Shown one piece after another: positions 1 to 64,000 of a DNA stretch of 64,000 nt (positions within the stretch are counted from its first letter, which is position 1; each line of letters starts with the position of its first letter). The notes below the pieces were generated by a model. That model saw nothing but the letters and a program-made list of their open reading frames with translations. It did not search any database and was not told where the DNA came from. Made by a program: the position numbers and the translations under genes. Source of the stretch: Dillenia suffruticosa (lineage: Eukaryota; Streptophyta; Magnoliopsida; Dilleniales; Dilleniaceae). The stretch covers positions 1,867,501 through 1,931,500 of the forward strand of contig JAVTVX010000029.1 in assembly GCA_033439265.1 (NCBI GenBank), in the 5' to 3' direction.

Positions 1-1357
1 ACACTTGGTTAGGATGTAGAGTTCTTTCCATTTTGCAGATTAATCTGTGGTATTATGGAGTTAATTGGGCCTGTGATTTCCAAAGTTCAAACGTCGTGGA
101 TCCAGTCAGTCCCAAATTGGACCTGGATTAGCCGAGGTCTATGGTCGGGCAATGTCTTTGTTTGCATGTTGAAAAAAGTTGTCCTATATCTTGACAGAAG
201 ATGTCTCAAAAGTTGGTCCTGCAGCCATTATAGTGAAATACGGGCCAACTTTGGGCGGATTGCCCAATATGAAAAAGATTGGACCCGTGTAGGCCCAATA
301 ACAAAAAGAAAAGGGCAAAACTGATTGCAATGCTGGCTGCACATCTGGGTTTTTTTTTTTGGTTAGACTAAGATTTGAATCCGGAATCACCAAAGTTGGG
401 GTAGAGGAATTATGACCATTAGGTTGTTCCCTTGGGATGACCTCTTTTTAAAGATAAGTGTGTGGTTCTTGGCTAATGATGTTGAACAACTTATGGGTTC
501 ATCTGCAATCAAGCAACACGAAAATGTTTCTCCAAGATACCTTTCTCAGCCTTTCGGCTATGATCATGTAAATATTTCTCCAAGTTCATATGGCCGACGA
601 TCACGCCCACAAAAATAATTTACGCCTTATTTAGACGGACCGAAATAGGACCGCAGGCCTTTTAACCGCACGAAAACACAAGCCCATATGAAAAGTTAAT
701 GAAATCAACATCAAATGAGGCTCAAATAGCCCTACAGGCCCGTTACTTATGAGGGAAAAATCCACTAAAGCCATCCCCAAGAAACTTTCTCCAAACAAAG
801 AGTTGGTCAACCAAACAAGAACAAATTCAGGCCCTTCACAAGGAGTTGGGCCCCTTGACCGAAAGGGTTACCAAAGGCGCCTCACTGATTAGGAGACATC
901 AACGATCAAGCAATTGGTAAATATTTCCAATAAAAATCCAACACTCAACAGTGACGATGTGCAGGGAGATGGATACACACACGTGCATTAAGAAAAGAGT
1001 AGGTGCTTAGAGAATGCAGTTCTGATGCATGGATATCGGTCACAGAAGTTAATTTAATCATGGATGAAATGTAAGAATAGCACAAAGTGATTTGGACAGA
1101 TGCAATTAAAAAAAATATATATACCAATTAGGAGTACCAATAATTTAAATATAGAAAATTTAATAAAATGTAACAATAGACTATTGGAAAGTTAAATGTA
1201 AATTGTCTGTAAAAGTATGATAGTTATGAATTTAATTGAGAAAATGATCTTAGATAAGAATGAATAGTATAAAAAAATTCGAACAAATTAAATCACGTCT
1301 TTTTAAGTTGTTTTTTTTTTTTTAAGTGTTATCTTCTCTATTTTTGTTTTAAAATCA

Positions 1358-1400
<43 letters not shown>

Positions 1401-2062
1401 TCATCTTTTCAATCTTTCTCTCAAATGGTCGATCTCAAAATTTGGGATTAAAATCTAGATTATTATTGTTTGTTTGGTACTTGACTAATCAATATCCAGA
1501 ATCATACTTTGACTATTGACTACTTTGACTCGAACTACTGTCAAACTCTCTATAGAAAAAGCTCTCCCCACATAACTCTTTTCATTCCCAAGATTCAAAT
1601 TCAAATCTTTGTTAAAGGATCTAGCATTCTTACCACTAAACCAATTGTCGATTTATCCTAGCAAAGAGAACATTGCAGCTTTGCTCTCATCAAATTTTTG
1701 AATAGAAGATGATTGACGGATACAAGAATACAATTAGACCACACCTAAGCAAGAAGCAACATGGCCAGAGAGAGAGAGAGAGGAACAAAATTTTTCTTCA
1801 AAAATTATTGAGGGATACTTGAACTATAATCGTTAGATCTAAGAAATTAAAAGAACACACAATTCATTCCTCAACTAACCAACCGTAGTGAACGGTTGGC
1901 AGTTAAAAGGCTTCAACTCCCTTTTTACACTTTTCATGCATGAGACTGGAAAATTGGAAACCCTGACTTAAAAATAAAAAAAATGCAGGCGAAACAAATT
2001 GAAAAGTTCAATGCGTTACAAAAAGTTTACCTCTATTCAAATCTGACTATTGGTCCATCACC
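1..2062. other. Intergenic / 3' flank of the CCCH gene
   Basis: No gene supported. Only short open frames without family resemblance occur. The stretch is AT-rich from about 1130 onward, with an AT dinucleotide run near 1363-1391 and a short GA run near 1770. The last few hundred bases before 2063 probably hold the 3'UTR of the minus-strand CCCH/RRM gene. The part from 600 to 900 is less AT-rich and could be old repeat sequence, but I see no terminal repeats. Confidence 0.5.
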
Positions 2063-5000
2063 TTATATGTCAGAATGGGATGACTGGTTCTCGGATGATA
2101 TGGTAATCAAACCGCTTTGGGACTCACCAGTTGATTCTACATTCTCCACACCTCCAGGTTCCATACCGGAATTTATAGGATCTCTGATGCCTGATGCAGA
2201 TCCTTCCTGGGACACAGAGCTTGTTGATTTAGCTGTATGATCTTCAGAGTCTTTAGTTGTCCTAGGAGTGGATGACAAACTTTCTTGGCTGCCATGGTCG
2301 TTGCTGGAACTGCTAGGTGTCAGCCATGTAAACTGCAAGTTGCTGCCCTGCCAGCATTTGGCATTTGCAAATGCTCTCTCAGCTGCTTGGCGTGTTGTAA
2401 AAGCTATATGAGCAGAGCAGCTTTTAGACACCCCGGAACCATTTGTGCCATCATGGTTCTTACCATCTTCAAGTTCAACTGCAGAAAGATCACCATACGA
2501 CGAGAAGTGCTCCTTCATAATAGCAACCTAGAGGGATATAAAGCAGAAGAATTACTAAAATCATCAGAGGGAGAAGCACCACAATATATTGATCATTAAA
2601 TCAAAGGGAAGTTTGGATGAGAGATAAATTTAAAGCACCAAGGGGGTGCAGCATTAAGACCAACCATTGAGACAGCAAATGAGAGGTAAAAGAATGACAA
2701 ACACAAATCAACCAAGTCTAATACATCACGAATTCAGAAAAAAGCTGGAATAAACCAGAACTTAAATACTCTGATCCAATTATGCACAGTATTAAAAGAA
2801 GGGACTTGTTCTTCTAATTTTCGCTTCGACGTGTCTCCAAGTTCAAAATAAGGAGTATTTTAATGAAAAATGTCTTTGGGTCATGGGAATAGTTCGATAA
2901 TAAAGATCAATTTGTCATTTGGAAAGCAGTTGCTAGGTTTAAGAAGGAAGATAACTGGGTGTTGGAATTAGGTGTATGAGAATTGGAGATACATTTTCTT
3001 CTTGCCAATTTACAGAGAGCAAGGAGGGTACATCCCTAGGTTTAACTATAGGGCTGGAGTGGTGTGGTTGATAAAATCTGGAGTGATTCGGGTAATCAGT
3101 TTAAAGCAGAGGTTTTAGAGAGCATCGTTGTATGTTACGGGCAAGCAGATGCAGAAATTAGGGTGGCCTGCTCCTGGAGATCACCTGATACCATGGAGGA
3201 AGAGCTAATCGCAAGGTATGTGTGCCCTGTCGTAATAGGTATCATGGGTTTCCACCAAAACTCAGGGGGCTTCTGCAAGTCAAAAAGTTAAAATCTCTCA
3301 TGAAGCCATCCATGGTGTGATTAGAAATGCAGAGTGTCAAGGAGAAATTAGATAAAATCACGGTGAGGGAATTTCCAGCAAACCACTCGTAGGGATAAGA
3401 AATGTTGATGGAAGGCAGACCCATGATAAGGGAGTCTCTGGCATCAGAAGTAATCAAGATCATATGTTAAGGAGGTGAAGTGGCAGGAGAAAGCAGGTTT
3501 ATGGTGGAGTTCCCTTTAGACATGAGATACTATGATCTTGATCAAACAGAGACCCGTGACGGAGTCTGAGGTGTCAAATGAAAGTAATCAAGATCATGGA
3601 TTTAGGTGGTACTTTGTTTTGGTAAATTCAAGCGAAGGATGGTACACAAACAAGAACGGCAGCATAATCTCTGGCTTGAATGAAGGGGAATGAACATTAA
3701 TTCTAATTCAAATTCAAGGTCTGAGTATTTGGGTGATCTGTTAGACGTGATTTGGTTTTGGAAGGCCGCTATTTTGAGCATGAAACAGGAAGACGTCGAG
3801 AGTGATGATGAACAGTAGAAAAACCAAGAATCTCATTAGGCGGAAGGAGAGTCTGGCGGAGGGTGGGGAGTGGTTGTTTTCTAGGCCAATTCGTCTTCAT
3901 TAAATAGATTGGTCCAGGCTGATGGGTCTGATTCTGAGCATGAAGGGAATCATGGCAACAGAATATGGATAGATGCTTGGAGGATGACATGCTGAGACTT
4001 GTGGGTCTGAGGATGGATTGACATTGAAGGCTTTTATTGGGATGAAAATCCAAACTAGATAGATGTCAAGGGCTTGAATGGTGGGGTTCAGCTAGCAGAA
4101 TCAATTTTGGGACAGAATATCAGAAGGGTGATGTTGCATGTTAGGGTGACAGCTCTAGAAGGGCTCAACAAGACATTGGTACAGATGGTATAAGCACCAT
4201 TGAGCCTTAATGGAGAATAGAGTTCTCTGGGTAATTCAAACACACTACAACCCCATGAGGTGAGAAGGATAAGCTGAGAACAATTTAATTTCAATAGATT
4301 TAACATGAGCTTGTTAGAACATTGCATTGTCCCCATAGAAGCCAATCCCGCTTTTCTTTTTTATGTAGCCAAGAGGAAAAAGGAATAGAAAGGTGAGGGT
4401 GTGAGGAAATTCTAGTCTCAAAGGGGGCCAGCTCAGGCATACTAAGAAGGTGTTCAGTTGTGCTTGGTCGCAATACTTCGATGTATTTGGAGGAAACGGA
4501 ATGCCATAATCTTCAGAAATTAGACCATTGCTTCTTTTATTTTATTTGGTAAAATTGTATTTCAAGTATTAATAAATATCATAGCTTCGAGGAGTTGGGG
4601 GTAGGGGGGTTTGAAAAGCAGTTATCCATTAGCTTATGTAATGCTCTTTCACCCACTTTTGAGGATCTCTCATCCTTGAGTTTTTGTACATTCTTCATTG
4701 AATTTAACATAATTTCTTTTGCTATCTAGGAAAATGTGGTGTATGAGAATACTCCAGTTGCCGGCTGTAGATATTCCCTTAACTTGGCATAAGGTTATTA
4801 GTAGCAAGCATGATTTCCATGGGATGTCAATGTCATTGCCCACTTTTTTTTTTGGGAACTTTTACATCAAATATTTCTGATAAAATCCCCTTCCCCCTTT
4901 TAATTCTCTTCAAGTGGGTGATGGATATATTCATTTTTGAGAGGATGTTTGGCTTTGCAATCCTCCTTTGTCAAAATGTTTTCCTCATCTCCATCACATA

Positions 5001-8000
5001 TGTTTTCAATCCAGCTTTCCAGTGACGATGCAAATTCTGGCCCCTATAAACTTCAGTTTAACAATATTTTCACCAGAAGATGGGAAGTTGATTAGTCATT
5101 CTTTCCCAGTAATCATTTTTTAACCTTTCATTAAACTCCCGATGCCTCTTCCTTTCCTTTGGCTAATTTCATTCAGAGAGTCAAACCTCCTTCCATAGTT
5201 GAAGTTCATATGATCATTGAATTTTGACAATAATAATACTAAGGAGGTCTTTTTGCACCTGTTATGTGCAAATATATTTATGAATCCGAAAGTTGCCCTC
5301 TTCTTTAATTGCCATGCTTTATGGTCGATTTAGAAGTTATTGGTAGTAGGGATTTTGTCTATAACCATTCGGAATTTGTCCCTCTTGACTAAAATTTACA
5401 GGTATTTGGATGAATATAATACTGAGGCTAAGCTTCAATCAAGAATTGGAAGGCCAGTGAATATATAAGTGTTTTAGTCCTTAGTTGAAAAGCAATGCTA
5501 GAATCTAAGGGCCCAGCTCTTCACCTGTTTTCTGCTATGGGTTCACATATCTCTCTCTCTCTCTGTGAACCCTAAACAATAGTTTCTCCTTCAGATCCAA
5601 CATGCCAACCTTCTCTCATACTACCATCATTCTATAGGATGGTCCAATAGATATAACAGCTCACTTCTGGAGCCTTAACTCATTTGCAGCTCTTTTTTAA
5701 GTTTTTTTATATTTATCCTCTGATCTATCTTTTGCTGTAATATAATATATACAGAGATATATAATATTTGTATATTGTAGGTAGTACAAATGCAAAGAAA
5801 CATGCTGGTTGTCACATCTAGGTAAATCAATGCTCAAAAAAACAAATCACATGTTGGATAGAATTTTTTTATCCTCAAAGAACTAAAAATTTATATCTCA
5901 ATCTTCTTAAGTCTCAAGCAGGCAGCTAAATGTAAACATAACAAACATGACAGGTAGAAGAAAGTATGAGAAAGAACAAAATGATTGGAAAAAAAAAAGA
6001 AAGAAAGAAAAGAAAAAAGAGCCTAGACCACAAGTAGAAAGAGGATAATATAAAGAAAGAGAAGTGAAGGTAATTAAAAAATCTCAAATGCAACTAAGGT
6101 TAAATTTTAACATGGCCTTCACCTGGTGCCATAGTGCCTAGGCAGAAGGGCGAGCACTTCTATAAAGGCACCATGCTTAAGGCTCTATGAGGAGCTGGGT
6201 TAGCACCTAAGTAAGTGTCCGAAGGGCCTAGATATTGAACTAATTACTCCTGCATTGTGTTTTTGGTCTAGTTTATTTTTAGCAACTAGTTTGGGAACAA
6301 TAGTTGACAAATTATGGGACCAAGCAATTCCACTTAGACATTTATTAGATATGCATAATCACAGAACCACAGCTCCTAAAACTTATATGGTTCTATTCAA
6401 AATAAAGTTCAGTAACTTGCAAAAAGAGGAATATTAATAATCAGAACTTAATAGAGCACAGAGAAATGCTAAACACATGGGGAGCAACCTCAGTGATTTG
6501 ACAAATACGTTGAAGAGATTCAGTAGTTTTATAAACATACCACAAATGCATCACATTAATAAGCAGAATAGAGTCGGAAATTGAGAGGAAAACTCACATC
6601 AGCAAAACCATCAGGTAAAGGTGAAGTAATTCTGAATGCTGTGGGGCGGTTGTCCAATTTGAATCTATGCATCATTAAAGGAGCCCCTCCTAGTGCTAAT
6701 GGGTGTGGCTGCTTCAAACTTGAACATTCCTGCAGCTTTGGCATGAAATTCTTTCTGGAACTATCTGTCAAAGCATTCTCCACAAACTTCTTGGAATCAG
6801 CCCCTGCTGATGCCATGACAGTACTGGGATCATTGGACCTTGGAGTAGCAGGATTCGAACCCTCACTTGCTTTGTCTGCCTTGTGTCTCTTGGAAGCTTG
6901 CTCAGAAGCAAGATCATTCTTTAGTCCTGCAGCCTGCAGAAACCAAATTTTGAGGATAGCCAGCTAAAAGATGGCAGATTTATATTAAGGCAATAAAAAG
7001 AACAAAACATATATAGCAAAAAATTTATCCCCTAGTTCCATAAATATCTCTCTATAATGCAGAACAAACTTAACCATTTTGCAGAAAGTTGATGTACTAA
7101 AGACCACAACTTATTATGTCTTGAGCATCATTATCTTTCTTTGGCATCTGAAAATGCTTAGCACTAACTCAAGAACTGTCTCATGAACATCCAGAGGCCC
7201 ATAACTGACGCATTCTGAAATTCAGTCAGTTAAATTGCACATGCACACATAGCCTCTTTAAAGAAACATGGGTTTACAGACTATTAAAAGAATGAAAATT
7301 AAGTCCAACTATTTGATTATTTATATATTACTTTGAAAGCTAATATTACTACGAAAACCGAATCTTACTTTCTGTAATTTATCCAACTGGCGTCGGAAGT
7401 CATTCCGCTTCTGGTCCAGCATTTCCCGTTTCTTCCGGAGTTCTTCCTTTAACATCTCCAACTCTAGCTTCTTTTGCAAGGGAGGCTGGGGTTTTGGACC
7501 ATTTTCAGGTACAGGCTTGGGGTGATCAGGAGGCAATGGAGCATCTAAAGTATTGCCGGAACTAACCTTTGGAGCACCAAGTTGGAGATTCTCCTGTACT
7601 TTCAGAGCAACTGGCTGAGATTGAACTGAAGGACCAACCATATCGAGAGAAGTAACAGACAAATTATGCCCAGTAGTTGTGCCATCAGGAATGCTATCCC
7701 GATTCGCCCACCAAAGCTTGATAAAGCGGTTACCCATTACAGCTTCAGGTGACATCAGAGCAGCCTCTGCTTCTTCTCTTTTGGAAAACTGGACAAAAGC
7801 TCGTTCACTATTTGAAGGAATATATACGTCAATAACTTCCCCAAATTTTCGAAAATGTGAAAGAAGAGACTCCTTTTTATTGTTTTTGAACGGGATGCCA
7901 TTGACAAACAACGTTCTCTGGGCCTTTTGAGATGGTTTCCGGATATTGCGCATAGCATCACTTGATACTTTGGAAGATGGATCTACAGATTTGCGTCCAC

Positions 8001-9945
8001 AGTCCTCAGCTATCCGCTTTCCTTGATAGCCAATGCCTTGAACATTAGTAGTTGTCTCATGTTCCTCCTTTGTTTCATTCTTGGGGTAACCTGTTAAATT
8101 AACTGTAGAATCAAATTTCCCTTTCACTTCTGATCTACCAATTCTGCCCCAAACCGAGGAGCTTGTGCTCTGAGAACCAACAACTGTCCCGGAGCTCCTA
8201 AGTGGGTGTTCACTGTCAGTGCTGTCAGATAACTTACCCTGTTGGAGATCAGAAAAATCATCATGCAACAAGGATTCAGAAACATCAGCCTTAGGTGAAC
8301 GGAGACCTAAGAGCGCAGCAGAGCTTTCAGGAACATCATTATTCCATAGGGGCTGATCAGGATCATACAGATCCGCTCCACCAGTACCAGCTGAATTTGA
8401 TGGTACACCATTCAACCCTAACCCATCATCAGTCATTCCAGGCTTTGCACTTTTGCTCTGGAAGCCTTTGCTGTTCACTAATGTGCTTGAAGGACCAGTA
8501 ACAGAAGGTAAAGCTCCAGTACTAAGTAGGTGTGGATTTGGAAGAGAAACAGGAAGGTTAAACTGTGATAGACCCTGCAATTTAAATAAAGGGAAACAAA
8601 AACATTAGCATCCGATATATAAAAACGCCAACAGGGAAAAAGGCAGCAAACAGATAGCATATGCATAAATATGACACATAGAATAAACAAGGTAACTCAA
8701 ATATATCAAACAACCTCCTGTATAGACTAGTATATAGATACTTCAGGATCATCAACAGGGTTGCCTGCAGTGAACTTAAACTAACGAGCAGAAGAGGGCT
8801 CTCTAGCTTGAGCTAACTATGAGAAGATACACAATCCATCGCATGTATGGAAGAAAATTAATATTGCCTTCATTTTAAGATGTCAAATTCCAATATTGAA
8901 GACCCTGAGCAAACTCATGCCTACAAGCCGAAAGACATCAAAAAATGTATCATCAGAATAACTAAAGGAACAGTGTCTAACTCTAAATGCTAAGAATTCT
9001 TGCATGCTGACAATTAACAATATTACAAACAAGACCAAGAGAAAAATTAAAAATGGTTGATCAAAGAGCTGTTTTGTCCCACATGAAGCAGCATATGTAC
9101 CAGGAAAACATCGAAAGTCATAATACTTGTATTACAATAAATGAACTTAATAGATCAGATACCTGAACATCTTCGATAACAATCCTATTTACACCATGCT
9201 CCATTGGACACATGTCCCCTCTGAGACAAAATCCCCTCTCCTCAAAATCTCTACAGCGTTGGCGTGAAATCCCGATATTCAAGGAAGGATTTATTGCTGG
9301 TCCAAGAGATCCTTGTAAGCCAAGGGAATGCAGTGTATCAATACCACCATTTGGCATTCCCGGAATCAATCCAAATGTACCCCAGGATGCACTCTGGGCA
9401 TTGGAAACATGTGGAAGCACCCTTCCTGGAAACAAAGTTGATGGAATAGATCCTTGCTGAACCATTTGAGAAGCAATATCAACTGCGTTGAACCTAGAAT
9501 GACGTTGATTCCAAGAAGCCAGTTCTCTTCCTCTTCCTCTACCAAGACTTGCTTCAGCAGAGAATGATTGATTCACCCGCATTTTTTGGTTTGTATCTAA
9601 AGGAGCACGGGAAAATGTTCCTGATCCAAGACGTCTTTTGTCAAATTTTGTAAAGTCCCTGTCATTAGGAGCTGTATTATAGCTTTTCCAGGACTCAGTT
9701 GACTGAGAATCATTTTCCCGGAAAGGATGCCCATTCTCAAAGGGTTTGTTGCGCTTTCTATATGGTCTGGTGAAAACTTGTTCCATGGTATCCCTCTCTA
9801 GAGATTGAGACCGTGTTTCTCGCCTCCGATGCTTGTGGTTGCGATCATCATCATCATCTTCACTGAACTCCTTTTCTTCAGGATCACTGGCACAATCATG
9901 AGGAGAAAGACCTCCAACACTTGGGGATGAAACTTTCAGCTCCAT
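2063..9945 (-). CDS. CCCH zinc-finger and RRM RNA-binding protein (RBM26/27-like; plant C3H41/C3H27 type)
   Basis: Five-exon model, all phase 0: 9945-9163, 8574-7369, 6933-6598 and 2527-2063, plus an untranslated first exon near 12.3-12.5 kb. It predicts 929 residues. A charged Asp/Arg-rich N-terminus is followed by one C-x8-C-x5-C-x3-H finger (C231, C240, C246, H250). An RRM lies at about 481-554, with RNP2 LFVNGIP and an RNP1-like RAFVQFSK. A Lys/Glu-rich coiled coil follows at about 629-663. A second, divergent RRM spans the last exon junction (about 745-835). This order matches animal RBM26/RBM27 and the Arabidopsis C3H41 (At3g27700) type. The animal proteins act in nuclear RNA surveillance, so a nuclear RNA-processing role is inferred by homology only. 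The start is the first ATG after the 5'UTR acceptor near 9971. Length fits the family. The last intron is unusually long (4.07 kb). Confidence 0.88.
2528..6597 (-). other. 4.1-kb last intron of the CCCH/RRM gene
   Basis: The donor follows GCTGAT at 6598 (GTGAGT) and the acceptor is CTAG before 2527. The middle part (about 2830-4800) is less AT-rich and carries scattered broken frames, as expected of decayed repeat sequence, but I could not assign it to a family. Near 6115-6240 there is a GGC/GCCTAGG-rich patch typical of dispersed plant repeats. No intact coding sequence is seen. Confidence 0.6.
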
Positions 9946-10789
9946 GGGATCCTCCTCTATGAGGATATTGCTCTAGCAGATTTAAAGCATCAGTAATTTA
10001 ATGCCAGGATCAGCTGTGCACCCCTAGACATAGCTTGAAGCCAAAAAGTTATTCAAGCAAAGAAAGAGAAGATGGAGTAACCAGTCAATGATCATTCAGA
10101 GATATTCTGCAAGAAGAATTTATGCAGTGCCACTTGCAACAAAGATCAAAGCTAGAATCAGAAAAAGGGAAACAGGAAATAAATAGGGCAAAATAATGCA
10201 ATTTAGTAACGCCATTTGAACGTGTATAAGAACTATTAGAACATAAATTTGATAGTCATAAAAATAGTGGCTGCTAGTAGATATACCAAGCAAGCAGATC
10301 CATACCACAAAATAAGCGAATAAGATCAACTTACTCTGTCACATTGATTGCTACAAATGAAAATGTAAGAAGCACTAGCTATAAGGAGTCAAATAATTTT
10401 ATAAGCTTATAAGGCACCTAATAAAGGTCCAATTTCATATGCCAAACTTTTACTCACAAACCTGATGATCAACTGCTAGAAAGTAATTTAATGGGTTTTA
10501 CAACATCTTACATAGACTTGAGCTCAGTCATCAGGCATGGGCAATGTACAATTTCTAGATTAACCTAATTGCTGTGTTTTTATATAGATCTTGATCATAT
10601 GACATCAAGTAACAACACAATTTTATGGTTAACAGAGATGCAGATAATGTTATATAAGCATAACTAATAGGGTTAAAATCATGTAGTCAACAAGCTTCTA
10701 AAATCATAACCGTGAGCGTAGAACCCAAACTCAAAATTAAAATCTCAATATACTTTATGGTTGATGGAACAGCAAAAATTTACGAAGGA

Positions 10790-11790
10790 TGTGAAAAGGA
10801 ATCACAACACTAGTTTCAGGGAAGAAGCACCTTCGGTGGACTCACTTAAACAAGAAATACCACAGGTAAATAATCCCTGGTCCATGGGAAGGGAGATGAG
10901 TTCTGAATCCTATCCTAAAACCTCTTTAGCGACCACCTGGGAGCCAAGCCCCCTGGTCAATAGGACAAAGGATTATTTATTTTTCCACAGATAATCGAGG
11001 CCCTAGACCCTCCACCCTTCTTAGATAAGTTGGAAGCATGACATATCAACACATTCTAGCAAGAAGTTTTAGCGCAAGCTTTATGTGGCCTAAGATTACA
11101 AGAAGATACACATTTGGTATTTAAATGAACAAGGGCAATGAAAACTACAAAATGATTACAGGAAAAGTAAGCCGAATGAGCTGTTCAAAAAAGTGGGTGC
11201 ATTAGTTATTTTAGAGTATTTTGCTATTGGGTTGCTAGGGATATTTTTTCAGATTCTTAGGTCTTCTGATGTGAAACATTCTTCATAATTTTCACCAAGG
11301 AATTACAACAGCAATTTTAGGACAGAAGGACCATTATTGGACTCTTTTAAATAAGAAAATTCCACAGTTAAATAATCTCCAGTCCATGGGGAGGGGGATG
11401 AGTTTTCAATCCTATCCTAAAACCTCTTTAATGATCACTTGGGCCAAGTCTCTAGGTCAATAAGACGAGGGCTATTGATTCTTCCACGGATAATCTAGGC
11501 CCTATGCCTTACACCCTTCTTAGAGAAGTTAGAAGCTAAATATATCAACAAACTCTTGCACAAGGTTCCAGCACAAGCATCATGTGGCCCAAGATTAAAA
11601 AGAATATACATTTGGAACCCAAATGAACAAGGGCAATGAAGAATGATTATGGGAAAAGTGAGCTGAAAGAGCAGGTCGTAAAAGTAGGTACATAGGTTAC
11701 TTTTGAGTATTTTGCTACTGGGATGTTAGGGCTATTTTTTCAGATTGATTCTAGGTCTTCTTTCGTGAAACACTGTTCATAATTTTCGCC
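10790..11790. repeat. Two diverged direct copies of a ~0.5-kb repeat
   Basis: The stretch from about 10795 to 11300 is repeated at about 11301-11790 in the same orientation. Shared landmarks include the block GAGTTTTCAATCCTATCC (11400; a near match at 10899), CCACCCTTCTTAGA-like sequence (11009 and 11510), AATGAACAAGGGCAATGAA (11124 and 11621) and GAGTATTTTGCTA (11214 and 11704). The copies differ by many substitutions and small indels. They lie inside the 5'UTR intron of the CCCH gene. They could be a local duplication or two LTR-like fragments; no internal element domain separates them. Confidence 0.75.
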
Positions 11791-12305
11791 CTTTTTCCTC
11801 TTTTTTCCCCTCGGAAGATATTAAATATACCCTAATGTACTCTTACCCCTCTAATTAATAATTTTATTCTCTAACACAAATTCATATAGATGTTCTATAC
11901 CACCTCTAAACTCTATCCAAAAATCAATCACATTAATCAGCCGTAGCAACCCAAAAATTAACATCTAAAATCAGCAGTACGATGCAGAACCTACAGCTGA
12001 TCCAAAATTGACCGTGAAAAGTGCATACGATTTGCCTAATGTATAACACATCTAAAGTACAATGAAACCCGCAGCGATTGACACTCAAGAATTCAGTGCA
12101 TATTCAAACGATGAGTGTCCCAATCAATCCATCTCTCTAATTTTACATTTAAACATCAATTAAGTTCACCGAGAACATTAAAAATGAAAGGAAAAAAACC
12201 CAAAACCTCCCAAACAAAATTGAATTTCCAAGAATAAGGAAAAAAAATCTAATAAAACCCTAATTAAATTTAAGAAAACGAACTAAAGATAAAACAAATG
12301 CATAC

Positions 12306-12470
12306 CTCGGGTCGTTAATAACCGAACGAAGGAAATGAAGAATGCATCAATTGAAGTAAGAACCCAATGGCAGCGTAAAGCGAACACGAATAAGCGTTCG
12401 TCTCCGGCGACGGCGAGAAATTGCTGTCGATGATGATGAAGTTGCAGGGACGAGGGGAGAGATGAGAGTC
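12306..12470 (-). other. Non-coding first exon (5'UTR) of the CCCH/RRM gene, approximate
   Basis: On the minus strand the sequence CCGAG|GTATGC gives a good donor at 12306/12305. The matching acceptor lies just upstream of the start codon near 9971, leaving a 5'UTR intron of about 2.3 kb. Upstream is a GA repeat (about 12523-12546) followed by moderately GC-richer promoter-like sequence. The transcription start is not determined. Confidence 0.55.
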
Positions 12471-13840
12471 TTTTAACCCTAATTACTATCCTACACTAGA
12501 AAGGGAAAAACAAGAGAGATCGAGAGAGAGAGAGAGAGAGAGAGAAGTTGAGGAGAGAGAGATGAAAATAAAAAACCAAAGAGTCCGGGGAGTTGAAAGA
12601 AAGACGGAAATTTTCCGCGTTCTGTCCCTGAAATTTTAGTAAAACTCTAGAACGTCACGTTTTATGTTTTTTTTTTATATGTATTTTTTATAAACTATCC
12701 GACTTCGAGTTGTGTGGACAAATCTTTCTCGCTCTTTTATTATTTTTTTAATACATAAAATTTAAATTTAAAATTTTATTCAAAAAATACCGGTATTCAA
12801 CCACCGAATCAATTAAGAATCTTATAATAGAATTTTGTTTGGATCCTTCAAATGTTGATTTTATTTTTCACCCTGAAACGACGAATTAAAGGTTAGTGAT
12901 CTGGCAACAAAGGAATCGTCATTTATTGATACTCTTTTTATTATTTAATCACGTGCTTAATGATTAAATGATTGATGAATTACAAATTGTGCATCAAAAT
13001 TATATCAAAATTCTTTTCGGGAGCTACTCTTAATATTAATTACATTGAATTAATATTCTAGTATTTTAAATCTGCTAAATTATGTTTTGAAATGCACACA
13101 CATAGATCTTAAAATTTTAATATTTTAGGCTATAACCATCCTTGTGGGTGACAACACGCTGCATGCATGCTCAAGTCGCATGGCCTGGTTATTTATTTGG
13201 TTAGGCATGCATGTATTTTCAAAAGGAAGAGAAAAAAAATGAAAGAAAGAAAAAAGAAACTCTTGCAAACAGTTCCCATTTTCTGTCAAAAAGGGCCACA
13301 CGCAGATCACACCCTTTCCATGCAGAGAAACCCGACAAAATCAGATTAAAGGCCTCTAATCCATATAAGTATTTTTGTCAAAACTTGACCTGAACCCCCG
13401 ATGAGGCTGCATCCCTCCTACGGAAGGGAGGGACGGGGCATGGTGACGCTACTCCCTCCACCGTGGAGGATAACTAAACTGGTTCCATACCATTGGACAA
13501 CTCTTTTCACTTTAAGGCCACTATAGTGACTGACGATATTTCAAACAGGGTGCATCTGGTAATTAAACAAGAAGATTCAGAACTTTGAACGGCTAAAAAT
13601 TGAGCAGACGATCAGCTGCGCTAAGCTGTAATCAGTATACAAAGACTCCAATAAAGCATTTCAAAGCAGCGCTGTACAAAGACCAGTTTTGCAACATCCG
13701 GGAATGAAATAACAAAGAAATTGACCAATGTGTATTGAGAACTGATATCCTTGGGGCCAATGGGTCCCTCATTGAAAGGCTATTCTGGAAACAATTCTTG
13801 CACACTTTACACACATCAAGGTTGGATCATTTGCACAGTG
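12471..13840. other. Intergenic region between CCCH and FLOE genes
   Basis: Promoter side of the CCCH gene (GA repeat at about 12523-12546), then AT-rich sequence to 13130. From about 13395 to 13485 there is a short GC-rich patch with complementary arms CCCTCC and GGGAGGG around 13410-13430. The part from roughly 13500 to 13840 is likely 3'UTR of the FLOE gene. No coding sequence is supported. Confidence 0.45.
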
Positions 13841-16800
13841 TTACCGGCCAAACCAATTTCTAGGAGGCTGGACATCCCCTTCATTCATCAGCTTATCCAG
13901 CACTACATTTAGATCAACAGATTGGCCATTCTCTGTGAGTTTCCTAACAGTTGCTCTCACATGATCTCTTGGGAAGCCCATACTCGTAACCTTGTCCACC
14001 ACATCATTGATAGGAACTCTGTTTCCAGTTCCACTAGAACCTGGGCTACCAGAAGAGCTGGCAGGCAGTGCATGTGGTAAAACACGAGCAGTTGGGAGCT
14101 GCGGGTAACCACTTCCACCACCGGATTCCGTGGAAGACGAAAGTTGCGAGACTTTCACAGGGGAGCTACTACCGTATTGGGCAGCAGGGCCACTGTACGG
14201 TGGATATGGTTCATTAGTCCCAGATTGTGGTCCATATGTGGAAGAATACCCTGAGCTGGATCTACTAGGTGGTGGCTCATACATATGCGAAGGAGCCCCA
14301 AAATATGGTTGAGAGCTGGGGGCCCCGCCCGGTGGATGAGATGGTGCTTGACGTACGTTTGGTGGAAATGATTGAGATGGGATGTATGCTGGTTCTTCAG
14401 GATAATGGCCCATTGGAGGTGGGAGAGGTGAAGGATTTACAGCAACAAGGGGTGGATGTTGAGGAGGCTGTGATGGTGGAGGGTATGGGGCATGAGGGGC
14501 AGGTTGATATTGTTGACAGGGTAGAACTGGAGGATTAGATTGAAGCTGCGGTGTAGCAGGTAAATGGAATTGCTGATTTGCAGCTTCTTGTGTCTGACCT
14601 GAGGGTGGAAAGTAAGGATCATGTTGAGGAAGAGATGGAACCTGGTTAAATTGGTTTGGAACCTGAACCGGAGCAGGTGGATTTGGCTGAGGTGCAGGTG
14701 GAGGAGGAACACTTGGAGGAGTGAGAGAGGGATGTGCTTGTGGAAGAACCGGAGGAAGCTGTTGGACACACTGCTGAGGAGCAGATGCCCCTTGCTGCTG
14801 AGAATCTGCATGCACCATATTCTGAGCCTCTGTCTGTACATCTACCTTCGGTTGCAATTTAGCCTCCACTATTTCTTGCTTGTCCATTATTACCCGGACA
14901 CCTTTTTGTACCTGCATGCCATTGTAGATATAAATCCAATCACATTGAAATAACGATCTACTACAGTTAATGATTTAATAATCCATTAAATTATTACCTC
15001 AACAATTAAATTTTAGGTGTATGTGATACTAAAGCAGGAGCATATTTTTCTTCAATGCATGCCAACCTAACCAATGCAGCATTGACTTGGATACTCATCC
15101 AATTTGAAATCAAGGGTTCCTTCTCAAACAAGTAAAAACAGAATTCCAAGACATAAAGGAAAAATAGTGATCTATTGGGCCATCTCCAATGAGGACTGTT
15201 TGCGGTGGCAATAGCAGGATTTGAATACACATACAAAGAACAACTAAATAAGCTCAACAACATCATCTAGGTACCTCAGCAGGTTTCTTCATTCTTCTCA
15301 AATCAGTGGAGTAACCTCAGCCGCACAAGAGTAAAAAAGCAATTCAGCAATAACAAACACAATTAGGGGTGTTCAACCAGATTGGAAAATCAAGCAGACC
15401 TACCCAGCAAAACTGAAAACCACTGGGTCTTCCATGAAATTGGTTGGTTAGATCTCGATATAAAGAGACTTCGCTTGTCTTGAAGTTTGAGGTATATCTA
15501 ACAAGCTCTAGAGAAGGTTGCTTAAGTTCAAACGAGGAAGATTGTTGTCTGTAAGGATAGTAATACATGTGAAAAGCTTGCCAAGGTAAGCATCAACTGG
15601 TTTAACTCTTCATAAGTTTGTCAATATTTGTTCTTTATTGTTTGTATACAAACAATTTTTAGAATCTGAAAAATTTTAAGCATCGCATTTGTTCTTCAGC
15701 ATTAGCAGGCTTTTCATTGTCTTAGATGTTTAACAGCAAATTGTTCCCCCCTGCCCCAAACAAAAATGGATTTAAACCAATCACCCCAAGTTAACTATTT
15801 TTGGTTGTAACCAGTTAATTCACTTGTTTAACCGACATATTTAGATTCAGTCAGAAAAGTGAATAATCAGTCCAACCGTACATTGAACAGATTACACCCT
15901 ATATCAAATTGCACTGAAAAGGAATCTAGAAACTTTAGATAAGGCACCACTCCAGAGGCCCTTAACAGTGAGATCCTACACAACTCTTCCTAATGCCTAG
16001 TCCTCAGCCTCCCTACATCTGTTTTGCTCCACTGATGCCAAAGCATTCAGTTCTCTTGAGAATCATATTCGGGGTCATCCCTATCACACATAATGACATC
16101 ATTACAGGCTAATTAGACTCTAAAATCTTCTATTCTTCTCATCATACTGATCAATCTGAATGACACACTCATACATTTTTGAGCATCACTAAATTTCCAC
16201 ACACAATCATTGATCACAACTCAAATGCCACTGAACACTGCATGACTAGTGGTAAACTGCCCTTCCATAAACACACATACATCATCTATTAAACCCTCTT
16301 CACAAAATTATAAATGGTAAGAAATTTCAAGATTTGCCCACCCAAAAAAAAAAAAGGTACTAGTGTAAGCATCCGTGGAAACAGCATCTTTACAAAAATG
16401 CAAGGGAAAGGCTACGTATACATATGTCCACCCTCCCCCTACCCCCACGTTAAACCAGTTTGTGCACCAGGTGAACCTTTTTTACTAGTGTAGGCATCTC
16501 AGTAAGCCACCTAGATTCCAATCCAACCCATGTTTCACTTATAAAAAGAATTTGCCCAAAACCTTCGATGACACTCCACCTTGATACAAGTTTGTCCCCT
16601 CTCATCAATATTACACAAAAATATAGAACTCAAGCAAATGCTCCTCCAAGTCCACCTAGAATGAGAATGATTGTCATATCAATAACCAATTTATGGCTTC
16701 CAACCCCTTCCTCTTCTCCCCAATGCTCCTCCTCATCATCCCCAACTTTTGAAGAAAGAGAATGAAATGTCATATTCACATCCATGAATTGCTTGAAACC

Positions 16801-18740
16801 CTTCCCCTTCTACAAAAGTAAGAATTAGATTATGTTTCCTTGCTTATCTATGATACATGTTAATACACCTCTTGGAGCCATTGCTTGAACCACCAGTTAT
16901 TTGAAACTGAATTAAGTTCATCAATTTCTCTGAAACTAAAAAAATATGAACAAAAGTATCTCTTTATTCAAGACCACAGCAACAAAATTTCAACTTTTTT
17001 CCTGCATCTAACTCAAACCAAGTTTATTTTCCAAATCAGTTCAACAAGATCGGGCAAGCGGGAATCCTCATGGTGATCTCTCCTAAGGGCATGAGATTGT
17101 AATGCTACCAAGAGAATAGTTAAAATAATTATTTTATTTACTTGCATGGGAAATACAGTTATTAGCACAATCAGAAAAGAAAAGGCATACAATTTCATAC
17201 TTATTGTTTTCATAGTGCAAGTATCTTGATTTCACCTTATGGTATTATTGTTTTCAGAACAAAGAATGTACCTCTCTCAATATATTTTCCAGCTGCCTCA
17301 TTTTTCCATCAATACTTCCATTGTTGTTTCCAACAGAATCCTTCAAATCATCCACAGAATTCTCAAGGTGGCGGGTTCTGCTCTCCAATTGTGTGAGCCA
17401 TGCGCTAACACCTTCAAGCATATGCATGATGTTATCAGCATGTTTCTTCATGGTTCGATCAATCTCAGACACAATGGCAGAGTCACACATCTGGCGCCCT
17501 TTCTCCAGAATCACCTTTGTAGGTTCGATGGAGTCCATAGAACTATAACTCTACATAAAATACAAAAGCAGAGAAGAGAAATGAAGAAAACCTTGTGGTA
17601 GCAATCACCATATGCCTTGATAGCAACTATACCAGCAAAGGGTCTGTATAACAGAAACACCTAAATGGCAAGTCTAGTCTTGAAACAAGAGGAAATTAAG
17701 ACATTCAAAGAACAAAAAGGCCATGCGTAACCAGAACAAGGGAAGAATCAGGAAATTGGTAATGGGATAAGGATACAAGTACGGAGGTTCCATTGTAGGA
17801 TACCGGACCAAACTCGTGACTACTAGCCCATAGATAAAAAATTGCCTGGTTTGCACTTCTTATACTGGATCCATTTTATGCTACTTCTATTATTACTTTA
17901 TGGTCAAAGAAAGCATTTTGTAAGAAGCAAAAAGTGATGAAAGGACTCCTACCTAGCTTAGATTCTCCCTCCGACTAGGGACATGATATATCAGAATTGA
18001 AGACCACTCAGTGTGGAACTTTCCATGAATAATGTGAATCATGGAGACTGTGCAGGACTTGCTTATTCGGATTCATGCAGGGAACACACTAAGCACCTAG
18101 CGGAGATCGTATGAGAATAACAAATTAATTCAATCTCAGTATATGTTCTTCTAGGTGTAAATGCAAATCCCACGCCAATAAAGAAATATCAATACTATAA
18201 AAGTACAATTTTCCGATTTGAACATTTTCCCCTCAGTTGAGAAAACCCATTTTAGCCAAAACTTCAGAAAGGATATAAGAATTAGCACGTGCAAATACCA
18301 ACCAAAATCATCAACCAAGCCCTAAAAATCATTGTTGGAGAGTGGGGGGAGAGATTACCCCCAGCAATTGAAATTTCAACTTCCAACTATTTTTCCCATC
18401 ATTAACCAAACCCCATTTCAACCTAAACTTCAGTAACGATACGAACCCTAAAAATCTATGGAGAGAGAGACAGAGAGATTACCCTAATAGCTGCAGTGTT
18501 GGTCTTGGAATCGAGTGAACCCCTAAGCCGATTGGCAGTATCACCATCGAGACTGGAAGACAGAGAAGCACCAACAATGGGTCGAATGGGCTGGAAATCG
18601 TAATTAGGCAAGGTCATGTCATCCTTCTTATTATCATCGTCTTCTTGAGGGTTCATAAGATCGATGAAGTCGCTGTTGTTGTTTCTCTGCGAGTTTGATA
18701 GATCCATGATCTGTTTGTCCATGAACTGCGACGTATTCAT
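13841..18740 (-). CDS. FLOE2: FLOE family protein (DUF1421; Q/P/S-rich condensate-forming protein), FLOE2-like
   Basis: Three exons, all phase 0: 18740-18483, 17550-17272 and 14911-13841, giving 535 residues, close to Arabidopsis At5g14540. The N-terminus starts MNTSQFMDKQIMDL and is rich in Asp, Ser and Asn; it carries the conserved NYDFQPIRP motif. The second exon encodes a coiled coil (about 106-160). The third encodes a long Pro/Gln/Ser-rich low-complexity region (about 205-470) and the C-terminal UBA-like DUF1421 (about 476-535). FLOE1 in Arabidopsis forms hydration-dependent condensates in seed embryos and tunes germination under water stress; a similar role here is inferred from family membership. 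The start is the first in-frame ATG; the upstream extension has none. Assignment to FLOE2 rather than FLOE1 or FLOE3 rests on recalled sequence and on the GT14 and NRT2.7 neighbours. Confidence 0.9.
14912..17271 (-). other. 2.4-kb second intron of the FLOE gene
   Basis: Bounded by the donor after AGAGAG at 17272 (GTACAT) and the acceptor GCATGCAG before 14911. The content is AT-rich with pyrimidine stretches. No domain-bearing frame or element terminus was recognised. Confidence 0.6.
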
Positions 18741-19062
18741 CTGCCGAATTTCGATTAAATTACTCTGAGAGAGAGAGAGAGAGTTCTTTGATGTTGTTGT
18801 TTGGATGTTGTACAGGGTTTTGGGGAAGTTCGTTGAAGGAGGTAGTAAAGAAGGGAAGAGGGTTACTTTAGATTGACAATAAGGGAATGCGAGTTTTCTT
18901 GGGTTTGAGAGTTTCTGTTCTGCAATGGAAGCGAGGACGTGTTGGTGTACGTTAGCGTATCCTTTACACTGGGTTGCTTGCTTGCTCACGATGGACTTGA
19001 TAAATGGGCCTTATGGGCTTATTACACAATTAGACCCAACCAGATTCTCCGAAAATTTGCCT

Positions 19063-19064
<2 letters not shown>

Positions 19065-19124
<60 letters not shown>
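19065..19124. repeat. Compound microsatellite (TA)n(TTTA)n
   Basis: An uninterrupted TA run passes into tandem TTTA units upstream of the FLOE gene, between it and the 3' end of raffinose synthase. Such tracts are hypervariable in length. Confidence 0.9.
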
Positions 19125-19125
<1 letters not shown>

Positions 19126-19745
19126 ATCACGAATATTCAATAATTATTTTAAATCTAATTAAATTCGATTCATTCTGAATTAAACTCTTAAAAGATAAAA
19201 CTTTTTCAATTCTTATTTATTTTATACAGTAGAGTCGAATTTAAAATTTTCTTTTAAAAATATCAATTTTTTTTTGTTAGAAAAAATATCAATATTTAGT
19301 TATTAAACTAACTAAACTAATTAGCTAATGATTTTAGTTAAGATATATATAGATAATAGAATATAATAACTTAAAAAATACAATTTTTTTAAATAAAATT
19401 GTTTTTCCTCTCATAGAATTATATGAAATTTCCATTTTTAATCTTTTTTATTTTTCTTCTTTTAGGGAGAGGGCGGGGGAGAGAGAGAGAGAGAGAGAGA
19501 GATGGGTCAAAAACTTAATTTTTTTGTTTATATATATTTTTTTCAAAGTTTTTGGAATTTTCCTTCCTTGGATGTAAATGTCACTCCGCCTTTAATTGTA
19601 AATTTTATAATTTAAATAGAAAAATTATAAATAAGCTACTAATGATAAGAAAAGTAACATGCTCGACACTAATGCTTCCCAAAATTATTTGGAGTAGAAT
19701 ATAATCTTAAGGTAATTAAGCAAATGTGCAAGGTCAACTATTGCC

Positions 19746-19807
<62 letters not shown>

Positions 19808-19964
19808 CAAAAATATTTAACCAACTTAGAAACACATACTTTATTGCTTGATGATATTTGATGGCTACATCATCTTTAGTTAGAAACAAGAGTTAAAATA
19901 AAATAGTGATAGTAATCATATCATAGATGTTATACCTAACTAAAACATCACCATCTTCCCATGG
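19125..19964. other. Intergenic AT-rich region with a long GA microsatellite
   Basis: Very AT-rich, with a GA run at about 19482-19502 and a long one at about 19750-19804 (some 27 GA units). The distal end probably includes the raffinose synthase 3'UTR. No gene seen. Confidence 0.6.
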
Positions 19965-22640
19965 TCAAAATAAGTACTCTATGGTTGATATCTTCAAAGA
20001 ATCAATCCATGGTACTTGTACCACAACCATATGATCTTCGTATACAATTCCAACGTCTTCGTCGTTAATCTTACAAGCCCGAGGCTTCTCTGATGCAAAA
20101 ACCCTCATTTCACCACTACCCTTTACTCCAACTTGAACCGAAATTTCGGCATTTTTGTACTTCACAAATTGAATTGCTCCACCAGTATTCAGCATATTCA
20201 CGAGTCCAATTGGTGCAAACTGAATAGATTTTCGTGTTAGTTTTATAACAGGAGACACTGTTATGAGCTCGAAGTTAAAGGGATCCAATGTGATCTCTAT
20301 GCCATCTGTTGGCTTCAAGAGGAGCAACTTCTTAGCATGGTACATATACATTGCAAAAAGTTGTACTCCTTCAAATGAAGTTGGACTAGATCCGTTGTTC
20401 CATTCAATGTCTAATGGCTTGGCCTTGGTGGTCACGGCATGAGAGAACTCCGATGCACATTTGTTGCGTCGAGCATCACGGAACCATCCTCCTCCTTGGC
20501 AGTTGAATACACCTAGCACTCCTGTGGCCTGTGACAAACCCAAAAGCAAGAAGGTAAATGCAAGAACAAGAACCAATGAGGAAAACAGATTGATCGCGTT
20601 ATCACACCCGTCAAAGACCATTCTAGGTGCCCAAAATTTCTAAGGCTGTCCAATTTGACTTTCTGGACTCCCAACCCAAAATTTCCTCAGACTTCTATAT
20701 AGAAGGCCCATTATAAAGGTGGGATAGATGATAGTCACTTACCTTGTTGAGGTTCCAAATTTTGAGCATAGTCTTGCCATCATGGAGAGGATCTTCAAAG
20801 AGACAATCCCTGGTTGGTAGGGCATAGTACTCGCACCGGAGGATTGATCCGTCTGGCAAAACGAGGCTCTTGAGAAGCTCGAAGTTATGTTTTCCTACGG
20901 AGTCACTAACGTAGATGGGTCCACCGGAGATGGCTCGGGAGGCAGCATGGAACTCAGCACAAGGGTGTGTAGATTGGAACATGTCCCAGTCGGGGTGTAT
21001 GAAATTGCCCATCCATAAGCTATTGTAAGCACAATGCACCATGTGACACCCTTGTAACCAATATGTCCCGTTTGGATCGCCCGATGGATCAGTGCACCAA
21101 AAATCATCTCCTGTTCACATTTTAATAATAAAAAGAAGAAATTAATTTTTTTAAAGAACAAATGTACCCGATGTTAAGACATCTCTTCCGTGATCAAGTC
21201 TTCCAAACTAAAATCTTTATAAATTTCTAAGGGTCCTCTTCCAAGAAATGAAATTTTGATTGGGTTTTTTTTTTTTTTTTTAATTTTAAAAATTGATTTG
21301 ATAGATTATGTATATTCATGTGTGAAAGCTAAGTGGAAATTGAAATTTTGGCCCTAATTCAAAATGATAACTATCAAAATAGCTAGAATATTCAAGAAAA
21401 TTAAATTTTCAACTAATCTTAATGAAAATTCTCTAGATTTATAAAATTTTAATTTATTTGTTATTTTCATGGGAGTCTCCAATAATATTTTTTTAATGAA
21501 TGAATAGATTCAAATTTGCTAGTTGAGGATACTGATATTTTAGTCGAATAGATCCGATAAATAATATTTTATAAAACAAATAAAAGAGAATCCAAGAGAC
21601 TTACCGACACGACCAAGAGAAATAGCCTCAGTACCAAGAAGCATGAAGTCGTTGCAGTGTTCCATGCTTGCAATCACACCATTGCCTTTGAAATGCTTCC
21701 TCACCGAAGCTGTTAAGGCTTTGTAGTATGCTTTTGCCAGCTCCACTCTTCCACCATATTTCTCACACAACATTTCCAACAACTGAGGTTTTAGGGGGGG
21801 GGAGCAAAAAAAGAAAATAAATGAAAAATTAGACACGTATTAGATAACATAAGACGGAAAGCAGGGTAGAAAAGAAGGGGGGCAGAGTCTGTCACATCGA
21901 AAATTATTTAAGAAAAAATTTAGCATATATATGATTTAAATATATAATAATTTTTAATACTATATATTCATTTAAATAAATAATATTTTCTTGCCATTAA
22001 TATAAGAAAAATGAATAGGGTATTGTTTTGAGTATAAATTCTAAAAAATAGTATATATCTGATTATTAATTATTTAATTAATTATTCTAGAATAACTTGT
22101 CGAGGTTGATATGGTTGTGGGCCATAATTTTCATGAAATAAGGCAATTAAAAATTAAGACCGACAAAGAAGTGAAAGTTGAGCTAGAAAAATTCGGTCGA
22201 CCGTCATGCTGGAAACTTCCCAGCCATGTTATGGGCAAAATGTTAATGCACACGTCGATGCAAATCAAGTCAAATGGAGTAGATTGTGTTTCGCCAATCC
22301 TCTCCTAGTAACATGGGACCTTTCCCCAGATCCCCCATCATGTTCATTGGTCCTACTCAAAGATAACTTCAAAACTCATTTCCCGTGTAACATGTTGTCG
22401 TGTCCCATTTTATTTTTATTCTTTTAAATTTTAATTTATTAAAAAAAACCGCTCGAACCTCATAAAAGATTTATAGACAAACAATCGATTTAATAGATAA
22501 AAATAATTAATTTTTTATTAAATTTTAAATTTAAAACTTGAAAATAAAAAAAATTATATTCAAAAAACTGTTTCTAATATAGATTAAATAAACATTCGAA
22601 TTTGATTAGTTAAAATATGATTTCGATACTGATTAATATA

Positions 22641-22671
<31 letters not shown>

Positions 22672-23932
22672 ATAAAAGATCCGATAATTAAGTACTTACG
22701 TGGATAACGTCCACCTTGACTCCATCAATCCCAACGGACTCCAAGTGGGAGTGTAGCCCTTCATACATCTGGTCAACGATCTCGGGAGGGACAAGTCCAA
22801 CCCCGTTATTCACAATTTTATCAACGGCCAGATCTTCCATAGTCATCTCAAGTCCGGGTGATAGCTTAGGCTTCACCACATTGGAACCTGGCAACCCGGA
22901 CACCCCGGGTCTCAACCCGCCCCAATACCCACATAGAGCATGCCATACGTACACAAACTCCACAGACTTGAACTGATTCTTCAAGTCCCTCACGAATGCA
23001 CCCATACCCTTTCGATTGCCACGTGTTGGATCCTCGTTGGGACTTACGTAGTCCCTAAATTTGTAATTTTCCTGAAATTTGATGAGCCTACACGGCATCT
23101 GCTCACCTGCGGATGTCCTATTCATCCCCTCCTGACCGTCGATGGGATCATCATCATGACATATTGATTGCCATCCATCATCAATCAGCACCAGCCCCGG
23201 TGGACACCCTCCATCGGTCAGATTCTTGACTCCTTCCCAAACACCCTGAGGGTGCACCTTAAGATAAAATGCATCCCATGTACACCATCCAAACTTGTCA
23301 ACAATTCCCGGTGGACTTTTTTCCTCTAACAACTTGAAAGTACCCAAATGAAGTCTAACGACTTTCATAGCCTCTTTTACCAGACTAAATGGATCATCAC
23401 CTGCATGCATGTACACAATACTCCGGTACGACTTTGCGGTCACCGCCGTCGATCCGCTCTCGATGCAGACATCCACGTAGTCGTCAGGTCCGGGCTGGAT
23501 TGAGGCCCGAAAAGGGCCCTCGAGGATTGGAAGTAGTAAAACATAGGGGCGCCCTGAATCATTTTTGTCTAGTAGCAGCATTTGGGTCTCGTGCTCTATG
23601 TCCCGGCCATTAGTGCCTACCCAGTGAGTGGTCCACCAAACTTTGAATCTGAAAATGCTCATGAACCTAATTGCTCGGAGCCGTCCGATGGATGCCAGGT
23701 GGCGGTCTTTGGGCTCGTCCATGTCAAATCCCACGAATGATCCGACGGTTGGAGTGAGTTTGTCGGTTGTGGTGAAGGGTGAGGGAGTTGATACAACGTT
23801 GGAAGGAACATCGGAGAGAAAAACATGGCCATTGGCCGTGAAGTTTGAGCCTTCTAAGATTATGGTGCATTTGTTATGAACACTTGCTAACTCCGAAGCA
23901 TCGGAGCTACCTTTTTTCAAACTTGGAGCCAT
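19965..23932 (-). CDS. RFS5: Raffinose synthase (galactinol-sucrose galactosyltransferase), RFS5-like
   Basis: Four exons: 23932-22700, 21782-21605, 21110-20743 and 20528-19965, phases 0/1/0, giving 780 residues, the usual length for raffinose synthases. It transfers galactose from galactinol to sucrose, making raffinose plus myo-inositol, in the cytosol. It belongs to GH36 of clan GH-D. Visible motifs are FGWCTWDAF (214-222), LIDDGWQS (249-256), VKVDVIH at the first exon end with the presumed nucleophile D408, then RVGDDFWCTDP and HPDWDMFQS in later exons. The C-terminus ends IEYLF as in RFS5. It lacks the roughly 80-residue insertion of stachyose synthases. The ATG follows a CT-rich leader, and a TATA box lies about 130 bases upstream. 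No lesion seen. Raffinose synthases of this type are typically stress- and seed-responsive; that is family knowledge. Confidence 0.93.
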
Positions 23933-23950
23933 GAAAGTGGTTTCAAATAA

Positions 23951-23988
<38 letters not shown>

Positions 23989-24061
23989 GGACTTTGCAAG
24001 AGAGAAAGAGAGAGCTGGAGTGCGTTGAGGTTTTGATGAAAAAAGAGTACTTCAAGGCGGG

Positions 24062-24069
24062 TTTATATA
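24062..24069 (-). promoter_or_regulatory. TATA box of the raffinose synthase gene
   Basis: On the minus strand the sequence reads CTATATAAAC, a strong TATA match, about 130 bases upstream of the ATG. It predicts transcription from near 24030, with a roughly 100-base leader containing the CT repeat at about 23960-23986. Confidence 0.6.
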
Positions 24070-24270
24070 GACAAAGTGAATGGGAAATGAAGAGGAGATA
24101 TTGAACGTGAAATGTTTCTTTTGTGAAAAAGAGAGATTGAGTTGGTTTTACAGTGGTGTTTTTGAGCAATGTTTGCTTCAGGAGATGGATTTGGTGCTCA
24201 TTTATAGGCAACGATTGGGTTGGCAAGATAAGAAATTTCCAGTGAATGTGGTGGGCTTTCACGAAATTTC

Positions 24271-24302
<32 letters not shown>

Positions 24303-24320
<18 letters not shown>

Positions 24321-24417
24321 GCAAATGTCATAGATGGCCCCACTGGGGGGTCACTATAGAGAGAGAGAGAGAGAGATTATGCAAATGTCATAGATGGCCC
24401 CACTGGGGGGTCACTAT
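24303..24417. repeat. Tandem ~62-bp duplication upstream of raffinose synthase
   Basis: A unit of GA repeat plus GATTATGCAAATGTCATAGA and the following segment up to GGGGTCACTAT occurs twice back to back (about 24303-24355 and 24365-24417) without visible differences in the unique part. A longer GA run precedes it. The perfect identity points to a recent event. It lies about 230-350 bases upstream of the predicted TATA box. Confidence 0.92.
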
Positions 24418-24419
24418 CC

Positions 24420-27399
24420 TTTATCCATACGTATGGAAAATGCATATTGGTGGGTTTGGTGAATATTCAAAAATATATTTTTTTCCTAATTGCTCTACAA
24501 AAAAACGTGAATATGAATTTTTGTGTGCTTCTTCAATGGTGACAGCTTTAACATTAAATCACTGAGATTCAGCTTTTGATTTCATCGCTTAAATGGTCAT
24601 AAATCATGATATTAACTGTAATAACGATTTTTATCAATTGGGAATGCTATTTTATAAAGGTTGAGGTAGTGTTAGGATATCTAGACTTACTATAATTTAT
24701 TTTATTTTAAATATATTTAAATTAAAATAAAATTTTTAGTAAAATTTTGAATTTATTTATTAAAAGAATTTAAATTATCATTATATTAATAATTTTTTAC
24801 ATTTGAAAATTTATTTAATTTTACTTGAGATTTGACCTTAACTTTTCTTCTTTCAGTATAAACTATCGATATCCGTTAATTACGTTAAATTTGACTAAAT
24901 TTAATTCGAGTTGGGTTGAGTCTTTAGGGATCAAAATTCATCTGATATCTATTTTTACCACATATAAGATTTAAAATCGAAACTTTATTTAAGAGAAACT
25001 AATAACTAATCATTAAGCCAACCGGACGCCATTGACTTTTAACTTTTCTAAACATGATTCTAATTTCTACTAGATTGAGTGAGAAAAATAACATGATTAA
25101 TAAAAGGAAATATGAATTGTGAATCATAGAGTTTTTTTTTTTTTGAATAAATAATTGCTTAAAATTAATGAAATAAATTACTTTATCATTGACAAATTAT
25201 TTTGTACTTAACAATATATAACAATAAAAATTTATTTTTTTGATATTATATATCTTAATTTGGCACATATAAGAATTAAAAATTATCGGTAAGATATAGA
25301 GAGAGCGATATCAAACATATGATTTTCTTGTTTGTTTCGTTTATAAATTGCTTATCACAAAAAAAAAGAAAAATAAAAAAAAAAAAAGATAGAGGAATAT
25401 TATGAAATAAAATTTAGAAACACAAATAATGAGATTAAATATCTACTTATTACTATTCAATTTATTATTATATACATTGAAAGAATTTAAAGAAAATGAT
25501 AGTTTTAAATAAATATTTGTGAATATTCTCACATGTATATTTATATAGAATATTACCAAATCTTTTCTCGTCTTATGATAATCTTTTATTTAAGATGGAA
25601 TTTTAGATGAATATAAATTCAAGTAAATTTTAATTAAATTCAAGTGATTTTTTATTGTTATTTTGAACCGACCGATAATTATAGGTCAGGTATATAGGGG
25701 TGAATTTGTTGTCGGACCTTAATCCCTCAGCTTATAAAATGACCCGATTTCATATTTTTAATAATGGAGAAATTAAATAAATAACCCCATTTTGCTTTAA
25801 ATTTTGCATTTTCAATTTTTTTTTTAAAATAAATTCAAAAGCTCAAATCAACCATCACATGAGATGTTGATTAGGGTTTTGGACCAGCGTATGGGACACA
25901 TGTCATCACCTGCAACCCAGATCAGAGAATCTATGCAATCTGAGTGAACTTCATAGGCTATCTAAAGGTCTCCCTTGTGGTGATGTGAAGAATCAAAGGG
26001 AAGGTGAAAACCTTGGGTGCATGTGCACCAGAACAAGTATGGCTTCCCAAGGCACCTCCACGAGTTCTTTGCATGGAATTCCCTCAAGTGCCCAAATTCT
26101 ATTTGAAGTCCTTTTTGAAATGAAAACAAAGAAAGTAAGAAAGAAAAAAGGCCTATTTCTTTTTCCCTTATTCCAACATTATTGTCTATCACCTTCTTTT
26201 TCTTTCTTTTTTTTTTATTAAAACTTGGTTATCACTCTATATCTAAAATTTCATCTCATTGACTACTATAAAACTCACCGAGGTGGGGTCTCCAAAACAA
26301 ATTTTTTTTCATTCCCATAGAGAATCAAACTCCGATAAATCCTTTATTACCTACATCAATCTTTGTCGATATCTACCATCTTCTTTGAATCCTCTAATCT
26401 ATCAACTTCTATTAAAAAAAGAACATGCTTTCTTCGGACTTCTAAATAGAAATTCCTTCTTCCCCATGAAAAGATGGATGTCCTCTAGTGGGTATAAAAA
26501 ATGAGAGAACCAAAATGTTAAAGAAAGAGGAAAAATTTTCTAATAAAATTTTAAATTACTACTCATTTAACTTTATAATTAAAAACAATCTTACTTGGAA
26601 AAAAAATCTAAATGGCTTTTTTAAATGTTAATATGTATTTAATTGTAAAAAATATATATAACTTTCATGCTACTTCACTTTTATTTATCGTATCAGCTTA
26701 CCGTAAAATTATTTTTCAAAAAAAAAAAAACCAAATTAGTAAGGACCCAAAAAAAAAAAAGAAAAATCAAATTTGTTCAAGTTCTTTATTTAATTTGAAA
26801 AGCAAATTAAATTTGAATTTAGGACTTTAAGTTTTCCATTTATACAAATTTGAATTTATTTAAACATGTTGATGAAATTGCTCAAATTATTTAGGTGAAA
26901 TATTATTACATGTAATAATGGTTTTTATTTTCTCGACAAAAATGGTTCAACATTTTTAAATTTTTATTTACTGTTATATTTTTTTACAAAAATAAATCAA
27001 TCTTTTTAGATATATAAATATTATTTAAAAATTTTGTATCAAATTTGAGATTTTGAGAATTTAACAATAATAAAGAAAATATTGTTCACTCAATAATTTA
27101 TATTAAGAGACGAAATATAATAAGTATCTATAATTATAATTTTTTTTAAAATAATAATAAAAGTTTTGAAAAATAAAAAATATTTATTATCATATTTTTA
27201 AAATTATATATAATTTATAATAATAATATAATGAAGAAATATATCAAATTAAATAAAATTTTCCTTTTAATTTTCCTATAAAAAATATTTATTTATTTAT
27301 ATATTTATTTTTCCTTTCTGACCAAACGAATAGAGACCAAAAAAAAAAACGAATAATAATTTATGTTATTCAAAGGTACAATTGAAAGGGCACTTGCCT
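24420..27399. other. AT-rich intergenic desert upstream of raffinose synthase
   Basis: Extremely AT-rich, with many short A or T runs. No supported gene, no element termini and no domain-bearing frame were found. Confidence 0.6.
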
Positions 27400-28150
27400 T
27401 TTTGTGGACTTCGCGTGAGCCCATTCTCCGCCCAGATTAAGGGCACCGACCCTAGGCAAGATGCCGACTTTTGCCACGTGTAGGCCTCCTAGGAGTCTTA
27501 GGCACCGACATTGCGAAATTCCAACTTTTCAAAAAAGGGCTGAACTGATTACCGCGTGGCAGAATAATACGCCCCCACGTGGATACTTCTATGGTAAGAA
27601 ATGTCTGGTTGGAGACCCAAGAACCTGGGCATGGGTGGGGAAGATAAAATATGAGCGGTTAGGCTACCTAATGCTTTCAACCACCACATTGTCCAATCTG
27701 GAGCCTCCACGTAGAGAGCTACTGTTTTCATTGTATGAGTCATGTTTGGGATTTTCCTTTTAATATATAAACCGTAATATTTATTAATAATGAATTTTTA
27801 AAAAATAAAATTCTATGGGTACGAACATGAAATCTTATTTAAAAGAATCAGTGTTCAAAAAAGTGTTTTGTGCTGATTACATCTTATTTTGTATATAATA
27901 TTTATCAGCTGAATTTTACCAAAAACTAATAAAAGTGGATCCAAATTGACCAACTGAGGAGGGTAGGGCACGTGGGCGTTGGGGGTCGAGGCACTGTGGG
28001 GCTTCCTGGTGGGTCGGCAAGAGAATAGTGGTGTGCGCACCGTACTGGATGGAAGAGAATAGTTGAGCTTGAGACTAATCATGACTGCCGGTGGGTGAGA
28101 AGCTTCTCTCTCTCTCTCTCTCTCTCTCTTTCCATTGACGATGAAGTGAG
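27400..28150. promoter_or_regulatory. GC-richer block with three CACGTG G-boxes (candidate promoter or enhancer)
   Basis: This block stands out from its AT-rich surroundings. Perfect CACGTG palindromes occur at 27475-27480, 27576-27581 and 27969-27974, with a related ACCGCGTGGC at 27551. A CT microsatellite lies at about 28103-28129. G-boxes and ABRE-like ACGTG cores bind bZIP and bHLH factors. No gene starts nearby on either strand, so this could be a distal element, a relic promoter or the start of an unrecognised non-coding transcript. The function is inference. Confidence 0.3.
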
Positions 28151-31100
28151 CTACGCGTTGGGTTTATGTGCGTGGCGAAACGTAATTGCATTACAGATCA
28201 TGAGTTGGTGAGGAATCTGAAAAAAGAAAGATAGAAGGATAGTAGTATTGGTATTTATTTTACAAAAAGGGTATAAAATCATGACTGGAAATATATGTGT
28301 AATTTATGTTTCAAGAGGGACAATCAGTTTCAATTTTTACTTTTAGAGACATCTTTCTATTTTTTTTTCTCGAAATTTTAATGGGTGAGGGTTGTGTTTT
28401 GGGGGGGTTGGCGGTGGTGAATCCACCACATCAATGGAGGAGGGAGGACCCCATTAGGTGATAATAGTGATAGCCTTGTTTTGAATCCATGAAGTTCCTT
28501 GGTCATAGCCAAGGTCGAGAAAGGTATTGAATTCATAAAGTTTCGAGAATCAAACAGCCCATAGTTTTTGGTTTTGTAGTGTCGTGTGCATGGCAAAGCT
28601 AAGCAATAATGCCCAATCGGAACCTAAAGATCCGGATTGGGTTTCTTTCCCTTTCCTAGCAATTTCATTGGGATATAAAGGGGCCCATGAAAGTAATAAT
28701 CATGAGAAAAAAAATTACATAATCAAAATCTTAAATTAAAATATTAAAAATAAAAAAATAAATAGTGAAAGAGTCGATCCATAAATAGATCATAAAATAC
28801 TTGATCAGGTTAATTAGATGATATCTGAATATCGATTAATTATAAGAATCCATTTTAAAAAAACTTATTCAGAGTGTAAAGTTGAATTTTAATAATGGTA
28901 ATTGTTTATTTGGTGATTTAAATATATACACAGGGTACATTATATAATTCTAAACTATTGATTTTTTTAGTGAATTTAGAGGGAAAAAAAATTACAGTTT
29001 CACAAGTCGTTAGGCCGTAAAACTAGGTGAAGGTTAGGAGATTCATAAAAAATAAAAGATAAAAGAGTATTTTTACGAGGAGTCCCACCCAGGAAGCCCA
29101 CGTCTTTGGCAAAAGGTAATCATTTTGCCCGCAAGAGGACGGCAACGGGGCCCCTCGGATGAAGGTTCCTCATATGGTTCCATCCATTAGATTACGTCGC
29201 CCCATCGAAGTAAATGCTACGAATTCATATCAGATACCAATTAAATTAAAAAATAATACTTAAATTTAATAGGGTTTCTTACTTGATAGATAGATTTTTT
29301 AGATTTAGTTCTCCTATTAAATTTGAATCCATCACTTGAGTCCATGATAGATAGTATGTGAGATGCCACGTCAGTAGCTTATATGGGGTCCATGGCCCAT
29401 TTGATGTCTTGTGGGTCACCAACGACAATTAACTTGGGGAGCGAAGTTTGTTGTTAGCCCCACAAACGGGTAGGCTAAGCTGGGCAGTCTGAAGTTTGGA
29501 TCAGATGGAATCCTCTGTTTTTTGGTAATGATGGAATCCTCTTATAGAACTTGATTAGGGATGTCCCAAATCTTCTGCCTGAGGCACTCGGGTTTGTGAT
29601 ATAAATCATATTATTTAGGGAAGCTAGCTGCAGCGGTTTCTGACCTTGGCAGACTCTTCATCTTAAGTTTAATGCTCTCTTATTAGGGGATGTAGCAGGA
29701 GGGTCAACCCCAAGACCGAGTTGGGCCCGTGTTTCTGTTTGGACATTGCATCCTTAGGACCCAAAGAGAAAAAAGAAACCATTCCTCCAAATCTATCTGC
29801 CCTGACTAAGAAACAATCGCAAAATTATTATTATTATTATTTTTGGTATTTAATCACCGATATCTAAAAATTTGATTAATTTGATTGAATAATTGTGTAA
29901 ACTAATTTAAGGGTTGATTTTACCAATTTTTATTTTTCTATTTTTAAGATTCAAACATGACATTTTAATTAAGAAAATTTAATGTTTTGACGGTTCTTAT
30001 ATTAGACCCACAAATTGTTGGTACAAAGGCAAAATTATAGCTATTGAACTGAGAGTCTTTCCGATTGCTGTAAGCCCATGATAAGTTGTTGGGGTTCAGC
30101 ATTGACCAGTTAATTGATTAGTTAAAGGGTTAGCAAAATTAGTTAATTAATTGAATGATAGGTAGTTAGTAGTTAAATAAAAGTAGGTAGAGACAATGTA
30201 TAAATATTTGTAAGATGTTAAGGCAAGGTATGGAATTTAATTGATTTTTTAGCACTCCTTTTCTCTCTCTTACCTTGCGCTCTCTCTATACTTCTCTCTC
30301 CATCTTTCTTTGCATTCTTTATGTTTCTTCCTCTCTCTTTTGCTCCTCTATCAAAACCCTGCCTCTAATATTCCCTATTTTCCCGTACTTTGTTTTTCTG
30401 GAAAACTGAGTTTGGTCATTATAAATTGGTATAAAAATTTATGATTCTTAGCAAAACGGTGAGAAAATGGTAGAAGATATAAAGTCATTGAAAAACATCT
30501 CAAGAAGCAAGAAGTTAAAATGTAAGAAATGGTGATAGAAATCAAAGAAAATCACCTCCTTTTTTCTCCCACTATTTTCCCCCACAACTCAAACCAGATC
30601 CGTTGTTTATTTCCATCACCTTATCTCTCAGCACAAATGTAATTCTTGGTTTAAGATTCATTCAATCTACCGAAAAAAACAGTTCTTTCTTCAATAACAA
30701 TACCATCACAAGAAATTAATGTTCTCTATAATGGCAAGTTGCATTATAAGAGTTCATTGAATTGTTGAAGAAAATGGATAAATATCAGTCCAGAATAATC
30801 AATATGGGAAGACGTGGATTTCATCAAATCTTAGTTCACAACTTTTCATCCTTTCGGACAAGGAAACTTTCAAGAGAGGGGCATCGTAACAATTAGCAAT
30901 TAGTTAATTAGTTGAGTGGTTAGAAAAGTTAATTAGTGATTAAACAAAAAGTAGTAATAAACTATATAAATATTTATAATATGAAAAGGCAAGATATGAA
31001 AATTGAATTTATCTCTGAATATACTCTCTCCCGACCTCCATCAACACAGCTTAAAGTAAACCTAACTTGCTAACCAGCCAATGATAATGGTGGTTGAATC

Positions 31101-31350
31101 CCTTTGAAACCAGCTTGCCACACATATCATCAGCTTTAACAGCAAAAAACTAGATGACACCAATTACATATTTTACATTACATGAAAATCATGGGAATAT
31201 TACATGTATCTATATATCTATTCAAATTTCCATCCTTTTTTTCTTATCTCGCCCTCTTTATTCTTTTGAGACTAGTTACAAGATCCTTATTTGAGGGTTA
31301 TCAATTTGCACGTATTAAACTTACAACATGTACTTTGCTGTAACTAGGAT
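28151..31350. other. Intergenic region without recognisable gene
   Basis: AT-rich sequence with a few moderately GC-rich patches, such as 29080-29220 and 29340-29480, where GCCACGTCAGT (29364) resembles an ABRE. Pyrimidine-rich stretches occur around 30260-30350. A short motif containing TTAGTTAATTA and AGTAG is seen twice (about 30110-30210 and 30890-30960), suggesting a diverged dispersed repeat. No coding evidence. Confidence 0.45.
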
Positions 31351-34300
31351 CTACTTGTGGTCCTGCCGAGAAACTCCGAGTGCAGACTGCAAAAATGCAC
31401 ACATCCATCGCCATTGAGCAAATGGACAGAAATTCGATGAAATATGCAAATAATAAATAAATAAATAATTCATCATTTCATGAAAGCAATTATGTGGAAA
31501 AAGATTATGTGAACATGTGACTCACCATGTTAAGAAGTCGAAGTGCAGCAGGCCGTGTAAATTTCCTGGCGAAAAGGAAGCATGTGGATGGTTTTCCCTT
31601 GCTAGTGCACCATTCTCTTCGGTACTCAGTCTCAAAATAAATGTTATCTATGTCCTGCAGAATCCATCAACCATAGTAAGCTATTTCTGGCACAGAATTC
31701 AGGAATGAGACGTGACCATCCATAGATAAGAATCAATATTAAAGTGTAGTTGCTCAGAAGACATCATGCGGTACAAATAAACAGAATTTTACCTTTATTG
31801 ATTGGATGAGCATAGGGGTAGCATCCAATAATTTGTAAGTCACAGGATGCCATCCTCGCCTTTCAGGGTCTTTGGCAGATGACAGATCCCATGAAGAATG
31901 TGTAAGTGATCTTCTTGTGAGCTCCCCCTCAAGGCCTTCTTGCTAAAGTTTAAGAAAAGGAGGATCAGGAAAGAACAGTTGAGGAAAAGCAAACTGAAAT
32001 GGGTAAGGACAATGCTTGGCTCTTCACGAGTATAGTTAATTCAAAATGGTCAATAATTTGGGATGATACCTCTCGGTTTCCTGTTGACCTCTAACTTTGT
32101 TCTTTTTTTTTTTTTTCTTTTACAAAATCCAATTAGATATCCACTACTTGCTCTTACAAACTACATGGCCAGAAAGTTCAGTTCTGCTTTCTGACATTGT
32201 TTGGTAACATTAGTGTGACAGCCTTGTAAATATGAAAAGACAGCAGCAGGAACTTCTGAATCATATTCATCCATCTATAACATTAGGAAAGTTAAAACCG
32301 AAATTAACCTAGAAACTTGTGATCTTAAAAAAGACATTTTCTTTTTCACTTATTCAAACCACAAGAATATTACCCCTGCTCCCTTCCGCTTTCATCTTGC
32401 TATTATTTGTCTAAGTTGATTTGAATAACAAAATGGAAACACTTGCATTCTTTCAACAATGTGAACCGAAGTTCACATAAGCATGATAATGAAAATCTTA
32501 CAGCAAGTAATGTCTGGACATAATGCTCATCTGGTATGCAGTTATGTTCCTTGGATGCATCTGCAGGCTGCACATAGTGCATAATTAGAAAAAGAAATTG
32601 CAACAAATCCATTGTAACCATCCCTAGATGGGTCACTTCAGATCTTGACATCAGAGAATGGGTAATATACATGGTAAGATTGGCACATCTTATGCCCAGA
32701 CAAGAAGCTTGTGGGTTTGGCTTTAGATGCAAAGACAATGAAATAAAATTATACTCGGCATAATGAAACATATTAACAGGATAAAAATGAAAAAGAAGGC
32801 AAAAAATAGAACTCACAAAGGGTTGGTCCCGCCAAAACTCAGGCAGTGACCTCCTCTGCACAATCATCAAATTGTTGCTAAGAAAAAGTGACACAGAAGT
32901 AAACAGATTGAAATAAAATAGAGAGATAAACTAAGTGGATAAACCAAAGAAGTTTTTGAGCAAACTTGCCCTGCAGTGCAGCCGGAACATAGTATACACA
33001 GTATCATCGTTCACTACAACCCCCGCGTGCTTTCTAATCAGAACAACCCACTGCAAGAAAGCAGACAAAGATGAAGCTATGCAGAGTTATCAGATGATGG
33101 TTAATATCAATAAGAGCAATTGTATTTCCATCACGCAATTCAGTATTTCTAGAAACATATATTTTCTTACCTGAGATCCTTTCCTCCAGTTTTGTACAGG
33201 AATAAGAGGATGCATCTTTGGATTGTAGCGGCCCTCTTTTGTATCAGCAAAACTGTTTCCATCATTAGTTTGCAAAGAAAACCAGAGAAGCAGATTTATT
33301 AGAAAATAAATAAATAAACACTAATCAGGTTGCACAGTTAATCCACCAATATTAATTGCAGAATTTGAGTAGCATTACAAGGTTTACAGAACTAGCCACT
33401 TCAATATAAGAGTTCCATCATAAAGAAGTTGCAAACCTGTGAGATTTATATATTATGCAAATACATGGTCATTCATAGACTTGTCACCTTAAAAGCAAGC
33501 ACCATTAAACTTAGATTGCTTCGAGTCCATAACTGCATATGGTCTAATAACTTGGCAAGTTATATATCTGCCATGCACTAGCTGAAAGAATAATTGAGAT
33601 CTTGCTTGGTACCTTGCATGAACAAGTGCATTTAAACTTGTTTAAGTTGAAATCATAAGAACAAATTAACATTAATCTTGAAAGAAGGGGCAGAGGACTC
33701 TTATCTGAGCCTACCGTGTTGGATTAGTTGGAAGAGGTGCCACAATTGGATTGCTAAAATCTATCTAGTAAACTTCCATTTTCTTCAACTGGATTCTAAA
33801 TTTTCTGGTCTTTCTTCTTATGGGAAATGGAAGTTCAACTGCATTTTGTGAGGTTTTAGTTCTTGAAGAATGTGTTGTGCAACAACAATAACAACAAATA
33901 TACTGCCTCATTCGGCGTTTTATGGCTGAAGTTGATGGCAGCCTAGAAATGGAAATGCTATTGATGGAGATCTTGATAAGAAATGTACAACTAAAATCTT
34001 TGGCTCAGAAAAATAGATATCAGTACCATTGTAGCCCATTTACAAGTATCCACAGATCCTGGATTATGATTCTAAGCTTCCACACATTCCAAATCCTTGG
34101 ATACAGGAGAAGTTGTAGACATATGATGGATCAGTATCCTCAGTATTAGGAAGGATTGGGAGGGTCCCCCCCCAAAACAAAACCAACCAAAAAGAAAAGA
34201 AAAGAAAAGAAAAGAAAAAAAACTACTCCCTCACCTAATTTTTTGATCCATCACCATTCATCACTGGCAATAGTGCAATGTAAAATGCAGAACATTTGAA

Positions 34301-37254
34301 ATGTAATAGGCACATGAATCAAACTGAGTAGCATCAGATTATTCTTGGCCTTATCATTGTTTACACATTTTATTGACTCATGGTTGAATTTTAGAATGGT
34401 TGCAACTTTCTCCAAATCCTAAGTAAATTTCCCCATCTATAATGATGTGACAATAATGTCTTACATTTTGAATTTTGATACCACGAAGTGAGCACCAAAA
34501 AGAATGGCATGTAACATTTGTTTATTGATTTCCATAAAGTTCCATTCTCTCCTAAAAATAAAACACAAGCAACCAGTCCAAGAAATTCAACCCACAGGTG
34601 ATGGCCAAAATAAAGCATTCCATAGTCAACTCATAGCAAAATGTGATTGAAATCTGCGAGACAGATTACTGGAGTAAAATAAATTGATCATCTTACCTAT
34701 CAACAAAACTAGTTGAAGATGACATGATATAGTCATATGTGTAACTGAAGTTGTACAGTGGCATGCAGCTGAAACAAAATTAAGAAGCTCAAGAAATGTC
34801 AGAAACCAAAATTAAATAAAGTTTACTGATGCAGATGATCAGAAAGACAATAATTATGATACAGGGATATGTAAGCCAATGAAATAAACTATGAACAGAC
34901 CCCCCCCAAAAAAAAAAGGAAAAAAGAAACCTCTCTTGGTGTTCCTAAAATCTAAAAGTTCTGACTGCTATAAAGTCAAAAGGACACATGCAAGAAAGGA
35001 TAAATAGGATGATTGAGCATCACCTGTCTGAGAGAAAAACAAATCGTTCATTAAAAGGGTCCACAAGTGCATTTTTTAGCAAAATTCTCTCTGCTTGCAA
35101 CATGCTTGCCGCTCCCCAATCTACCTGGAATAAAAGGGATTTAAATATTACCTCAGCCGAAAGGAAACCTTGGTAACCAAGTTATTTTTCTTCCATCATT
35201 AAGCAAGACTAGGAGCAGAGGACCAAGGTTTCCAAGAAGAGAAATGTGCAGATCAATAAAAAAGAAAATAAAAAAAAAAGCAAGCCATCCATTATCCTCC
35301 CCCCCCCCGGGGGTGGGCATTTGCAGCGTCCATGTTAAAGGTGAAATTTCTGTGCTGATGTTGGAGTATTTCAAGTTTCGGGAACTGTGATTTGGACTCT
35401 AGATGGAACAGTAACCTTGAACTATAGTCAAGATTGCCATTTTAAACATATTCAGGGTCTTTAGATGGTCTTAGCACTCAAATCATCTCCAAAATGTATT
35501 TACCATTGCAAAACAGAAGAGATCTAACTGATTTGAAACCACAAGGAATGGATCCTAACAGTGAAGGGCTAAGCAGTATAAATATTCACTCTGGCCAGCA
35601 AGTATGGAAAAAGTAAAAATGGGAACATCAACCTGCACAACAAATCCAAAAATATTGTAATGTTTACACTAAAATCCCCAGAATGAGCTTATTCATATAC
35701 TTAAACATACACAAATAGTCTCCTTGTTTGTGAATAGAATTTTTTTTTTGGGGGGGGGGGAGGCTAAAATACATTACCGCATTGATCAGTTGGTGAGTGT
35801 TTCGGCCTAGGTTATCTTGGCCGACAAGTGATAAAATTCTTGATCTAACTAAAGAAAAGAATCCAAAGCCCTTCTCTTCAAGGAAGGATATCAACTGATG
35901 GAAAAAGGTAGAAAATGAAAAGAGTAAGAGAATCATGCTGTCCACATCAGGAAATGGCTGTTAAAGTGAGGTCAATTTCAGATATAAAATGGTCAAATTC
36001 GACCAAATTTTCCTGAGATTGAAAGCTTTTTTCTCACAAGAATGCAAAACAAGAAGCAGAAGTATCAGAGAAAAAGAACCTTGGCATTTTCATCTAATAT
36101 AGACCTCTTAACTAAAATCTCAAAACTGCCTCTAAAACATCATGGTGTGTGCATGGCAGTAGAAATGCCTAGAAATTTCAACAACAATTAAAAAATAATA
36201 AAAAAAAAAACAGCACCTGTATGCTATCATTCACTTGACGATCTAAAAAATATGTAGATCTTGTTGTTGCTTTGTTGAGAAGAAATCCAGGCCTAGAGTG
36301 AACATATATTGAAAATTTATTCTCCTTGTCTTCCTGCAAAGAGAAAAATCTCTGAATGAATGCCAAGCCTCTACCTTGTTATGGTAAAAGTTCCAATTTT
36401 GTCATGTGGCCCAAAGACAGAAAATAGAGTTGTGCTTTTGGGTTCAATACGTATCTTAACAAGATTTAACAAAATATATATTGCATGGTAAAGAACTCAT
36501 CTGCCAAATTGGCATTGAAAAGGGAAAACAGTTTGAAAGCCTTCAATGTTGGTACTGGATCCTCATATGGTAAAAATTTGGCATGCATCAATTACTATAA
36601 ACTTCACAAAAGTGTGAAAAATCCAGTTGGTGTTTTGGGTTTTGAGTTAATGGTAGAACAAATGAAATGCAATTAAACATAGAACACAATAGTATTGTCA
36701 ACCGTTGGGCCACAAGTTTCTACATAAAGAAAGTATTTTTTTTCCCCTAATTTTTTCTCAACTGAAAAGATTATTAGCCAAAATCATTCAAATTGGACCT
36801 AAATTATGCAGCAAATAAGACTGCGTTTGTGTCAAAAACCAAATACAGGAGAAAGATCAATATCCCACAAAAGAAATTTCCACCTAAAACCAACAGTAGT
36901 CGAACCAATAACTGGATCTGCTATATAATTTCTCATTAGTCTCAATAATTCTTCAAAAGGCCAACACCTAATCTGACTTAAAAACTAAACGAAGAAACGT
37001 TGAGCAATTGGGTATACCTGAAAGAAAGCATCCCAAACCATGTCCAATGGAAGCCGATTCCGAGCAATGAACATGAATGCAATTTTTGGCCTTTGAACAA
37101 ATGGAGGGGACAGCTGCGCTAACATTCTGATTCGAGTAAAATACTGCGCTTGCAAGAAAATTAAAATTCCAACGCAAAACCCTAGAAAAATCAAGGCGAA
37201 CAGTTTCCTCTTCCATCTGTGATGTGATTTTTGGGAATTTTTCTTCTTCAGCAT
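31351..37254 (-). CDS. GT14 / DUF266 (core-2/I-branching-like) glycosyltransferase, At5g14550-type
   Basis: Eleven-exon model: 37254-37018, 36333-36217, 35124-35024, 34768-34697, 33252-33171, 33050-32970, 32855-32817, 32567-32502, 31942-31793, 31654-31526 and 31386-31351, about 369 residues with all phases consistent. It is a type II Golgi protein: a basic cytosolic tail, a transmembrane anchor at about 18-36, then the DUF266 domain. Family motifs include FMFIARNRLP, SIYVHSRPGF, VDWGAASM, YNPKM, NWRKGSQW, SLPEFWRD, CIPDEHYVQTLL and FLFARKFTR. The Glu of PDEHYV aligns with the catalytic base of mammalian C2GnT. The usual Glu in RKHAE is Gly here. The sixth intron begins with GC. The 12-codon last exon is uncertain; reading through its donor would instead end a few codons after 31526. 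The acceptor sugar is unknown in plants. Confidence 0.88.
32856..32969 (-). other. GC-AG intron in the GT14 gene
   Basis: The exon ends TGCAGG and the intron starts GCAAGT; the acceptor is TGTGCAG before 32855. Joining here gives the conserved cysteine followed by RRRSLPEFWRD, as in the family, and no GT donor nearby keeps this continuity. GC donors are a known minority class and usually show a near-perfect consensus, as here. Confidence 0.85.
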
Positions 37255-37429
37255 CTTCTCTCTATCATTTCCAGCAATCCAGAGAAAACTCTTATGAAAC
37301 CTTAGCGATTTCACCTTCTAAATAATTAGTCATTACTCCCACAATTTGAGATTTCGAATTTCAATTGGGTTTATGAAATCTCTTATCCTAATCTTCTCTT
37401 TATCAGCATAGATTCGATTACTTCACCAA

Positions 37430-37490
37430 CACACTAAAACACAAAGATACTCCCTCTCTCCGTCTCTCTGTCTCTCTGTCTCTCTGTCTC

Positions 37491-37526
<36 letters not shown>

Positions 37527-37530
37527 GAAG
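37430..37530. repeat. CT/CTGT microsatellite in the GT14 leader/promoter
   Basis: Imperfect tandem CTCT and CTGT units run for about 90 bases upstream of the GT14 start. Pyrimidine tracts of this kind are common in plant core promoters and leaders. Confidence 0.85.
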
Positions 37531-40500
37531 TTGTGAATGGACATGTGCAGATCATAAAATCAGATCATGAATGAATAGGATAACTGATGTGCTTATCTTG
37601 AACTTGAAGTGCGTGAAAATATCATGTCACGAGCAGAGAAGAAGAAAGAGAGAGAAACTGATGGAGATCGAGAGAGAAGACAGTTAGCTCTGGAAGAAGC
37701 TTGTGAAGCAAATAAAGGATTTATCTATCTCCATTGACTCGTGTGTGACTTGTACAGTGTCTGTTCTGTTGTAGACTCAAGAGAGAGAGTCACTATCAGA
37801 TTTTTGGTAAAACGTCAAGTGGTGGGGGCTGTTTAGTGGAGGCTGTAGGGTATCGTATTCCTATCAGAGGGCACCTTCATCAGTCGGGGCCTTGAAATGA
37901 TTGAATCACATTTTGGCACAGCTCGTCCCCAGGGAGAAAGAAGGGGCGCCACAACCGTCACAATGGGGTGTGAAAATGGGCTTGGGGACACGTCAATAAA
38001 ATATTTGAATTAAATTATATTATTATTTTTATAACAAATTTATAAATATTTTTTTATTAAAATATCAAAAAATTGAGTATACTTTGTAATTTTATCCACG
38101 TTTATTTAATTCAGTGATCAAATACTGATATTCTTTAAATAGATCTTGGGTCGGTAGCTGAAAAATGCTTACACCTGAATTAGTTATCATTAAAGGAAAT
38201 GAGATCGTGTCAGTTGAACTATAATTCATTGATATTTAATATAAGGATATATATTCATACGCTTAATGTACTAATATTCATCTTGTTGGTTTGAGTCTTT
38301 CTCGTAATTTCTCGATTTCAAATCTTTTTTATTTCTTTTTTTGTTTATGTTGCATCTGAAATCTAAAAACAGTTTATATATGAATCATATGATATTGTTA
38401 CGCACTAATATGAGATATGTTATTTTATTTTATTTATAAAATTTCTCAATAACATTTTTTTATAAAAAAATATAATCAAATAAAATCGAATAAAAAAAAT
38501 AGAAATAAGAAAATTCTACCGCTTGAATTCGTCCCCAAGTTAGGAAGAACGAGTTTTTCCCATTCACTTGGATAACACACAATAGCTTTAGCTTTTTGTG
38601 ATACCTAACTTGGAATTTAATCAAAGCATCAACAAGCAAATTAACCAACCCAAGAAAACCAACTCTAGCTTTAATGAAGAAAATCTTTTCCTAGAGGCTT
38701 GATTGCTCCCCCCATATTAGGTACACATGAACAAATGTCAATGAAGGCCCCGCACCCACCATTGGTTTGGTATTAACTAAGGAAGTTGCATTGTACAATT
38801 ATTAGTTCTGGACGAAGTTATGTCGACATCAAAGAAGGAAACTTCAGTACTAAATTAAATTCCAAACTAATCACCAGCCGTTAGCCCAAATCGGATTTCA
38901 AGATTGGATACACAAAACTTCATATTTTTTATTTTTTATTTTTTATTTTTTAAAATATATATAAATAATTAAAAATAGAAAATCACATACAAATTTATAT
39001 AAAAAAAATTTAATTAAGATAAAAAAAAATGTGTAGAGGGGGAGAAATTCACTATGCAGAAGAAAAAACTTTTTTACTGAATGCAAACTGAATATTACCA
39101 CCGTTATCTCTTTTTATCTCTAATTTCTTTTTCTTTTTTTTTTTCCAACCAATTTTCACTGTTGTCTTTTTTTTTTCTCTCTCTCTCTCTATGCACATGT
39201 CTCTCTCTCACTTTCAGTTTTTCTCTCTTTCTTTGCCCGTTGGAGTTGGAGAGAGAAAAAAAATGGAGAGAGAGAGAAGAGAGAGACTAAGTTTTTTTTC
39301 CTTATTCCCAAATTTTTAAATAAAAAATAACTTTTAATAATTTTTAATTATTTTAATTTTAAAATAAAGAAATTATAAACAAAAGGTTAGCGTTACATAT
39401 TTTTATAATTAATGGAAGATTTTATATTATTTGAAAATTCAATAACCTATTTTTATTTGCCTCTAAATTTAAAAAGTATTTTTACGCTTTTCCTTTTTGT
39501 ATTTACAATAATATAACATAGAGAGACTCGAACAAAGAGAAGAATATTATTTTTTTGATATATAAAAAGACACGAACTCGAAATCTTTATAAGAACAAAG
39601 AAACAATACCAATTGAGTTATAATTCATTGACGGAATAAAAGAATAATATTCGTAGAGCTATGGAATTATTGATTTTCCTCTTGGAGATGGCCCAGCCAT
39701 CTCCGAAACCTATCCTTTTCTTTTTCTTCACTTCTACAAATGAATATAAATCCAACTTTGGAAGGTTTTGTAAAAGAAAAAAAAAAAAGAAAGAAATACT
39801 GTCAAATTATTATTCGAATAAAACTTTATGATGATGTACAACAAAAAATTAAGTCATGAACCGGTCTGTTCCCAATTCAATTATTAAAATTGCTTCCCAT
39901 TTTTAGTTATTTTCAAAATGTTTATGTTCATTTATATAAATATAGATTTATCGTTAATATCAAACTGAATTAACAGAGATTTAAACTCTTAACCTTATAT
40001 TATATGCTTGTTGAGTATTTCTCACTAGATCGGCTTGTAATTGAGTAATTTGATTCGAAAACACTAACTATGATGATTTATAATAAAATTTATAGTATAG
40101 ATCAAAATGTTCCAAGCTTTGGAGTTTTTTTAATACAACCTTATCAATAGTATCACGTGACACCATTCTCTGTCAGTGGATAATTGGCCTAGTAAGATGT
40201 GGTGTTATATTGTTTAACTAAGTTTTTGATTTTGATTCGCGATTTAAATATAGAAAAAATTACATTGGGAGGGTAATTCCTTAAATGGATTACTATAAGT
40301 ATCGAATCAGATTAATCAGAATATAATTCTAGATACTAGTTAATATAATAAAAAAAATAACACCGCTCTCCTATGCAATAAAACTACTATAGTTATGATC
40401 GAATCAAAAACTTATAGTTAATTTAATAATATATTTATTTGTATAAATATAAATTTGTCGTTAATCCTAATTTAAACTAATAAAAATTTATATTCTTAAT

Positions 40501-40693
40501 CTTACATACTCAGTATTTTATTTCTGTATTGATCTGAGTATCTAGATTTGAAAAGAATAAATATTTTTTCATTACTCACTCATCTTCATGACATTCCAAC
40601 GCTTCGTTTTAGTTACATGCTCTGGCTGGGTTTTTGAAAGCTTCGTTTCATTCACAGGCCACAACGAGTCGGTGAGAGAAGGGGGGGAGAAGG
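37531..40693. other. Intergenic region between GT14 and SirB
   Basis: The first 400 bases are promoter-like for the GT14 gene. The rest is AT-rich with CT/GA runs at 39175-39290 (a roughly mirrored CT...GAGAGA arrangement). The two flanking genes are divergently oriented but 3.4 kb apart. No gene seen. Confidence 0.5.
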
Positions 40694-42774
40694 ATGGGCA
40701 GTCATCATCTTTTTGGGCAAACATATTCATCCCTGCTTCAAATTCAGTTTCCTTCTCTCTCATCTCCAAAAAGGTAAATTATGAGCCGGGTTTTTCTTTC
40801 TTTTTTCTTTTTTTTTTTTTTTTCTCAAAACTCGAATTTTTTTGCATTTGGACTGACTGTTTCTTTGCCTTTTCCATTGGACACTCGAAGACTTTCAATA
40901 AGAGAAAATAGAGCAGACCCACCACTTAATTTTGTTAGATTTGAGGTAAATTTCCTTAAAAGCAACAAATTGCCCACAAAACTGTGTGCTATGAGTGCTG
41001 CAGATAATGGGTTTTCTGGAATAATTAAAGAGAAAGATGCAGTCATCATAGTTGATCATGGGTCTCGCAGAAAGGAGTCCAATCTTATGCTCAGTGAGTC
41101 ATTTTACTTATTTCAATCATATCTGTCCTTTGTGCTTCCTCTAGGATGTGTTTTGGGCAAAATTTAGTTTGAGCCATTTGTGTTTGTTTGGCAGATGAGT
41201 TTGTGGCAATGTTTAGGGATAAAACTGGTTATGCAATTGTGGAGCCTGCTCATATGGTAAGGGTCTTTTTTGGGTCATTTGGATCTAATCTACACTGTAA
41301 TTACATTTCAAGCAATGCCCACTTAAGGTAGATAACTGTTGAAGAAGTTTTGCAGGGAGGCATTTCCCAAATTTCCAGACTTGCACCATGGTCACTGGTT
41401 ATTAGTTCGGAAAGAATGTATTTGAACATTGGCAAACCATTGTGTGTATTCAAATTGATGCATTGCATTGGATCAAAAAGAATAATGCATATATTTGTAT
41501 AACTACCCTCGTATCAAATGTGCATTAAGAGTGGGAACTATATTTTGACAAGTTAAATTGTGATGGCATGGGTTGAATGGATCCCAAGATACCCCTGTGA
41601 TATAAAAATTTTCATATGACTTCCCTTTCACCAGAAGAAGCTTGGATGGTTGAAGACAGGGTTTTATGCTGGAGGTGTTAAAAAAATGAGTTAATTCAAG
41701 AGTAATTTGCCTGCATTAAAGTTTAAAAAATTGCATCTGAGGAAAAAAAAGGGCAATAAAAGAAAAAGAGAAGGTCTTTGATTCATGCTGACAGACTGTT
41801 GCTTCCTGTAGTCTATGTAGGTAGCTTTTTTATCTTAAAATGGGGTCTTTTGATGTAATCTGCTCCTACAATAGCATATAGTGATTAGAGTTTTAATTGC
41901 TTTCATCCTCTTTTCTTATGTCTAGGAGCTGGCAGAACCATCAATAAAAAGTGCCTTCAGGGCTTGTGTGGAGCAAGGGGCAAATCGTGTAGTCTTGAGC
42001 CCATTCTTTCTCTTTCCTGGTCGCCATTGGCATCTAGTAAACCCACATTTTTATCCTCATTTGATTTAAGATGAATTTCAGGATGCAGCAAGCAGGGTTG
42101 AAGATTTTGCTTTATGTCTGTAATATTTACAGAAATAAATTTGTGTTCATTGTACAGGATATTCCTTCCTTAACAGCTGAAGCTGCAAAAGAGCACCCAG
42201 GTGTCTCTTATGTCATTACAGCACCTCTTGGTCTGCATGAGCTCTTGGTGGTAATCCATGTTTCACTTCTAAGTTTCTCCTTTCTTTGGTTTTTTTCTTC
42301 CATAAACGTCTCATTTATACTGAATGATGTGCTCAGCCTGTGAGTGTGCGAATAAGTGAACCCTCATGCAAAAATTATTCACACATTTGCAAATGCTTCT
42401 CCTTCACATGATGGGCTCACCATACTCTTGGATATATTCAGAACTATAAATACTCATTAGTACTCATCATTCCGCAAAATTTTAACAATGCTGTCATCTG
42501 GAATTGCATCGCTTCCTATTCCCATCTCTTGTCTTTGTTTATTCCTGTAGAAGCAAAATTTAATTTCTTGATTCATTTTGTGATGGCCTTTCTGTGCCAA
42601 CATTCTTTGAACATGGCATTATATATGGTGAGCCTAAGATGTTTGACTTTGCAGGATGTTGTCAATGACAAAATCAAGCACTGCTTGAGTCATGTGGCTG
42701 GGGATGCTGAAGCATGTGATGTTTGCACTGGAACGGACAAGTGTAGGCTCTACAACTTAACTAAAGATGCATAA
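40694..42774 (+). CDS. SIRB: Sirohydrochlorin ferrochelatase, chloroplastic
   Basis: Six-exon model: 40694-40773, 40891-41093, 41195-41256, 41926-42036, 42158-42250 and 42655-42774, giving 222 residues, like the plant enzyme. It inserts iron into sirohydrochlorin to make sirohaem, the cofactor of plastid nitrite and sulfite reductases. The N-terminal exon reads MGSHHLFGQTYSSLL and is Ser-rich without early acidic residues, as in chloroplast transit peptides. The CbiX core shows VIIVDHGSRR, EPAHMELAEPS, SPFFLFPGRHW and DIPSLTAEAA. The tail has the Cys cluster CDVCTGTDKC, which carries the [2Fe-2S] centre in plant SirB. The first exon is chosen because its phase-2 end matches the acceptor at 40890. 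An alternative ATG at 40781 would turn a T-rich intron tract into a poly-Phe stretch. Confidence 0.9.
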
Positions 42775-43421
42775 TGGAAAACCTTTACAAACAACCAGAG
42801 GCTTCTTCTCTGAGAAGTCTTCAATCTCAAAACTGGGATATCTGATTTATCTCACCGCTTGAGAGTTAAGACCTTATGCCATTTTCCACTGATTGCTCAT
42901 TTTGGAGGAGGGAATAGGAATAGAATGTGCTAATCCAAGCAAATACAAGAAAATCAGTTCTTAGTTAGCATTCTCATGGTTTCTCAGTTGAAACTGAGAC
43001 AAGAAAGACCTGTCAACTAAGAAACGACAGTTTGGACCGGAAAAGAACGCTGTAATTGAGGGAAATAAGCTGACGGTTTGGAGGTTTGGTATTGAAGGCT
43101 GGTGTTTTACTTAGTCTGGATTCACCTAAGTGTCTGTGTTCTGTTATTATTTATTTATTTATTATTGTTATTATTTTTTTTGGCTAATAAACTGTTCTAG
43201 ATGTAGGATGTCCTGCAGTGAGTCATTAGTCATTCGCACCTGTAAAGATGACACTGTGCTTAAGATACTTGCACCTACTGTTCTCTGTATATGCAGATAT
43301 GGGTCATCTCATTGTATAAAGTGTGTATGAAATTACTTAAATATGGTTTCTCATTGCTATGTAGCTGCAGTTCTGACGCCTATTTCTATATTAATGTAAG
43401 TTTCAGAGTGCCTGTATTTCA

Positions 43422-43626
43422 TTAGGTGAAGCTTGAACAGATCACTAACAGTGGCAGCCTTGTCAAGCATATTGATTTGCAATTGATACTATCTATATTT
43501 GAGCCAGTTATATCCTCCAGCCATGGCAAAATCCTAGAAAACTTTTCCCTTTGTAATTCCTCAGTTGCACTAGCTCGTGCCTTTGCTTGAGCAGGGGATT
43601 CTTCGTCCACTGCTGCACTAGCTGCA
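43422..43626 (-). pseudogene. Possible orphan exon or gene remnant (coding-like)
   Basis: A minus-strand frame of about 68 codons follows a plausible acceptor (GTGCAG before 43626) and ends at a stop at 43422. Its first half is markedly protein-like: charged, with EELQREKFSRILPWLE, which would form an amphipathic helix. The second half is less convincing. No start or further exons are recognised upstream on the minus strand. It may be a remnant of a lost gene or a terminal exon whose partners I cannot see. Family unknown. Confidence 0.25.
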
Positions 43627-43639
43627 CGGTTTGCACCAA

Positions 43640-44690
43640 AGACGAGTTAGAATAACACTTATTAATTTATATTATACCAAATAGCTCTAATTTGGTAGCA
43701 GGATGCTACATGTATTAAACCAAGTACTTGGGGAAAATTTTGAGCCCAATCTTGGAGATCATCTAACTCATCAAAGTAGTGACCATAGGAACGTTCAAAT
43801 TTGGTCCGATCCTCCCATGATCATTCTTAAACCAAGAGAAGTGGAGATGTAGGGAATTGATTTCCGTTCATTTCATATTTTAAGCAAGTGTTCTATCATT
43901 TAAGCTACATCCGCTTACATTACCTACTATCAAAATAATATTTTCCAGCCTAGTTGGTGTAGATCCAAACCAATGATTAGTCATCGGTACTCTTTTTAAG
44001 TAAATTTTTAAATTCAAATTTTGTGTATAATAAAATAAGAACAAAATATCAAGAAAATTTTAATCAAACGTAACTCAAATCAGATTTATTCAAAATCAAC
44101 ATAATTTCTGAACACGGTTAGTTATACCCAAAGATTTTTTTTTTTTTTTCACATCATTCTCATGGTTTTTTATAAAACAACCCCCCCCCCCCCACCCCGC
44201 GGGGGCCCCCTGGAAGATGTTGCATATAGAATCTTTGACATTTGGGATTCATCACTAATGGTTAAACTTATTTTATTTCTATTTTATTTTCTTGTAATAT
44301 ATTTTTCAACTAAATTAAAAAAAATGATAGAACATAAAATTTTGTAAGTAAAATCCAAAATTTCTGAAGTAAAAATTTTTTGTTAAAAAGATAAAAAAAA
44401 AAAAATCTAATTATATTAATAATTTTTTAATTTAATTGAATTTAAAATTTTCAAGATGCCACTTAACAAGGGTATTATAAAGTTTTCCCTTTCCTTAAAA
44501 AGTCTTTGGTTATCAACGTAAATTCAACAAAGGGACCCAAACACTTACCCCATCGGAGCCTCCTACGCTCACGCTATCACCATCCCGGTCCGCTTCTCCA
44601 TAGTTGGTAAACCTCGTTGGGACGTAACTCCGTACTTGATTTTCCTAAGATACATCACAACTCACAAGTGGGTTTTGTTTAAGAGCGAGA
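43640..44690. other. Intergenic region with a G/C homopolymer block
   Basis: AT-rich spacer between SirB and the next plus-strand gene. At 44180-44212 a run of about 15 C is followed by ACCCCGC, then G and C runs. This is a striking departure from local composition and a candidate assembly trouble spot. No gene seen. Confidence 0.5.
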
Positions 44691-44697
44691 GGGAGTG

Positions 44698-44730
44698 ATG
44701 AGAAATGTGAAAAATGGCAGCGTCGGCTAA
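44698..44730 (+). promoter_or_regulatory. Two upstream AUGs, including an AUG-stop, before the 44714 start
   Basis: ATG at 44698 opens a 10-codon frame that overlaps the main start and ends with TAA at 44730. ATG at 44705 is followed directly by TGA, a start-stop element ending four bases before the main ATG at 44714. If transcribed, both would lower initiation at the main start. Whether the leader begins upstream of them is not shown by the sequence. Confidence 0.45.
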
Positions 44731-47350
44731 AACAGTCAGACAAGCAATCAGAATTAGAAGAACTTCTCTCTTTTCACTGAACTCTTCTTATTCGTCCTTC
44801 ACTCCAACCATTAGGCTAGCTAATCCGAGTACTCGCGTAGTTCACAGCATTTTCAATCGTTTAGAGACGTCGATAAGGTCCCTTCAACCTGTTCGACGAA
44901 ATGTCTCGAGGCTCCGTAACTGCAGCATAATTCAGGGCCAAGGCCAATTTGTGCATAATTTTCGCTTATCAGGCAAGCTATATTCAACTTGATGATCCCC
45001 ATTTGTTTATCATAAGTGGGTTTCGAAGATTTCTCTCTCTCTTTGCTGCAAATGCTTGACTTTGAAGTTTTTCCTTAGCATGAGTAATTGGGTTTGCACT
45101 AAATCCAAGAATGTATGGGGTTCTTTAAGTTTCGTGTTTTGTAGTTCCTGGTATTGTATAATGCGGCTTGTTATGTTAGCAAATCTTGTGGGTTATTCGA
45201 CAAATGTCCATATTTATGCTACTTGGGGGGTGTTCAACTCTCTTTCGTAGTAACCGTTCTCTGATTCCTTTACAAGTGATTATGCACTTTTTACCAATAG
45301 GGTAATGCTCTTTGGACCGTAGAATTTAATGACAAAATTAACAAAATTTACAAAGTTGAACGTGGTATGATTTTAGTGGATGCCATTGTTCATGAAAGGT
45401 GGCATTGCTAAGGTTTCTCCGTTAATTTAGATTTCCAAGCTGCAGTCATTATTTTTTGAAATGGATCCACCTTTTTGTTTATTTTAACTTTTTCTTTTTT
45501 CTTTTTCTATTATTTTTCCTCCAAGATGTTTGTTTGATTTCAAGACATGCTAGTATGTTCCTCCTGGGGTACTATCTTTTCATCCACGAAGTTTGTTTGC
45601 TTCATTATATAGGTTGTAACAAGCTACATTCAAAATTATATTAGGATCACAGTGTTTTCTTTTTTTCTTAGGCAACACATCTGCCATATTGATATTTGAA
45701 ATTGTCTTTATTTTATAATGTTCATAACTATCAATGGGCAGGTCAGCATTTTTCAGGATGGAAATTGAAACTGGGGTGTATGTTTGTTGCTTCTGTTGCA
45801 TTCAGGGAAATTAGCTTTCATCCACAAGTTGCATATGCCATGGATGGTGAGTAGAATTTCTGTATGCTGACCAACATGATCAACCTCTACTACTCATTCA
45901 TATAAATAAACTTTGTAAACGTGTTGTTGATTGGCTTTTTCTTGTTCTTAAACAAACAACTCAAGCCAAGTTTAGTCTACGATACCGTTATAATACCAAA
46001 GCCGACTTCATGATGTAGGCTTGGATATTTTGGCTAGTGATCATGAAGAAGATTCCGGTGCGTCGGATTTGATAAATCGCGTAAAGACCTTCTGGGAAGT
46101 TGCAAGGAATTATTGGCTCCCTTGTTTGTTAGTTTTTCTAGTGGCAACATCTTGGAATAATCCTATTATCCTTGCAGCGAAAGTCACTCTTTTCCTCATT
46201 GGCACAACGCCTTCTCCTTTATCGGTATATGTTGTGGTTGAAAAGGTCGGAGACTTTTTGCTTTCCTAATTTATGTTTTGAGAGCTCACAAGTTAGCAGA
46301 AATATTTGTCATATTTGTAGCTTCAGGATATTACCACGACAACTATATTCTGCCTTCCTCTGAAGTCCGGAAAACTTGGTGCCTGATACTTGTCATAAAA
46401 ACACGCTAAAAACCTCCAATTTACTTGACTGTAAATTATCTGTTTTATTCCTATTCTCGAGGTTGTCTTGAATTAGCTATAACTCAACAATTTAGATTTG
46501 AACTGATATTAGTAGTGTCTTTGCTATTTCATAAATACTTCTTTCAATGTTCAGTCAAGTTCTTAACTTCATTATTCCTATACTTGCAGATGTGCAATCA
46601 ATCTCATGGTGAGATGCTACACTTCTTTCAAAAGGTTTGTGTGTAAAACTTTTATAACATCTCTCAGGTCCTTGATACCGTATTTTGTTTTACCAAAATT
46701 CTCCTGCTATTTCATATTTATTGCAAGCCACTCATTGTTGTTGCTCTGTTAAGCAGTAGTTTTCTGGAGCTGGTGTGACTTCACATTGGTGGTTTAGTTC
46801 CTAGTGTTGAACTCTTCATGCACGTATTTCTCAAAGTTAGAAGCATAGTTGAATTCTGTGATGGTAAAATGTGAAGACCAGACAATGCCATGAACTTAAA
46901 GTTCTAACATTGCATGTTCGCTTGATGGATTGATAATCCGTGTCCCCACAGATCTTCTTCAACCATCTAGAATTTTGTCTATGATTTCCTGGACGATGGA
47001 AAATAGGCTTCACCTGATTTTCCCCACAATTTTTCATTTCCTATTAATGCTTTATGTGTTTTTGTTTCATTTACTACATTTGGTATCTTAAGATTCAATT
47101 GATTAGAAGAGGCTATTTGACCAACTCATGCGGTTTCTCTCTTTCTCTGCAGCCAGTGTACGCAAGGAAAGTTGAAGTCGATGATTACAAACTTCTGTGT
47201 ATTGCTAGAGTTGAACTGAAAGATCAAAAGTTCATACTTATTGGAATTGTTGGCAACTGGTGGGTTTTGCCATCATTGCCGGTTCATGCCTTTCGAGGTG
47301 CACTTGACATAATTAGGAAACAAGCTCTCAAAGAAAGCAGAGATCTCTAA
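44714..47350 (+). CDS. Unrecognised membrane protein with organelle-type N-terminus
   Basis: Five exons: 44714-44972, 45742-45846, 46019-46224, 46590-46634 and 47153-47350, phases 1/1/0/0, giving 270 residues. I do not recognise the family. The first about 80 residues are rich in Ser, Arg and Thr with almost no acidic residues, typical of a mitochondrial or plastid presequence. A hydrophobic patch, then an acidic stretch (DHEEDSGASD), lead to one or two membrane segments (WLPCLLVFLVATSW and ILAAKVTLFLIG). The C-terminus has a compact soluble tail (FILIGIVGNWWVLP). The first intron has a GC donor. Two upstream AUGs precede the start. Its 3' end faces that of NRT2.7 copy A, 156 bases away. Exons 2-5 lie in the tandem duplication; exon 1 does not. 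The strong frame and phase continuity over five exons support a real gene. Confidence 0.78.
44973..45741 (+). other. GC-AG first intron of the 44.7-kb gene
   Basis: The exon ends TTATCAG and the intron begins GCAAGC; the acceptor is GGGCAG at 45741. Joining gives an in-phase frame from exon 1 into exon 2. Without splicing, the frame stops seven codons after the donor. No GT donor nearby yields the same phase. The unit A breakpoint (about 45248) falls inside this intron. Confidence 0.75.
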
Positions 47351-47506
47351 GGTATGCCAAATTGTAAGCAAATCTAATTATGCACTTATTGGATTCCAAT
47401 AAACTCATAATGCCATGTCTTGAATCGGAGGCAATTCCCAAAGTAAGAGGCTGGTCACATTCAGAGTCTTCATTTTCTGAAACTGCTTATATTTGATGCT
47501 TGAATC

Positions 47507-49339
47507 TTATGCAAGGAGACTGTAGTCTGCTCCATCATCTGAAGTGAGATCTGAGGAAGGACCACAGAACATGCCACCCCATTGAGAGAAGTAGATGAGA
47601 GTAATGGCTTGAGTGCATACAATCATCATAAGCCCCATGAGAGAAATGCCTGCCTGCCTTGAAAACTTAGAGCCTGAAAACAGAAGCAGCTGTGTGATCA
47701 CTGCTCCCACTGCTCCTCCACTACCAGTCATCCCAGATATTACTCCGAGTGACCTGCACATGTAATTTTTTTCCTCAATTATTATAATCAGGAGACTTTA
47801 AGTTGAATGAACTCTTATGTTTGTTTAGTTCAACATAATTACCAAATGTTTTTTGTCATGCTCATGACCAAGTGACTCGCATGGGGCATGTGGATAAATA
47901 TTCGTGCACAAACCATGCGTGGAGATGATGTTTTACCCTTTAATAACTGGCTATTCCCCAAAAAAGGTGTTTCAGAGTTGGGGAATCGGTGCCAGTTTTG
48001 GCATTATTGCATTTTAAGACGAGTACACTGGTATAACTATATTAATAGTAAATAAAAAGGATTCTCTATGTTTTTGTAGGCATTGATTTCGTAAAAGCTT
48101 AGCAAACCATGATCCAAAACTGAAATGGAAACTGAAATGCTGCGCGAAATTACAGACAAAGCAAAAGGGGAAAATTCCATTTCTCTTCTGAATTCTCACT
48201 AACCTTTTTGAAACGAAAGGAACCACACCAAAGGTCAGGCCAGAGGCTGCTTGTACAAAGATTGAGAAACCAAACATCACCAGCATTGAACCCAACAGTG
48301 AATCGACCCGACCAAGCAAAACACAAAGCAACCCAGCCACCATCTGCACAGCCCACAAGCCCCATAGCCTTCCTCTCATCCCAAACCTCTCCCCCATCCA
48401 ATCCGAAAACCAACCACCCATGGGCCGGGACATCAAGTTCGCCAGCCCGAATGTTGCTGCCACCGCTCCGGCAACCTGAATATCCAACCCGAACCTGTCA
48501 TAAAAGTACTGAGCTATAATGTTATCTATAGTCAACTCAACTCCGAAACAACACCCATATATCAACCCAAGTATCCAGCCTCTATAATTCCTCAACCCTT
48601 CTAGTACTTCGAATAGTTGACCTGTTTTTCGCTCTTTTCGGGGATCACAAACGGGTCTATAGTATTTTTTATCTGGGGTGTCTTGCCCGCATATTAGGAC
48701 TAGCAGCGCAGTTAAAACTTGAAGCGTAGCCGGAAAAAACAATGTGATCCTCCACGCCGTGGACGGTAGGAAGCCGGAATTGACAATGAGAGTGTAAACC
48801 AAGGGTAAGATCAGTTGGGTCACGCCAGAGCCCGTGTTGGCCCAGCCTGCAGAGAACGCGTTGGCGAGCCCGACGATCCGGCCCGAGAACATGGAGCTCA
48901 TCCAAAACTGGTTGGCCACGAAATTGGCAAGAGAAAACCCAACAAGAAAGCGAAAAAGAGTAAAGGATTGAGGAGTGGATATGAAGGGTGCCATGGAGAA
49001 AATAGATGCTGTGAGGAGAGAGACTGTGGCCGAAGTGAGGCGCGGGCCGAAAAGGTCGCAGGCTGGGCCCATGGCGAAGCGGGAGAAAATGGAGCCAAGG
49101 AAGGTGACTGTGCCGGCATGGCTAATGTCAGCATCGGTTAAATTAAGGTCGTCACGAATAACAGGAAGAAGAGAGGCCACAGCAAAGGTGGAGAAGAAGC
49201 AAGAAAACAGAGAGAACCATGCAAGATGAAAGGATAGCATGTGTGGTGGAGCCACCGAGAATGGGCGGAATTCGGTGGCCTTGTGCTCGGAGTCTACTTG
49301 GACGGTGAAGGGTTGTTTTGTGGAGGAGGGACTTTCCAT
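47507..49339 (-). CDS. NRT2.7: High-affinity nitrate transporter NRT2.7-type, copy A
   Basis: Two exons: 49339-48204 and 47753-47507, joined in phase 2 (SKR|SLGVISGMTG), giving 460 residues. It is a Major Facilitator protein of the nitrate/nitrite porter family with about twelve membrane segments. It matches Arabidopsis NRT2.7 in FRPFS, FHLAWFSLFSCFFSTF, GSIFSRFAMGPACDLFGPR, LANFVANQFWMSSMFSG and the nitrate-porter signature region AGWANTGSG. Arabidopsis NRT2.7 is tonoplast-located, loads nitrate into seeds and does not need NAR2; location here is inferred. The sequence from the ATG looks intact. It is the older-position copy of a tandem pair and converges with the 44.7-kb gene, whose stop is 156 bases away. 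Confidence 0.93.
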
Positions 49340-51704
49340 TTTCTCTGGTCAAGTAAATGTAAATGATGTGAAGTCAATATATGAGTTTGGGGTTAGTGTG
49401 GTGCATAATGTATCACTATTATATTTTTATTAATATTTAATTAAATATTTATTTATCACATAAAATTCAATTCATTTTATCCATCTTTTTTAAAACAATT
49501 ATAAGATGAATTATATTATATGAACCAAATGAATTCTAAAATAAATGGGCCAAATCTAATATAATAATTTATATTAATAAAAATAAAAAATACTAAAAAT
49601 CAAAGTAATCTTAATTTTTTTAAAAGTAAAATAATTTTTTTTAAAAATTATATTAAAATAGATTCTAACGTAAAATTAGACCCATTTAACCATCGGATGC
49701 GTATCCTCCACTGGTTTAGATGTTCACCGGTTAGCATCAAAAGAAGGGTGGTGACAAATTTGCTGCTCTCTAACGGTGACGGGAGAGCCGAGTGGCATGG
49801 AAATAAAGGTTGGGACCATTCGGTAGCTCTCAAATATAAAGAGGAGCACCAATGCGTTGTTATTCTAACTAAAAATATTAACTTTTTTTAATCAAATTCT
49901 CAAAGTATCGTGAGAACTCATCTATTAATAAATCCGATAGTTAATTTAAATCAGATTAGTCAGTATAATAAATTAGTTATTAAACACAGATTGATCAAGA
50001 AAAAAATAGAGACGGGAGTCACCCAATTTTGGGGGGTTTTTCACTTAACCCTAGAATTTTTTTTTCTTTTTTTGTTGGGGGATTTAATTATGGGGTGGAT
50101 AATGGTATTGAAGATTGTTATTTTTTAAGTAATAGATTTTTCTTTTTTTTAAAAAGAAAAAATTTATGTGTTATATTCAAACTAAATACATATGTTTTGC
50201 ATTATTAGATTTTTTTAGATAAAGTCATTTTAAGTTTAATATTCATAATAAATAATTAAGTGCATGAGCTTAATTAGGTGGGAGTTTACCTGAGGAGCTT
50301 CGTTGAACTTAATTTATGTGCGAGACTCAAACTTGAGAATTTTGAGAAAAAATGAATGATACGAATTGAATTATAATTCATCGGGTGCTTGAGGAAAATA
50401 ACATGACATCAATTAGGGATAGATGATAGATCTCTCTATCTCTCTTTCTCCCTCTTCTTGGAAAAAGAATATGATCCTCTTTTGAAAAGTTAACTTATGT
50501 TAAATTGATTTTTAATTTAAAAATATAACATAATAATAATAATAATTTAAATATTTTATTAAAAATTTAATTTCTATTTGAAAAAAAATCTTTATTTCTA
50601 AAAAATTACTCTAATTAAAAATATTATAAAATAAAAATAAATTATGACAAACTGAAAAAAGTAGATGTTTCCCGAAGATTACCAAAAAATGAAAATCATT
50701 TGCGTGAGACATGCTATGCTGATCTTAACATACATCAAAACTTATTGTGTCAAATTTTTTTTGTTATTTTTGTGTCAAATATAAATAATCTTAAAAAATA
50801 GATTCGCTATTCTGATATTTATTAGACGGAGATTTATAAGTTTTATAAATAATAATATTATTTTTTTAATAAATTATCGGTAGCTAGTAATCGATTTCAG
50901 TCTGACTACGTTCTATTCGAATCGGATTAAATTATTAAGAGATTAATCCTTTTTTACGTTTATTTTTTTTAAACACAGATTTTAAGAGGTAATAATATCG
51001 GCGCGGCCATGGAATCAACCGGCGACTGAGAATAACAATATATCCTTAACAATTCCACCAAAAAAAAAAAAAAAACAATATATCCTTAACAAGAGGTAAT
51101 ATTTCTTTGTTAGTAATGGATGTTGGGATTTAGGTCATAAATATAAGGGGAGATTTGGAATGGCCAATATTACCCTCCCATGATTGGGACGTCCTCTGGT
51201 TGCCTTACCCTCGTGTTGTCCTTTTGTGGGGATGGCATAAGGCCAAATTTTGGAAGTTCAATCATCAGACTTTTCAAAAATTTTTGTCCCACGTAATTAT
51301 TTCTAGAATTTGTCATTCCTTTGTCATTTTTCAACTAATAATAGCTTTGGGGGGCCAAAAAATGCTATGACCCCATAAAATTTATTATTTTTGAAGAAAA
51401 AATAATAATTTTAAAGATCAAATAAAAAGCAAATAAGTTAATTAACCCCTTAAATTTTTAACTTTTCAAATATATTTATTTAGAAAAAAATTAAATTCGG
51501 ACTCTATATGAAAAATTTCTAAAACCGTCATTGTATTCATGGTTAAGGAGTCCTATTGCCGTTCTCATTGGGCCAACGGTCTATTGGTAGGTCTTGACAG
51601 TGATAAAAACGATATTGGGAAAACTCCCTTCCGACTAGGATCCAACAGCAACAAAGCTTCTAATACTCAGTGATAGACAAAGTTCAGAGACAAAAAAAAA
51701 AAAA
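49340..51704. other. Upstream flank of NRT2.7 copy A and unit junction
   Basis: AT-rich. The first about 160 bases are the promoter-proximal part shared with copy B. The block around 49690-49860 (CACCGGTTAGCAT) is also present in unit B at about 57235-57400. The short poly(A) insertion at 51053-51073 is found only here. The last 165 bases are junction sequence. No gene. Confidence 0.6.
51034..51092 (+). mobile_element. Tiny poly(A)-tailed insertion with 19-bp target-site duplication
   Basis: The 19-base sequence starting AACAATATATCC occurs at 51034-51052 and again at 51074-51092. Between them lie TTCCACC and a run of about 14 A. The equivalent place in unit B (about 58373-58400) has a single related copy and no A run. 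A poly(A) tract flanked by a direct repeat is what L1-type reverse transcription leaves. Replication slippage is the alternative. Confidence 0.6.
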
Positions 51705-52190
51705 TAGTAACCGTTCTCTGATTTCTTTGCAAGTGATTATGCACTTTTTCCCAATAGAGTAATGCTCTTTGGGCCGTAGAATTTAATGTCAAAATTTACA
51801 AAGTTGAATGTGGCATGATTTTAGTGGATGCCATTGTTCATAAAAGGTGGCATTGGTAAGGTTTCTCCTTTAATTTCGATTCCCAAGCTGCAGTTATTAT
51901 TTTTTGTTGAAATGGATCCACCCTTTTGTTTATCTGAACTTTTTCATTTTTCTTTTTCTATTATTTTTCCTGTAAGATGTTTGTTTGATTTCAAGACATG
52001 CTACTATGTTCTTCTGGGGTAGCTTTTCATCCACGAAGTTTGGTTGCTTCATTGTATCTAGGTTGAAACAAGCTACATTCAAACATATACTAGGATCTCA
52101 GTGTTTTCTTTTTTTCTTTGGCAACATATCTGTCATATTGATGTTTGAAATTGGCTTTATTTTATAATGTTCATAACCATCAATAGGCAG

Positions 52191-53930
52191 GTCAGCATTT
52201 TTCAGGATGGAAACTGAAACGGGGGTGTATGTTTGTTGCTTCTGTTGCACTCAGGGAAATTAGCTTTCATCCGCAAGTTGCATATGCCATGGATGGTGAG
52301 TGGAATTTCTGTCTGCTGACCAACATCATCAACCTCTACTACACATTCATATAAATAAACTTTGTAAACGTGTAGTTGATCGGCCTTTTCTTTTTCTTAA
52401 ACAAATAACTCAAGCCAAGTCTAGTCTATGATGCCATTATAATACCAAAGCTGACTTCATGATGCAGGTTTCGATATTTTGGCAAAAGATCATGAAGAAG
52501 ATTCTGGTGCTTCGGATTTGATAAATCGCGTACAGGCCTTCTGGGAAATTGCAAGGAATTATTGGCTCCCTTGTTTGTTAGTATTTCTAGTGGCAACATC
52601 TTGAATAATCCTATTATCCTTGCAGCGAAAGTTACTCTTTTTCTCATTGGCACAAGGCCTTCTCCTTTTCGGTATATGTTGTGGTTGAAAAGGTCGGAGA
52701 ATTTTTGCTTTCCTAATTTATGTTTTGAGAGCTCACAATTTAGCAGAAGTACTTGTCATATGTGTAGCTTCTTGATATTACCACGACAACTATACTCTGC
52801 CTTCCTCTGAAGGCCGAAAACTTGGTGCCTGATACTTGCCATAAAAACACACTAAAAACCTCCAACTTACTTGACTGTAAATAATCTGTTTTGTTCCTAT
52901 TCTTGATGTTGTCTTGAATTAGCTATAACTCAGTGATTTCGATTTGAACTGATATTAGTAGTATCTTCTGGTATTTCATAAATACTTCTTTCAATGTTCA
53001 GTCAAGTTCTTAACTTCATTATTCCTATACTTGCAGATGTGCAATCAATCTCTTGTGGAGATGCTACACTTCTTTCAAAAGGTTTGTGTGTAAAACTTTT
53101 ATAATATCTCTCAGGTCTTTGATGCCGTATTTTGTTTAACCAAAATTCTCCTGCCATTTCATATTTCTTGCAAGTCATTCATTGTTGTTGCTCTGTTAGG
53201 CAGTAGTTGTCTGGAGCTGGTGTGAGTTAACATTGGTGGTTTAGTTCCTAGTTTTGAACTCTTCATGCATGTAATTCTCAAAATTAGAAGCATAGTGGAA
53301 TTCTGTGATGGTAAAATATGAAGACCAGACAATCCCATGAACTTAAAGTTCTGACATTGCATGTTTGCTTGTTAGATTGATAATCCGCCTCCCCACTGAT
53401 CTCTTCTTCAACCATCTAGAATTTTGTCTATGATTTCCTTGATGATGGAAAACAGGCTTTACCTGATTTCCCCCATAATTTTTCATTTCCTATTAATGCT
53501 TTGTGTGTTTTTGTTTCATTTACTGCATTTGGTATCTTAAGATTCAATTGACTAGAAAAAGCTGTTTGACCAACCCATGCGGTTTCTCTCTTTCTCCGCA
53601 GCCAGTATAGGCAAAGAAAGTTGAAGTTGAAGATTACAAACTTCTATTTCTCGCAAGAGTTGAACTGAAAGATCAACAGTTCATACTTATTGGAATTGTT
53701 GGCAACTTGGTGGGGTGGCTTTTAGCGATAGATTTAGCGACGGAAAAAATCAGTCGTTGATATGTTTCAGCGACGGATTTCTTACTTTTAGCGATGGATT
53801 TTTCCGTCACCGATGACGTGTTTTCTAATAGTGGTTGGTTTTGCCATCATCACCGCTTCATACTTTTCGAGGTGCACTTGACATAATTAGGAAACCAACT
53901 CTAAAATTAAGTAAAGATCTCAAAGGTATG
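52191..53930 (+). pseudogene. 5'-truncated, disrupted copy of the 44.7-kb gene
   Basis: Counterparts of exons 2-5 are present at 52191-52295, from 52468, around 53037-53082 and from 53602. Exon 1, with the start codon and promoter, lies outside the duplicated unit and is absent. In the third exon one G is lost in ACATCTTGAATAAT, giving an immediate stop near 52602. The last exon has TAG (53608) where the parent has TAC, and is then interrupted by a CACTA-like insertion. The parent stop codon is also changed. It cannot encode the full protein. Confidence 0.92.
53717..53833. mobile_element. CACTA-like non-autonomous insertion (MITE fragment)
   Basis: About 120 bases interrupt the sequence GGCAAC-TGG-TTTTGCC that is continuous in unit A (47254-47272). 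The right end is TTTTCTAATAGTG, the reverse complement of CACTATTAGAAAA, a typical CACTA (En/Spm) terminus. Inside are several TTTAGCGACGGA-type subterminal repeats and an inverted one near 53808. The left terminus is missing or eroded. Too small to encode anything. Confidence 0.75.
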
Positions 53931-54086
53931 CCAAATTGTAAGCAAATCTAATTACAAGCTGTACTTATTGGCATTCCAATAATCTCAGAATGCCATGTCT
54001 TGAATCGGAGGTTCTTCCCAAAGTAAGAGGCTGGTCACATGCAGGGACTTCATTTTCTGAAACTGCTTATATTTGATGCTTGAATC

Positions 54087-56090
54087 TTATGCAAGGAGAG
54101 TGTAGTCTGCTCCATCATACGAAGTGAGATCTGTGGAAGGACCACAAAACATGCCACCCCATTGAGGGAAGTATATGAGAGTAATGGCTTGCGTACATAC
54201 AATCATCATGAGTCCCATGAGAGAAATGCCTGCCTGCCTTGAAAACTTAGAGCCTGAAAACAGAAGCATCTGTGCAATCACTGCTCCCACTGCTCCTCCA
54301 CTTCCAGTCATCCCAGATATTACTCCGAGTGACCTGCACATGTAATTTTTTTTTTTCTCAATTATCATAATCAAGAGACTTTCAAGTTAAATGAACCCTT
54401 ATGTTTGTTTAGTTCAACATAATTACCAAATGTTTTTTGTCATGCTCATGACTAAATGGCTCCCATGGGGCATGTGGATAAATATTCGAACGATGCGTGG
54501 ACATGATGTTTTACCATTTGATAACCGGCTACTCCCCATAAAAGGTGTTTCAGTGTTGGGGAATTGGTGCCACTCATGGCCTTAATGCATTTTAAGACTG
54601 TGTTGGCAAAGCCAACCCATAAATAGGGCTTCACAGACATTTGAATCAGATTAATCGAAATATAATTTTGAATATCTGATAAACAAAAAAAAAATGGATT
54701 CTCTATATTTTTGTAAATATTGATGTTGATTAAAATTTTAAATATATCATTAAAAATTTAAAATTTGAATTATTATTAAAATTTTTTACGATATTATTTA
54801 CCCCTCTACGGCCTCCTGCCTTAATTTACCATCACAAATGACCTCTACGAAGGACAAAAGAAAAAGCTTGGCAAAGCATGACACAAAACTGAAATGCAGC
54901 GCGAAACAGACAAAGCAAAAAGGAAAAATTCCATTTCTCTTCTCAATTCTCACTAACCTTTTTGAAACGAAAGGAACCACACCAAAGGTCAGGCCAGCCG
55001 CTGCTTGTACAAAGAATGAGAAACCAAACATCACCAACATCGAACTCAACAGTGAATTGACCCGACCAAGCAAAGCACAAAGCAACCCAGCCACCATCTG
55101 CACAGCCCACAAGCCCCATAGCCTTCCTCTCATCCCAAACCTCTCCCCCATCCAATCCGAAAACCACCCGCCCACGGGCCGGGACACCAAGTTTGCCAGC
55201 CCGAATGTTGCTGCCACCGCTCCGGCAACCTGAATATCCAACCTGAACCTGTTATAAAAGTACTGAGCTATAATGTTATCTATAGTCAACTCAACTCCGA
55301 AACAACACCCATATATCAACCCGAGTATCCACCCTCTATAATTCTTCAACCCATCTAGTACTTCCAATAGTTGACCTGTTTTTGGCCCTTTTCGGGGCCC
55401 TTTAACGGGTCTATAGTATATTTCATCTGGGGTGTCTTGCCCGCATATTAGGACTAGCAGCGCAGTTAAAACTTGAAGCGTCGCCGGAAAAAACAATGTG
55501 ATCCTCCACGCCGTGGACGGTAGGAAGCCGGAATTGACAATGAGAGTGTAAACCAAGGGTAAGATCAGTTGGGTCACGCCAGAGCCCGTGTTGGCCCAGC
55601 CTGCAGAGAATGCGTTGGCGAGCCCGACGATCCGGCCCGAGAACATAGAGCTTATCCAAAACTGGTTGGCCACGAAATTGGCAAGAGAAAGCCCAACAAG
55701 AAAGCGAAAAAGTGTAAAAGATTGAGGAGAGGATATGAAGGGTGCCATGAAGAGAACAGACGCTGTGAGGAGAGAGACTGCGGCCGAAGTGAGTCGCGGG
55801 CCGAAAAGGTCGCAGGCTGGGCCCATGGCGAGGCGGGAGAAAATGGAGCCAAGGAAAGTGACGGAGCCGGCATGGCTAATGTCAGCATCGGTTAAATTAA
55901 GGTCGTCACGAATAACAGGAAGAAGAGAGGCCACTGCAAAGGTGGAGAAGCAGCAAGAGAAGAGAGAGAACCATGCAAGATGAAATGACAGCATGTGAGG
56001 TGGCGCCACCGAGAATGGGCGGAATTCGGTGGCCTTGTGGTCGGAGTCCACTTGGACGGTGAAGGGTTGTTTTGCGGAGGGAGTTTCCAT
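54087..56090 (-). CDS. NRT2.7: High-affinity nitrate transporter NRT2.7-type, copy B
   Basis: Two exons: 56090-54958 and 54333-54087, same junction as copy A, 459 residues. The whole frame is open and all family motifs of copy A are kept. By eye about 37 residues differ, plus one codon missing near the N-terminus. Nine of the differences fall in about 30 residues of the central cytosolic loop (after GQDTPD, roughly 223-253), so the membrane core is the better-conserved part. This fits continued selection on a working transporter. Its proximal upstream flank (to about 56268) resembles that of copy A, but Ty1/copia-derived sequence begins immediately beyond. Function as a vacuolar nitrate transporter is inferred from the family; divergence in expression is likely but unproven. 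Confidence 0.92.
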
Positions 56091-56264
56091 TTTTTCTGTT
56101 CTGGTTCAGTAAATGATGTGAATCCAATATATATGTTTTCGAAGGTGGTACAATCGGGTTGGTGTGGTGTATAATGTATCACTATTATATTTTTATTAAT
56201 ATTTAATTAAATATTTATTTATCACATAAAATTCAATTCATTTTATCCATCTTTTTTAAAACAA

Positions 56265-57000
56265 TTCTCTGATGAGTGACTTGATAAACAAATTTGTTCA
56301 ATTCTTCCTTGATCGGATTTGTTATATATCGATTTCATCATTTTTCTGAAAATCATATGTGAAAAAAAATTTTAGTAAAATATATTAAATTCTTTCTCTT
56401 TTAATATATTCTCTCTTTAAATGTACAATACTGGTAGCATTATTTTTAAATACTACTGTAGAAAAATCTTTCTTAGAGGATAGCCCGTTGTTTTTTTAGA
56501 TATAATGAATCATTGACTATAATCAAATAAATTCTCAACTTGTTTCATGAATAGTTATGATATTGACATGATTTGAAGAATGGCAACCGTATGTTGTTTT
56601 ATAGATCGCCATGGTATAGTAATACCGTCATTAAATATATATCCCGTTTGAGATCATGGTTTATGTGGATCATATAAGAATCTAACATCCGTATATCCAA
56701 TCATCACTAGTTTAAAATTATTAGAATAGAATAAGCTAAGATCAACTATTTCTTAAAAATATCAAAAAATATGTTTGATCCCATTCCGATGTCGTCATGC
56801 AGGAGAATAACTAAATCTTGTTAATATATTCACAACAAATGATATATTAGATCTTTTACAATTAGCAAAGATATCCAAGTGTTCTAATGACACTGAAGTA
56901 TCATACTTCAAAATCTAGAAGTTTTTCATGTTTCTCTATTGGTTTGAAAGAATCTTTGTCAATATCAAGCGGGGTATTTACATAAAAGAAAAGATCTAAA
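56265..57000 (-). mobile_element. Degenerate Ty1/copia retrotransposon fragment (RT end to RNase H)
   Basis: Read on the minus strand, this stretch gives, with several stops and frame changes, the end of a copia reverse transcriptase followed by the RNase H domain. It includes recognisable HWNGIKHI-like, YTDVRFLYDPHK-like and SQTGYIF patterns and the HLK tail block. No LTRs, integrase or gag are seen. It lies about 180-900 bases upstream of the NRT2.7 copy B start and has no counterpart in unit A. It is inactive. Confidence 0.85.
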
Positions 57001-59266
57001 GTCAAGTTAATCAAATATTTCCTAAATATATAAAATTAAAAAAAAAATTTATCTTCTATAAGTTGGCATATATTAAATATGTTTGATATTAAATATTTCA
57101 TGGACATCTATCTAAATTTTCTAAAGTTTATAACAAATTTTAAATTTTTTAAAATATTTTTACAAGTAAAATAATTTAAAAAGATTATATAAAGATCGAT
57201 TATAACATAAAATTCGACCCATTTAAGTATAGGAGCGTCTCCTCCGGTGGTTCTGATGTTCACCGGTTAGCATGAAAAGAAGGTGGTGGGAACCAACTTG
57301 CAGCTCTCTAATGGAGATTGGAGGGCCGAGTGGCAGGGAAAGAAAGGTTGGGGACAACTCTGTAGCTCTCTGATAGAGATAGGAGCCAACCACTTTGAGG
57401 GGGGTTTCACTTAATTAGGTGTTGAACTTAATCTATTAAGTGTAATATAAAGTTAATGTATACAATTAAATACATGCTCTTAATAATTTGAATAATTCAA
57501 TGTTTGCATAAAAATAGTGAATATTCTTTGTGTTATTTATATGTAACAAAGTCTAATCGGTGACTGAACACTAATACCTCTTAAATAATATCTCGAATTT
57601 AAATCTTATATATGAATTAAAAAAACATGCGTTAGGAAAGATTTATCTTTTAATAATCTAATTCGATTTAAATCAAATTTAGTCGACTACAACGTAATTT
57701 TTAGAGCACGACAGTTAATCCCAAAAATTGGCATATATTCCTTGAGAAAAATGCCATGGCATCCAACAATCGCAGATCTCTCTCTCTCTCTTTAGAGAAA
57801 AGAATATGACCCTCTCTTGAAAATTAACTTATTTTAAATTATTAATATAATAAATTAAATATTTTATTAAAAATTTAATTTCTATTTGAAAAAATCTTTA
57901 TTTTTCAAAAATTACTCTAATTAAAAATATTATAAAATAAAAATAAAATAAAATAAATCGAAAAAAGTTGATATTTCTTGAACTTTATAAAAAAAAAAAG
58001 AAGAAAATCATTTACATCAGACATGGTATTCCCAAAAAAAAATTATATTTATTTGATCTTAGCTTACATCAAAACTTCTTGTGTCAAAATTTTTTGGGTC
58101 AAATATAAATAATCCTGAAACATGGGTTCGTTATTCTCATATTTAGTACGTAGACTAAGATTTACAAGTTTGATAAATAACAATATTTTCTTTTTTTTTT
58201 AATAAACTATAGGTATTCGGTAATTAGTTGCATTCTGATTAAATTTGATTCGAATCGGAATGAATTCTTAAGGGGTATATATTTTTTTATATCTATTTTT
58301 TTTAATAAAATTAAAATTTAAAATTTTATTTAAGAGTCAATAGTATCAGCCACCGAATCAATTAGCCACCGATAATAACATTGTATCCTTCACAAGAGGT
58401 AATATATCTTTGCTAGTAATGGATGTTGGAATTTAGGTCATAAATATAAGGGCAGACTTGAAATGGACAATATTACCCTCATGACTGGGACGTCCTCCGG
58501 TTGGCGTTGTCCTTTTGTGGGGATAGAAAAGGGGCAAATTTTAAAAGCTGAATCATCAGACTTTCCTAAAATTTTTGTAAAAAAGTATATATTATATTTT
58601 AAGAAGTATTATTTTTGTAAAAAAAAATAAATGATATTTTTAGAAATCAAATAAAAGGCAAATAAGGTAGTTAATTCTTTAAATTTTCAATTTTTCAAAT
58701 ATATTATATTTTAAGAAAAATTAAATTTTGACTGTCATAAAAAAAATTTCAAAAATTATTATTGTATTCGACGATTATTATTTTTTATAAAATAAAAAGA
58801 TAAATTGATCGAAGATTATTAAAACCGATAACATTTTGTAAGTACAATGGTAAGACTAAAACTATTTTTTATTTTCACAATGTGATTTTCTCGTATCGAT
58901 TGATATCCGTTTGCATGTAATCTAACCTCACACGTCGCCCTTCTTCCCTAATTAGATATCGGATTTGAGGTATAAATATTATCCTTAAAATAAATCTATC
59001 CCATAACTCCATCAAGATGTCAAGAGTAGTAACTCTTTTTTTGTTTCTGATAGACCCTAAATTATTAAGATTAAGTTTCAGTTGATTGTAGTTGGATTAT
59101 TTCCCGCCATACTAACATGGGGATGCATGGCTTTTCAAACCGGAAATATTTTTGACTAAACTGCCCTTGCCGCGCCGCGTGGATTAGCTCATTCGCTTCC
59201 AGACATTAAACCTTTGCGGAGATAGAAGATTGGATCCGCAAAAGCCACAACCTTGTTCTGTTGGGC
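57001..59266. other. Remainder of unit B flank and spacer to the PPR gene
   Basis: From about 57150 to 58770 the sequence again parallels the flank of NRT2.7 copy A. From 58770 to 59266 it is unique and includes the upstream region of the PPR gene. AT-rich, no gene. Confidence 0.55.
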
Positions 59267-61645
59267 ATGAGCTTTTATAAACAATTCATTTCGATTGAAT
59301 TTAGGTTCTTTTACCGGCATTACCAAACGCATGGGAAATTTTTGTCACTCTCTTCCAGGTCTCTCTCTCATTTGTGCTCATCAACTACCTTAACACACAC
59401 GCAAAATATAAGGAGTGCCATTAGAAGTCTCTCTCTCACTGACCCAAAAACTCAGTCCCAAGCTTATGTAGAAACTTGTATTTATCTTCTGAAAATTTTC
59501 TCAGCCCGTAGTTGGATTCCTGAAGGATGTGTCCTTCATGCCCATTTGATCAAAATGGGTATTTTAAATAATAAACATGTGGCTCTCAAATTGCTTCTAA
59601 TGTATTGGAATGTTCGAAGATATGTGGAAGTTGACGAGTTGGTGAAGGACTTTAATGGGTTTGATCTTGTTGCCTATAATTGTTTAATTTTTGCTAATGT
59701 TGAGCGGGGAAATCTGGAAAAAGCCTGTATTTTATTCGACGAAATGCCTGAGAAGAATGAGGTTTCTTGGACTGCAATCATTTCAGGGCTTATGAAACAC
59801 GGGAGGGTTGAGGAAGCAATTTGGTATTTTGAGAGAAACCCATTTCAGAATTTGATCTCTTGGACCGCAGCGATAAGTGGCTTAGTTCAGAATGGACTAA
59901 GTTTGAAGGCTTTGAAGTTTTTTGTCCGTATGCTTGCTTCTGGGTTCATGCCAAATGATGTGACTTTCACTTCTGTTCTAAGAGCTTCTAGAGCTTTGGG
60001 AGATATTGGGTTGGGCATGAGTATTTTGGGGCTGATTGTTAAGATTGGTTTTGAGAATCATGTTTCTGTTTTGAATTCTTTGATCACTTTAAATTTGAGG
60101 CTGGGAGAAGTTGATTTGGCGAGGAAAATCTTTGATCAGATGGAAGAGAGAGATGTTGTTTCTTGGACTGCAATTTTGGATGTGTATGTTGAGCTAGGCA
60201 ACTTGAGAGAAGCACGGAGAATCTTTGATATGATGCCTGAAAGAAATGAAGTTTCATGGAGTGCAATGATAGCCAGATATAATCAAAGCGGTCATGGTGA
60301 AGAAGCGGTAAAACTTTTCTGTCAGATGTTGAGAGAAGGATTCAAACCAAATATCTCTTGTATTTCTGCTGTTTTCAGTGCATTAGCAAAACTTGAGGAT
60401 TTAAAAACCGGAATGAGTGTTCATGGATATGTAGTGAAAATTGGAAGTGAAAAGAATATATATGTCAGTAGCTCTCTGATTGACTTGTACTGTAAATGTG
60501 CAGAAGCTGATGATGGACGGAAAGTCTTTGACTCGATTTTGGAGAAAAATGTCGTGGCTTGGAATTCAATGGTTGGCGGGTACTGTCAGAATGGCAAAAT
60601 GGAAGAAGCACTGGTATTGTTTCAACAAATCCCAAAAAAGAACAATGTCTCTTGGAACACTATAATTGCTGGCTATTTACAAAATGATCAATGTGATAAG
60701 GTATTTGAAATTTTCAATGGGATGCTTTCTTTTGGGGAGAGCCCAAGCGCCTCCACCTTCTGTAGTGTTCTCTGTGCTTGTGCAACAATGGCATGGTTGG
60801 AGAAAGGAAAAATATTGCATGGAAAAACCATCAAACGTGGGGTTCAGTATGATATTTATGTTGGAACTGCACTTACTGACATGTATGCAAAATCTGGGGA
60901 TATAAATAGCGCTAGGGAGATCTTCAACAGAATGCCGGAGAAAAATGAAATATGTTGGACAGTCATGATTCAGGGACTTGCTGAAAATGGATTCGCGGGG
61001 GAGTCTCTTATGATGTTCGAAGAAATGGAAAGATCTACTGCTGTTGCTCCTAATGAGTTGATGCTTTTAGCAGTCCTGTTTGCATGTTCTCATTGTGGAC
61101 TAGTGGATAGAGGGCTCTCATACTTCAATTCCATGGAGAAAATTTATGGTATAAAACCAATGGAGACACATGTCACCTGCGTGGTGGATTTACTTTCTCG
61201 ATCAGGAAGGCTTTCTCAGGCAGAAGAATTTATCAATAGTATGCCGATTCAGCCAGAATCTAATGCATGGGCGGCTCTCTTAAGCGGATGTTTCACTCAC
61301 AAAAATGAAGAAATTGCGGAAAGGACAGCTATAAAACTCTGGGATCTGGCAGATAACAACTCTGCACCTTATGTTTTATTGTCAAATATTAATGCTTTTG
61401 CTGGGAAATGGATTGATGTTTCCAATATTCGACAGACAATGAGAGATAGGGGACTGAAAAAATTTGGAGGGAACAGTTGGATTGAGGTGAAAGAGCTGGT
61501 TCATTGCTTTTATTCTGGTGACAGATCTCATCCTCAATCAACTAGAATTTATGAGCTTTTAGACTTGTTGTGGAGTGACATGTTAAATTTTTCGGACTCG
61601 TACTCAAAATTTAAGACACGGTCAGATGAGTGTAAAATGTTTTGA
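59267..61645 (+). CDS. PLS-class pentatricopeptide repeat protein with E/E+ domains
   Basis: A single uninterrupted frame of 792 residues from ATG at 59267. A Ser/Arg-rich N-terminus with few acidic residues suggests import into mitochondria or plastids. Degenerate PPR units run from about residue 120 to 660, with typical phrases such as NEVSWTAIISGL, RDVVSWTAILDVY and VYVGTALTDMYAKSGD. The tail from about 663 to 765 is an E/E+ region (WIEVKELVHCFYSGDRSHP). There is no DYW domain, so any C-to-U editing would need a partner deaminase. Absence of introns is normal for this family. PLS-class members bind specific organelle RNAs; the target cannot be read from sequence here. Downstream, the coiled-coil gene converges, its stop only 157 bases away. 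Confidence 0.92.
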   Translation: MSFYKQFISIEFRFFYRHYQTHGKFLSLSSRSLSHLCSSTTLTHTQNIRSAIRSLSLTDPKTQSQAYVETCIYLLKIFSARSWIPEGCVLHAHLIKMGILNNKHVALKLLLMYWNVRRYVEVDELVKDFNGFDLVAYNCLIFANVERGNLEKACILFDEMPEKNEVSWTAIISGLMKHGRVEEAIWYFERNPFQNLISWTAAISGLVQNGLSLKALKFFVRMLASGFMPNDVTFTSVLRASRALGDIGLGMSILGLIVKIGFENHVSVLNSLITLNLRLGEVDLARKIFDQMEERDVVSWTAILDVYVELGNLREARRIFDMMPERNEVSWSAMIARYNQSGHGEEAVKLFCQMLREGFKPNISCISAVFSALAKLEDLKTGMSVHGYVVKIGSEKNIYVSSSLIDLYCKCAEADDGRKVFDSILEKNVVAWNSMVGGYCQNGKMEEALVLFQQIPKKNNVSWNTIIAGYLQNDQCDKVFEIFNGMLSFGESPSASTFCSVLCACATMAWLEKGKILHGKTIKRGVQYDIYVGTALTDMYAKSGDINSAREIFNRMPEKNEICWTVMIQGLAENGFAGESLMMFEEMERSTAVAPNELMLLAVLFACSHCGLVDRGLSYFNSMEKIYGIKPMETHVTCVVDLLSRSGRLSQAEEFINSMPIQPESNAWAALLSGCFTHKNEEIAERTAIKLWDLADNNSAPYVLLSNINAFAGKWIDVSNIRQTMRDRGLKKFGGNSWIEVKELVHCFYSGDRSHPQSTRIYELLDLLWSDMLNFSDSYSKFKTRSDECKMF

Positions 61646-61801
61646 GCTTTTGGATTGAGACGAATTTATTTATTTATCTTTTTCCATTTTCGGGAGCAAA
61701 ATTGCTTCCTTAACAGGATCTGGGGTACATTGACAACACTTAACTGACATGCTACAAGCTATACAGAGTACAGGAGGCAGAAAATTGATTCTTGTTGTGT
61801 T
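61646..61801. other. Short convergent spacer
   Basis: Only 156 bases separate the stop codons of the PPR gene and the minus-strand coiled-coil gene, so their 3'UTRs probably overlap. Confidence 0.6.
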
Positions 61802-63948
61802 TCAATTTACATTTTCCTCCATCTTGACCCCATCTTCCTCCAGAAGTCTTTTGAACTCCTTTTGTGCCTCTTCTAGTTCATTCCTAAGTTGCAGCACCTG
61901 CATAGATAGCAAAACGAAGCTCATTCTTCATTTCCTGGTGTATACACAGAAAAACTCCAAAGAATAAAAGCAACGCAAGAATTCAACATCATGTAAGTTC
62001 AAGCCCATCGCTAAGACCACTTTGCTAATACCTGATAAAATCTGAAATGAAAATCAGAAAAATAATTTCTGGCACTGTTGATAGGATAAAGTACCTTTAG
62101 ATTTAGCACAGCCTCCTTTTGTTCAAGATCCAATAACCTGAAAGGCAAAGAATACACATTACATTAAGTTTAAAATCCAAGGGAGCAATCTCATTTGCAG
62201 TTCCTGAATCTTCTCAAATGCCACGAAAAACACATACACGGGCACTCTTGTTGAAGACTCGAAGGCAAGGTAGTTGGAGGTTACACCAAAAACCGAAAAC
62301 AAAAAATGCCCAAGTTTAGGGTTTACAACCCAATCTACTTTTCTTCAGAAGTGACGAGTGTGACATGGTGGAGGGAGAGGATGGCATTTGGAACAGTAAT
62401 GCGGGTCAGACAGTTATTTCCAGCTCAACTTATCAGGACCACAAGAGTTATATAATCGTACACTAACCACCTAGTTTTTATCAATTTGATCAAAACCCAA
62501 CTATCAGCCTGTTCTAGGTAGAGAACATTGGTTTATTGGGATTGGACCAGTTAAAAAACAGATAAACCCATAGGTTGATCATATTATTTTCAGAAGCAGA
62601 AATTAATTTTTTTAAAATATTCTTCTATAAGTACTCACTGAGATCTGAGCTTCTTGTTTTCTAGCAGAAAGCTTCTTAACTCTTCATTCTGATGCTTGTC
62701 ACCAACAGGCTGCCAAGGGAACAAGGCAAAAGTTAAAGTGAAAAGTAGAACCAAATTGATAAAGCTGAATCCCAATGCCTGTGAATAAATGGAGGACAAC
62801 TAGATATTTCAAAAGAAGCACGTGGTAGGTAGGGACTACAAAGCAAACTTTGGTGACCTCCAATTTACCATAATAGGTAAAAGAAAATGGTTTTTGCATT
62901 ATCATCTCATCTACGTCAAGCATTTGCTTGACAAATAGAGCTGACAACAAGTAGAAATTTTATAAATATCACAACGCTTAAGTGATGAAACAATATCAGG
63001 CAGAAGAGCTTCAAATAAGTCTTGAAGTAAACAAAACTATATCAATATTTGCACACTCATGATTGATGGATGATAAACCTATAGAGAACAAATTTGACGT
63101 GTTAGCAAACCTTTTTTCCTTCATGATGCTGATTATTAGGTGCATGGGTCTCTGATTCAGCATGTCTCTTCTTTGCATGCTCTTGTTCAAATACAGGATT
63201 ATGCCCCTTCCTCTTAGCATTTGATTCTATTTGAGCATTGAGGATAACTTGGATTAGAACAAATTCCGAAGTCACAAATGTTCCATCTTAATAAAGAAAT
63301 CAGGGACACAAACAAGTACCAGGTCTACTAGCCGGTATGTGTAACGGAGGCTGGACACGGCCATCAATTTGTTCAACAGCAGAAGAACTTGCTCTTGGCC
63401 TATCAACCACAGGGGAACTGGGGTTCAGCAGCACAGGTTGTTCAAAAGCAGTATGCCTTTTGGAAGGAAGTGTTCCCTTGGATGTCACAGTTGCTTGAGG
63501 AGTTTTCTTTTTTTGTTGGTAACCCATCAGTCCACAATGGTAATCCCTGTTGAGATTCAGGATGAATTTCTGTAAGCGTGAAAGATTGTAAGTGAACAGA
63601 TCAGAGGATTGCAGAAATTCCGAAATTTTTGTCAACCTTCAACAAGAGCAGAGTAGGCAAGATATAGGTCTATTAAACCATATGTCCAGCTTCTCACTGT
63701 CTGCTCTCAAATCACAACCATCTAAAATGGGACTTGTGATGCTACAATCCTATCACAAACATTATTTTGTAAAATAAAATTTATAGTCTCACAATTTCCA
63801 TGCACTAAATTTGAAAATCTTATAAAAGTGGCTTACCAATACTCCAGAGTCATATCCTTTAACCGGGCTTCAAGCTTTTGAAAAAGAGAAGTCTTCTCAA
63901 AATCTTGTTTATTGTGGGTAGGTTGAACAAAATTTGCTTCCAAAATAC
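61802..63948 (-). CDS. Unrecognised nuclear-type coiled-coil protein (3' part of gene)
   Basis: Six exons can be joined in consistent phase: 63948-63837, 63546-63320, 63226-63111, 62709-62639, 62137-62095 and 61897-61802 (stop). They encode about 221 C-terminal residues. The first visible exon opens in phase 1, so the gene continues beyond the window. The visible order is: an N-terminal helix-forming segment (KLEARLKDMTLEYW); a Ser/Pro-rich linker; a basic stretch with KRKGHNP and AKKRHAES resembling a nuclear signal; then an unbroken coiled coil (ENKKLRSQLLDLEQKEAV to NELEEAQKEFKRLLEE). I do not recognise the family. The splice sites all fit consensus, which supports a real gene. A regulatory or chromosomal scaffold role is possible but not shown. 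Confidence 0.7.
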
Positions 63949-64000
63949 CTACCATAAACTATTGCATCAATCATCAACTATTCACCATAAACTCAACAAA

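Follow-up and report, generated by a model that had tools for sequence, protein, structure and literature searches.

Two open NRT2-type nitrate transporter genes, most likely of the NRT2.7 type, in a tandem segmental duplication of Dillenia suffruticosa

The window analyzed here is a stretch of 64,000 nucleotides of the Dillenia suffruticosa genome (assembly GCA_033439265.1, contig JAVTVX010000029.1, positions 1,867,501 to 1,931,500), and all coordinates below are positions within it. It contains two adjacent homologous blocks, each longer than one gene, that constitute a head-to-tail tandem segmental duplication, and each block carries one copy of a transporter gene.

45248-51538, no strand assigned: duplicated unit 1, 6,291 bp (self-BLAST, repeat families, full alignment)
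51705-58769, no strand assigned: duplicated unit 2, 7,065 bp, head-to-tail with unit 1 (self-BLAST, repeat families, full alignment)
48204-49339, minus strand: copy A exon 1, start codon at 49339 (spliced frame, donor AAAAAG/GTTAGT; Pfam MFS_1)
47507-47753, minus strand: copy A exon 2, ending in the stop codon (acceptor TGTGCAG/G)
54958-56090, minus strand: copy B exon 1, start codon at 56090 (spliced frame; Pfam MFS_1)
54087-54333, minus strand: copy B exon 2, ending in the stop codon (acceptor TGTGCAG/G)

Self-BLAST of the window matched 45248-47264 to 51705-53714 (91.6%), 47258-48020 to 53832-54598 (90.0%) and 48129-49500 to 54886-56266 (93.0%), all direct and collinear, and the E value of 0 for these three main matches excludes chance. 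The remaining matches between the units were weaker (76-83%) and reached as far as 51383-51538 and 58607-58769. The unit lengths agree with the two collinear units of about 6.3 and 7.1 kb of the preliminary description, whose claim of a complete open transporter gene in each unit was also borne out. Copy A, in unit 1, encodes 460 residues and copy B, in unit 2, encodes 459; the proteins are 92% identical, both two-exon frames are uninterrupted and a GT-AG intron lies at the matching position in each. A tandem-repeat scan of 44000-60000 returned four short AT-rich rows, and a tRNA scan returned zero tRNAs.

The neighbour of the transporter gene was duplicated in part, its exons 2-5 being present in both units and its exon 1 solely upstream of unit 1.

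44714-44972, plus strand: exon 1 of the neighbour gene, unduplicated and lying outside unit 1, with an apparent GC donor (gene model)
45742-45846, 46019-46245, 46590-46634 and 47153-47351, plus strand: open exons 2-5 of the neighbour gene within unit 1 (gene model)
52191-53925, plus strand: pseudogene fragment of the neighbour in unit 2, corresponding to exons 2-5 (alignments, frame reading, indel list)

The 277-residue neighbour protein had no Pfam match to an E value of 1 and no NCBIfam match to an E value of 0.1. The reported decay of its co-duplicated fragment is evident in unit 2 from 1-bp deletions at about 52602 and about 52668, a nonsense codon at 53608-53610, and a 125-bp repeat insertion that interrupts exon 5. 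We rejected the missing stop codon of the unit-2 fragment as a further sign of decay because the site reads AAA in unit 2 and in related segments on two other contigs, C10 and C21; unit 1, with TAA, is the odd one out.

Three dispersed repeats distinguish or separate the units.

53707-53831, no strand assigned: 125-bp dispersed-repeat insertion inside exon 5 of the unit-2 neighbour fragment (alignment, genome matches)
51591-51704, plus strand: SINE-like dispersed repeat with an A tail, located where units 1 and 2 meet (genome matches, relatives)
56275-56969, no strand assigned: fragment of a dispersed repeat, about 0.69 kb long, upstream of copy B (genome matches, edges, alignment)

With the copy in the window included, the exon 5 insertion had at least 40 genome matches (the best 40 of 571 candidates being scored), the junction repeat at least 40 (best 40 of 42) and the fragment upstream of copy B at least 44 (best 40 of 311). 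All three relatives compared with the junction repeat likewise run into an A-rich end; we do not claim a target-site duplication there, as an 8-bp common word was reached in 193 of 2000 shuffles. The repeat upstream of copy B begins approximately 185 bp from the start codon, and the upstream regions of the two copies consequently differ, the unmatched stretch at the equivalent place in unit 1 being just 112 bp (49501-49612). We call it a fragment rather than a whole element because three relatives, judged by eye, extend past its edges and because inverted terminal repeats were not convincing: the five longest of the 75 inverted pairs listed for 56100-58900 were AT-rich and 70-78% complementary.

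A DNA search of the 596 Mb assembly, using 2 kb of unit 1 as the query, had six matches. Two were the units themselves and four were pieces at 77-84% on contigs C10 and C21; there was no further near-identical copy of the unit. Both contigs carry truncated transporter relics with relatives of the neighbour gene next to them. The noncoding Jukes-Cantor distance was 0.079-0.081 between units 1 and 2 and 0.165-0.174 to C10, which puts the tandem duplication at about half the age of the separation from the C10/C21 segments.

Both transporters matched the Pfam family PF07690 (MFS_1) through exon 1 alone (copy A, 3.6e-26, 92.3 bits; copy B, 8.5e-25, 87.8 bits), exceeding its gathering score of 33.4. 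The best NCBIfam match, by a wide margin, was TIGR00886, the NarK nitrate/nitrite transporter model (1.6e-79 and 3.6e-76 for A and B), although the scores of 267.6 and 256.7 fall below its curated cut-off of 311.7 in a library built for bacterial and archaeal annotation. A protein search of the genome gave 17 match rows, among which the two genes of the window were the sole intact members of their clade. In a tree with provisional Arabidopsis sequences, from which Arabidopsis NRT2.5 was left out, copies A and B grouped with NRT2.7 (At5g14570) with support of 1.000. When the provisional rows were removed, A and B formed a branch apart from the other intact NRT2 genes of the genome, on C24 and C26 and the pair C10a/C10b. 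In raw identity the C26 gene (60.4%) was as close to the copies as the provisional NRT2.7 sequence (58.9%). The NRT2.7 label derives from relatives within the genome and this provisional reference, and on this basis copies A and B are most likely NRT2-type nitrate transporters of the NRT2.7 type. Copy A had no solved relative among 177,635 distinct PDB sequences at an E value of 0.001, and copy B at an E value of 10 matched only two phage coat protein sequences (E about 0.6), so that no structural outgroup was available for either.

The decayed neighbour fragment and the two relics provided built-in neutral controls for the transporter pair. The 1,380 aligned coding sites of the transporters had no frameshifting indels, compared to 11 in 2,090 noncoding sites and three in 574 sites of the fragment exons, and the probability of a frame staying open on one neutral lineage throughout was 0.004. 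In exon 2 the C10 and C21 relics differ from each other by 21 nonsynonymous and 4 synonymous changes, against 6 and 9, respectively, for the A and B pair (Fisher p = 0.006). Over the whole coding sequence A and B show 75 differences. Comparison of A and B by the NG86 method gave dS 0.113, dN 0.039 and omega 0.346 (bootstrap 0.21-0.55), and other methods gave 0.48 (YN00) and 0.42-0.43 (maximum likelihood). In simulations with one neutral copy and a partner at omega 0-0.2, the NG86 value or a lower one arose in 4-17% of runs.

The preliminary description had proposed selection on the second transporter copy, with dN/dS between the copies as a check. At 0.35-0.48 the ratio is below 1 for the pair, and codon maximum likelihood rejected omega = 1 (p = 0.0004), which supports purifying selection having acted on the pair. 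Taken singly, the unit-2 copy B, which accompanies the broken neighbour, rejected neutrality (p = 0.008, and p = 0.048 in a smaller test), and copy A did not (p = 0.60; relics only, p = 0.43). Copy B is the one for which purifying selection is indicated most clearly, neutrality being rejected by copy for B only. The underlying branch omegas were 0.72 for A, 0.25 for B, 1.73 for the relic and 0.097 for other branches, in an analysis whose NRT2.5-like outgroup is distant (3.4 substitutions per codon) and whose C10 relic covers 146 of 459 codons. With the relics as the only outgroups they were 0.57 for A and 0.29 for B, and omega = 1 for both copies together was not rejected (p = 0.089).

Based on these data, we think it probable that a head-to-tail duplication followed a larger-scale one, and that both transporter frames were kept under selection as the neighbour copy and the C10 and C21 relics decayed. 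The larger-scale duplication would have produced the related segments on C10 and C21. A block of about 6.3 kb, from neighbour intron 1 through the transporter and its upstream region, would then have been copied head-to-tail. The left breakpoint would have cut the neighbour gene, leaving an extra copy that presumably decayed because it lacked exon 1 and the promoter. The transporter, by contrast, would have been copied whole with its proximal upstream sequence, and both frames would have stayed open under selection on the pair. Degradation of the C10 and C21 copies to relics would explain why the search of the genome showed no intact gene of the clade outside the tandem pair. Both copies would make MFS carriers that load nitrate into vacuoles, in seed or elsewhere, and the differences in upstream sequence may have split their expression.

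It is also conceivable, though unlikely, that only copy B is maintained and that A, under relaxed constraint, is drifting to loss with its frame still open. The higher omega of A, which points the same way in the relics-only analysis, and Ser435 of copy A, a position occupied by Pro in each of the four intact NRT2 relatives of the genome, are consistent with this. However, equal omega for A and B was not rejected (p = 0.21; relics only, p = 0.46), an open frame would rarely persist on a neutral lineage, and of the 12 differing positions on which the four intact relatives are unanimous, B departs from them at seven and A at five. At residue 399, one of the seven, B is matched by the relics on C10 and C21. 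In a related but distinctly doubtful scenario, the duplication restored a second working transporter while the copies on the related segments were disappearing, and the upstream repeat fragment gave B a new pattern of expression; B would now be the main NRT2.7-type gene as A relaxes.

Repeated gene conversion might instead have kept both frames open, in which case intactness would say little of selection on each copy. The units are identical over 128 bp of exon 1 (48729-48856), a length that 23 of 1000 shuffles attained, and over 96 bp immediately before the genes (49405-49500), which none of 1000 shuffles of a 160-site stretch attained. Such runs are of the kind expected, but the shuffles ignore codon constraint and coding dS (0.09-0.11) is not below the noncoding distance of 0.081. 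Conversion of the whole gene was rejected on the latter ground, and we consider the repeated form very improbable. Least probable is an artefact in which two haplotypes were joined end to end, as noncoding divergence of 7.5-7.7% is large for alleles, the block begins inside neighbour intron 1 and carries differing repeat insertions, repeat-derived sequence lies at the junction, and the assembly search yielded no other near-identical copy.

The favored history, duplication with both transporters retained, can be set against known NRT2 genes. Within the genome, the NRT2.5-like genes of C24 and C26 resemble A and B in having two exons, a corresponding junction point and 58-60% identity, but they are 510 residues long, with a C-terminal tail absent from A and B, and they form a separate branch. 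Arabidopsis NRT2.7 is not known to need NAR2. Like the window pair it is an NRT2-type MFS carrier, and its provisional sequence is 58-59% identical to A and B but about 33 residues longer overall. There it is a single gene, whereas the window has two in tandem. The single gene agrees with the preliminary description and with PMC10944928, which gives seven NRT2 genes in Arabidopsis with one row for NRT2.7, and describes the protein as tonoplast-located, seed-expressed and able to carry nitrate alone in oocytes; the tonoplast location also appears in the excerpt of PMC3924729. In PMC2997785, poplar and four grasses are reported to lack NRT2.7. A tandem NRT2.7 pair is not named in the portions of the NRT literature surveyed, and nine tandem NRT pairs of pecan are counted there without their names (PMC9655437); we make no claim that the window pair is of an unpublished kind. 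As with the putative NRT2.7-type pair of the window, rapeseed (BnNRT2.7a/b, PMC7547492) and cotton (GhNRT2.7a/b, PMC10064996) each have NRT2.7 in duplicate within a single genome, and the proteins of these two species are predicted to be vacuolar. The rapeseed genes, however, lie in separate subgenomes (chrC02 and chrA02) rather than locally head-to-tail, and the tandem NRT2 pairs named for cotton are NRT2.1/NRT2.3, not NRT2.7. The duplication of A and B is an ordinary, everyday kind of plant gene birth and, if the pair has been retained, it would be a natural setting in which to examine whether gene dosage or a division of labour matters to the storage of nitrate.

Self-comparison of the window identified two collinear blocks in direct orientation, unit 1 (45248-51538) and unit 2 (51705-58769), confirming the tandem segmental duplication, with the structure as proposed in the preliminary description. 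The window corresponds to C29:1867501-1931500, and its PPR, raffinose synthase-type and NRT2 genes indicate plant DNA. By self-BLAST, identity between the units was 90-93% in the main pieces and 76-83% in the upstream (intergenic) pieces. Each unit carries an NRT2-type transporter gene, copy A in unit 1 and copy B in unit 2.

Features of the window
49339-48204 and 47753-47507, minus strand: copy A, two exons, 460 aa
56090-54958 and 54333-54087, minus strand: copy B, two exons, 459 aa
51591-51704: A-tailed, SINE-like repeat between the units (genome search)
about 56275-56969: dispersed-repeat fragment in unit 2, upstream of copy B (genome search)
13841-14917, minus strand: DUF1421 gene
19965-24262, minus strand: raffinose synthase-type gene
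40781 onwards, plus strand: PPR protein with E and E+ motifs (Pfam)
59261-61645, plus strand: frame without a Pfam match, resembling sirohydrochlorin ferrochelatase

In Arabidopsis, too, a DUF1421 gene lies near NRT2.7. Self-BLAST additionally showed a tandem repeat of ~500 bp (10796-11787, 78% identical) and a perfect 60-bp tandem duplication (24298-24417) directly upstream of the raffinose synthase-type frame.

The repeat at the junction of the units had at least 40 matches in the genome (the best 40 of 42 candidates were scored), and the A-rich end was also reached in the three relatives compared. No repeat common to the outer breakpoints, which could explain unequal crossing-over, was found by self-BLAST of the window (E 1e-10), and for this reason non-homologous joining is the simpler guess for the origin of the units. 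The event is a tandem duplication of an ordinary kind that brings good controls with it.

The proteins of copies A and B show 37 differences between aligned residues and a gap of one codon; the splice words of the two genes are identical. Exon 1 of both matched Pfam MFS_1, and the top NCBIfam model for both was TIGR00886 (NarK nitrate/nitrite transporter), with scores under the model's cut-off. The ~160 bp upstream of the start codon are common to both genes and end in a 96-bp identical run, after which the copies diverge. Beyond this common stretch, upstream of copy B, lies the dispersed-repeat fragment, with at least 44 matches including the window copy (best 40 of 311 candidates scored).

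Searching the complete genome (596 Mb in 37 contigs) at the protein level gave 17 match rows, which came from 15 candidates. Four belonged to A and B, four to two genes on contigs C24 and C26 and six to two genes on C10 (15.2 and 21.9 Mb), which we call NRT2.5-like and NRT2.1-like, respectively; the other three rows fell on decayed relics (two at C10:23.36 Mb, one at C21:15.13 Mb). The C24/C26 pair has a dS of 0.144 and, in the alignment, a C-terminal tail that A and B lack. In the tree A and B formed a separate branch, which joined NRT2.7 (support 1.000) when provisional Arabidopsis NRT2.7 and NRT2.1 sequences were included. The NRT2.7 identity previously claimed for both copies is a lead, not a test, because the raw identity of A to the C26 gene (60.4%) is as high as that to the provisional NRT2.7 sequence (58.9%). 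The suggested function in seed or vacuole is a plausible guess by family only.

The neighbouring gene, which has no assigned family, starts at 44714 on the plus strand, outside unit 1, and has exons 2-5 inside it. In unit 2 the corresponding sequence is disrupted by a nonsense codon, by the loss of single bases at two places and by a repeat insertion of 125 bp. With C10 as outgroup (571 sites), 26 derived changes fell in the unit-2 fragment and 17 in the unit-1 exons, and three were ambiguous; the codon-wise tally was set aside owing to a step artefact at a codon with several changes close to the 3' end. The unit-1 neighbour is the only copy seen open, since exon 4 of the C10 copy is likewise interrupted by an in-frame stop. 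At 47345-47360 the neighbour stop TAA is peculiar to unit 1, and unit 2, C10 and C21 read AAA and then GT, so that either unit 1 gained the stop or the neighbour originally had a further exon.

Indels were tallied across the units. The noncoding set (45248-47506 outside exons, 47754-48020 and 49340-49500, omitting the intergenic region and the rest of the intron, which aligned poorly) had 15 indels in 2,090 aligned sites, 11 of them not multiples of three. The neighbour fragment exons had three in 574 sites, all frameshifting, and the transporter coding sequence one, of 3 bp, in 1,380 sites. The probability of an open frame in one neutral lineage was 0.004, the product of 0.026 for indels and 0.16 for new stops and loss of the start or stop codon.

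For A versus B, NG86 gave dS 0.113, dN 0.039 and a ratio of 0.346 (bootstrap 0.21-0.55); other methods gave 0.37 (LWL85), 0.43 (ML) and 0.48 (YN00). Codon ML for the pair gave omega 0.42 and rejected omega = 1 (p = 0.0004). Constraint on both copies is not proved by the pairwise value on its own, because a ratio of at most 0.346 also arose in simulated pairs with one neutral copy: the share of 600 runs fell from 16.8% at a partner omega of 0 to 3.7% at 0.2, and was 1.2% at 0.3. As a relic control, exon 2 had 21 nonsynonymous and 4 synonymous differences between C10 and C21 versus 6 and 9 between A and B (Fisher p = 0.006).

A branch model that combined A and B with the C24/C26 genes and with the C10 relic, which covers 146 codons, estimated omega at 0.72 (A), 0.25 (B), 1.73 (relic) and 0.097 (all other branches). 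In this model omega_B = 1 was rejected (p = 0.008), and neither omega_A = 1 (p = 0.60) nor equality of the two (p = 0.21) was. The relics-only model (149 codons) gave p = 0.048 for omega_B = 1, 0.43 for omega_A = 1 and 0.089 for both jointly. Where the C10 relic allows comparison, derived changes numbered 4 synonymous and 6 nonsynonymous in A, and 7 and 5 in B; at 12 differing positions where four intact in-genome relatives agree, B was odd at seven and A at five. The preliminary description had proposed selection on the second copy; this holds for the pair and for copy B, and is unproven for copy A.

The C10:23.36 Mb segment is collinear, in reverse orientation, with 41035-47947 of the window; identity in the longer pieces is 79.6-85.5%, and the match stops at 41035 because the compared stretch ends there. 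Its transporter remnant is limited to exon 2 and the end of exon 1, with an in-frame stop, and no more of exon 1 was found in the 9 kb beyond. Two short stretches in C10:23354575-23356731 (75-77%) match window 22479-22635 and 19179-19265, near the raffinose synthase-type gene; they lie 4-6 kb from the relic, much closer than in the window. Within the 19 kb compared on C21, the related sequence (15133542-15135099) was confined to the neighbour's exon 4-5 part and a stop-containing transporter exon 2.

The noncoding JC distance was 0.079 between the units; to the C10 segment it was 0.165-0.174, and to the C21 segment 0.18. At equal rates, the tandem duplication would thus have about half the age of the divergence from C10. 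The C21 segment, the third related one, is slightly nearer C10 (JC 0.154) than C29, the contig of the window (0.18), which points to at least two rounds of duplication, large-scale or segmental.

In the literature searched, of which coverage was partial, no tandem NRT2.7 pair was named. An NRT2.7-like gene was not found in poplar or four grasses (PMC2997785), and Arabidopsis NRT2.7 is a tonoplast protein expressed in seed that influences seed nitrate, germination and proanthocyanidins (PMC10944928; PMC3924729). Two NRT2.7 genes are described in rapeseed, on chrC02 and chrA02 (PMC7547492), and two in cotton, with expression in leaves and ovules and Ka/Ks > 1 in one between-species pair (PMC10064996).
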